37,452 nucleotides of DNA, taken from Bacteroidia bacterium. Its GTDB lineage: Bacteria > Bacteroidota > Bacteroidia > B-17B0 > Aurantibacillaceae. The position numbers and the translations under genes are program-made. This document shows positions 1 to 37,452 of this stretch, one piece after another. The notes under the pieces are model-generated. The model did no database searches. It was given only the letters and a program-made list of their open reading frames with translations, and was not told the origin of the DNA. The stretch is from NCBI GenBank assembly GCA_022841465.1, contig JALHRL010000031.1, positions 1 through 37,452 on the forward strand, read 5' to 3'. Numbering within the stretch: position 1 is the first letter of the stretch; each line of letters begins with the position of its first letter.

Positions 1-119
1 ATTTCTTTTTTGCGATTATATGAGCTGTATATAATTCATTATCTATTATGCAAAAATATTCCCATAATTCATTTTTATTTCTAACATAAATTGGGCAACC
101 CTTATAATCAATTTTTTTT
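1..119. repeat. Direct terminal repeat, left copy (circular contig end)
   Basis: Identical base for base to 37334-37452. The repeat lies inside a coding gene and has no end-like structure. It is best read as the overlap left when an assembler linearises a circular or circularly permuted genome, and the length of 119 suggests an assembly k-mer. The unique genome is then 37,333 bp. Confidence 0.93.
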
Positions 120-142
120 TGTAAAACAAAATAATTTTTCAT
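1..142 (-). CDS. Small hypothetical protein, N-terminal part of a gene split by the contig ends
   Basis: An ATG at 142 opens a frame reading MKNYFVLQKK and running off base 1. Joining base 1 to base 37333 keeps it open to a TAA at 37227-37229, giving an 82-aa protein ending KLGESKI. The sequence is charged, with aromatic residues (ELWEYFCIIDNELYTAHI), and shows no signal or membrane segment. It is the next minus-strand gene after the zinc-ribbon gene, so it belongs to the packaging-to-virion transcription direction. I do not recognise the family. The continuous frame across the join is itself support for circularity. Confidence 0.75.
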   Translation of the reverse strand, partial: MKNYFVLQKKIDYKGCPIYVRNKNELWEYFCIIDNELYTAHIIAKKK

Positions 143-190
143 ATATATTATATATTATTATATCAATAATACGCAAATAATAAAAATAGC

Positions 191-388
191 TTAAAACTGT
201 GGATAACTATATTTTTCAAAAATTTTACTTTTAATTTTCTTTAATCTCTTTATTGTTTCTTCAAAAGTATCTCCAGCATAAGAATTACTATCTATCTGAT
301 AACAAAAAGGAGAGCAATAATCTTTCTTATTGTTTTTGTCTAAAATTTTACCACAATAACATTTTTTTTCTTTCTTTTTTTTACTCAT
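191..388 (-). CDS. Small zinc-ribbon-like protein
   Basis: About 65 residues beginning MSKKKKEKKCYCGK. Two cysteine pairs, CYC near residue 10 and CSPFC near residue 26, with the pattern C-x-C-G-K then Y-C-S-x-x-C, look like a short zinc-binding ribbon. The rest is a charged, probably helical tail. The ATG at 388 is preferred over the in-frame ATG at 397 because it sits inside the last codons of the terminase gene (TATGAGTAA), giving the usual short overlap for translational coupling. The role is unknown; phages often carry such minimal zinc fingers as nucleic-acid or host-protein binders. The last codons contain a perfect DnaA-box-like 9-mer at 198-206. Confidence 0.7.
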   Translation of the reverse strand: MSKKKKEKKCYCGKILDKNNKKDYCSPFCYQIDSNSYAGDTFEETIKRLKKIKSKIFEKYSYPQF

Positions 389-1871
389 ATGGATCATAAT
401 TATTTTTTTCTATCAAACCTGTATTTTGTTTATATTCAATAAATTTTGGTTCATTAAATAAAGCACGGCCTAAATTTTCAATCATATGGTCATCTTTATC
501 AACTGGTTTTTCTTTTGGATTATGTAAATCAGCACTTTTACCAAGATATTCTTGCCAACGATAATGCTCCATTTCCCATAAAGTTCTATTACAAGTATCA
601 AAAAAATAGACTTCTGGAGCTTTTTGCATATAACCATTAATTTCAATATAGTTTAAAGCAGTTTCAATTCTTCTGTCTGCCATAGTTCTATATTTTGGAG
701 CTTGTATATAAGTTAAACCATAATCAGCAAGTTTATCTGCAAGTGTTTTTCCGTCCCTGTCGTGTTGGTTTTGGACAAAAGCACTAGGATCAGCATACCT
801 GCCTACAATTCTATATTGACTTGCTTTAGCTTTTATTTTTTCAGCCAACTCTTCTTCTCCATTTACCTTAATAAACAATTCATCAATAACAAATTTTGTC
901 CCTTTTCTATCAACCGCAAGCCAAAGTATAGCGTCTGGATTTCTAGGGTGTGGATCTAAATACTCATAAACACAATAATCTTTATGTGAAATATGAAAAG
1001 CAGGTAAAGTATGCACTTTTCTATTAAATTTCTTAAATATCAAACCTACTAGGTGCTGGAATTTACCATAAATACGAGCTTGCTTTTCATCTTCGGAATA
1101 TTCAGCAATCATATTCATAATATCTTCGTGCCTTAAATGTCCTCTAATCCCGTGTTCTCTACAAGCACTTTCAATATCTGCTTCAATATAAGCAATTTTT
1201 CTTTCGTGCTTCATTACAGCTCCTGTTTCTTGAGAAGTTATTTCTATTTCAATATTACCTTTAGCAAAAGCGTCATATAAATAAGCACTTCCGGATAATG
1301 GTGTTGCGCCTATAATTACCACTCCTCCTTTACGCATACGCGATATTGTAGCTTTTAAAATAGCTTGTGGTGGTGGTTCGTCAAACCAAGCCCAACCTAA
1401 AGTTATACCTTCAAACTCCATAGGGTCCTGCTCATATGTCATTAAATCAAAATCCCAACCTGTATCAGTTTTCCAAATACTTTCAAATTTCTTATTACCT
1501 TTACCTGTTTTATATCTACCTTTAGGAAACCAAGTTTTCATTTCTGGAATTATGTTTTTTTCAATGCTTGTAGGTGTGGAAACAATACGCCCTCTTTTTA
1601 AGTGAGGCCATTTTTTAAATAATTCTCCATTAAAATATTGATTTTCTCCAGTATTCCAAAACAAATGTGCTAATAAATTAACACAAGTAGCAGTTTTACC
1701 TACTCCGTTCGCCGCACTATAAAGCACGATAAAGTTCTCTCCAGAAGCAAACTCATCAATAAACTCCTCTCCTTTTCCAGTAGGTTCGTAATATCTATAC
1801 TGCTCCTCTGTCAATCTACGAGCTTGTTCTAGCAATAAATCTCTTTGTGTGTATTCTTCTTGATTACTCAT
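381..1871 (-). CDS. terL: Terminase large subunit
   Basis: A 496-aa packaging motor and headful or cos nuclease. The ATPase half has Walker A around residues 54-60 (ANGVGKT) and Walker B ending at Asp164-Glu165 (WAWFDE), followed by a coupling motif near GATPLSGS. The nuclease half has the RNase H-like acidic clusters LAVDRKGTKF, GRYADPSAF and the late acidic pair in VDKDDHMIENLGRA. Length and order match standard TerL. It follows TerS and several small genes on the same strand and overlaps the YopX-like gene upstream by 4 nt (ATGA). TerL feeds DNA through the portal encoded at 34843-36768. Family assignment is firm; the packaging type (pac or cos) cannot be decided from this protein alone. 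Confidence 0.95.
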   Translation of the reverse strand: MSNQEEYTQRDLLLEQARRLTEEQYRYYEPTGKGEEFIDEFASGENFIVLYSAANGVGKTATCVNLLAHLFWNTGENQYFNGELFKKWPHLKRGRIVSTPTSIEKNIIPEMKTWFPKGRYKTGKGNKKFESIWKTDTGWDFDLMTYEQDPMEFEGITLGWAWFDEPPPQAILKATISRMRKGGVVIIGATPLSGSAYLYDAFAKGNIEIEITSQETGAVMKHERKIAYIEADIESACREHGIRGHLRHEDIMNMIAEYSEDEKQARIYGKFQHLVGLIFKKFNRKVHTLPAFHISHKDYCVYEYLDPHPRNPDAILWLAVDRKGTKFVIDELFIKVNGEEELAEKIKAKASQYRIVGRYADPSAFVQNQHDRDGKTLADKLADYGLTYIQAPKYRTMADRRIETALNYIEINGYMQKAPEVYFFDTCNRTLWEMEHYRWQEYLGKSADLHNPKEKPVDKDDHMIENLGRALFNEPKFIEYKQNTGLIEKNNYDPYE

Positions 1872-2254
1872 ATATCTTCTTTAAAATATAATTCTTTATT
1901 TTCAAAAACATTTCCTAACAAAATTGGGTCTTTAAAATAAAGCATACCATTCGGAGTTTGATATTTCTTTTTAAAAACTAAACCAAAATTATGTAGATCA
2001 TCTCTAAAAACAATTTTAGCGATTTCTTTTATTACTCCAAAATCAGTTTTAACATCTACTTCTACAACATCTTGAGTAAATAGTTTTCTCCCATAAATAT
2101 CATTCATACCAGAATAAACCATAACTGGATCATATTGTCTTAAATCTTCTCCTTTTGCTTTAACAATAATTTCTTCTAAATTTTCAACTTTAAAAGCTGG
2201 AAAATATACCATTTTATTTGTTCTCCCGTTGTAAATTCTTGTTTCTATAAGCAT
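1868..2254 (-). CDS. YopX-like protein (divergent)
   Basis: 128 aa. The core 'YSGMNDIYGRKLFTQDVVEVD' followed by a strand-rich section and the end 'LLGNVFENKELY' matches the pattern of the phage YopX family (GLKDKNGKEIYEGDIV ... VIGNIYENPEL), although the usual 'tGlkDknG' is altered. YopX proteins are common in phages of low-GC hosts and their function is unknown. The stop overlaps the TerL start by 4 nt, so the two are probably coupled. A second, more typical YopX protein is encoded at 4456-4845. The two share only the family motif, so they are distant paralogues or separate acquisitions. Confidence 0.6.
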   Translation of the reverse strand: MLIETRIYNGRTNKMVYFPAFKVENLEEIIVKAKGEDLRQYDPVMVYSGMNDIYGRKLFTQDVVEVDVKTDFGVIKEIAKIVFRDDLHNFGLVFKKKYQTPNGMLYFKDPILLGNVFENKELYFKEDI

Positions 2255-2259
2255 ATTAT

Positions 2260-2919
2260 TTATTCAAAATTATCATAATACATATTTCTACCTGCAAAAT
2301 GATCTACTTCGTGCTGAAATATGTGAGCTTTAAGCCCTGTTATCCATTCTTTTTTTGTAATTAAAATCCAAAAACCTAATATTTTTTTAGGGATTTGATA
2401 AGAAACTTTGATTTTATAAAACCTTTCTTTTGTTTTTTGAGTTCTTAAAGGAAAAGACATACACGCTTCCGGCACTCCTATCACATTTTTTTCTAAAACA
2501 TCTTCTAGGATTACTTTAGCATTACCTTTATCATCTATAATTCTTTTAGGTCTTTTAGCTTCTATTCGCTCTGGTGTTTCTAATATCTTTGCATTTATAA
2601 TAATTTGACTAGGAAAATAAAAGTTTTCTTTAGTATTTCTACCATTTTTAATCTTTTTATAATCTTTATTACAAAAAAGTTCTTCATTTATTACAAAAAA
2701 AGCAAAAGGATTAGCTTCTACTTGGCAATGTGATATTGCATAAGCCATTTTATATTGCCCATCAAACTTATAATTCTTATCATTTAACCATTCAACCATA
2801 GCAAAAGCAGTATCTTTTACCTCTGAAAAATACTTAACAGGCATACTTTTTTTATATATACCCTCTTCTTTTTTATAATCCCACTTCTTTAGTTCAAAAT
2901 TTGGCGATATTTTAGACAT
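2260..2919 (-). CDS. def: Peptide deformylase (phage-encoded)
   Basis: 219 aa. All three deformylase signatures can be placed: motif I around residues 59-67 with Gln66 (AISHCQV), motif II at 151-155 (EACMS, Cys153 as metal ligand; EGCLS in the family) and motif III at 202-207 (QHEVDH, His203 and His207 as ligands, Glu204 as catalyst). The enzyme removes the formyl group from nascent N-terminal Met. The protein is longer than bacterial deformylases because of an insertion around residues 85-145. It sits between TerS and TerL in the packaging operon, not beside a methionyl-tRNA formyltransferase as in bacteria. Deformylases are known in some aquatic phages, where they are thought to keep host protein or photosystem turnover going; here the target is unknown. 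Confidence 0.85.
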   Translation of the reverse strand: MSKISPNFELKKWDYKKEEGIYKKSMPVKYFSEVKDTAFAMVEWLNDKNYKFDGQYKMAYAISHCQVEANPFAFFVINEELFCNKDYKKIKNGRNTKENFYFPSQIIINAKILETPERIEAKRPKRIIDDKGNAKVILEDVLEKNVIGVPEACMSFPLRTQKTKERFYKIKVSYQIPKKILGFWILITKKEWITGLKAHIFQHEVDHFAGRNMYYDNFE

Positions 2920-2923
2920 AAAT

Positions 2924-3265
2924 TTATTCTTGTTCTTGGTTTATAATAGTTCCAGCTTCTAATTTTACTTTTTCTTTACCCTTTTTAATTGGTATATATT
3001 CCGGATCAATAGGTAAATTAAAATTCATTTCTTCTAAAGGTTTATCAGCCCAACAAGAAGTATAAGATAAATTAATATTTAATAACTCTTTTTTAACTTC
3101 TTGTTGATTTTCTTCAAATGCTTCTATGTGCTTTTTAACTAATTCTTCTTCACTAAAAATAGCTATTTCTTGCATACTTAAAAGAAAATCATCTCCTCTT
3201 TTAACTTTATAATGTTTTCTTAATATGAAATATTCATATTGGACTATTTGTCTTGTATTTGGCAT
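2924..3265 (-). CDS. Hypothetical protein
   Basis: 113 aa, acidic and helix-rich (EEELVKKHIEAFEENQQEVKK), with a short proline-containing C-terminal part (LPIDPEYIPIKK). No family recognised, no membrane segment. It starts two bases after the stop of the 51-aa gene and ends four bases before the deformylase gene, so all three are co-translated. Position between TerS and TerL suggests an accessory role in packaging or late gene expression, but this is only context. Confidence 0.7.
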   Translation of the reverse strand: MPNTRQIVQYEYFILRKHYKVKRGDDFLLSMQEIAIFSEEELVKKHIEAFEENQQEVKKELLNINLSYTSCWADKPLEEMNFNLPIDPEYIPIKKGKEKVKLEAGTIINQEQE

Positions 3266-3267
3266 AT

Positions 3268-3423
3268 TTATTTAATAATTTTTGATAATTTGTCAGCTAC
3301 TTGGCGACGAACCCAAGCAACTGGTTTAATAATAATTTCTGATATATCCCATAAAAGACTTTCTAGCTGGATAAGAAAATCTAATATTAGATATAAACTT
3401 TTAATTTTAAAATTATTTTTCAT
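3268..3423 (-). CDS. Small hypothetical protein (51 aa)
   Basis: Not obvious from length, but the arrangement is convincing: its ATG overlaps the TerS stop (TAATG) and its TAA is followed two bases later by the ATG of the next gene. The protein begins MKNNFKIKSLYLILDFLIQL, continues through ESLLWDISEIIIKPVAWVRR and ends in a basic amphipathic helix. It may associate with membranes weakly, as the hydrophobic stretches are broken by charges. Family unknown. Confidence 0.6.
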   Translation of the reverse strand: MKNNFKIKSLYLILDFLIQLESLLWDISEIIIKPVAWVRRQVADKLSKIIK

Positions 3424-4091
3424 TAATCTTTTTTTGTGAATTTCTTTGTTTGCTGTTTAATAATTAAAGCTAATTCCTCGTCTGATTTACTTGCTAATCC
3501 CCCCTCTAGCTTAATAACTTCTGGGGACATTTTACCTTTTATTTTATATGCAAGCTCTGTGGCGTCTTTTTGAGTTCTATTATCTGAAACATAATAATAA
3601 GCGTGTGTTCCTGCTTGCCCTCTAATTAATTTCTTAACTACGGCTCCAATATTTTCCAACAATACATAAATATCTTCATCTTTAACATCTGGACTAAACA
3701 ACATATAATCCAACTTCTTTGCTGTAATTAAATTATGATGAGTTTCTGCAAGTAATCCGTCTGGTAGATATTGTTCTATTAGTTCATTCCAACTCTTACT
3801 ATTTCTTAACCCTCCTGCTCTTACATAGTTTTCTTTAAAACCTGCTCTTATACCTGCTTGTGTTATACTTGGCTTTAATCCCTCTCGTTTCATATTCTCT
3901 AACTCTTCTAATAGCTTTTTATATCTTAAGCGAGAAGCCTTATGAGTAATCTTTGGTTTTTTAGCTTGAATTGGCTCGCCTGTTTCTTTTTCACTTTCTT
4001 CTTCTTCTTTTTTTCTAGCGTATTTATTTAGCTTTTCTTTGATAGCTTTTTCATCTTTAATTTGTTTTTTAGTTTTAGGTTTCTTTTCCAT
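3423..4091 (-). CDS. terS: Terminase small subunit (putative)
   Basis: 222 aa. A highly charged Lys/Glu N-terminus of about 60 residues is followed by a helix-turn-helix-like segment (SITQAGIRAGFKENYVRAGG, about residues 78-97) and a segment with 'DNRTQKDATELAYKIKG', a layout I associate with phage small terminase subunits. TerS binds the packaging start site and loads TerL, which lies further down the same operon. It is the first gene after a near-consensus promoter whose -10 ends six bases before the ATG, so its mRNA may be leaderless. A structured element at 4141-4266 lies immediately upstream, the usual place for pac or cos. Assignment rests on domain layout and position rather than on a diagnostic motif. 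Confidence 0.7.
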   Translation of the reverse strand: MEKKPKTKKQIKDEKAIKEKLNKYARKKEEEESEKETGEPIQAKKPKITHKASRLRYKKLLEELENMKREGLKPSITQAGIRAGFKENYVRAGGLRNSKSWNELIEQYLPDGLLAETHHNLITAKKLDYMLFSPDVKDEDIYVLLENIGAVVKKLIRGQAGTHAYYYVSDNRTQKDATELAYKIKGKMSPEVIKLEGGLASKSDEELALIIKQQTKKFTKKD

Positions 4092-4097
4092 ATTTTA

Positions 4098-4126
4098 ATT
4101 ATAAAATATATTATTTTTTAACGCAA
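4098..4126 (-). promoter_or_regulatory. Sigma70-type promoter of the packaging operon
   Basis: On the minus strand, TTGCGT (4126-4121) and TATAAT (4103-4098) are separated by 17 bases. Only six bases lie between the -10 and the TerS ATG at 4091, so transcription would begin at or within a base or two of the start codon, implying a leaderless message. Confidence 0.55.
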
Positions 4127-4140
4127 TAATTTTACAACTC

Positions 4141-4266
4141 AAACGCTTGGTAATTAGCTTAATCCCTTGTCGGCTAATTCGCTTGTATAATCGGGAGCGG
4201 GTATTGTGGATCTTTGACTTTCTTAATCCATAGAAAGTATATAATTTCAATACCTACCAAGTGTTT
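4141..4266 (+). ncRNA. Candidate structured RNA: four-way junction with pseudoknot
   Basis: About 126 nt between modules. P1 pairs 4141-4152 with 4255-4266 (12 pairs). P2 pairs 4153-4159 with 4172-4178. P3 pairs 4180-4183 with 4196-4199. P4 pairs 4200-4206 with 4248-4254, leaving almost no unpaired bases at the junction. Inside P4, 4217-4223 pairs with 4232-4238, and its loop AUCCA (4226-4230) can pair with UGGAU at 4207-4211 as a pseudoknot. The P2 loop has UCCC and the P3 loop GGG, so they could kiss. In the plus sense the odd pairs are G-U wobbles (one in P1, one in P2), and P1 is followed by TTTATTTTTT; in the minus sense those pairs become A-C. Plus sense is therefore favoured. No known class recognised. 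It could also be part of a packaging site. Confidence 0.5.
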
Positions 4267-4271
4267 ATTTT

Positions 4272-4463
4272 TTAAAATAAATCTTCTACAATACTCTTCA
4301 AAAGAGCTATATCATTTTGAAGTCTTTGTATTATTTTATCTTTTACTTCTTGCTCTGTAAATCCAACTATATATTTTGGATCCATTGTTATTCCACTTTC
4401 TTTAGTAAAATAACCTCTATAACCTAATTTTTTATATTTTTCTATTTTAAACATATTATTCAT
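4272..4463 (-). CDS. Hypothetical protein (63 aa)
   Basis: Last gene of the 7197-to-4272 operon. It begins MNNMFKIEKYKKLGYRGYF and ends in a helix (DIALLKSIVEDLF). The start overlaps the end of the YopX-like gene by 8 bases. No family recognised. Its stop lies just outside the structured element, so transcripts that continue would pass through that element before the packaging operon. Confidence 0.6.
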   Translation of the reverse strand: MNNMFKIEKYKKLGYRGYFTKESGITMDPKYIVGFTEQEVKDKIIQRLQNDIALLKSIVEDLF

Positions 4464-4845
4464 CTTGTAATTCTTTTTTATTAATTTGTAATGTTATATT
4501 TTCAAAAGTATTTTTAAATATATTCCCTATGATATGTTGATTATGCTCGCTTCCGTGCATAAACTCCCAACTATCTCTTTTATCTTTTTGTTTTTTATAA
4601 TCAATAATATAAGCGTGATGTATATCTGAAAATTTAACTACTCCTGCTTTATTTACCCCGACTGTGTGATTATAAACAATATCCCCATTGTAAATTTCCT
4701 TGCCATTTTTGTCTTTTAGTCCTGTGTATTCAGTCCAGTAATCTAAAAAATCAAAGAAATCCACACTAATTCCTGCGATATCTCTTAAAGAAAAATAATG
4801 CCATTGATCTTGAACTCTATCCCACGCTCTAAATTTTTTTTTCAT
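4456..4845 (-). CDS. YopX family protein
   Basis: 129 aa. The family pattern is clear: N-terminal 'KKKFRAWDRVQDQWHYF', central 'YTGLKDKNGKEIYNGDIV' and C-terminal 'HIIGNIFKNT'. YopX proteins are small beta-rich proteins of phages and integrated elements with no agreed function. It lies in the block of small early-type genes with membrane peptides and zinc-binding proteins, a typical setting for host-takeover genes. Confidence 0.85.
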   Translation of the reverse strand: MKKKFRAWDRVQDQWHYFSLRDIAGISVDFFDFLDYWTEYTGLKDKNGKEIYNGDIVYNHTVGVNKAGVVKFSDIHHAYIIDYKKQKDKRDSWEFMHGSEHNQHIIGNIFKNTFENITLQINKKELQDE

Positions 4846-4848
4846 ATT

Positions 4849-4968
4849 TTATTTACAATTTATTATCCCTACCCGACTAGTAGAGCAAGTTCTTTTAAGG
4901 TCTTTTGTTAAAACTATCATTGTGCCTAGTAAAGCATAGGCGAGGATTATTATTAGTAAGTATTTCAT
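4849..4968 (-). CDS. Small membrane protein (39 aa)
   Basis: Begins MKYLLIIILAYALLGTMIVL, a single hydrophobic helix, followed by a short tail with two cysteines (CSTSRVGIINCK). It is coupled to the upstream zinc-binding protein gene by an ATGA overlap and ends just before the YopX gene. It could be an inner-membrane peptide or, with its early cysteine-free hydrophobic start, an exported peptide. Function unknown. Confidence 0.55.
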   Translation of the reverse strand: MKYLLIIILAYALLGTMIVLTKDLKRTCSTSRVGIINCK

Positions 4969-5669
4969 TTTAGTTTTTGGTCTATGATTTTTAAAATATG
5001 TTCACGACATTTATTCCACCCTTTGTGTTGCATATATAACTCTAATTCTTCTCCCTTTAATACAAAACTAAAAGTATTCATTGGTTTTTCTTTTATCTTC
5101 TCTCTAAATTCCTTCCATTCAGCTTCACGTTTGGATAGCCAGAAGTCTGTAATTTTACGACTTAACCCCGAAGAAATTCTCAAATCTACAAATCTACCAA
5201 AAAATTCTTTATCAAACTCTATCTTCCAATCCTGTATTATAAGGGATTGCTTAACATCATCAAACGTATTCTGGTGAAAATCATAAAATGCTTTTTCTTC
5301 TTTTGAGCAATTATTACAATACCCTCCTGTTGATTTATTACAGTCGCTACATTCTTCTTTAGGGTCTTTGGGTTTCCTATTCTTTTCAATTTGCAACACC
5401 ATTCTCTCTGCACCGTCTTGTGTGCTATGTTCAGAGAAAGAACCATCACTCCATTCAAGTTTCCAGCAACCATTTCTAACTTTATATATAAAATATCTTT
5501 CTTCTTTTATAGTGTCTTTGGGTTGATGACAAGCACAATCTATACTTCTACACTTTCCATCTGTAGGATCTGGCATATCTTCACACACCCAGCAACACTT
5601 TCCATCTGTAGGATCTGGCATATCTTCACACACCCAGCAACACTTTTCTTCTTTATTTTGATTTTTCAT
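4965..5669 (-). CDS. Cysteine-rich zinc-binding-like protein with internal duplication
   Basis: 234 aa. The N-terminus carries two identical 15-residue units, KCCWVCEDMPDPTDG, followed by KCRSIDCACHQ. A second cysteine cluster (CSDCNKSTGGYCNNC) lies near residues 107-121. The remaining C-terminal half is charged and helical and ends GWNKCREHILKIIDQKLK. The spaced Cys pairs suggest zinc ribbons. The repeated unit comes from a perfect 45-bp tandem DNA duplication (5551-5640) that keeps the frame. Upstream is AGGAG at a suitable distance, one of the few clear Shine-Dalgarno sites here. Function unknown; possibly a host-factor binder. Confidence 0.65.
   Translation of the reverse strand: MKNQNKEEKCCWVCEDMPDPTDGKCCWVCEDMPDPTDGKCRSIDCACHQPKDTIKEERYFIYKVRNGCWKLEWSDGSFSEHSTQDGAERMVLQIEKNRKPKDPKEECSDCNKSTGGYCNNCSKEEKAFYDFHQNTFDDVKQSLIIQDWKIEFDKEFFGRFVDLRISSGLSRKITDFWLSKREAEWKEFREKIKEKPMNTFSFVLKGEELELYMQHKGWNKCREHILKIIDQKLK
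5551..5640. repeat. Perfect 45-bp tandem duplication
   Basis: Bases 5551-5595 and 5596-5640 are identical, each encoding one KCCWVCEDMPDPTDG unit of the zinc-binding-like protein on the minus strand. No base has diverged, so the event is recent or continually homogenised, or is an assembly error at this spot. Confidence 0.9.
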
Positions 5670-5675
5670 TGTTAT

Positions 5676-5765
5676 TTAATCTCCTAAAGAGGAGTTATAG
5701 ACTATTAATGCTCCGACTATCCAGCATACACTTGCAAATATTATTCCTTGTATAAATGGTGTCAT
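5676..5765 (-). CDS. Tiny membrane peptide (29 aa)
   Basis: Begins MTPFIQGIIFASVCWIVGAL and ends IVYNSSLGD, essentially one transmembrane helix. GAGGA lies about ten bases upstream of the ATG, and its last codons contain the AGGAG used by the next gene, so they look coupled. Short length limits certainty. Its pairing with the 39-aa and 60-aa membrane proteins in the same operon makes it more credible. Confidence 0.45.
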   Translation of the reverse strand: MTPFIQGIIFASVCWIVGALIVYNSSLGD

Positions 5766-5803
5766 TTTTCTAATTCCTCACATTTATCCTTGTGAGTAGG
5801 GGG

Positions 5804-6022
5804 TTAAATATCTGCTTCTGGTAAATTTTCTATCCATTTTTTTGACTTCATACTAAATTTAATTTTAAAAGTAAGAGATTGATTATCAGTATTGTTAAGT
5901 TCATCTTCAATATAACTTTCAATTTCACTAGCTTTCATCGTAAGTCCCAATATACCTAAATTTTTCTTATATTGTGGAGAAAATTCTATTTCTGCACATA
6001 CTATTTTTTTGTTTTCTTTCAT
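5804..6022 (-). CDS. Hypothetical protein (72 aa)
   Basis: A small mixed alpha/beta protein beginning MKENKKIVCAEIEFSPQY, with a central helix (KASEIESYIEDELNN) and a strand (SLTFKIKFSMKS). Starts two bases after the stop of the 156-aa gene. No recognised family. The arrangement strand-helix-strand is seen in many phage inhibitors, but nothing specific can be said. Confidence 0.6.
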   Translation of the reverse strand: MKENKKIVCAEIEFSPQYKKNLGILGLTMKASEIESYIEDELNNTDNQSLTFKIKFSMKSKKWIENLPEADI

Positions 6023-6023
6023 C

Positions 6024-6494
6024 TTATTCTTTTATATTAATTGTTAATTTTGCTTTAAGAAAATCAGCCATTTTAGTTCTACTTTGCAATGCTCCTTTTT
6101 GGAATAGACCTTTTGCTTTTTCATCCCAAGAGTTTTCTGATTTTGTGTAAATGTCTATCATCTCTACTATGGACTGTAATAGTTTGTGTTGTTGGGAGAT
6201 GTTTTGTATTATTTCTGCTTTAAAGTATTCGTAAACATCGTGTGCTCCATTTTCATCTACTCCACTTTCATATACACCATTTTTAAAGTTTTCTTTTGTG
6301 AGTTCATAATTTTCAAAATCATTCCCTCCATAAACTTTATCTCCAAGAATTATACCTGTTTCAAATCTATCTGGCTCAACAGAAAATATCTCATCTCCAC
6401 CCTCGCCTGTGTAAGAACTATAAGCCCTAAAAAGAATATAATTCCCATCTACCCACTCTTTCTCTCCTTGTTCTATTATTTTATTTATATCCAT
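6024..6494 (-). CDS. Hypothetical protein (156 aa)
   Basis: Acidic protein. The N-terminal half is strand and glycine rich (YSSYTGEGGDEIFSVEPDRF, ILGDKVYGGNDFENY). The C-terminal half is helical, starting at HDVYEYFKAEIIQ and including QQHKLLQSIVEMIDIY. No family recognised and no membrane segment. It sits in the early-type small-gene operon between the 52-aa acidic protein and the 72-aa protein. Confidence 0.65.
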   Translation of the reverse strand: MDINKIIEQGEKEWVDGNYILFRAYSSYTGEGGDEIFSVEPDRFETGIILGDKVYGGNDFENYELTKENFKNGVYESGVDENGAHDVYEYFKAEIIQNISQQHKLLQSIVEMIDIYTKSENSWDEKAKGLFQKGALQSRTKMADFLKAKLTINIKE

Positions 6495-6512
6495 ATTCTA
6501 ATTCTCTTAAGT

Positions 6513-6671
6513 TTAAAATAATAAAGGGTCCGGAATACTTTCTTCTTCTCCTTTAATTTCCCAGTCCTCGCCTAATTCGCGACCTTTTTTGATTTCTTCC
6601 TTAACTTCTTCTAAATAATTAATTAAATCTTCTTTAGAAAAACTAGCTTTATCAATTTGTAAATAAATCAT
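6513..6671 (-). CDS. Small acidic protein (52 aa)
   Basis: Begins MIYLQIDKASFSKEDLINYL, then EEVKEEIKKGRELGEDWEI and ends SIPDPLLF. The ATG overlaps the stop of the 60-aa membrane protein gene (TAATG), which supports the call. The central helix with 'EEIKKGRELGEDWEI' resembles small phage proteins seen near replication genes, but no named family fits. Confidence 0.6.
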   Translation of the reverse strand: MIYLQIDKASFSKEDLINYLEEVKEEIKKGRELGEDWEIKGEEESIPDPLLF

Positions 6672-6853
6672 TATTTAATTATTAAATTAATTGGATAAAT
6701 TACGACCTTTTGCATAATACTACCACCACATTCCATTTCTCCTCTTCCCTCTTCAAAACAAGATAAATACAATAAAAATGTTATAAACAATAAGCAAAAA
6801 TAAATTATCACAACATACAACACATATTCGCCAATTTTTTTACATATTTTCAT
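6671..6853 (-). CDS. Small membrane protein (60 aa)
   Basis: One strong transmembrane helix (YVLYVVIIYFCLLFITFLLY, about residues 11-30) followed by a short polar loop with two cysteines and a second, weaker hydrophobic end (KVVIYPINLIIK). Coupled to the next gene by TAATG. A membrane protein in an early-type operon may act in superinfection exclusion or host membrane change; this is inference from location only. Confidence 0.6.
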   Translation of the reverse strand: MKICKKIGEYVLYVVIIYFCLLFITFLLYLSCFEEGRGEMECGGSIMQKVVIYPINLIIK

Positions 6854-6858
6854 TTTTA

Positions 6859-7197
6859 TTAATCATTATAATTATAACTATTTGGACGACCACTCCAAAT
6901 ACTAAAATATCCTTTATGCTTACTTTCACCATATTGATTAATTACATACGGATAAGATCCAGTAAAAAATAAGTGATTTTCATTACCTTTAATTCTTAAT
7001 CTAAATGGATTACCTATTGTTTTTGTAATATCTGGAACTTCTTGACCTTCATAACCTGCTCCGTCTATTTTTTTATTTCCCAACATTTGACAAAGGATAG
7101 TTTTGTCTGTTTGATCTAACACAACAGCATAATCATTATGTGTCATATCATAACCCCAACTTGTGTGTAATATTTTACCTTTAAAATCTTTTTGCAT
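6859..7197 (-). CDS. Hypothetical protein (112 aa), first gene of the small-gene operon
   Basis: Beta-rich protein with many Gly, Tyr and Asn (KILHTSWGYDMTHNDYAVV, then HKGYFSIWSGRPNSYNYND). The N-terminal 'SWGYDMTHNDYAVVLDQT' has the look of small phage proteins described only as conserved hypotheticals. It is the first gene after the promoter at 7243-7272 and has an AT-rich leader with no Shine-Dalgarno site. Confidence 0.7.
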   Translation of the reverse strand: MQKDFKGKILHTSWGYDMTHNDYAVVLDQTDKTILCQMLGNKKIDGAGYEGQEVPDITKTIGNPFRLRIKGNENHLFFTGSYPYVINQYGESKHKGYFSIWSGRPNSYNYND

Positions 7198-7242
7198 TAT
7201 ATTTTTATAAAATTATTTTTAATAAATTATTGACCTATTTTT

Positions 7243-7272
7243 ATTATACAGCAACCCGTATAAATAACACAA
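7243..7272 (-). promoter_or_regulatory. Promoter with operator-like motif
   Basis: Minus strand: TTGTGT (7272-7267), 18-base spacer, TATAAT (7248-7243). The spacer and -10 carry ACGGGTTGCTGTAT (7259-7246), which matches 12 of 14 bases of the repeat at the 12813 promoter in the same register to the -10. It is followed by AGGTC in the leader, also shared. It drives the 7197-to-4272 genes. Confidence 0.55.
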
Positions 7273-7280
7273 ATTAATTC

Positions 7281-7289
7281 TGTGGATAA
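7281..7289 (-). promoter_or_regulatory. DnaA-box-like 9-mer
   Basis: TTATCCACA on the minus strand, a perfect match to the common bacterial DnaA box, ten bases upstream of the -35. The same 9-mer occurs at 198-206, and a one-mismatch version (TTTTCCACA) at 12852-12860 beside the other early-type promoter. Chance cannot be excluded for a 9-mer. Confidence 0.35.
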
Positions 7290-7290
7290 C

Positions 7291-7620
7291 TTACAAAACC
7301 CTTTTAAGTAAAAGATAAAATTCTCTAATTTCTTCTTGCTTTATTTTTTCTAAATTAGGATTTTCTGCAATTTTATAAGCATAATATCTACTTCCACTTT
7401 TACCAGTTTGCCATTCTCTATAAAATAATTCTGGATTATTTTTATATAACTCTGACATTCTTGCGGAAACTTCATAAGAGATTAAAACCCATTGATCAAA
7501 CTCATTAATATAATGCTCTCCAACTACTCTCCACAACGGAGTTAATTCATTTTTATTTTCTATATATTTTTTATAAAAAAAATAAAATATTGCTTGATGT
7601 TGTGTAATTTCTTTAATCAT
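7291..7620 (-). CDS. Hypothetical protein, possibly winged-helix (109 aa)
   Basis: Begins MIKEITQHQAIFYFFYKKYI. The ATG at 7620 is chosen over the longer in-frame start at 7752 because that extension would lie wholly inside the upstream gene, whereas 7620 gives an 8-base overlap. The segment 'LTPLWRVVGE', the helical 'VLISYEVSARMSELYKNNPE', then 'WQTGKSGSRYYAYKI' resembles a helix-turn-helix plus beta wing. It ends the replication operon. Function unknown; DNA binding is inferred only from this pattern. Confidence 0.65.
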   Translation of the reverse strand: MIKEITQHQAIFYFFYKKYIENKNELTPLWRVVGEHYINEFDQWVLISYEVSARMSELYKNNPELFYREWQTGKSGSRYYAYKIAENPNLEKIKQEEIREFYLLLKRVL

Positions 7621-7966
7621 ATTTTTTTGTTTGATTAAATTTAATAATTTTTTCCATAGCGTCCCAAAAAGAAGCCGGACAAAACCAACCTGTTTTATGC
7701 CTATTACCACTTTCGTCTTTGCGCCACATAGTAGCATATTTATCAAAAACAAAAGTGTCGCCTATATTATTCTCAAATTGCTTAACGAATTGTTTTCTAT
7801 ATGCTTCAATTTCTTCAATTCTATAAATTAGAACAGAATTTTCTTTTTTAGCTTTTACTTCTTCTTGCTTAATTTTTGCATTTTTTATATTCTCCAACAT
7901 TTTATCACTTGGAAAAATATCTTTTAATGCGTCTTTCTCTTCTTTTTTATCGTGTTTATTTTGCAT
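7613..7966 (-). CDS. Hypothetical protein (117 aa)
   Basis: A charged helical N-terminus (KNAKIKQEEVKAKKENSVLI) is followed by a more compact C-terminus with 'FVFDKYATMWRKDESGNRHK' and 'GWFCPASFWDAMEKI'. The Trp/Gly/Cys-rich C-terminal part looks like a small folded domain, but I do not recognise it. It lies between the 112-aa and 109-aa genes downstream of the initiator, so a role in replication is possible. Confidence 0.65.
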   Translation of the reverse strand: MQNKHDKKEEKDALKDIFPSDKMLENIKNAKIKQEEVKAKKENSVLIYRIEEIEAYRKQFVKQFENNIGDTFVFDKYATMWRKDESGNRHKTGWFCPASFWDAMEKIIKFNQTKKYD

Positions 7967-8003
7967 AAAATTGCTTGTTTTTTAAATTTATAATCAAAAC
8001 CTC

Positions 8004-8342
8004 TTATTCTAGTAAAAACTCTTCGCTAATGCTATTTTTGAGCGAATTAGGGCTATTATCTAGCAACCTTGCTAGTTCAATAATACTTTTTTCATCTTTT
8101 TGGAATAATAATTTTTTTATTTCTTCAATTTTTGGATCTTTTGGACTAATTAATTTAACTCTTTTAACATTTTCTTCTTGTGTTTTTTCTACATCAATAA
8201 ACACTCCGGAGCAAAAAGCAGGATTAATTAATTCTCCAGACTTAAACTCAATAAACCTTTTATCTTGATTTTGTAAGAAAAATTGTTTTTCCTCTTCATC
8301 AAGATATAATTCCTCCCCTTGTATATATATTCTATAAATCAT
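8004..8342 (-). CDS. Hypothetical protein (112 aa)
   Basis: Starts MIYRIYIQGEELYLDEEEKQ and has a beta-strand N-terminus (FIEFKSGELINPAFCSGVFI) and a helical C-terminus (KIEEIKKLLFQKDEKSIIEL). No recognised domain. It follows the initiator gene by 13 bases on the same transcript. Confidence 0.65.
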   Translation of the reverse strand: MIYRIYIQGEELYLDEEEKQFFLQNQDKRFIEFKSGELINPAFCSGVFIDVEKTQEENVKRVKLISPKDPKIEEIKKLLFQKDEKSIIELARLLDNSPNSLKNSISEEFLLE

Positions 8343-8355
8343 CTTTATTTTTTAT

Positions 8356-9204
8356 TTATTTATTATTTTTAATACTTGCGACCTTATCACTACTACTACC
8401 TTTTTCTTTTGCTTTGTTCTTTTCCTGCTCCCAGAATAAAATCAATTTTCCTAAATCTCTTCTTAATTCCGTTGGTTTTGTTATTTTAGGCGCATATGGT
8501 TTTGAAACTGCTTTTTTAAGATTATCAACCAACCATTTTATTTTTTCAAAACCAAGCTCATCAACTAATTCCTGTAAAGCATATCTTTCAGTTTTATTTG
8601 AATAAAATTTTTTGTATAAAGGATTTACTTTTTCAAAAGGATCTATTAAATCATTCCACTCACTCCCTTGCAAAAAAACTTTAGGTTTTTTGCTTTTCTT
8701 TTGTATATTATTTCTTTCTTTTCTTTCTTTTCTTTTGTATGTAGTCAATAAGCTACTACTATTTGTAGTCAATTGACTACAACTTTCAGTAGTCAATAAG
8801 CTACTAGTTTGTTCATTTTGACTACTACCTATTTTACTACTAGCTTGCAGACTACTATTTTTCTTTTTAGCTATTCTTTGTGGTCTTTTTTCAACTTTCC
8901 ACATTGAATAATCTTGATTAATGCCATATCCTTGTTCTGTTTTAAGTAGTAGCTTATAAGCTACTAGTGATTTTAATGCCCTAAAGACATTTACTTGTTT
9001 CATACCTGTTATAACCACAAATTGAGATAAAGAAATTTTATCAAAGTCTTTTCTTCTGTTGCCTTTGACCCAGCCCCAAGTTTTTCGTAGAACAACCCAA
9101 AGGACACGAACCTCGCTACCAGACAAACTTGTTTTAGCTAATATTTCAGCTAACTCATTAGCTACCTTAAAAAAACCGTTTTTTGTAGAAGGGTTTACAC
9201 TCAT
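8356..9204 (-). CDS. Replication initiator, phage O-like
   Basis: 282 aa. The N-terminal domain (about residues 8-105) has the pattern of phage replication protein O: 'GFFKVANELAEILAKTSLSG', 'VLWVVLRKTWGWVKGNRRKD', 'ISLSQFVVITGMKQVNVFRA' and 'LLLKTEQGYGINQDYSMW', a winged helix that binds origin iterons. Residues about 115-155 form a Ser/Thr/Gln linker whose codons are the iterons themselves, followed by a Lys-rich stretch. The C-terminal domain (from FLQGSEWNDLIDPF) would recruit a helicase or loader; no helicase gene is seen in the window, so the host's is presumably used. It overlaps the HNH gene by 4 bases. The arrangement closely matches lambda O, whose gene also contains the origin. Confidence 0.85.
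   Translation of the reverse strand: MSVNPSTKNGFFKVANELAEILAKTSLSGSEVRVLWVVLRKTWGWVKGNRRKDFDKISLSQFVVITGMKQVNVFRALKSLVAYKLLLKTEQGYGINQDYSMWKVEKRPQRIAKKKNSSLQASSKIGSSQNEQTSSLLTTESCSQLTTNSSSLLTTYKRKERKERNNIQKKSKKPKVFLQGSEWNDLIDPFEKVNPLYKKFYSNKTERYALQELVDELGFEKIKWLVDNLKKAVSKPYAPKITKPTELRRDLGKLILFWEQEKNKAKEKGSSSDKVASIKNNK
8741..8964. other. Probable replication origin: palindromic iterons inside the initiator gene
   Basis: Three 16-bp sites start exactly 24 bp apart at 8741, 8765 and 8789, and a fourth lies at 8949-8964. The first and third read GTAGTCAATAAGCTAC, the second GTAGTCAATTGACTAC (perfect palindrome) and the fourth GTAGCTTATAAGCTAC (perfect palindrome). They are thus combinations of two half-sites, GTAGTCAA and GTAGCTTA. 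Extra ACTAC/TAGTAG half-sites lie at 8818-8860. Next to them, 8680-8740 is a strand-asymmetric purine/pyrimidine AT-rich run. Iterons plus an adjacent AT-rich run inside the O gene is the lambda origin plan. Confidence 0.8.
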
Positions 9205-9587
9205 ATTATCTTATTGCTTTTTTGTGAATTACAACTGCGACATAAAGTTTGAAGATTATCAATATCTAGGCTACCTCCATAACTTTCAGGTGTAATATGA
9301 TCAACACTTAAATTCTCTCTTGTCATACAGATTTTACAAGTAAAATTATCTCGTTTCCAAACTTTCCATTTAAGCGAGTGTGGTATTGATACTTTAATAT
9401 AATCAAATACTATTCTTTGTTTTCTATTAGCTCCCCAAAACTGCATTTCGTTAAATACAATAATAAAACAGTATTTACAAATAACACTTTTATTATTGTA
9501 TTGAAATGTTTTAGGGTCTGATATGTGATACTTTTTTTGACAAATATTACAAATATCATAACCATTTTCTTTTTGAGGATTAGACAT
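9201..9587 (-). CDS. HNH endonuclease
   Basis: 128 aa. The N-terminal half has two Cys pairs (CNIC and CKYC), a possible zinc ribbon. The C-terminal half is a classic HNH core: 'FTCKICMTRENLSVDHITPE', then 'YGGSLDIDNLQTLCRSCNSQ', with the catalytic His in VDH, the Asn in IDNL, and two CxxC pairs for zinc. It lies between the initiator and the nuclease-translocase fusion. HNH enzymes of this size may be packaging-associated nickases or free-standing homing enzymes; its place among replication genes rather than beside TerL leaves both possible. Confidence 0.85.
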   Translation of the reverse strand: MSNPQKENGYDICNICQKKYHISDPKTFQYNNKSVICKYCFIIVFNEMQFWGANRKQRIVFDYIKVSIPHSLKWKVWKRDNFTCKICMTRENLSVDHITPESYGGSLDIDNLQTLCRSCNSQKSNKII

Positions 9588-9591
9588 AGTG

Positions 9592-11721
9592 TTATTTTGT
9601 TAAATATCCTTGTAATCTTTCAATTCCTTTATCTCCGGCAAATAACATATCGCCCTTTCCAAGTAGTTTTTCTCCTCCTTTTTCATCTATTACAACTTGG
9701 CTATCTATTGCTTTTGCTGTTCTAAATAAAACTTTTGTTGGAAAATTAGCTTTAATAGTTCCTGTAATAACATCTGTGCTAGGCCTTTGAGTAGCTAACA
9801 CTAAATGAATACCTGCTGATCTACCCATTTGAGCTAGCAATAAAATTAATTTTTCAATTTCTTTAGAAACATTTGTTTCTTTTTTCTTTTCTTCTTCTTC
9901 TCCTGCGCGTGGACCTTTTTGAAAAACTTTTCCAGTTTTTATCCATTCTGTATGGATAAAATTTTGCATAATAATATCTCCAAACTCATCAAATATTACA
10001 ACTATATAATTAAGATCAGTTTCTGATATATCTTTTAATCCTTTTTTAGATAATATTTCATATCTTTTTTTCATTTCAGTATGCAAATCCTGTAAATAGC
10101 TCCAAATATCCATAATAGCTGTCGCATATACCTCGCTATTTCGCTTAAATTTGATTAATTCAACCATTTTAGGGTCAAAAAGGTGTAATAATACCTTTTT
10201 ATCTTTTGAAAGCTGTTCTATGAGAGAATTTAAGAAAACAGACTTTCCACTACCAGAGGATCCCGCAACCAAAAGATGAGGTGCTTCGGTTAATGGAATA
10301 TTTCTACTATTTCCATAAGCGTCTTGACCTATCTTTATATTTTTTATATTACTATCTTTTACACTTAATGCCGGAAATGTTCTATCCTTTTTAGGAATTT
10401 CAAAACCAACAAAAGTGCTAAAAGGAATAGGAGCCAATATTCTAACTCCAGAAACTCCTAAAACTTGTTCTATATCTTCAACATAGTTTGCTATTTTAGA
10501 CATTTTAATACCTATGGACGGGGTATATTGATATAAATCAATACTAGCTCCCTCTACTTTACCCTCAAAAGATAAAGATAATCCGTGTTCCATAAGTTTT
10601 GTTTGTATTTTTTCTTCTGTTTTCATTTTAGAATAATCAATATTTTTTGCTTCTACAAAACTCTCTTCTATTGTTTTCATCATTTTTCTCAAATTTCCAG
10701 AGTTTTGTATTTGCTTTTTTAATAAATCTGTTAATGTTTCAACCTCGTGTTTTTTCATAAGTTTAGCCACCTCCTCTCTTTCGTCTAATCTGTGGATATA
10801 ACTTATGATCCCTAACTCGCTATCTTCTCTAAAGATAGAAAATAAATTAGGCAAATATACCATTTGACCTTGTAAAGCTAAAACTATATCTTGGTATAAT
10901 CTTAAATAAAAATCAAAAAATAAATCTGATTTACTATATACAATTTCAATAGGTAAAACTTGTTTTACTGTTTTATCTCTATTTGGTGTAGTTTTTACTT
11001 CTTCGTAAATAAAAGAGTAAGGTTCTTCTCCATATTTTGCATATACTAAAAAGTAATACTGGACTGCTTGAATTATTTTAGCTCCGTCTATTTCATCTGG
11101 TTTTGAAAAATTAGAAACAGTTTTATAATCCACTATTTTTAATTTTCCGTCTTCTCTAATTATTTTATCTACATAACCCTTTAGTTTTATAGGTAAATTT
11201 AAATTTACTCCTCTCCACTCAACACTTATTTTTTCTTCAATTTTTTCTTCAATAGCTACAACCTCAACATTCTTTTTGTAAGGCAATTCTTTTACATAAG
11301 AATTAAATACAAAAGCAAATATTTCTTGTGCTTTTGCTTTATTTGGTATTTTTTCAGAATATTTAATAAATCCGTCATTATAATCTTCTAAAAATTGCAT
11401 ACCAGTTTTAAGCCCTAATAATATTCCCTCTTCTTCGGAAGTTATTGGTGTGTCTGTGCCACCATAATAAACCGCACAAGCTCTGTGAAAAGCTGTGCCT
11501 ATAATACTTTTAATAGAATTTGCAGTATCATAACTATCCCCATTTATATATTTGATTTTTGCTAGTATTGGATTACTACAAAAAGCGTTCATAAAAGAAT
11601 AGGAAAAATGTTTTACAACAAATCCGTCTTTTACTTCTTCATTACTCGTCCAAGTGTCCTTGATCACTTTCGGGACCTTGAGTTTCATCTTGATTTTCTT
11701 TGGTTTTTTTGTTTGTTTCAT
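9592..11721 (-). CDS. RecB-like nuclease fused to FtsK-type DNA translocase
   Basis: 709 aa in two recognisable parts. Residues about 35-270 are a PD-(D/E)XK nuclease of the RecB/Cas4 type: GTAFH with His79, GYVDKI with Asp185, IVDYKT with Asp198 and Lys200, and QAVQYY with Gln219. Residues about 370-445 match the FtsK alpha domain (YTPSIGIKMSKIA, LGVSGVRILAPIPFSTFVGF), and 450-709 the RecA-like motor: Walker A GSSGSGKS (487-494), Walker B VVIFDE (574-579), then ATQRPSTDVITGTIKANFPT and KLLGKGDMLF. No gamma (KOPS-reading) domain or membrane region is present. The start at 11721, or the in-frame ATG at 11688, overlaps the recT gene by 47-80 bases. Inferred role: a motor-driven exonuclease that resects ends for RecT, comparable in logic to RecBCD or HerA-NurA. 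Confidence 0.88.
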   Translation of the reverse strand: MKQTKKPKKIKMKLKVPKVIKDTWTSNEEVKDGFVVKHFSYSFMNAFCSNPILAKIKYINGDSYDTANSIKSIIGTAFHRACAVYYGGTDTPITSEEEGILLGLKTGMQFLEDYNDGFIKYSEKIPNKAKAQEIFAFVFNSYVKELPYKKNVEVVAIEEKIEEKISVEWRGVNLNLPIKLKGYVDKIIREDGKLKIVDYKTVSNFSKPDEIDGAKIIQAVQYYFLVYAKYGEEPYSFIYEEVKTTPNRDKTVKQVLPIEIVYSKSDLFFDFYLRLYQDIVLALQGQMVYLPNLFSIFREDSELGIISYIHRLDEREEVAKLMKKHEVETLTDLLKKQIQNSGNLRKMMKTIEESFVEAKNIDYSKMKTEEKIQTKLMEHGLSLSFEGKVEGASIDLYQYTPSIGIKMSKIANYVEDIEQVLGVSGVRILAPIPFSTFVGFEIPKKDRTFPALSVKDSNIKNIKIGQDAYGNSRNIPLTEAPHLLVAGSSGSGKSVFLNSLIEQLSKDKKVLLHLFDPKMVELIKFKRNSEVYATAIMDIWSYLQDLHTEMKKRYEILSKKGLKDISETDLNYIVVIFDEFGDIIMQNFIHTEWIKTGKVFQKGPRAGEEEEKKKETNVSKEIEKLILLLAQMGRSAGIHLVLATQRPSTDVITGTIKANFPTKVLFRTAKAIDSQVVIDEKGGEKLLGKGDMLFAGDKGIERLQGYLTK

Positions 11722-12553
11722 TTGGCGATTTTATAAAATTACCCATTAATAATGATTTACTTTGTTCTATTGCATTTGGTAGTCTTTCTGCTAAAGTGCT
11801 TTCTTGATTATCAATATGCATAGCTAGATTAATTGTTTCATTTTTTGGTAAGAATTTTTGGAATTGCTTTAATACTGTCTTTCTCCACATATTTAATTCC
11901 GGATCATTTGCAGAGTTCCAAGGAGAATATTTACCATTTGGATCAAAAGATTTAGAAAATTTTTGTGCGTGTGCTAGTATATCTTTTCCATTCATATATC
12001 TAACACTTTCTTGGTCCTTATACATTATTCTCACATATGCTCCTATTGGTTTTCCTCTTTCTTCTGCGGATAGAGTTAAATCAATTTCGTGTTTTAATTC
12101 TCCGTTTGAGTAAGAAAAAATATCTTTTTCTCTAATAATATCAGAAGTTATTTTCTGTATTCCTGCTTTATAGAAAAGCGTGACCCAACCTTGATAACCA
12201 ACTTGTAATTGAGCTACTTTTTTTGCTTTCCATTCTCCTTTTTCATCTTTATACTTATTGTTATAAGCAACCACATAACATTCTCCGGATATTTGACTTG
12301 GCATAAATCCTAAAAAAGCCATATTTAAATAAGCGTCTATAACACTTTTAGGATCTGATAAAGCTATATCTGGATTTCTTTCCATATCCATAGACATAGC
12401 TGATAAAAATTTTAATGTTTTTTCTTTATTTCCATTAAAATAATTAGCAAGTTTATTTTGGTATTTTGTCATAAATTGATTATTTATAGACAAAGCCTTT
12501 TTTTCTTGAATAGTTAATTCTACTTTATTTTCTTGTTTTTTATTGTCTTGCAT
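11642..12553 (-). CDS. recT: RecT-family single-strand annealing protein
   Basis: 303 aa. The family core is clear: KTLKFLSAMSMDMERNPDI, 'DAYLNMAFLGFMPSQISGEC', 'VAQLQVGYQGWVTLFYKAGI', and 'SPWNSANDPELNMWRKTVLK'. RecT coats single strands and anneals complementary ones for phage recombination and repair. In RecE/RecT systems the partner is a 5'-3' exonuclease; here the next, overlapping gene is the nuclease-FtsK fusion, which most likely takes that role. The C-terminal tail is acidic and polar (KENQDETQGPESDQGHLDE), as in many annealases. No SSB gene is recognised in the window. Confidence 0.93.
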   Translation of the reverse strand: MQDNKKQENKVELTIQEKKALSINNQFMTKYQNKLANYFNGNKEKTLKFLSAMSMDMERNPDIALSDPKSVIDAYLNMAFLGFMPSQISGECYVVAYNNKYKDEKGEWKAKKVAQLQVGYQGWVTLFYKAGIQKITSDIIREKDIFSYSNGELKHEIDLTLSAEERGKPIGAYVRIMYKDQESVRYMNGKDILAHAQKFSKSFDPNGKYSPWNSANDPELNMWRKTVLKQFQKFLPKNETINLAMHIDNQESTLAERLPNAIEQSKSLLMGNFIKSPNETNKKTKENQDETQGPESDQGHLDE

Positions 12554-12584
12554 TATATAATTAAATTGTTAATTTGTAAGGTTT

Positions 12585-12620
12585 AGAGAAGTCCTCTTTT
12601 TTGAGGGCTTTTCTTTTATA
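12585..12620 (+). terminator. Hairpin with T run between the KGG and recT genes
   Basis: A 12-pair stem, 12585-12596 with 12603-12614, with a six-T loop. In the plus sense two pairs are G-U and the stem is followed by TTTTATA; in the minus sense those pairs become A-C mismatches. It therefore looks like a terminator for plus-strand (antisense) transcripts, although both flanking genes are on the minus strand. Confidence 0.45.
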
Positions 12621-12774
12621 CCGACCCCTGTTTAGCTTTGTCCCAGCGTTTTTCTACTAATTTTTTAAAGTATTTTTTCCCATACTTTTTTTTAACCGCT
12701 AGACCTCCTTTTCTCGCGACTTCACTTTGAAGAAGTCCTGTTTTTTTCTTTTCTTTCTTTAAAACTTTTGGCAT
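12616..12774 (-). CDS. Small basic 'KGG' protein (52 aa)
   Basis: Begins MPKVLKKEKKKTGLLQSEVA, then RKGGLAVKKKYGKKYFKKLV and EKRWDKAKQGSV. The 'A-R-K-G-G-L-A-x-K-K-K-Y-G' pattern followed by 'Y-F-K-K-L' resembles small KGG/stress-type proteins that, from memory, are frequent in Patescibacteria and their elements. It is very basic and probably binds nucleic acid. It is the first gene after the promoter at 12813-12841 and lies 63 bases upstream of recT. A 16-base leader motif (12792-12807) sits 17 bases before its ATG. Confidence 0.65.
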   Translation of the reverse strand: MPKVLKKEKKKTGLLQSEVARKGGLAVKKKYGKKYFKKLVEKRWDKAKQGSV

Positions 12775-12791
12775 AAAATAATATTAATTTT

Positions 12792-12807
12792 TTAATAAAC
12801 GACCTTT
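12792..12807 (-). promoter_or_regulatory. 16-base leader motif, copy 1
   Basis: AAAGGTCGTTTATTAA on the minus strand, ending 17 bases before the KGG gene ATG. The identical 16 bases occur on the plus strand at 14665-14680, ending 18 bases before the holin-candidate ATG. A shorter relative (AGGTC, then TTATTAA) precedes the gene starting at 7197. It may act in translation initiation in place of a Shine-Dalgarno site. Confidence 0.4.
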
Positions 12808-12812
12808 ATTCT

Positions 12813-12841
12813 ATTATACGGCAACCTGTAAAATTATGCAA
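12813..12841 (-). promoter_or_regulatory. Promoter of the recombination/replication operon
   Basis: Minus strand TTGCAT (12841-12836), 17-base spacer, TATAAT (12818-12813). The promoter is embedded in the two 14-bp repeats at 12816-12829 and 12841-12854, one covering the spacer and -10 edge and the other the upstream edge of the -35, as expected for a repressor or activator site. Confidence 0.6.
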
Positions 12842-12854
12842 TACGGCAACCTGT
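12816..12854. repeat. Two 14-bp direct repeats (operator candidate)
   Basis: ATACGGCAACCTGT occurs at 12816-12829 and 12841-12854, start to start 25 bp apart. A third, 12 of 14 matching copy lies at 7246-7259 in the same register to its -10 element. Shared placement at two promoters suggests a common phage regulator, as yet unidentified. Confidence 0.6.
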
Positions 12855-12863
12855 GGAAAACTT

Positions 12864-12887
12864 TATTATTTAACTTATTAAATAATA
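12864..12887. repeat. Perfect 10-bp inverted repeat
   Basis: TATTATTTAA and TTAAATAATA separated by CTTA. It lies just upstream of the operator repeats. All A/T, so it could be a protein-binding palindrome, a weak terminator or chance in AT-rich DNA. Confidence 0.4.
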
Positions 12888-12918
12888 GGGTTCTGGAAAA
12901 AATATGTTAATAACTTAA

Positions 12919-12947
12919 AATAAGCCCTTATAAAATAAGGGTTTATT
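12919..12947. terminator. 13-pair hairpin in the control region
   Basis: AATAAGCCCTTAT pairs with ATAAGGGTTTATT across an AAA loop, with one G-U pair in the plus sense. Flanks are A/T-rich but have no clean T run. It may insulate the two divergent transcription units. Confidence 0.4.
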
Positions 12948-12986
12948 GATATTTGTTTATACTTTTCCATTACTTTTCCATTACCT

Positions 12987-13016
12987 TTGGATTTTTGTTT
13001 AATAGTTTGATATAAT
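12987..13016 (+). promoter_or_regulatory. Plus-strand promoter for the candidate small RNA
   Basis: TTGGAT at 12987-12992, an 18-base spacer, and a perfect TATAAT at 13011-13016. A strong terminator follows about 90 bases downstream with no convincing gene between. Confidence 0.5.
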
Positions 13017-13018
13017 AT

Positions 13019-13107
13019 AAATACATCTTTTTTATTATATTTTTAGATGTATTTCATAGGTAGGATCCTAAAGATAAAAAGCACTCTCCCCAAAGGGTGC
13101 TTTTTGC
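13019..13107 (+). ncRNA. Candidate small RNA (about 85-90 nt)
   Basis: Between the promoter at 12987-13016 and the terminator at 13076-13105. AAATACATCT (13019-13028) pairs with AGATGTATTT (13045-13054) around a U-rich loop. TAGGATCCTA (13061-13070) is a perfect palindrome, and the last hairpin is the terminator. Start of transcription near 13022 is approximate, and if correct it would trim the first stem by a few pairs. No homology to a named RNA recognised. The whole unit is non-coding in all frames of any length. Confidence 0.4.
13076..13107 (+). terminator. Rho-independent terminator
   Basis: AAAAAGCACTC (13076-13086) pairs with GGGTGCTTTTT (13095-13105) around the loop TCCCCAAA. This is a textbook terminator in the plus sense and nearly as good in the minus sense. 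Confidence 0.75.
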
Positions 13108-13188
13108 TATATAATATATTTATGGAGGACTTTTTGGTTTTTGTATTCTGTAAATTTTCTGGCAATTACTGGGAATATCCTTATATCC

Positions 13189-13215
13189 AAAACTAGTAGC
13201 AATACTAGTTTTTTT
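13189..13215. terminator. Bidirectional terminator-like hairpin
   Basis: AAAACTAGTA (13189-13198) and TACTAGTTTT (13203-13212) around GCAA, followed by TTT. Low in GC, and only five bases from the HNH promoter -10, so it could instead be an operator. Confidence 0.4.
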
Positions 13216-13217
13216 GG

Positions 13218-13223
13218 TATAAT
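13218..13223 (+). promoter_or_regulatory. -10 element upstream of the HNH gene
   Basis: Perfect TATAAT about 36 bases upstream of the HNH ATG. No good -35 is seen because the hairpin at 13189-13212 occupies that place, which would fit activator-dependent or repressible transcription. Confidence 0.4.
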
Positions 13224-13258
13224 AAAATTGAATATGATCATCTTTAAATTTTAATAAT

Positions 13259-13495
13259 ATGAGAACAGGTATTTGTCCTAAATGTAAAATGAGTAAAAAT
13301 TTAACTCGTCATCACATTTACCCAAAAAGATTTTTTAAACACACAAAACACAAAAGAGCCAAAGTTTTAATTTGTCGTGAATGTCATAATGAATTAGAAA
13401 CCTTAATTCCACAAAATGAAAAAATGCCAGACGCATTTTATATTAAAATAGTTGATTTGTTTTTATTTATGAAAACATACAAGCCTGTTTTGTAA
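13259..13495 (+). CDS. Small HNH-family protein (78 aa)
   Basis: Two zinc-binding pairs (CPKC at residues 6-9 and CREC at about 37-40) flank 'LTRHHIYPKRFF', and the second pair continues HNELE. This is a minimal HNH fold with His18-His19 in the active site strand. It is monocistronic, with a -10 element upstream and a strong terminator directly after it. Such tiny HNH proteins may be nickases or degenerate DNA-binding relatives. It is distinct from the larger HNH protein at 9201-9587. Confidence 0.8.
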   Translation: MRTGICPKCKMSKNLTRHHIYPKRFFKHTKHKRAKVLICRECHNELETLIPQNEKMPDAFYIKIVDLFLFMKTYKPVL

Positions 13496-13501
13496 AACAA
13501 T

Positions 13502-13530
13502 AAAGAAGTCAAATTACTTGACTTCTTTTT
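13502..13530 (+). terminator. Terminator after the HNH gene
   Basis: AAAGAAGTCAA (13502-13512) pairs perfectly with TTGACTTCTTT (13518-13528) around ATTAC, ending in TTTTT. It starts seven bases after the HNH stop. Confidence 0.75.
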
Positions 13531-13548
13531 ATTGAAATATGTTATAAT
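13518..13548 (+). promoter_or_regulatory. Promoter upstream of the tRNA and nuclease genes
   Basis: TTGACT at 13518-13523 and TATAAT at 13543-13548, 19 bases apart. The -35 is also the right arm of the preceding terminator, so termination and initiation share sequence. Confidence 0.45.
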
Positions 13549-13565
13549 ATATTTGTGCCGGAAAG

Positions 13566-13793
13566 ATGAAAATAATTAAGCTCCCCTCACTAGGGACTAC
13601 TTGGCCTAAAATTTCTTTCAATAGTGAAATGAATTATAAAAGAAAAAAAAGACATACAAAAAAAATTATTAAAAGTAAAGCGTTAAATTCTAGCGTGAGC
13701 AGTTGGACTTATGGTGGCAAAATAGCTAGAGAAATCTCTTTAAGAAAAGAGTTCAAAAAAACAAAATTGCAGGTGGGCGGTAAGGTATCGTAA
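13566..13793 (+). CDS. Small basic hypothetical ORF (75 aa), 3' end inside the tRNA
   Basis: Begins MKIIKLPSLGTTWPKISFNS and is strongly basic after residue 22 (NYKRKKRHTKKIIKSKALNS). Its last eight or nine codons (ending LQVGGKVS) overlap the first 26 bases of the tRNA-Met-like gene, which is unusual and lowers confidence. An alternative is that 13553-13767 is the transcribed leader of the tRNA. GGAAAG touches the ATG, too close to be a good ribosome site; a start at the in-frame ATG of MNYKRKK is possible. No family recognised. Confidence 0.35.
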   Translation: MKIIKLPSLGTTWPKISFNSEMNYKRKKRHTKKIIKSKALNSSVSSWTYGGKIAREISLRKEFKKTKLQVGGKVS

Positions 13794-13839
13794 GCGTTTC
13801 ATAAGCGCTTTGAAATGAGTTCAATTCTCATACCTGCGA
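13768..13839 (+). tRNA. tRNA-Met-like (anticodon CAT)
   Basis: Cloverleaf by eye: acceptor TGCAGGT with ACCTGCG (U-G first pair), D stem GCG/CGT with loop GTAAGGTAT, anticodon stem AGCGT/GCGCT with loop TTCATAA (anticodon CAT at 13800-13802, U33 and A37 in place), variable TTGAA, T stem ATGAG/CTCAT with loop TTCAATT, discriminator A. CCA is not encoded. Position 8 is G rather than the usual T, and there are no three G-C pairs in the anticodon stem, so an elongator Met or an Ile2 (lysidine) tRNA is more likely than an initiator. Confidence 0.75.
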
Positions 13840-13841
13840 CA

Positions 13842-14189
13842 ATGAGAAATTATCTTGTAGTAAATAAAAAAACCAAATATGGAAATATCAAAACGGAATA
13901 TAATGGAATTGTTTTTGATAGTAAAAAAGAAGCTAATTTTTGTAAAGAATTAGATGTTTTAAAAAATGCAAAAGATCCAAAAGAAAAAGTTTTAAGTTAT
14001 GATTTACAAGTAAAATATCCTATTTATATTAATGATAAAAAAATCTGTGATTATATTGCGGACTTTGTTGTTAGGTATGGAGATCATAGAGTTGAAGTTA
14101 TAGATGTAAAAGGAGTAAAAACTGATGTTTATAAACTTAAGAAAAAAATGATTGAAGCATACTACAATTTCAAAATTGTGGAAAAGTAA
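13842..14189 (+). CDS. DUF1064 nuclease-like protein
   Basis: 115 aa from the ATG at 13842; the earlier in-frame ATG at 13815 is rejected because it lies in the T stem of the tRNA. The family pattern is complete: 'KYGNIKTEYNGIVFDSKKEA', 'LSYDLQVKYPIYINDKKICD', 'YIADFVVRYGDHRVEVIDVK' and 'GVKTDVYKLKKKMIEAYY'. The E...D...ExxDxKG arrangement is a PD-(D/E)XK-type active site. DUF1064 proteins are phage enzymes thought to resolve Holliday junctions or branched DNA, which suits a phage that recombines with RecT. It starts two bases after the tRNA. Confidence 0.85.
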   Translation: MRNYLVVNKKTKYGNIKTEYNGIVFDSKKEANFCKELDVLKNAKDPKEKVLSYDLQVKYPIYINDKKICDYIADFVVRYGDHRVEVIDVKGVKTDVYKLKKKMIEAYYNFKIVEK

Positions 14190-14219
14190 TTGTATTAAAT
14201 TTGCCTAAAATGGTAAAAT
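14190..14219 (+). promoter_or_regulatory. Possible promoter of the lysis genes
   Basis: TTGTAT at 14190-14195 and TAAAAT at 14214-14219 with an 18-base spacer, nine bases before the lysozyme-like gene. Weak match; in AT-rich DNA this is tentative. Confidence 0.3.
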
Positions 14220-14228
14220 TAAAGTGTT

Positions 14229-14666
14229 ATGAGGTATAATAAAAATAGCTACCGAGTAATACTTATATGGATCGTAGCCGTAATAATAGTCTTTAGTTTA
14301 TTGTTTATTCCCAATAAAACATCATATAAAATAAAGACTGAAACAGTTTTTGCGGAAGAGGTTAAAGAAGAGATAGAAAAACCAATATATCTCCCAGCAA
14401 TAATGGAAAAAATTGCTTGGTGTGAAAGCAAACTTAACCAAGAAGCAAGAAACAAAAATTATCAAATTAACGCCAAAGGAGAAAGTTATATTTGGTCCAC
14501 AGATATAGGAGTATTCCAGATTAATGATTATTTTCACTTAAAAAAATCAAAAGAATTGGGATTAGATATTTTTGAGGAAAAAGATAACATTAAATATGCT
14601 ATGCTTTTGTATGAAAAAAATGGGACTAAAGACTGGATAGCTAGTAGTCATTGTTGGAAAAATTAA
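14229..14666 (+). CDS. Membrane-anchored lytic transglycosylase / Rpf-like lysozyme
   Basis: 145 aa. Residues 9-27 (RVILIWIVAVIIVFSLLFI) are a transmembrane anchor or uncleaved signal, followed by a linker. The catalytic domain from about residue 57 has the lysozyme-fold pattern: Glu66 in 'IAWCESKLNQEA', 'DIGVFQIND' (92-100), 'KELGLDIFEEKDNIKYAMLL' and the end 'WIASSHCW'. Cys65 and Cys142 could form a disulfide. It would cut glycan strands of peptidoglycan for release. The final pattern closely resembles SLT/Rpf-type enzymes that I recall from Patescibacteria genomes, one hint to the host. The next gene is a holin candidate. Confidence 0.82.
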   Translation: MRYNKNSYRVILIWIVAVIIVFSLLFIPNKTSYKIKTETVFAEEVKEEIEKPIYLPAIMEKIAWCESKLNQEARNKNYQINAKGESYIWSTDIGVFQINDYFHLKKSKELGLDIFEEKDNIKYAMLLYEKNGTKDWIASSHCWKN

Positions 14667-14680
14667 AGGTCGTTTATTAA
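14665..14680 (+). promoter_or_regulatory. 16-base leader motif, copy 2
   Basis: AAAGGTCGTTTATTAA, identical to the minus-strand motif at 12792-12807. Here it begins within the lysozyme stop codon and ends 18 bases before the holin-candidate ATG, with no promoter between, which favours a role in the RNA. Confidence 0.4.
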
Positions 14681-14698
14681 TTAATATTTTTTAAAAAA

Positions 14699-14941
14699 AT
14701 GAATGATTTTTTAGAAATTATAATAGTTGGTGCTGTATTGTCTTTTGTTTTGGAATGGATCCAAAAGACATTTAAAACAAAAGGAGGATTAATGAAATTT
14801 TATACAATACTTTTTGCTTTAATTGTTGGTAGTATTTACTATTTCTTAAAAGAAACTATATATTGGCAAACTATATTAGGTGTATTAGGTTCTGCTTCTA
14901 CTGTGTATGCTTTTCTTTTTGCTAATAAAAAAACAGAATAG
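14699..14941 (+). CDS. Holin candidate (80 aa, three membrane segments)
   Basis: Begins MNDFLEIIIVGAVLSFVLEW; hydrophobic segments at about residues 5-20, 33-50 and 56-73 are separated by short charged turns, with a polar Lys/Thr/Glu tail. Size, topology and position directly after the lysozyme-like gene fit a holin. There is no sequence motif to prove it. The lysozyme has its own membrane anchor, so release might follow a pinholin-like or signal-anchor plan. The gene is followed immediately by a strong terminator. Confidence 0.65.
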   Translation: MNDFLEIIIVGAVLSFVLEWIQKTFKTKGGLMKFYTILFALIVGSIYYFLKETIYWQTILGVLGSASTVYAFLFANKKTE

Positions 14942-14942
14942 T

Positions 14943-14985
14943 AATAATATAAAAAACCGGATATTCTCCGGTTTTTTATATTATT
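14943..14985. terminator. Bidirectional terminator between convergent operons
   Basis: A perfect 19-pair stem, 14943-14961 with 14967-14985, around TATTC, with A runs on one arm and T runs on the other. It ends the plus-strand lysis genes and, read the other way, the long virion operon whose last stop codon lies at 14981. Confidence 0.9.
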
Positions 14986-15913
14986 CTATAATTAGCCAAG
15001 CGTCCCTTTTGTTAAGCAATTCTTCAAATTTTTTGACAGTAATTCTACTATTTAAAATATCCGCGTGATTATCTCTATTTAAGTCCCCATAATGCGTTCC
15101 TAAAGCTATACAACCATTTAATTGAGAATACCAACTAGCACTATGTATTCTTATTCCATTTCTACCGGCAACAAAAATTTCATAAGTAAATCGTCCAAAC
15201 CTAGGAGAAAAAGTCCATTTCATTAAATGTTTTCCTTTTGGAATATTTGAAATATTCCTTTGATTATTTCTCCAAGAAAGTTCCATTGTTTTACATTTAA
15301 AATTTCCAAAAGTTAAATCTCCTAATTGTTGCTTATTATCTCCATAAGCTCTTTTTAAATAAACAATAGGTAAATCATTATTAATTTGTTTTTGTTTTGC
15401 TTCTGGCTTCATTTGAGATAATAAATGTAAATAATATTTTATAAATCCGTCTGACATCTGTTTAAATTCAGAGGTATAAAAATCGTGTGTGGTATCATAT
15501 CTTTTAGTAGCCCAAAATCTATGATGGCATAATTCGTGTAAAAAATATAATACAAAAGCATTAATATCTTCAGCAAACCAATCATTAGGTATTTGCATTA
15601 CATCTCCATTACAAACAGGATTAGTAGGTTTTGGTGTTATAAAATTAGGATTAAATATTAAAGTAGCTAAATCATAACTAAACCCATTATTAAGTTTTTT
15701 GGCTTCTAAATATATTTCATTTGGACTAACCATATAACCACTTCTAACTTCTTCGGAGGCTCCAGTAAAAGGTAAAGAAGTATATTTAAAACTACTATTA
15801 ACTATTTTATACTCAAAAGGAAAAGATATAGAATTTAATAATTCTTTTACTTTTATCATTCCTTTTTCTGTAATATCATTATTTATGTTTGTTTTTAAAA
15901 TTAATGTATCCAT
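14981..15913 (-). CDS. Zincin-like plus DUF5675 protein (putative cell-wall enzyme)
   Basis: 310 aa. The N-terminal part has a zinc-protease motif, HELCH (His126, Glu127, His130), within 'FVLYFLHELCHHRFWATK'. The C-terminal 130 residues match DUF5675: 'LGDLTFGNFKCKTMELSWRN', 'NIPKGKHLMKWTFSPRFGRF', 'VAGRNGIRIHSASWYSQLNG' and CIALG. His257 and Cys268 are spaced like the L,D-transpeptidase H...GC site. It is the last gene of the virion operon, two bases after the giant protein gene. A role in peptidoglycan entry or lysis is likely. The pairing of a metalloprotease motif with DUF5675 in one chain is not one I know. Confidence 0.7.
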   Translation of the reverse strand: MDTLILKTNINNDITEKGMIKVKELLNSISFPFEYKIVNSSFKYTSLPFTGASEEVRSGYMVSPNEIYLEAKKLNNGFSYDLATLIFNPNFITPKPTNPVCNGDVMQIPNDWFAEDINAFVLYFLHELCHHRFWATKRYDTTHDFYTSEFKQMSDGFIKYYLHLLSQMKPEAKQKQINNDLPIVYLKRAYGDNKQQLGDLTFGNFKCKTMELSWRNNQRNISNIPKGKHLMKWTFSPRFGRFTYEIFVAGRNGIRIHSASWYSQLNGCIALGTHYGDLNRDNHADILNSRITVKKFEELLNKRDAWLIIE

Positions 15914-15914
15914 T

Positions 15915-18900
15915 TTATTTTTCTTTTAATACTTCTAATCCCTCTTGTGCAATTTGTGTTTGCAACTGATCTAATTCTAGCAAATATTTCTTTTTTGTGA
16001 TAGAAGTCATAGTATCATCTTCATAAATTAAATCTTTTGCTTCTCTAATTGCGGAAAATTCTTTTATAAGAGAATTTACATAAGTGTAGTAAGCAATTTC
16101 TGGATATTTTTCTAAATATTTATCTAGTTTTTCCTCGCTAATATTCCTATTTTCAGCCATTTGATTAAAATACTTATATTTACTTGAAATTGATTTATAC
16201 TCACTATAAATTCTATTTACACTTTCAGAACTACTACCATAAGGAGTTTTAACCATAAATGATTTAATAACTGGTTTTTCAGCTAATTCTTTGGCTGGTT
16301 TTACTTGATCTTCTCTTATTCCAGTTTTCTTAAAGATATAATCTAAAATATTTGTTCCATATCTACCAAGCCCCCCAGTATATCCAAACAATAAATTATC
16401 TACTTTATCTGGAGAAATGTTAAAAGTTTCTCCTATTATTTTTGCAACTTCACTTGTGTAATTGCTAGTTTGATATTTAGGAGGTAAATCTTCTTTTCCT
16501 CGTGAAACAATAGGCCTGTCTTTAAAGAAAGAATAATTTGTAATATTTTCTATAAGAGGAATTAATCCAGTAGGTAAAAAACTAGGAGTAGCCCCGTCCA
16601 TAACAGACTTTGCCATTTTTTTAAACAAAGTTTTATCTTTTGTGTCCATATACTCTAATATTCTTTCCGGCATAGAACCAAACAAAGTTCCAGTTAAAAA
16701 AGGTTTTGGTATTCTGTAAATATTCTTTTCTGTAATAATTATCCAAAAAATATCTTTTTGCCATTGTGGAATTTCTTTCCAGCGTTCATCATCTCTGTTT
16801 GCATAGTAAAGCAAAATAGACGGCAAGGTAATTGCTAAAAATACCCTAAAAGAAGTTTTGCGAGGATTTGCTTTAAATGTTCTGATTAATTTATCAGTAT
16901 CTTGGACATTTGCATTCCAGAAAGCTGTAATCATATTTAATGCTTTTGTTTTTGCTCCCATTCTAGCAAAGTCTAAAGTTAATTCTCTTGAAGCAAAGGC
17001 TCCCTCTACTGGACTTGCTTTTTTGTTTAAAGCTCTTTTCATTTCTCCTAATCTTGTGGCCTGTTCCGCAATTTCAGAAGCAATTCTTAATAACTCAATA
17101 GGATTTTTTACATACTTTAACGCTGTTTGACCTTTCGTCGCGAGTAAATCTTTAATATTTTCTTTTAAAGAAGTTCTATCTAAAGAAACTAAACTTGCTT
17201 GTTCTCCTCCAGCCATACGCCATAAATCATAAGTATCCCCTTTTTTAAATAATTCAAACATACCGCGAACCATATCATAGAATGGTTTATATCCAAATTT
17301 TGAGTTTACAAAAGCCGAAAATTGATCTCTCATAGGATTTTTAATTACGAAATCCGGTGTTAAAGTAGCTCCAGATCTTAATAATTTTGCTGGAATAGAA
17401 ATTAGTTGTATAAAATAAGAAATTTCTTCGTCATTAATTCCTTGTATTGCTTTATAAAGATCACTATCTAATTCATAAGCAACTTTTTTATCTCCTAAAT
17501 TTACAATAATTGTATTGTTTCCAACAACTTGGCTAGGTCTAAAAATAGAAACTAATTCATCAATAGCTCCCTCTGGTAATTCTTCTTTTAGAATACCTGC
17601 TTTTTCTAATACTTCTTCTACATTTACTTTAACTCCTTGCATAGGCAAAGGCACTTTTTCAACTAATCTTCCAAGTTCAAAATCTCTTCCAGCTAATCTA
17701 ACTAAAGCCATTCCAACATTATTTCTTTCAGAAGCATTAATAATAGCATAAGTATCTTTTACTATGCTTTCCAAAGGATCAATAATTTCTCTATCTGATC
17801 CTTTAATTTTTTTAATAGGACTTTTAACCCCTCCTATTTTTTTTCCTCCCATATATTTACCAGAAACTTCCTCCATAACTCTATAAAAAGGCACTCTGGC
17901 TTTGTTTAATTCTTTAATCTTTAAATATCCCTCTTGCCCTAATAATCCACTATCTAGCGCATATTTTAATAAATCGTCTTGATATTTATAGACTTCGTTT
18001 GCTTTTTCAATAAATTCCGGATTAGTTCTTTCTGTATTTTCTACTACTAATCTTGCGTCATTTATATCAATACCAGTTTTAATTTGTCTTTCTCCTAATT
18101 CTATTGATCTTTTTGCAATAAGATAAATTCTAAATTTGTCTAACATTCCAGCCCTTTCAATAGGCAACAATATTTCTTGTAGCCCTTTTCCTTTAAAATT
18201 AGCAACAATTTGTCCGTCTTTTTCTATGTAAAAATCACGACCAAAAGTTCCTTTTTGTAAAAATGTATTAGCTTTACCTACCCAGCCACGCAAATTTCTT
18301 GCCAACATATATGGATTTTTTTCTGCTGGTATATTGCCTTGTAATACCTTTTTACCTAACTCTGTAAATTGATCTAATGGGTGTAAATCATCTATTGTAT
18401 TTTGATATAAAGTGTGAAATTTATTTGTAAAATTTATTTTTTCTTTTTCTTCAAAAGATATTTGACTTAAAATTTTAGCTTCTGCTGGTTGTGATAACCA
18501 CCTTTGATAATCTCCAATAGCTGTTTCTATAACTTCTTTAATTTCCGGCATAGCTTCCATTTTTGCTTGCCATATTTTGTTATATTCTGGAGCAAAATTT
18601 TTAATTTTATCTTCTTGGCCTGTCATCTTGTATCTCAAAAATTCTGCAAATGCTTCCATTCTTTGTGTATTAGGTTGTCCAGCATAAGTAAAACCATACT
18701 CTGACATAAGAGGTATCCTCTCATTTTTAGGAATATCATAAGAAAAACCAAATTTATCATCTAGAAAATGACCTATTTCGTGAAAAATAGTAGGTAAACC
18801 TCCTGCTTTATACCTAACTACCTTTGGACCGGATTTGTATAAACCAATAGCTCCTCTGTGATTAAACCTACCTCTTCTTATAGGCACGCCAAATTTATCG

Positions 18901-21900
18901 CTTAATTCTTTAGCAATTTCACTTCTCTTAACTATTTTATTTGTTTCTTCTTGTGCTTTTTTGCTACTTGGCTCAATTAAATTTCTAGGATTAAAACCTA
19001 AACTACCAACATTAATATTTGTTTTTATAGTTTTTTTCTTTGGCTTTATTTCTTTTTTAATACTTTGATTAATATATTCTTCTCCTCCTTTTTTAGTTAT
19101 TTGATCTTTAGTTTGAAATAATTCCACAGACGCCTTATCTTCCGGCAATATTCTAGTTTCATACCAGTTATAATTATACTCATCTACTGTTTCGCTCAAA
19201 TCTTTTCTTTTCTTTTCTAAATATTTATAAAATGCTCCTTTATTACCATTTTCATCTATACCATACTTACTAGCAATATTTTCTTGCGCTCTATTTCCAA
19301 TATCTGATATTCTAAAACTTTTGTAATCGCCCTCATTATAAGACATAAAGTTTTCATCATCAGTTGCTTGTATATAACCCTCTACTTTTGCAACAACATA
19401 AGGACTAGGAAATCTCACAAAATTAGCTCCCTCCATAGACGCTTTTCTAATTGCTGTATTTATTATTGTTTCATAATAATTATTTTTGAAAGCTAAATAT
19501 TGCTCTGATAACATTAATTCTCTTTGTTGCTCTGGACTTAATTTATCTGTTTCTTGTGAAATATATTCTTCATATTGTTTTTTATGTTTTTTAATTATTT
19601 GATTTAATTTTTCTAACAAAATTTTTCTGTTTCTATTGCCAATTTCTGTATTATTGTCAAATAAAAATTTGTTAAAAATAGCACTTTCATCTTCTATATC
19701 GGTTTTTCTAATTTGTTCGTATGTAATTTCATCAACAAAAGTTGTATTATAATCAATTTTTATTCCTGCATTAATTTCTAATTTTCTTAAATCAGCAGAA
19801 AGCCAATCCGCCATATTTTCTGGATTTTTACTTAAGTCTTTTTTTAATTCTTGAGTATATTTAACAATACTTTGCCAAGCCATTTGTGTATCAATTATTT
19901 TAGATCTTACTTCTCTAGCAAAATATAACCCCTCTTTTTTTGAAGCAAAATCATCTTCTTTTTCTTTTATTTTTTTATTTAATTCTCCTATTTCTTCCTT
20001 AATAGCTTTTTCTTTTATATCAAACTCTCTATTAGATAAATCTTTTTTTCTATCTTCTAGTGTTTTAAGCATTGTTTCTTGCTCTTTAATTTTTTCTTTA
20101 AGTTCAGAAATTTCACTATCTAATAACCTCTTATTTGTTCTAGCTAGTGGACTTAAATCTTTTTGAAAAACATCTGACTGCATTTCAGAAACATAAAAAA
20201 CATCATCAGCTATAAAAAATCTAAAATGACCAAACATTCCTGCTTCCCTAACTACTCTATCAGAAAAATTATTAATATACTCTTGAGCTTGTTCTTCTGT
20301 ATCAAATTTACCAAAAACACCCTCTTCTATATTATCTCTTTGTAAATTTTTTCTAGCTACATAATATTGAGTTTTATCTACCCTTTGAGTTCCCCCCTCC
20401 ACATCATAAGTTCCAGCGTCTATTTTTCTTATTTCTAAATCTTCTTTTGTGGTTGTAAAATCAAATTGAGAAGCAAAATGCCCTAATTTTCCGTGTTTAA
20501 AATTAGTATTTAAAATGACTGTCCCTGCTTTTTCTCTTTCCAATTCTCTTCTATTAATATTTTCTAAACCATAGTCATCATAAGAAGTTTTTTTATCTAT
20601 GATAGAAAATTGAATTAAATCAGAATAAATTGCTCGTTGTAGCTCTTTTGTATCTATAATGTCTTGATTTACAAAATCAGTATCAAGTTTGTTTTGGACT
20701 ATTTGACGCATTAAAGGTTTTTTTAATCTACCTAAAGCGGAAATAATAGTAGCTCTTTTTGTTGTTTCATTTTTCCATAAAGGATCTTTGAATAGCTCAT
20801 AGGAAAAAATAGCTGGATCTTGATTAAATTCAACTCTTAATTCTTCAATACCCCCGTTTTCTTTGAAAGTATTTATTCTTTTTATTAAATTTGGATCTAA
20901 AACTTGCTTAAATAATTGAGTTAAAGGTTTCTCTAATTTTAATAATTTTTCAAAAAATGTTTTAATTTTCTCAAAAATTCTTTGTAAAGGAGTTTGTTTT
21001 TGCTGTGCCACATACCATTCTGCAAATTCTTGAGCTAATATTTCTTCTGCTTGAATATTAGTCATTCCATCTTTTTTAACTAAATTTAAAGCATTTTGTT
21101 TTTCTTCTTGCGATAAAATTAAATCAGCAAAAGAGTGAAAAGCCTCGTGTGGCAAGGTTGTTCTATCTGGATTTTTAAGAAATCTAATTACACCTTGATA
21201 ATATGAGCCAAGTGCATTAGGATTATTTAATCTTTCAACTAATAAAGTTTTGCCTTGATTTGAAAGTTCTTTAAAAATAGGGATTTTTAATGCTTCTTTT
21301 ATAGCTTGTTCTGTTGGAATAAATTCATTTGGATCTATTGTTTGAAAATTTTCTAATAAATCTATCCTGTCTTGTAGTTCTTTAATTTGTTCTTCTTTTT
21401 GTTTTTTAACTTCTTCATTAGTTTCAGTTTCTAATTCTTGTCTTAATTTATCAGCCTTTTGACTTAATACACTTGGACTATCTTCGTCAATTTTTTCTTT
21501 TTTACTTTCTAATTCTTTTCTTCTTTGGGTTGCTTCTCCTCTTCCGGTTCGTTCTTGATCTCCTCCTCTATTGCTTGTATCATTAACTTTTGTATCTTCT
21601 TGTTGTCCATATTCTTTTAATATATCAGCTCTAATAGATGATGTGTCTATACCTAGACGAAAATCTAATTCAGCTAACATTTCATTAACTAATAATCTAC
21701 GAGCCGTTGCGTTCGGCTTTTTATCAAAAGATATAGTTTGTATATCTTTTATTATTTCTAATAACTTATCAAGGGCTTTTCTACTTCTTACATTTTCTGG
21801 GATCCAAGCTGGAAAACTAGAAGAAATTCCTATAACTTCTTGGTCAATACCATAACCAATTATCTCTCTTCTTCCAGCTTCTGCTAATTCTAAACTAGCT

Positions 21901-23834
21901 AAAATTTCTTCCATTACTTGAGGAGCGTCCGGATATTGAGAATAAGCGTCTTTTAACTCTTTTTCTAATTTATCTATTTTTTTATAATCAACTTCTTTTT
22001 TAGCTTTCTTTTTTTCTTGTTTTATCTTTTTAGCTTTTTCTTTATTGTTTTTATTCCAAAAATCTTTTATATCTCTTGTTTCTTTAAAACCATTATCTTT
22101 TATGGGAGTATAAAAATTACTCAAAGCCATATATTCTTTTTCTGATAAACTATTTTTAAATTCTTCTGGAGTATTAAATTGTTTAGCTTTTTCCATTAAA
22201 TTTTCTAAAATAGCTTTATCTGTTATTTCAAAAGGAATAGATTTATTTAAATCATAAGGAATATCTTTAGAGATAGATTTTTTTACTTCTTCCACCGCCA
22301 TAACTTCTTCCGGAGTAAATAGCTCTTCTCTTTGTTCTATAAAGTTTAATACCTCTTTATTACCACTCAAAATCGCGTCATTTTGAGTTTTAAAGGTATT
22401 TTCAGTAGAAAAAGGTATTAAGGTAGTATAGTCTTGCAAATTAACCAAAACAGAAACACCATACTCGCCATTTGGGTATTTTATAGTTTCTATTTTTGCA
22501 TAAGGTTCTAGTTCTGGATTTTTATTAGGCACAAAAATATTTGTGGTTTTAAATGCTTCTTGAAAATCCATTAAATTATCTTCAATTTCAGATAATCTTT
22601 TTATAGCAACTTCATTAGTAGGATCTTCTCTTAATGCTTCTTCTATTTGTGTTTTTTCATTAAAAATTTCTTTAAATGCTTCTTCATTTATTTCTAATTT
22701 AAATTCTCCTTGTTCTGTGTCTTCTTCTTTTGTATCTTTTTTCTTATTCATTAAAGATCCACCAGTATAAACAGCTCCAGTTATAACAGCTCCAGAAATT
22801 CCACCAACAAGGGCTTCGTGTAATATTTCTCCGCTTTTTACATATTCCACCATATCAGCAAGCACATCATCTCTTTCACTTTCTGATTTTGCGTTTTTAT
22901 AATCATTTGCATATTTTAAAACACTTTGAGTAGGTTCTGTAAATCCCTCAACTAAAAAACCTTTTACAGCATTTTTAGATAATTCTTTTACAGTAAATTT
23001 TGTCCCATCTTTAATTATGTTTTTTAATACACCTTCCGCAAAACCAGAAATAATAGTATCTCCCAAAGTATCAATAGCAATATTCTCAAGACTATAAACT
23101 TCGCCTTTTTCTTTAACTTGACTACCTGCGGAAATAGCCGAAAAATAAGCAGTAGGAACAGCTTTATTTCGTGTTGCAAGACCTAATAACACACCAATTC
23201 CAGACTGGACTATGCTACTTTGTGCGTCCGCAATAACCTTTTGATAATAAGGTTTATCTGGATTATTCCTCCATTCCATAAGTCCTGCAAGTGCTTCTTC
23301 ATAACTTTGATCTCCTAAAGATTTAATTTTTGCAATACCTTTTAAAGGCAAATCACTTGTTTGATCTACAAAACCCTCTAAAACTTTTTTACTTGTTTTT
23401 GTGTTTAATAATTTAATTAAAGGAGTATCTTTTTCACTTTCTTTTAATACATTAGCTTTTTCTTCTTGAGTTTTTGCTTGATTAAATGCTTCTAATCTAG
23501 GAGAAGTTATTAAAACTTTTCCAGTAGTAGGATCTTTTTTTATTTCTGTTTTTCCATAAGTTAATTCTCTTAAAGCAAATTCGCTTTCTTGAGCTTTTTT
23601 ATTCCAATTAGAAAAAAAATTACCTACGCTTTCAATAGCTTTACCTAATCTAGTTTTTTCTTTTACCGGAGCAACCATTTCTACTTTAGGTATATTTTGT
23701 TTATTTTCATCACTAAAAATACTTTCTAAACTAGAAAATTGACTTTTGTTTGTATTCTTTGGTAAAGAAACAGAAGATTTACTTTTATTTTCTTTATCCT
23801 CTTCAAAAATGTTTTGTAATGTGTTTAAACTCAT
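15915..23834 (-). CDS. Giant polyvalent-type protein with two zincin motifs
   Basis: 2,639 aa, about a fifth of the genome. The N-terminal 700 residues contain a Gly/Ala hydrophobic stretch near residue 345 (GGISGAVITGAVYTGGSLM) and long charged helices. A first zincin motif, HEAFH (896-900), is followed by a Glu in AQEFAEWY. The middle has 'GHFRFF...EMQSD', a pattern I associate with large polyvalent-protein-associated domains. A second zincin motif, HEIGH (1685-1689), is followed by MEAFAEFLRYK. Residues about 1790-2250 resemble the LPD38 region (SGATLTPDFVIKNPMRDQFS). A membrane-like helix lies near 2325 (AITLPSILLYYA). Such proteins are packaged and injected with DNA to act early. It is downstream of the internal virion protein gene. 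Confidence 0.75.
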   Translation of the reverse strand: MSLNTLQNIFEEDKENKSKSSVSLPKNTNKSQFSSLESIFSDENKQNIPKVEMVAPVKEKTRLGKAIESVGNFFSNWNKKAQESEFALRELTYGKTEIKKDPTTGKVLITSPRLEAFNQAKTQEEKANVLKESEKDTPLIKLLNTKTSKKVLEGFVDQTSDLPLKGIAKIKSLGDQSYEEALAGLMEWRNNPDKPYYQKVIADAQSSIVQSGIGVLLGLATRNKAVPTAYFSAISAGSQVKEKGEVYSLENIAIDTLGDTIISGFAEGVLKNIIKDGTKFTVKELSKNAVKGFLVEGFTEPTQSVLKYANDYKNAKSESERDDVLADMVEYVKSGEILHEALVGGISGAVITGAVYTGGSLMNKKKDTKEEDTEQGEFKLEINEEAFKEIFNEKTQIEEALREDPTNEVAIKRLSEIEDNLMDFQEAFKTTNIFVPNKNPELEPYAKIETIKYPNGEYGVSVLVNLQDYTTLIPFSTENTFKTQNDAILSGNKEVLNFIEQREELFTPEEVMAVEEVKKSISKDIPYDLNKSIPFEITDKAILENLMEKAKQFNTPEEFKNSLSEKEYMALSNFYTPIKDNGFKETRDIKDFWNKNNKEKAKKIKQEKKKAKKEVDYKKIDKLEKELKDAYSQYPDAPQVMEEILASLELAEAGRREIIGYGIDQEVIGISSSFPAWIPENVRSRKALDKLLEIIKDIQTISFDKKPNATARRLLVNEMLAELDFRLGIDTSSIRADILKEYGQQEDTKVNDTSNRGGDQERTGRGEATQRRKELESKKEKIDEDSPSVLSQKADKLRQELETETNEEVKKQKEEQIKELQDRIDLLENFQTIDPNEFIPTEQAIKEALKIPIFKELSNQGKTLLVERLNNPNALGSYYQGVIRFLKNPDRTTLPHEAFHSFADLILSQEEKQNALNLVKKDGMTNIQAEEILAQEFAEWYVAQQKQTPLQRIFEKIKTFFEKLLKLEKPLTQLFKQVLDPNLIKRINTFKENGGIEELRVEFNQDPAIFSYELFKDPLWKNETTKRATIISALGRLKKPLMRQIVQNKLDTDFVNQDIIDTKELQRAIYSDLIQFSIIDKKTSYDDYGLENINRRELEREKAGTVILNTNFKHGKLGHFASQFDFTTTKEDLEIRKIDAGTYDVEGGTQRVDKTQYYVARKNLQRDNIEEGVFGKFDTEEQAQEYINNFSDRVVREAGMFGHFRFFIADDVFYVSEMQSDVFQKDLSPLARTNKRLLDSEISELKEKIKEQETMLKTLEDRKKDLSNREFDIKEKAIKEEIGELNKKIKEKEDDFASKKEGLYFAREVRSKIIDTQMAWQSIVKYTQELKKDLSKNPENMADWLSADLRKLEINAGIKIDYNTTFVDEITYEQIRKTDIEDESAIFNKFLFDNNTEIGNRNRKILLEKLNQIIKKHKKQYEEYISQETDKLSPEQQRELMLSEQYLAFKNNYYETIINTAIRKASMEGANFVRFPSPYVVAKVEGYIQATDDENFMSYNEGDYKSFRISDIGNRAQENIASKYGIDENGNKGAFYKYLEKKRKDLSETVDEYNYNWYETRILPEDKASVELFQTKDQITKKGGEEYINQSIKKEIKPKKKTIKTNINVGSLGFNPRNLIEPSSKKAQEETNKIVKRSEIAKELSDKFGVPIRRGRFNHRGAIGLYKSGPKVVRYKAGGLPTIFHEIGHFLDDKFGFSYDIPKNERIPLMSEYGFTYAGQPNTQRMEAFAEFLRYKMTGQEDKIKNFAPEYNKIWQAKMEAMPEIKEVIETAIGDYQRWLSQPAEAKILSQISFEEKEKINFTNKFHTLYQNTIDDLHPLDQFTELGKKVLQGNIPAEKNPYMLARNLRGWVGKANTFLQKGTFGRDFYIEKDGQIVANFKGKGLQEILLPIERAGMLDKFRIYLIAKRSIELGERQIKTGIDINDARLVVENTERTNPEFIEKANEVYKYQDDLLKYALDSGLLGQEGYLKIKELNKARVPFYRVMEEVSGKYMGGKKIGGVKSPIKKIKGSDREIIDPLESIVKDTYAIINASERNNVGMALVRLAGRDFELGRLVEKVPLPMQGVKVNVEEVLEKAGILKEELPEGAIDELVSIFRPSQVVGNNTIIVNLGDKKVAYELDSDLYKAIQGINDEEISYFIQLISIPAKLLRSGATLTPDFVIKNPMRDQFSAFVNSKFGYKPFYDMVRGMFELFKKGDTYDLWRMAGGEQASLVSLDRTSLKENIKDLLATKGQTALKYVKNPIELLRIASEIAEQATRLGEMKRALNKKASPVEGAFASRELTLDFARMGAKTKALNMITAFWNANVQDTDKLIRTFKANPRKTSFRVFLAITLPSILLYYANRDDERWKEIPQWQKDIFWIIITEKNIYRIPKPFLTGTLFGSMPERILEYMDTKDKTLFKKMAKSVMDGATPSFLPTGLIPLIENITNYSFFKDRPIVSRGKEDLPPKYQTSNYTSEVAKIIGETFNISPDKVDNLLFGYTGGLGRYGTNILDYIFKKTGIREDQVKPAKELAEKPVIKSFMVKTPYGSSSESVNRIYSEYKSISSKYKYFNQMAENRNISEEKLDKYLEKYPEIAYYTYVNSLIKEFSAIREAKDLIYEDDTMTSITKKKYLLELDQLQTQIAQEGLEVLKEK

Positions 23835-23841
23835 TTTTTAA

Positions 23842-25119
23842 TTAAAGACCTAATTTTGCTTGATTAGACCTATTTAAATAACTTTTAAAAGATTTATCAT
23901 AGTCATCAGCACCAAATCCAGCATTAATCCAAGCGTCCTTTCCTTTATTATATGCTTCTATCGTCACAAAATTATCTGGACCTCTTTGAGATTGTAATTG
24001 TGGTCCAACAATTTTTCGGGCTTCTGATAATTGTTCAGAAGAACTTAAATTACCACCACCAGAACCACTAGAAGAAGCCCCTACTTTAATACTTTTTACA
24101 GACATAGACCCATCTTGATTGCGTGTGATAATATCAGCATATTTCACACCTCCAGCTTCTCTTGTAGTAGTTGATAAAATATCTCCTTTAATGTTTTTAT
24201 TTTGTAATGTTTGATAAAAACCTACTGGAAGTCCTGCTTGCATTTCAAGTTTTGTAATTAAAGTTTTCTGTTCTGGATCAATACTACTAAAATCAGCACC
24301 ACCTCCTAAAACGGCATTATACATAATTTGTAAATTTGCTCTTGCATTATCTGTCTTTTTTTCTTCTTCAGATTTTTCTTCTTCTTTTATACCTTTTGCT
24401 ACATTCATCAAAGAAATACTTTGGTTAAAAGTTGTATCATAATCATTTTTTGCAAACTCATAATCTAATTTTTTAAAATTCATTAAATTATTTACAATAT
24501 TTAATTTTGTATTAATTAAATCAGAAGTGTATTTAATTTCTCTATTTATTGTGTCTAAAGCTAATTGATCTTGTTTATCAATTTCCCCTTTTCTGCCCTC
24601 TATAACATTCATAGGCACACCTTTTTCTTCTTCTGCTAGTCTTCTTGCTCTGTTTCTATCTTGTATTAATTGTGCTTGTTTTTGAAGCTCTGAAAGACCT
24701 GTTTCAAGCTCATCTACCCCGTATTGTTCGCGATATTTTGTAAAACTTTCAAGCATACTAGGAGCTTCTGCTCTTTTTTCGCCACCAAAAATACTATTAG
24801 AAATTTCTTTAGTTAAATTTGCGTAATTAGAAATAGAGGAACGAATAGGAACTTCATCTCCTTTACTCGCATTTTCAAAATCCGTAGCTTGATTTTGGTT
24901 TATAAAATTATTAGCTTGATCTAAATTTGCTACTTGATTAGGAGAAGTTGGAGTATTATTTCCAGTTTTTAGAAAATTTAAAAGTTTTATGTTTTGTTCT
25001 CCGCTACCTACATAATCAGAAATACCATATTCTTTAGCTAGAGATGTTCTTGAAGCAAAGGAACTATCTTTCCCTGTGCTTTTTAAATAATCTACTACTG
25101 ATGTTGGATCTGTTTTCAT
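23842..25119 (-). CDS. Putative internal virion protein (425 aa)
   Basis: Begins MKTDPTSVVDYLKSTGKDSS; the N-terminal 'VVDYLKSTGKDSSFASRTSL' and 'YVGSGEQNIKLLNFL' form a small helical repeat I recall from phage virion proteins of environmental genomes. The middle is a long coiled-coil region (GLSELQKQAQLIQDRNRARR onward), then a Gly/Ser linker (SSSGSGGGNLSSS) and a C-terminal helical domain. Lying directly before the giant protein gene, it is probably ejected with it or chaperones it, like the internal core proteins of short-tailed phages. No enzymatic motif seen. Confidence 0.6.
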   Translation of the reverse strand: MKTDPTSVVDYLKSTGKDSSFASRTSLAKEYGISDYVGSGEQNIKLLNFLKTGNNTPTSPNQVANLDQANNFINQNQATDFENASKGDEVPIRSSISNYANLTKEISNSIFGGEKRAEAPSMLESFTKYREQYGVDELETGLSELQKQAQLIQDRNRARRLAEEEKGVPMNVIEGRKGEIDKQDQLALDTINREIKYTSDLINTKLNIVNNLMNFKKLDYEFAKNDYDTTFNQSISLMNVAKGIKEEEKSEEEKKTDNARANLQIMYNAVLGGGADFSSIDPEQKTLITKLEMQAGLPVGFYQTLQNKNIKGDILSTTTREAGGVKYADIITRNQDGSMSVKSIKVGASSSGSGGGNLSSSEQLSEARKIVGPQLQSQRGPDNFVTIEAYNKGKDAWINAGFGADDYDKSFKSYLNRSNQAKLGL

Positions 25120-25137
25120 ATTAATATTATTATATAA

Positions 25138-25305
25138 CTAAATGTCTAATTCTAAAAGTTTTTTATAGGCACCGACCTCGCCGTCTAATTTTAAGAGTTT
25201 AATTAAAATTTCACTCTTTTCTTTTTCCATTTTTTTAACTTGTATATTAAGAGCTTTAGCTTCTGCTTCTGCTTCTAATAATTTTTTTTGTATTTCTTCT
25301 TTCAT
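25138..25305 (-). CDS. Small coiled-coil protein (55 aa)
   Basis: Begins MKEEIQKKLLEAEAEAKALN, continues IQVKKMEKEKSEILIKLLKL and ends DGEVGAYKKLLELDI; nearly all predicted coiled coil. It fills the gap between the fibre-like and internal protein genes, with an AT-rich leader (TTATTAATTAA) before its ATG. It may be an assembly chaperone or a trimerisation peptide for a fibre. Confidence 0.6.
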   Translation of the reverse strand: MKEEIQKKLLEAEAEAKALNIQVKKMEKEKSEILIKLLKLDGEVGAYKKLLELDI

Positions 25306-25332
25306 ATATAAATTTTTATTAATTAATAATTA

Positions 25333-25965
25333 TTATGGGCTTTGTTTGACAAAACCAGACCCGTCCACATATAATGCTCCGGAAATACTAGGATCTCCTA
25401 CTGGCAATATACCTGTTATTACATAATCCACTCCACCTATACTATGCACTCCAAAAAAACCAGCATTTTTACCAAAAATATTATTAAAACCAGAACTTGA
25501 ACTACCCTCTGTTGCAAATCCTCCACCATTAGAAAACACCCTTGCTTTTGAAAAAGGAGAAGCTCCAATACCTACATCTACAATAAAACCAGCTCCGTCG
25601 TCTTCTGATAATAATCTGATTTGACCTTTATTTATTGTGGTTTTTTCAAAAGATAAATATCCAAATAAATCTCCAGCATTGTAAAATTTAATTTCATTTT
25701 TATTTGTAGTTTTAATAACAATTCTATCCCCGTCCCTAGCTGTGGCAAAAGAATTAGCTACTACATTTCCAAGCATATCTACTGAAAAAGTAGCTTTATC
25801 AAAAGTTGCACCTCCAAGCCATATACCACTTCTGTCAGCTCTAAATACTTCATCTCCAATACCAATTTGCATTTCTTTTAAATTTCTAAAAATTTCATTA
25901 CCAAAACGGCCTAAAACATATTGTGTAATTAAAGTTAATTCTTGTTCTGTTAATTTTGTTTCCAT
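25333..25965 (-). CDS. Tail fibre / appendage protein (210 aa)
   Basis: A helical N-terminus (TEQELTLITQYVLGRFGNEI) is followed by a Gly/Asp/Asn-rich beta region: 'DRSGIWLGGATFDKATFSVD', 'IVIKTTNKNEIKFYNAGDLF' and 'SSSGFNNIFGKNAGFFGVHS'. This composition is typical of trimeric phage fibre shafts or tips. There is no chaperone-type autoproteolytic motif. It lies just after the beta-propeller-like tail gene. Confidence 0.6.
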   Translation of the reverse strand: METKLTEQELTLITQYVLGRFGNEIFRNLKEMQIGIGDEVFRADRSGIWLGGATFDKATFSVDMLGNVVANSFATARDGDRIVIKTTNKNEIKFYNAGDLFGYLSFEKTTINKGQIRLLSEDDGAGFIVDVGIGASPFSKARVFSNGGGFATEGSSSSGFNNIFGKNAGFFGVHSIGGVDYVITGILPVGDPSISGALYVDGSGFVKQSP

Positions 25966-25972
25966 AATATTT

Positions 25973-27418
25973 TTATGTTATTTCAATTCTAATACTTTCT
26001 ATCTCTGGAGCATTATTACCATTGACAGAAAAATAAATATAAGGTTGAATAATGGTTGCTTCTCCAATATTAATATCTCCCTCTACTACATTTCTTTGAG
26101 TATCGTTTACTGCTGTAATACTATCGGGACCTGTGTAATTTTTATAACAAGCTAAATTAATTGCTGTGTTAGTTGGTAGTTGTTTGTATGCTACTTTCAT
26201 TGATCCATATTCCAATAAAGTATATCTATCTACGCTTAATAAATTTAAAACAAGGGTTGTAGTATTAGTCTTTTGTGTTAAATCATATATATCTACACCA
26301 AATTCTTGAGTTAAGGAATTATGCCAAGAAACTAAAAATTGTAATCCAATAGGGACTATGGTTGTAATTACTCCTCTATGTCTATCTATTGTTTCAAAAA
26401 AAGACGGACCTACTTCACAAGCTAAAATATAAGGATAATTTGCATTATGTCTGCCTATGCTAAAAATAGCATTATAATTAGGCGCAAAATTTTCTGATCC
26501 GGATTTATAAGAATAACCAAACAAAGAAAGACCATTCCAATTAGCTACTGCATTAGGCATTACCCAATTTTTATTGCTACTTTCATTGTAATTAGGAATT
26601 TTTTTATATAAATTTAATCTAACTCCGTCATACTCATACAAAGCCCCATTATCTCCTGCTTGAACGATATTAGCATTATCAATTTCAAGAAAAGCATTTA
26701 TTGAAACTTCTGGAATAGGATCAGAATTTGTATAAGAAACCGACCAAGTATTCCAGCGATAAATTTGAGCATTAATAAAAGGCCCATTAATAGCGTCTTT
26801 AGGACTAGTCCCAATTAAAAGATCAGTTCCTAATCTACCAAAACATTTTATCATTACATCTTCTTTTAAGTTTAAAGCATTAGTTGAGAAAGTTGTATCA
26901 TCTACTTGAGCCACAGAATTAACATCTCCAATATATAAAACTTTATTTACAATAAGCATAGGAGAAAAAGTTGGATTAAAAGAAGAACCCATAGTTGCAA
27001 AGTTATCATTTCTTGTGGACCAAGCTGTGCCTATTTGCCACCTACCAAGTCTGCTACCCATTCTGTAATAAATATATCCATTATATTCCATAGCGGAAAT
27101 CGCCGCCTTATTACCGGCAGGAGGATTAAGAGTTGCTTCATTAGAATATACCCCTCCAGAAGTTCTTTTAAAGACATCAGGATAAGTGTTATTTGCTGAA
27201 AAGAAATAAGTATTTCCGTCTGAACAATGAACCGCGCAAGAAATAGCAACGCCTATTGTATTACCGCTTTCTTTAACTAGTTTTTGTCTAACTTTTACAA
27301 GACCCGGAACGCTGTGTAAATCCAGCCCTATCATATGAGCTATTGAGTTTAGATTATCAGAGTGTCTGCTGTCTGATAATCCGGCTAAATGAAAATTTTT
27401 AAAATCTATTGTTTGCAT
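25973..27418 (-). CDS. Tail protein, probable beta-propeller (nozzle-like)
   Basis: 481 aa, beginning 'MQTIDFKNFHLAGLSDSRHS' then 'AHMIGLDLHSVPGLVKVRQK'. Repeated short strands with aromatic-Gly turns (SAMEYNGYIYYRMGSRLGRW, MLIVNKVLYIGDVNSVAQ, LGTDLLIGTSPKDA, VAQAGDNGALYEYDG-like) suggest a beta propeller. Proteins of this size and opening, stating a 'vpG' segment then propeller blades, are the nozzle or tail-closing proteins of short-tailed phages. The assignment rests on fold pattern and place among virion genes. Confidence 0.55.
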   Translation of the reverse strand: MQTIDFKNFHLAGLSDSRHSDNLNSIAHMIGLDLHSVPGLVKVRQKLVKESGNTIGVAISCAVHCSDGNTYFFSANNTYPDVFKRTSGGVYSNEATLNPPAGNKAAISAMEYNGYIYYRMGSRLGRWQIGTAWSTRNDNFATMGSSFNPTFSPMLIVNKVLYIGDVNSVAQVDDTTFSTNALNLKEDVMIKCFGRLGTDLLIGTSPKDAINGPFINAQIYRWNTWSVSYTNSDPIPEVSINAFLEIDNANIVQAGDNGALYEYDGVRLNLYKKIPNYNESSNKNWVMPNAVANWNGLSLFGYSYKSGSENFAPNYNAIFSIGRHNANYPYILACEVGPSFFETIDRHRGVITTIVPIGLQFLVSWHNSLTQEFGVDIYDLTQKTNTTTLVLNLLSVDRYTLLEYGSMKVAYKQLPTNTAINLACYKNYTGPDSITAVNDTQRNVVEGDINIGEATIIQPYIYFSVNGNNAPEIESIRIEIT

Positions 27419-27423
27419 TGTTT

Positions 27424-27693
27424 TTATTGTTTATTAACTACTATCCATATTTGTTTTTGTAGCTCTAATATCTGTGTTTGCTGATCTTTTTGTTGTTTGA
27501 CTAAATCTTCTAAATGCATTATATGGTTTGAATTTATTATGCTAATATCTTTTTGAATTAAAGCTATTTCTTGTTTCATTTGATAAAAGGGAGCTACTAC
27601 TCCTAAAGCAAAAATAATAATACCTATAATCATTTTTACTTCTGATGTTAAAACTTCTCTTATTGCATTTTTATCTTGTTTTCCAAGTGTCAT
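27424..27693 (-). CDS. Small membrane protein with coiled coil (89 aa)
   Basis: One transmembrane helix at about residues 20-37 (VKMIIGIIIFALGVVAPFY) followed by a C-terminal coiled coil (HLEDLVKQQKDQQTQILELQ). The order is the reverse of XhlA-type haemolysins. Located among tail genes, it could be a second holin-like or spanin-like protein, or a virion membrane-binding component. It starts one base after the preceding stop. Confidence 0.6.
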   Translation of the reverse strand: MTLGKQDKNAIREVLTSEVKMIIGIIIFALGVVAPFYQMKQEIALIQKDISIINSNHIMHLEDLVKQQKDQQTQILELQKQIWIVVNKQ

Positions 27694-28668
27694 TTAATCT
27701 TTTGGTTTTTTAGTCCAAGTATCAAGTGTGCGCCCGACTTTCGCCCACATATTTGTAATATAACCATTTATTGAAATAACTATTGAAATAAATAATCCCA
27801 CACTTTCTGTTAAAACTTTGTTTGGTATTTTAAACAAAGTATCTGCTAATACTACAATTTCAGAAAATATTTTTTGATTTAATTTAATTACATTATCTAC
27901 TAACACAATACTTTCTACAAAAGCTGTTTTTAAAATAACCCTTGCAATTAAAGGAATTATTACAATACTTTCAGTTAAAACTTTAGAAATAACTCTTAAA
28001 ATACTTTGGTCCTGTATTGCTACACTATCAGAAAGTTCTTTTAATTTTAATTTTAAATATTCTTTTGTATCTTGAAGCGCTATTGTTTCTGTAAATATTC
28101 TTTGCTCTAATTTTACTATTGTGTCTTGTAAAGATATGTTTTCTAATAAAGTTTTTGCTTTTAAAACTCCTAAAGTATCACTAATTGCCACAATTTCAGT
28201 AAAAATTCTTTGACTTATTCTTAATATATTGTCTTGTAAAGCAATAGTTTCATCATATATTCTTTGTAATATACGAGTAGCTGTATTGTCTAGTATTACA
28301 ATAATTTCATTTAATTCCTTATAGATTAGTTTAATTCCTGTTCTTGTATCTAATAAAGCCACAATTTCAGTAAAAATTCTGGTTGCATTTCTTCTTGTTG
28401 TATCTACTAAAACCACAGTTTCTGATAATCTTTTTTGACCTAATTTAATTAAAGTATCTGCTAGTTTTATGGTATCTGATAATGTTCTTCTTGGATTTTT
28501 TGCTAATACTCGTAATAATGCTACTGTTTCAGAAATAGTCCGGTTTTGGGATTTGTTTAAGGTGTCTTGAATAGCCACACTTTCGTTGAGTGTAGTTGTA
28601 TAATTGGTGCTTAATGCCCCTATTGTTCCGGCGTATTTTGTTGTTGCGTATCCATTTGATCCAAACAT
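27694..28668 (-). CDS. Repeat-built surface or fibre protein (18-residue repeats)
   Basis: 324 aa. After a 26-residue head, about fifteen repeats of 18 (rarely 19-20) residues follow with the pattern [FL]-[ST]-E-x-[IV]-[AV]-L-x-D-T-x(3)-[IL]-x(2)-[KR]-x, for example ISETVALLRVLAKNPRRT and FTEIVAISDTLGVLKAKT. The last repeat merges into a tail ending KVGRTLDTWTKKPKD. The strict 18-residue period with one acidic 'SE' and one 'DT' turn per unit suggests a solenoid, perhaps a beta helix. It lies between the lectin-like fibre and the membrane coiled-coil genes. A fibre shaft or host-binding rod is likely. Confidence 0.65.
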   Translation of the reverse strand: MFGSNGYATTKYAGTIGALSTNYTTTLNESVAIQDTLNKSQNRTISETVALLRVLAKNPRRTLSDTIKLADTLIKLGQKRLSETVVLVDTTRRNATRIFTEIVALLDTRTGIKLIYKELNEIIVILDNTATRILQRIYDETIALQDNILRISQRIFTEIVAISDTLGVLKAKTLLENISLQDTIVKLEQRIFTETIALQDTKEYLKLKLKELSDSVAIQDQSILRVISKVLTESIVIIPLIARVILKTAFVESIVLVDNVIKLNQKIFSEIVVLADTLFKIPNKVLTESVGLFISIVISINGYITNMWAKVGRTLDTWTKKPKD

Positions 28669-28669
28669 A

Positions 28670-29677
28670 TTAAGTGTTTCTTGGTTGTATTAATTTGAAA
28701 TAATCTATATCTAGCGTGCAAGCTGAAGCACTTGTTCTTTGCATATACACAGTCCCCCCCATATTATTATTAATAGGTAAATTATTGCTAATAGTTCCAA
28801 TACTAACTCCATCTACAAAAAACTCTACGCTATTTCCTGCGCTATTAATTACAAACTTTAATACTACCCAATTAACAGTTGCTCCTTGATAAGAAGTATA
28901 ATTACTGCCACCTCCAGATTGATCATATACTCTGCGTCCTCTCCAACCAGAGGCACTATCTAATTCAAACCAAATACCTCGTCCAAAAGTATTATTAGAT
29001 AACCCTATTCTAAATACTCCACGAGTAAAATAACTTGTATCTAATATACGAACTCTTGCTTCAAAAATAGTATTAGGTTGATTTGCTTTAAAACCAGATG
29101 GATTACCTCCATTTTCTCTTGAGTGAGTATAAATTCCAGAGGCAGCAAATTGGGTAGGAGAAGATATTTGTATTACTCCATTAGGAGCTTCATTTATATT
29201 TAAAGTAATATTAGAACTATCAAAACTCCATACTCCTCCCATTGGATTAGTTGATATTCTTGTTGTTGAGGTGTTTGCCGAGTAAAAAAAATCATCAAAA
29301 AAATGCACATAATCTTTTTCAATACCTAAAAAATAGTTTTCAATATCATCTCGAAACTTCTTTGTCGGAGCTAACATCATACGATATTCTTTCCCAGCAG
29401 TATTTTTAGTTGAGCCACTTGTTCCCTCTTGTCCTCTCGTCACAGTTAAAGTATCCGTGCTTCTAGCCGTGACCCTAACAATTTCCACATTAGGATCATC
29501 ACTAGGATCTTTGTAATCTGTATAATTCCACCACACAAGGTTAAAAGATCCGTCTGTGCTAGGATCTGGAAATCTTGCTCCGTGTCCTGTTGTTAATACT
29601 ATGGAAGTAGCACTATTGTTATAACCGGTGCTAGTTATTCCATATGCAAAGTTTTTTACTGGGTCTAATATTGGCAT
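28670..29677 (-). CDS. Tail fibre protein with lectin-like domain (335 aa)
   Basis: The first 110 residues ('FAYGITSTGYNNSATSIVLT', 'VRVTARSTDTLTVTRGQEGT') resemble the N-terminal virion-binding part of phage fibre proteins. Residues about 125-335 form a beta-sandwich-like domain: 'VHFFDDFFYSANTSTTRIST', 'RVRILDTSYFTRGVFRIGLS', 'VVLKFVINSAGNSVEFFVDG' and ending 'LDIDYFKLIQPRNT'. This is the pattern of concanavalin/laminin-G-like carbohydrate-binding domains. It is probably a receptor-binding protein. Confidence 0.7.
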   Translation of the reverse strand: MPILDPVKNFAYGITSTGYNNSATSIVLTTGHGARFPDPSTDGSFNLVWWNYTDYKDPSDDPNVEIVRVTARSTDTLTVTRGQEGTSGSTKNTAGKEYRMMLAPTKKFRDDIENYFLGIEKDYVHFFDDFFYSANTSTTRISTNPMGGVWSFDSSNITLNINEAPNGVIQISSPTQFAASGIYTHSRENGGNPSGFKANQPNTIFEARVRILDTSYFTRGVFRIGLSNNTFGRGIWFELDSASGWRGRRVYDQSGGGSNYTSYQGATVNWVVLKFVINSAGNSVEFFVDGVSIGTISNNLPINNNMGGTVYMQRTSASACTLDIDYFKLIQPRNT

Positions 29678-29705
29678 AATGATTTTATTTTAATTATTTA
29701 TAATA

Positions 29706-29756
29706 AACTCTTAAAGAGTTAGTTCTATCGTCTTCTTGAAACCAAGAAAACGATAG
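29706..29756 (-). promoter_or_regulatory. Two hairpins in the leader of the fibre gene
   Basis: On the minus-strand RNA, 29756-29743 pairs with 29738-29725 (14 pairs, one G-U, loop GTTT), followed by a 7-pair hairpin at 29720-29706. The wobble is proper only in the mRNA sense. No T run follows the first, so processing or stability control is more likely than termination. Confidence 0.45.
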
Positions 29757-29765
29757 TCAAACACT

Positions 29766-30368
29766 TTAAACGGCTTGTGCTTTAATTTTCCAAGTGATTT
29801 GCAAGCTATCTCCGTTTACAACATTGATAGCAGAAAATACTTGTCTAGCAAGCAAAGTTCCACCAGAAGACGCGTTTAATAATCCACTTTCCGTGACGGC
29901 CGCCGAACCCGTGACTGTGTATGTGACAACAACCTGCGCTGTATCATTTGTGACGCTTGTTGTGACTAAAGAAACAGATCCGTTTGCTCTTGATAATCCA
30001 GAAGTTGCTAACTCTGTTTGCAAAGTAGTATCTCCTACCGCCGCCGCTGTTGTTCCTGTTCCTACTGCGATATAAGTAGCGGCCGCTGGAGAGCCAGAAC
30101 CATTAATTCTACCAGCTACGAGGGCAAATCCCGCATTAGTGATAAGGTTTTTTACCACTAATTGATTACTCCAACCTCCTAAAAGAGGAGAAAACAAACC
30201 ACCGAAAGCCATATATGAATATGGAGATAAAATACCCATTTTCATTAACTTTGTGTAAAGTTTATTTTGTTGAAATAACTTTTTTAAATTACCATTTTTG
30301 TCTTTAAGTGAATATTCCACATTTTCTACTATGTCATATTGCACTTTATTGTTTTTTATTTTAGGCAT
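29766..30368 (-). CDS. Tail fibre/appendage domain protein (200 aa), GC-rich
   Basis: Residues about 70-200 match a domain found in many phage structural proteins: 'NLITNAGFALVAGRINGSGS', 'ATYIAVGTGTTAAAVGDTTL', 'VTTSVTNDTAQVVVTYTVTG', 'VTESGLLNASSGGTLLARQV' and FSAINVVNGDSLQITWKIKA. The N-terminus is charged, for attachment. The middle of the gene is much richer in G and C than any neighbour and holds a GCGGCCGC site at about 30080, which suggests recent transfer of this domain from a phage of a higher-GC host. Confidence 0.65.
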   Translation of the reverse strand: MPKIKNNKVQYDIVENVEYSLKDKNGNLKKLFQQNKLYTKLMKMGILSPYSYMAFGGLFSPLLGGWSNQLVVKNLITNAGFALVAGRINGSGSPAAATYIAVGTGTTAAAVGDTTLQTELATSGLSRANGSVSLVTTSVTNDTAQVVVTYTVTGSAAVTESGLLNASSGGTLLARQVFSAINVVNGDSLQITWKIKAQAV

Positions 30369-30399
30369 AAACTTTTAATTTAATTAACTTAACTAATAA

Positions 30400-30699
30400 T
30401 TATTCTTCTTCAATAGCTACTTCTAATCCATCAATAGCTTTTGCTGTTTCATCAGCTTTAGCATTAAGTTCCATAGTAGCTTTTGATTTTTCTCCAATTT
30501 CTTTATCACTTTTATAAGTGATTAACATATTTTCCAAATCAGCTACAATTTCCTCTTCTGTTTTATCCGGTGCATAAGCAAATTTTTTAGTATCTACCAC
30601 TTCGTCATTTTCTAAAATTTCCACTTCTACATCTAAAAAAGGTTCTTGTGTTGCTTGGTAAATATCCCTTTTTATATTGATTATTTTTGCTTTTACCAT
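30400..30699 (-). CDS. Hypothetical virion-operon protein (99 aa)
   Basis: Begins MVKAKIINIKRDIYQATQEP; the ATG at 30699 is preferred because it follows the adaptor stop by four bases, while the in-frame ATG at 30723 overlaps that gene by 20 bases. Strand-rich N-terminal half (FLDVEVEILENDEVVDTKKF) and helical acidic C-terminus ending IEEE. It lies between the adaptor and a fibre gene, so a small head-tail or tail completion protein is likely. Family not recognised. Confidence 0.6.
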   Translation of the reverse strand: MVKAKIINIKRDIYQATQEPFLDVEVEILENDEVVDTKKFAYAPDKTEEEIVADLENMLITYKSDKEIGEKSKATMELNAKADETAKAIDGLEVAIEEE

Positions 30700-30703
30700 A
30701 GTT

Positions 30704-31456
30704 TTATAAGTCTTGGCCGTCATTCCACATATTAGGAAGTTGGCCTATTACACTTTGATTAAGGTCTAAACCTGTCAAAGATCTAATTGCTAATAATAAA
30801 TCCCTATCAACATTTGCCTCCTGCTCTGTTAAAGGTATTGGTCTGTCTTTTGAGTTCTTATACATCACAATAACTTTTGTAGCCCAAATTAAATGTAGTT
30901 GGCGAGGCATTCCAAAAGAAACATTATCCGGAGGAATAGACATATCTACATTTCCGGATAGACTAGAAAGGTCTTTAGGATAAATCATACCCCATAATTC
31001 AAGGCCGTCTGCAACATCTATAATGGTTTTATCAGAATAAATTTCTAAATTAGCTCCATATATATCAAATTGTGGTTCTTTACCCTCAAATTGAGATAAA
31101 ATGCTAGCTTCATCAGTTGGTTTCTGATAAAAATTTACATCAAACTGCCTTAATACTCTCCAGTTTTCTCCGTCTAATTTAGCTTGGACATATTTGATAT
31201 TATTTAAAATATCAGTTGGAAAAGAGTATTTTCTTTTCCCAGCTTCTAAATTTCTAACAAATTTCATACCAAAATAATCTTCACTTATTTTTGTGATTTC
31301 TTTAGCTATATCGTCTTTTACTATATTGGCATATAACAAAAGAGTAGCGTCTGGAAAAGTCGTGCTATTACTTTTTGTTTGTGTTCTTATGAAACTTGTA
31401 AATTGTGCTGGTGTCATTTGTGATTTTGTTGGTTTTAACCCTACTCCTGTGGCCAT
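30704..31456 (-). CDS. Head-tail adaptor-like protein (250 aa)
   Basis: The opening 'PAQFTSFIRTQTKSNSTTFP' with 'LLLYANIVKDDIAKEITKIS' is the helical start typical of short-tail adaptor or 'tail tube A' proteins. 'KRKYSFPTDILNNIKYVQAK' and 'LELWGMIYPKDLSSL' follow, and the C-terminal helices (VMYKNSKDRPIPLTEQEANV) complete the pattern. It would bind under the portal and form the neck. Its start codon sits in the loop of a 51-nt hairpin (31431-31481), implying translational control. Confidence 0.65.
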   Translation of the reverse strand: MATGVGLKPTKSQMTPAQFTSFIRTQTKSNSTTFPDATLLLYANIVKDDIAKEITKISEDYFGMKFVRNLEAGKRKYSFPTDILNNIKYVQAKLDGENWRVLRQFDVNFYQKPTDEASILSQFEGKEPQFDIYGANLEIYSDKTIIDVADGLELWGMIYPKDLSSLSGNVDMSIPPDNVSFGMPRQLHLIWATKVIVMYKNSKDRPIPLTEQEANVDRDLLLAIRSLTGLDLNQSVIGQLPNMWNDGQDL

Positions 31457-31481
31457 AAAGCCACAGAATAGGGCTAAAACC
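31431..31481 (-). promoter_or_regulatory. Hairpin presenting the adaptor start codon in its loop
   Basis: In the mRNA, 31481-31475 pairs with 31437-31431, 31474 with 31438 (U-G), 31473-31469 with 31443-31439, and 31466-31460 with 31453-31447. Only a 2x3 internal loop interrupts the stem. The six-base apical loop is TTTATG, whose ATG (31456-31454) is the adaptor gene start. That makes about 20 pairs around one initiation codon. Confidence 0.7.
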
Positions 31482-31496
31482 TTAATTTAATAAGAA

Positions 31497-31994
31497 TTAA
31501 AGCGACAATACATTAGGATTAAATGTTCCTACGGTATTTACATAAACTGCATTTGGGACCACAGTAGCGTCATCAAGATCAGTAGTTCCACCTACGAAAT
31601 TTCCTGTTCCTGTTGGATTTACAATAGCAAATCCTAACACCACTTCATTTGCTGGAATAGTAGGAAATACTACTGCTCCAAGAGTTGCTCCAGCTGTTCC
31701 CATAGTTGCTTTTAATGTTCCAGAAGCATTCATACTGATTACAAAAACATTAAATGTAGCATTAACTACTGTTCCTGCTAGGGCTACTTCCGCCGCTGTT
31801 TTTCTTACTAATACTCCGTCAATTAAAGCATAGCAAGTAGAAGCTACTCTAACTGCTTTTTTTGATGAAGAACCAATAGCTAATCCACCAGAAGAAAGAA
31901 GTTGATCTACGATAGCAATTTGGATTTTTTCCAAAGCGTCGCGCAATTCTTTTTGGCCCATAGCGTCGTGTCCTTTTGTGATTGTTTTAGGCAT
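31497..31994 (-). CDS. Virion structural protein, decoration or fibre-like (165 aa)
   Basis: A helical start (GQKELRDALEKIQIAIVDQL) is followed by a low-complexity Ala/Gly/Val/Thr region with strands (AVRVASTCYALIDGVLVRKT, TFNVFVISMNASGTLKATMG, VVFPTIPANEVVLGFAIVNP). This is the composition of capsid decoration or fibre proteins of N4-gp56-type phages. The ATG at 31994 is chosen because the AT-rich leader motif (ATTATTAGTTAA) lies at the usual distance from it. Confidence 0.55.
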   Translation of the reverse strand: MPKTITKGHDAMGQKELRDALEKIQIAIVDQLLSSGGLAIGSSSKKAVRVASTCYALIDGVLVRKTAAEVALAGTVVNATFNVFVISMNASGTLKATMGTAGATLGAVVFPTIPANEVVLGFAIVNPTGTGNFVGGTTDLDDATVVPNAVYVNTVGTFNPNVLSL

Positions 31995-32023
31995 ATCTTT
32001 TAAAATTTAATTAACTAATAATA

Positions 32024-32488
32024 CTAATTCAAGTTTTCTAATTTTGTTGGATCAAGATCTAAACGGAATTGTTGTCCAGCGGTTGCATTAACTTTATACT
32101 TTTCAGCTAGTATATTTACTACTGACATTGGTAGTTGAGCCATTACTCCTTTTGGAATATCCATTTTAAATCCATTAATCCACACTTCTTGAATTGTTCC
32201 CTCTTTTTCTCCCTCTGCTAAAGGGATCATAAAGAAAGCCTTTTCTTCTTTTGCAAGAGCATCTTTTGTTGAAGAAATATCACTTGCAAGAGCTTTTTGA
32301 ACTGTTTTATCAGAATTAATAGCATTTTCTTTTGCTACTACTTTGACAATAGGTTCTTCTTTTTTTACCGGAGTTTCAAGAATTTCCTCTGTTTCCGGAG
32401 AAAATTCTTGTTCTACTCCAGCCTCTAATTGATTTTCATCTAAAAGAGGATTTGCTTTTTTTGTTGTTTTTTTAATTACCTTTGGCAT
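32024..32488 (-). CDS. Virion-associated protein downstream of the capsid gene (154 aa)
   Basis: A basic start (MPKVIKKTTKKANPLLDENQ) and a long acidic, disordered region to about residue 80 are followed by a compact part: 'KAFFMIPLAEGEKEGTIQEV', 'WINGFKMDIPKGVMAQLPMS' and 'VVNILAEKYK'. Proteins of this plan usually follow the capsid gene in phages with the N4-gp56 fold and are listed only as structural. It may be a capsid-binding or head-completion protein. Confidence 0.6.
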   Translation of the reverse strand: MPKVIKKTTKKANPLLDENQLEAGVEQEFSPETEEILETPVKKEEPIVKVVAKENAINSDKTVQKALASDISSTKDALAKEEKAFFMIPLAEGEKEGTIQEVWINGFKMDIPKGVMAQLPMSVVNILAEKYKVNATAGQQFRLDLDPTKLENLN

Positions 32489-32514
32489 ATTTTTAATTTA
32501 TGTGGCTTTGATAA

Positions 32515-32536
32515 GTAGGATCCGACAAAATCCTAC
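32515..32536 (-). terminator. Hairpin after the major capsid gene
   Basis: GTAGGAT and ATCCTAC pair perfectly (7 pairs, 8-base loop) 15 bases after tandem TAG TAG stops of the capsid gene. No T run follows, so it is more likely to stabilise the capsid mRNA 3' end or reduce read-through than to terminate fully. Confidence 0.4.
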
Positions 32537-32551
32537 GCGATTAGAATACTA

Positions 32552-33523
32552 CTATGATGAAACAGCGTGTTCTATACGAACCAAGAAAGCGTCATTAAGT
32601 ATTTTTGCTACGAAAGTTGCTTTCCAACCAGAAGTTGCTCTTTGTTCCAAAGGATCTCCTGTTCCTGCTGATCCAAGAGGTTTAACAATGTTTTTAAGAG
32701 CTTCTCCAGAAATTCTTGTTGTTCCATATGCGTCCATACCAAAAACAAGAGTTGAGTAAACATCAATATTACTTGCTCCTGCTCCTGCAAATACTTTTGC
32801 ATTTGTAGTTTCCACAAAACGAACTTCATCTACTTTACCTACTTCTCCCTCCATTAAAGTTGAAGTATTTGAGTATTTTTCTACTGGCACAAAACTTGAA
32901 ATACCTTTTAAGTCGTAAGTAGTGTTCGGGTGAACTATACCTACATAAGAAGCATTTAAAGGAGTTGTATTATAACCAGTAGTAGCATTTACCATAGTTG
33001 TAATTCTTCTTGCCTTGTTGTTTTTTAATAATCTAACAACCTTTTTAATCACAGTATCTGTAATCACTTCTCCAGACGCTACTTGTGTTCTTAAAGTGTG
33101 AGCTGGATTTGAGTAATACACATTTGAACCAGCATTCAAGACATCTCTTGTGATTTGGTCCATAGTATCTCCTGCTTGATCTCCCAATATTTCTGCTGTT
33201 TCCATTAATACTGGATCTTGGCTTTCGTAATCTAATACATCTGTAATAGTCACAAAATTTCCATATTGAGCGACAGTAGCTGTAATATCCGTCACGGATA
33301 ATTGACTACCCTCTGGAGTAATACCCTCTGATAAAGGTGTTGTTGCCGCACTTAAATTTCCGTATCTTCGGAATTTAATTGTTGAAGTTCCTGCACGGCG
33401 AGGAATATCTCTAACTTGCGCCCAGCGAGTGTGAACGAATAACGGAATTGCTCTATAAAGCAAAGTTCTGTCATAAAAATTATTCACTTCTGCTGGAATA
33501 ACTGATCTATTTGTTTGTCCCAT
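32552..33523 (-). CDS. Major capsid protein, N4-gp56 family
   Basis: 323 aa. The family pattern is strong: 'FYDRTLLYRAIPLFVHTRWA', 'IKFRRYGNLSAATTPLSEGI', 'QLSVTDITATVAQYGNFVTI', 'DVLDYESQDPVLMETAEILG', 'DQAGDTMDQITRDVLNAG', 'YVGIVHPNTTYDLKG' and 'GTTRISGEALKNIVKPLG'. It forms the HK97-type shell. It follows the scaffold gene by 31 bases with an AT-rich leader (TTATTAGTATTAA) and no Shine-Dalgarno site, which matters because this must be the most translated gene. The gene ends with tandem TAG stops and a hairpin. Confidence 0.93.
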   Translation of the reverse strand: MGQTNRSVIPAEVNNFYDRTLLYRAIPLFVHTRWAQVRDIPRRAGTSTIKFRRYGNLSAATTPLSEGITPEGSQLSVTDITATVAQYGNFVTITDVLDYESQDPVLMETAEILGDQAGDTMDQITRDVLNAGSNVYYSNPAHTLRTQVASGEVITDTVIKKVVRLLKNNKARRITTMVNATTGYNTTPLNASYVGIVHPNTTYDLKGISSFVPVEKYSNTSTLMEGEVGKVDEVRFVETTNAKVFAGAGASNIDVYSTLVFGMDAYGTTRISGEALKNIVKPLGSAGTGDPLEQRATSGWKATFVAKILNDAFLVRIEHAVSS

Positions 33524-33554
33524 ATTTTTAATTGGTTAATACTAATAATAACGA

Positions 33555-34286
33555 CTAATCTTTTTCAATACCCCTTACTCTCATTTTTTGGGCTTCAAAT
33601 TCTTCCGGTGTCATATCCCAAACAGCTTTTTCCTTTTTATCGGTTTCTCTTGAGCTACCTCCACCAGTTCCAGAGTGTTTTGCTTCTTCTTGCGCCTTTT
33701 TTTCTCTTTCAGCGCCTATTTTAAGCAAATCATCTCCAGCAATTTCATAAAAAATTGATTTGATAGGCAAGTGTTTTCTGCTTTCGTGTTGCATAAACTT
33801 TCTTGCTTTTCCCTCAAATTTTGCAAAATCGGGATTATCTTTCAAGAAATCTTTAATTTCTTGCTCGTCCTCTTCTTGCATAGTTTTTTCAAATAAGGGT
33901 TTTAATCTTTTTTCTACAACTTTAGAAATAAGTTTAGTGTCATTCGGATCTAAATCGTCTTCATCTAAATCCTCATCACTATCATTATCCCCCTTGTTGT
34001 CATTGATTTTTTCTTTCAATTTTTCAATTTTCTTGTTTTTTCTCTCAAGAATAAAATCAATTTTACGCTTCCGGATCTTTGGCTCTCCGTCGTCGTCTGG
34101 GTGTTGGTTTCCGTCGCCGTCTGGCTTCTTGTCCTTTTGATCTTTATCGTGATCTAGGCCGTCCCCTGCCTTGTCTTCGCCCTTATTTTCAGGATTAGGG
34201 TTTCCTTTGTTCTCAATGTCTTGATCATTATTTTGATCAGCATTGGTATTATTTTCTTTATCCTCCATAATTTTTAATGCACTCAC
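33555..34286 (-). CDS. Scaffolding protein
   Basis: 243 aa, extremely charged. Residues 1-70 are Asp/Asn/Gly/Lys-rich and disordered (DKENNTNADQNNDQDIENKG). The middle has coiled coils (KIRKRKIDFILERKNKKIEK, KLISKVVEKRLKPLFEKTMQ) and the C-terminus is basic-aromatic (KEKAVWDMTPEEFEAQKMRV), a typical capsid-binding end. Position directly before the capsid gene is diagnostic. The in-frame ATG at 34268 (MEDKENN) is an alternative start with the TTAAAAATT leader seen elsewhere. Part of the acidic region is encoded by unusually GC-rich DNA (about 34070-34140). Confidence 0.8.
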   Translation of the reverse strand: MSALKIMEDKENNTNADQNNDQDIENKGNPNPENKGEDKAGDGLDHDKDQKDKKPDGDGNQHPDDDGEPKIRKRKIDFILERKNKKIEKLKEKINDNKGDNDSDEDLDEDDLDPNDTKLISKVVEKRLKPLFEKTMQEEDEQEIKDFLKDNPDFAKFEGKARKFMQHESRKHLPIKSIFYEIAGDDLLKIGAEREKKAQEEAKHSGTGGGSSRETDKKEKAVWDMTPEEFEAQKMRVRGIEKD

Positions 34287-34360
34287 TTAATAAGATTATG
34301 GGCTAACTTACTAAATGGACTGCAAATTTAAACAAAGCCGACTAAACTCTGTTTTCAAAC

Positions 34361-34444
34361 CTATTGGCTTGGACGGATTGGTTTTTTATTAAGCAAAGGT
34401 ATCGCCAAAGCCCTTACTAAAAACCAACCCCTCCAAACCAACAG
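34361..34444 (-). promoter_or_regulatory. Long imperfect hairpin between head genes
   Basis: 34361-34394 is largely complementary to 34410-34444. Three of the odd pairs are G-U in the minus-strand (mRNA) sense but mismatches in the other, so selection appears to act on the RNA. It fills most of the 174-base gap between the 124-aa gene and the scaffold gene. No T run follows; RNA processing or differential expression is a possible role. Confidence 0.55.
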
Positions 34445-34460
34445 ATTAGCTATTTTATTT

Positions 34461-34835
34461 TCAATGATATGGATCGTTATTTTCTGGCTCTTGTTCTTCC
34501 ACTTCTCCGGACATTAATTTAATCCAGCTATCCGGTTTTCCTAATAACTCTTTTAAATACATTCTTTTAAACCTTAATTCATCTACAATATCTTCTGTTA
34601 AAACCTTATTATCTTCTCCTCTTTTGTCTAAAATCTGATTTTCTAATATTTTAATATTTTCTTGAAATACTTGTGTTAAAAACAACCAACCTGCATTCAT
34701 TTTTAAACTTTGTAAAGAAAGTAATATTCTTGATTTTTCTTCTGGACTTTGATCTTTTAATTTAAAAGGTCTTGCTTTCTCCATTTCAGCTATAATCACT
34801 TTTTTATTTGGTTTTGCTAGTGTTTTTTTCTTCAT
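34461..34835 (-). CDS. Head-operon protein between portal and scaffold (124 aa)
   Basis: Helical protein: 'LSLQSLKMNAGWLFLTQVFQ', 'ENIKILENQILDKRGEDNKV', 'DIVDELRFKRMYLKELLGKP', ending in an acidic tail (GEVEEQEPENNDPYH). Small helical proteins of this plan commonly lie between portal and scaffold in related phages. It may be a head-assembly factor. Starts seven bases after the portal stop. Confidence 0.65.
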   Translation of the reverse strand: MKKKTLAKPNKKVIIAEMEKARPFKLKDQSPEEKSRILLSLQSLKMNAGWLFLTQVFQENIKILENQILDKRGEDNKVLTEDIVDELRFKRMYLKELLGKPDSWIKLMSGEVEEQEPENNDPYH

Positions 34836-34842
34836 AAGATTT

Positions 34843-36768
34843 TTACATTATTGGTATTTTTCTATTTTCTCTTTCCATAGGAGGTAAATTTTTATCTCCT
34901 ACCCCCTCTCCATTTGTTGGGTTCATATTGTTTGTTGGACTTGGAAATATTTCTGGTTTCATCTTTTGTAATATCATAGCTCTTTTATGTGCTTCTATAT
35001 GAGCAAATTTTGCTGGTGTATCAGAAAGTTTGTTATGTATTTGAATATGTGTCATATGGTCATCTGTTGCAAGCACTTCTACTATTTTATTGGCTTCTAA
35101 ACGATTATTTTCGTCTTCTGCAATCATTTCGTCAATAGTTGGAGGTAATACTTGATTTATCATATCTCGCTTTAATCCGGTCAATTTTGCCATATGCTTT
35201 AATGCAAATCTTAAATTAGCATTTGGGTCTAAAGATAAATTTTGGACAAATCCTCTAAAAAGCTGTAATTGATTAAATCTTTTTGCGTCGCTTACTACTC
35301 TACTTTCAATTTTTACATCTGGATCAACTTGAGCTATGATATTTTCTCTTCTTAATGGTCTTATTTTTGCTCCTAATACTCCGGATATTCTAACTTTCTT
35401 CTCATCAATACCCTCTTTAAAATAATTCTTATATAAGAAATACCATTGTTGCCAAAATCTTTTTTCACTCCAACCAAAAATTTTAGCTGATAAAGAATAT
35501 CTAGTATCAACTTTTTGGTCTATAATATTAAGCTCTGTTGCTGTTCTTCGTTCATTTGAAACATTTCCTTGCTGTATATCTGGTGTAGCATTTGATTTTT
35601 GAGCCGCCGTGTCTAAAGTATTCATCACAAAAGCAACATCTTGATTAATGTGTGATCTAGGCACTTCTGCTAATACTCCATTAGGGTTTCCAGAAACTCC
35701 AATAAATTTGTTTTGTTCTAAATTAACTAAATCAGCTTTATTTGTTATTTTTGTAGTATCAAATACATAAGCACTATTTAAACCAGTTTCTACAATTTTA
35801 ATACCTAAATTAAGTAATTTTGCTCTTGCTCTTTGTTTATCTTCTGTTAAATCTGGAATAGAAACTCCGTCCCAGTCGTGAGATATTGGATATAATGCTC
35901 TATCTACCAAAGGAATTTTATTTCCTTTTATTTCAGAAAATCTAACTACTGTTTTTCTATCATTTGCTAAAGAAACAAATACCCATTTACCATTATATTT
36001 AGTTATCCAGTCATAAATTAAGGTCGTTTCATTATCTCCGGATAATCCAGCGTCAAAAGTAGTCTTTGTTAAACCTTGTGCTTCTGCTCTTAATTGCTTA
36101 TTTCGGTCGTATAAAGAATTAATGTTTCCTCCTTTTTGTTTTTTAATTTTATCTAAATTAAAATATACCCCTGCTTCTTTCATTTCCCATTTAGTCATTC
36201 TATTTTCACGGCCAATAAATCTACTTCCTCCTCTACCTTTTCTATCTCCGTTTATAGAAACAGCATTAGGATCTCTTAATACAGTCATAGGGTCCCATAC
36301 TTCTGGCAAAGGACATTTCTTTTCTCTATTAAATTCCATTTCACAAACTAATCCTCTACCAAAAAAAGCCGTGTCCCATATCCATTCATAATCCAATATA
36401 TCTTTTTCCATTTCGTCATAATCAAATTCAGCCATATCAGTTAAATTTTCGGCAACTTCTTCATCTCCATTTTCTCTATAATCAAAAACAACTGCTAGTT
36501 TATCTTCATACAAAGAAGCTAATACAGTTTGAAAAGTAGTAAATAGCAAAGGATCTCCTACCGCGCTTTTATCTCTTTTTTGATTATTAAATAATTTTAA
36601 TCTTAAAGCCCATTCCTCCCATTTTGGCTTCATAAACCAATAAGACAATTGATATTCGTCCTCAATTTGTTTAATTAAATCAGAAAAATCACGCTCTTCT
36701 AAAGAGGTTTCTTTTTCTTCTTCTTGTTTAACTTCTTCTTCAATTTTAATTTTTTTCTTTTTTTTCAT
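34843..36768 (-). CDS. Portal protein
   Basis: 641 aa. After a Lys/Glu-rich leader of 25 residues, the portal core is seen: 'YQLSYWFMKPKWEEWALRLK', 'LLFTTFQTVLASLYEDKLAV', 'WIWDTAFFGRGLVCEMEFNR', 'LPEVWDPMTVLRDPNAVSIN', 'YPISHDWDGVSIPDLTEDKQ', 'ATPDIQQGNVSNERRTATEL' and 'WSEKRFWQQWYFLYKNYF'. This is the pattern of short-tailed phage portals. The dodecamer forms the DNA entry vertex, docks TerL, and carries the adaptor. The C-terminal tail is Pro/Asn-rich and flexible. Confidence 0.9.
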   Translation of the reverse strand: MKKKKKIKIEEEVKQEEEKETSLEERDFSDLIKQIEDEYQLSYWFMKPKWEEWALRLKLFNNQKRDKSAVGDPLLFTTFQTVLASLYEDKLAVVFDYRENGDEEVAENLTDMAEFDYDEMEKDILDYEWIWDTAFFGRGLVCEMEFNREKKCPLPEVWDPMTVLRDPNAVSINGDRKGRGGSRFIGRENRMTKWEMKEAGVYFNLDKIKKQKGGNINSLYDRNKQLRAEAQGLTKTTFDAGLSGDNETTLIYDWITKYNGKWVFVSLANDRKTVVRFSEIKGNKIPLVDRALYPISHDWDGVSIPDLTEDKQRARAKLLNLGIKIVETGLNSAYVFDTTKITNKADLVNLEQNKFIGVSGNPNGVLAEVPRSHINQDVAFVMNTLDTAAQKSNATPDIQQGNVSNERRTATELNIIDQKVDTRYSLSAKIFGWSEKRFWQQWYFLYKNYFKEGIDEKKVRISGVLGAKIRPLRRENIIAQVDPDVKIESRVVSDAKRFNQLQLFRGFVQNLSLDPNANLRFALKHMAKLTGLKRDMINQVLPPTIDEMIAEDENNRLEANKIVEVLATDDHMTHIQIHNKLSDTPAKFAHIEAHKRAMILQKMKPEIFPSPTNNMNPTNGEGVGDKNLPPMERENRKIPIM

Positions 36769-36775
36769 TTAAAAT

Positions 36776-37093
36776 TTATTTTTTATAAAATCCACTCCTT
36801 TTGCTAGCATACTCATTTTGATAATCTTCTTTCTTTTCTTCTTTTTTTATACCAACTTTTTTAAGTTTAAAAGTAGCGTATCTTGTATTATCTTTATTAG
36901 TATCGCCTCCCCATTCACTACCTTGACGCATAGAAACTTGCTCTACTTCAATGACTAGTTTATAACTATCTCCAACTTTCCAATCTGCTATTTCTGGTAA
37001 ATCTTGATCAGTTAATGTAAATGTAGGCAAATTTACAATATCTTTACCCTCTATTCCGTTATATACTTCTCCTTTTATTTTTTTTAGTTCCAT
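36776..37093 (-). CDS. Hypothetical head-operon protein (105 aa)
   Basis: Strand-rich: 'MELKKIKGEVYNGIEGKDIV', 'TDQDLPEIADWKVGDSYKLV' and 'IEVEQVSMRQGSEWGGDTNK', then a basic tail. This layout (short acidic 'LPEIADWKVGDSYKLxIEVEQ' core) resembles small proteins I have seen next to portal genes in other phage genomes, without a function. First gene of the virion block after the join-spanning gene. Confidence 0.65.
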   Translation of the reverse strand: MELKKIKGEVYNGIEGKDIVNLPTFTLTDQDLPEIADWKVGDSYKLVIEVEQVSMRQGSEWGGDTNKDNTRYATFKLKKVGIKKEEKKEDYQNEYASKRSGFYKK

Positions 37094-37226
37094 TTTATTT
37101 ATGTTTCAAACAAATTAAAAACAGGGAAAAACCTATTTTTCCTTTTTGCGACTATTTTTCTTTTTATAATTATATGCCATATTCTTATATGTTAATTTGT
37201 AAGATTTGGCGATATAATCTTCTTTA

Positions 37227-37452
37227 TTAAATTTTACTTTCTCCTAACTTCATTTCTATTGTGGTCTGTGCCATAGCTATCATATAGTTTGTAATATCAT
37301 TTATCTGTTTAGTAGTATATTTATTTTGAAAAAATTTCTTTTTTGCGATTATATGAGCTGTATATAATTCATTATCTATTATGCAAAAATATTCCCATAA
37401 TTCATTTTTATTTCTAACATAAATTGGGCAACCCTTATAATCAATTTTTTTT
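37227..37452 (-). CDS. Small hypothetical protein, C-terminal part of the join-spanning gene
   Basis: The frame entering from the right edge continues the one that opens at base 142 and ends at TAA 37227-37229 with '...TTKQINDITNYMIAMAQTTI' and EMKLGESKI. On the closed circle the protein is 82 aa. Between this stop and the next gene (37094-37226) lies only a short possible frame, MAYNYKKKNSRKKEK at 37155-37202 or so, which I do not call. Confidence 0.75.
   Translation of the reverse strand, partial: KKIDYKGCPIYVRNKNELWEYFCIIDNELYTAHIIAKKKFFQNKYTTKQINDITNYMIAMAQTTIEMKLGESKI
37334..37452. repeat. Direct terminal repeat, right copy
   Basis: Exact copy of bases 1-119, including the terminal run of eight T. 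See the left copy. It shows that the contig is complete and closes on itself. Confidence 0.93.

Follow-up and report, generated by a model that had tools for sequence, protein, structure and literature searches.

The well-studied partners of the annealases RecT and Beta are small exonucleases without a motor. In Firmicutes phages the commonest direct neighbours of recT code for YqaJ, DUF3799 and DUF1351, and RecE-like exonucleases are reported in Gram-negatives; further neighbours include SSB, SMC and uncharacterised AAA ATPases, and the word FtsK does not occur in the main text of that paper as far as it is openly available (PMC8093625). RecET, lambda Red and YqaJ-RecT have in common a PD-(D/E)XK nuclease gene adjoining the gene of the annealase. 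The locus described here is alike in this respect, but its nuclease is joined to an FtsK dsDNA motor. Phage FtsK/SpoIIIE-like proteins (PHROG 1358) have the same type of motor, but in a tblastn search with four copies of the fusion none of 50,697 phage records matched 80% or more of the chain. Similarly, none of 72,556 plasmid records reached this coverage with two copies as query. The nuclease part alone gave only five weak matches among the phage records (E 0.2-0.4), which include the 'RecB family exonuclease' of Bacillus phage Slash, and the motor showed 32-37% identity among the matches listed (60 of 218). In the accessible text of the respective papers, the small terminase of the Bacillus phages Sam46 and Sam112 bears an FtsK gamma domain and both phages have YqaJ and RecT genes (PMC8190038), and the FtsK-like ORF63 of Thermobifida phage P1312 is presented with no mention of a nuclease domain (PMC4569894).

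AddAB, AdnAB and RecBCD are ATP-driven nucleases with a RecB-fold domain, and an ATP drive is predicted for the fusion as well. Their motor is an SF1 ssDNA helicase, whereas the fusion has an FtsK dsDNA translocase, and AddB holds an Fe-S cluster, whereas the fusion is without conserved cysteines that could hold one. HerA-NurA resembles the fusion in its motor, a hexameric dsDNA pump that is RecA-like and belongs to the FtsK-HerA superfamily, and in the scheme proposed below the nuclease would likewise sit on the N-terminal (exit) side. However, HerA and NurA are separate chains in a 6:2 complex, while here nuclease and motor lie in one open frame, the motor being preceded by an FtsK alpha domain and the nuclease being of RecB type; a hexameric fusion would have six nucleases per ring, as against the NurA dimer. 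According to the available parts of the sources, DNA is presumed to leave HerA through its N-terminal HAS barrel and to be fed by HerA into NurA, the NurA-HerA complex of Deinococcus degrades the 5' tail as it translocates (PMC9960219), and in T. kodakarensis it is the HAS domain that binds NurA (PMC12977600).

Outside phages, the pairing of a nuclease with such an ATPase has been described. In DndH and related systems REase or exonuclease domains are fused to HerA/FtsK ATPases, so that DndH/SspH and the HerA-FtsK capture systems resemble the fusion in having both activities in one chain, some of them with an FtsK alpha domain, and the open text of the source mentions a variant with a 3'-5' exonuclease domain (PMC10853773). 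DndH is described there as a defence protein with a REase and an inactive DAM-like domain, whereas the present gene lies beside a phage recT. No Pfam match to DndFGH or Ssp operon members was found among ten proteins of the window. An earlier note on this DNA knew of no phage system described with such a fusion. This stands so far as no description was found in the parts of the open-licence PMC literature that were available; the pairing itself is not new, as DndH demonstrates (PMC10853773).

A nuclease-FtsK fusion gene in a phage contig

The source assembly has 3.77 Mb in 125 contigs, and the window (the whole stretch of 37,452 nucleotides that was analysed) comprises bases 1-37452 of one contig. 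The same 119 bases stand at both of its ends (1-119 and 37334-37452), and we therefore take the contig for a probably complete phage genome, circular and some 37.3 kb long. Its phage identity is supported by portal, major head protein, terminase-like, replication O-like and HNH matches among the window proteins. Elsewhere in the window a 2639-residue protein (15915-23834) contains an LPD38 large polyvalent-protein domain, and within the ORF at 4965-5669 a 45-nt unit of 15 codons, three of them for Cys, is repeated once in tandem without any change (5550-5639). A DUF1064 protein (13815-14189, E 6.2e-17) is coded on the strand opposite to the nearby recT, and an ORF of locus L001 (4401-4766) is similar to it by eye. 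A scan of 9000-13300 gave 20 promoter-like sites against 22.6 in shuffles, and 4 terminator-like sites, one of them within the fusion gene, against 1.4 (sd 1.2); it entered no conclusion.

The fusion gene (9592..11721, minus strand) is an uninterrupted frame from ATG to stop and codes for 709 residues. As the earlier note had proposed, a nuclease and an FtsK motor lie in one chain, and Pfam profiles find PDDEXK_1, FtsK_alpha and FtsK_SpoIIIE in this order, each over its cut-off. The nuclease region, residues 34-340 (10702..11622, minus strand), matches PDDEXK_1 at residues 38-255 (E 4.5e-10, a score of 40.3 bits where the cut-off is 22) and matches TIGR02786 AddB weakly (E 2.6e-4). With an H...D...D-x-K active site and a RecB fold, it has the features of RecB/AddB/RecE-type nucleases. 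The active-site core from Asp185 to Lys200 is at 11122..11169 (minus strand). The alpha domain occupies about residues 361-452 (10366..10641, minus strand; FtsK_alpha at 364-443, E 1.8e-12), and the beta, RecA-like ATPase domain about residues 453-706 (9604..10365, minus strand; FtsK_SpoIIIE at 458-648, E 4.1e-24). Walker A (487-494; 10240..10263, minus strand) and Walker B (574-579; 9985..10002, minus strand) are where they had been placed before. The chain thus has the alpha and beta domains and both Walker motifs of an FtsK/SpoIIIE motor, and its best PHROG match is PHROG 1358. DUF87, the model of the HerA central domain, matches the P-loop region barely over the cut-off (25.1 against 23.2 bits); the HAS-barrel model was not among the best 25 of 30 Pfam families, and it is FtsK_alpha that precedes the motor.

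The gamma (KOPS-reading) domain is absent. In 35/35 copies with a complete C terminus the chain ends 3-9 residues past the position of window residue 705, a count that omits four copies interrupted by a contig end (L001, L029, L088 and L092). The protein is therefore not a full FtsK. A membrane anchor is likewise absent from the window protein, in which the highest mean hydropathy over 19 residues is 1.6 and falls in the motor, and across the family the maximum is not above 1.63 in 39 copies, the nuclease occupying the position of the membrane domain. Both absences had been predicted, as had the overlap with recT, which was measured as 80 nt. As a second in-frame ATG lies 11 codons downstream of the first, the start codon of the fusion within recT is uncertain. 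recT itself (11642..12553, minus strand) codes for a single-strand annealing protein of 303 residues (Pfam RecT, E 5.6e-27; PHROG 148, E 3.4e-41; TIGR00616, 81.8 bits against a cut-off of 52.65).

The whole-chain AF2 model has a mean pLDDT of 84.7 and a pTM of 0.51; the segment that connects nuclease and motor, 342-359, is poorly modelled, because of which the relative position of the two parts is not predicted. The motor (model range 367-709) superimposes on E. coli FtsK (2ius_D) over 312 residues with an rmsd of 1.9 (VIA-align Z 36.0). A nuclease-only model of residues 30-345 (pLDDT 89.3, pTM 0.86) has AdnA (Z 15.5, 229 residues, rmsd 3.9), RecE (15.3, 211, 5.5) and AddB (14.7, 256, 4.1) as its nearest folds, which are tied. 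These are enzymes of end resection, and this argues for a role in end processing. Dna2, MGME1 and Cas4 relatives follow at about 10-13, with RecB and lambda exonuclease lower, near 9. The fold could also be read in another way. The ring might mainly clear proteins from DNA ends or concatemers, or position the nuclease on replication intermediates, and the nuclease would then cut structures such as flaps or stalled forks, with no processive resection. FtsK is a fast DNA translocase which displaces proteins, and Dna2 and MGME1 (each Z 13.4), nucleases of flaps and overhangs, are among the RecB-fold relatives. RecE, AddB and AdnA score higher (Z 14.7-15.5), though within about two units, and the exchange with YqaJ described below points to an exonuclease; this makes the clearing role rather improbable.

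Linkage to recT and an exchange with YqaJ

IMG/VR was scanned eight times, the query being RecT, the whole fusion or only the nuclease part of it, and at least 39 distinct contigs were found, the ORFs of which were tested with profiles of nuclease, motor and RecT. The fused gene is present in 38/39 of these contigs, L056 being the one without it, which together with the window makes 39 fusions. The same chain in 38 contigs rules out a chance fusion, a frameshift or an assembly join. The earlier note had suggested a search of viral metagenomes for the same fusion with recT beside it, and recT was found in all 38. It lies upstream on the same strand in 39/39 fusions, the window included, so that the fusion adjoins a single-strand annealing protein just as the exonuclease of a phage exonuclease-annealase module does. 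The two genes overlap in 25 loci, are separated by 3-5 nt in 2 and by 173-2373 nt in 12; as ORFs were taken from the first start codon, some of the overlaps may be shorter. ORFs intervene in some of the 12 spaced loci. By eye, those inserted in L081 and L082 resemble DNA methyltransferases and the one in L083 an HNH nuclease, all three in the second group of copies described below. Short ORFs directly after the fusion occur in L024 (6106-6378), L025 and L028; by eye they resemble DnaA DNA-binding domain IV.

The 13 loci retrieved by a fusion query alone have recT in 13/13. Scans with RecT only are the fairer test of linkage than those with the fusion as query, and in these the fusion was found in 22/23 and 29/29 loci, the union being 37/38 distinct contigs. 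These scans are biased in that the queries were RecTs known beside a fusion, so only relatives of these were reached. L085 and L092 have the same RecT and could belong to a single phage.

The exception is L056. The fusion is absent within the 8.7 kb examined of this 42.3-kb contig, and 220 nt after recT there is a 262-residue ORF with a YqaJ domain (Pfam PF09588, E 1.8e-17; PHROG RecE-like, E 2.9e-14). The L056 RecT, which is 62% identical to that of L024, nests among fusion-linked RecTs in a set of 11 rows, 10 of them fusion-linked (SH-aLRT 97; the quick tree covers 40 RecTs, and support in such trees is weaker if they include a long row, as L115 is). Thus the fusion and a simple exonuclease occupy the same place in one RecT lineage. 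This exchange is the strongest pointer to the function of the fusion; it rests on one contig.

The linkage bears on a further explanation, in which the fusion degrades host or competing DNA on both strands, for nucleotide supply, host take-over or counter-defence, and is near recT only as a member of a shared early operon. One HerA-NurA does degrade both strands, according to the accessible text of PMC12977600, and HerA/FtsK-nuclease fusions such as DndH are described in the available part of PMC10853773 as systems against invaders. A PADLOC scan of the fusion, one relative and RecT matched the motor to SspH (E 3.3e-27). All the fusion's matches lie on the motor but DruK, which lies on the nuclease (E 0.0084), and a motor-only match would be expected for any FtsK-like ATPase. 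DNA destruction leaves unexplained why recT is the neighbour in 39/39 loci and why a YqaJ exonuclease stands beside the nested RecT of L056. It is an unlikely account of the gene, if one with some claim to attention.

Conservation and inheritance of the fusion

H79, E158, D185, D198 and K200 are unchanged in 39/39 copies, and the position of Q218 is Gln in 37/39. The earlier note was right about His79, Asp185, Asp198 and Lys200, which also stay in place in close homologues where their loss would have spoken against it; the Gln of the motif is 218 and not 219. Only 11 of 316 columns of the nuclease region are invariant over 39 copies, and H79, D185, D198 and K200 are among them. L115, the most distant IMG/VR copy, keeps the catalytic set and has Ser at the position of Q218. 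Cysteines of a 4Fe-4S cluster are typical of nucleases of the AddB, Cas4 and Dna2 type. Here Cys occurs in at most 14/39 copies at any column, and for lack of a common cysteine column an AddB-like Fe-S cluster is unlikely.

In the motor 34 columns are invariant among the copies reaching them, including Walker A (G487, G490, G492, K493 and S494, 36/36), Walker B (D578 and E579, 36/36) and the arginine-finger position R634 (36/36), which corresponds to R620 of Pseudomonas FtsK as given in the available text of PMC7321959. DNA-contact loop II is kept, with R632 in 33/36 and K643 as Lys in 35/36 and Arg in 1/36. The contacts of FtsK loop I are lost in most copies, the K657 equivalent being Lys in 2/36 and the R661 equivalent Arg or Lys in 15/36. 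Since these contacts are not kept, the grip of the fusion on DNA may differ from that of FtsK, and judging from residues 670-675 of loop I as compared with loop II, the two strands may be gripped unequally. The loss of loop I contacts in most copies would also suit a motor that is degenerate or regulatory, the nuclease alone being a RecE-like exonuclease and the fusion a relic; RecE alone suffices as partner of RecT in E. coli. This is very improbable, as the 34 motor columns, with both Walker motifs and the arginine-finger position, stay invariant down to about one-third identity to the window, as measured for copies other than L115. The stretch after Walker B was considered as a peculiarity of the window copy and rejected, its length being 21-103 residues over the family and 54 in the window and eight others.

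Among the copies, a window-like group can be told apart from a second group, and L115 is distant. The second group consists of L080-L092, with L099 and L102 assigned by their RecTs, and its members aligned over the full length have about 33-35% whole-chain identity to the window. A scan of 40 genomes of the genus (E up to 1e-20) found the fusion only in the window. Among 60 genomes of the host and its relatives, other whole-chain matches begin at residue 358 or later and are thus matches of the motor only; in a scan of genome contigs, both confirmed matches cover the motor only, among the matches listed. A class-wide scan of 395 genomes (E up to 1e-20) gave one further fusion, L125, in another genome of the same class; its identity is 38% with L115 and 26% with the window protein. 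This fusion (7118-9238) overlaps by 4 nt a PHROG 3657 gene (6267-7121) which is in the place of recT, and with L125 counted recT adjoins the fusion in 39/40. The PHROG 3657 neighbour was rejected as a distant RecT (profile comparison probability 0.2); its protein may be an unrecognised annealase. With the nuclease profile (E up to 1e-3), 33 further genomes among 395 in the phylum gave matches, the best at E 3.6e-12, in ORFs of about 900-1185 residues. These are taken for putative AddB-like proteins on account of the weak AddB match of the window nuclease.

Quick trees of nuclease, motor and recT were made from 32 copies, with L029, L088 and L092 dropped and four later copies not included. They share 7, 4 and 5 splits of 29, against means of 0.1-0.2 and never more than 3 when the labels were shuffled. 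As the trees agree only in part, and above the shuffles, parts have been exchanged.

A proposed role in viral end resection

On balance the fusion is probably a nuclease which processes DNA ends under ATP drive and stands in for the simple exonuclease of the RecET/Red module, with an arrangement like that of HerA-NurA in one chain. It would take the place of RecE, lambda Exo or YqaJ beside RecT/Beta in the homologous-recombination module of the phage. Going by the structure of FtsK, the alpha-beta part would form a hexameric ring on a dsDNA end, and ATP hydrolysis would draw DNA in at the beta side and out at the alpha side. In FtsK, according to the accessible text of PMC7321959, DNA travels from beta to alpha and exits at the alpha ring; a nuclease on the N terminus of alpha would thus meet the outgoing DNA. 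Tethered to alpha by the poorly ordered linker 342-359, it would be placed at the exit and could cut the emerging strand or strands. If one strand is spared, RecT from the overlapping gene could anneal it to complementary DNA; we infer a preference for the 5' strand and the hand-over to RecT from this scheme only.

Several observations speak against this end-processing role, namely the lost loop I contacts, the exchange of parts, the 12/39 spaced loci and the neighbour of L125, which is not RecT. The earlier note had proposed a motor-driven nuclease that feeds an annealase, as an analogue of RecBCD. What holds of this is that both domains are conserved and tied to recT, and that the fusion is exchanged with YqaJ in one contig. 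The simple analogy with RecBCD fares less well: as far as the source is openly available, the archaeal HerA-NurA of T. kodakarensis cuts both strands and is reported to be unable to make 3' overhangs (PMC12977600), and the behaviour of this analogue speaks against it. A stronger version of the proposal is a self-contained viral resection machine, with a hexameric dsDNA pump and six RecB-type nucleases on its exit face, which works processively and passes the strand straight to the co-translated annealase, being for RecT what RecBCD and AddAB are for RecA. A machine of this kind is not known to have been described, and we put it forward as a tentative possibility that has the odds somewhat against it.

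The pairing of fusion and recT is wider than one phage, and its carriers are phages that are known for the most part through environmental DNA. The fusion offers a testable one-gene model of the coupling between a dsDNA pump and a nuclease, and could possibly serve as a processive recombineering partner for RecT. If the proposal is true, phages have built an ATP-driven resection machine from parts unlike those of bacteria (SF1 helicases) or archaea (HerA), and the logic of RecBCD, a motor and a nuclease feeding a recombinase, would have evolved again. The pairing thus suggests that viruses have made a machine of their own for trimming and rejoining DNA ends.
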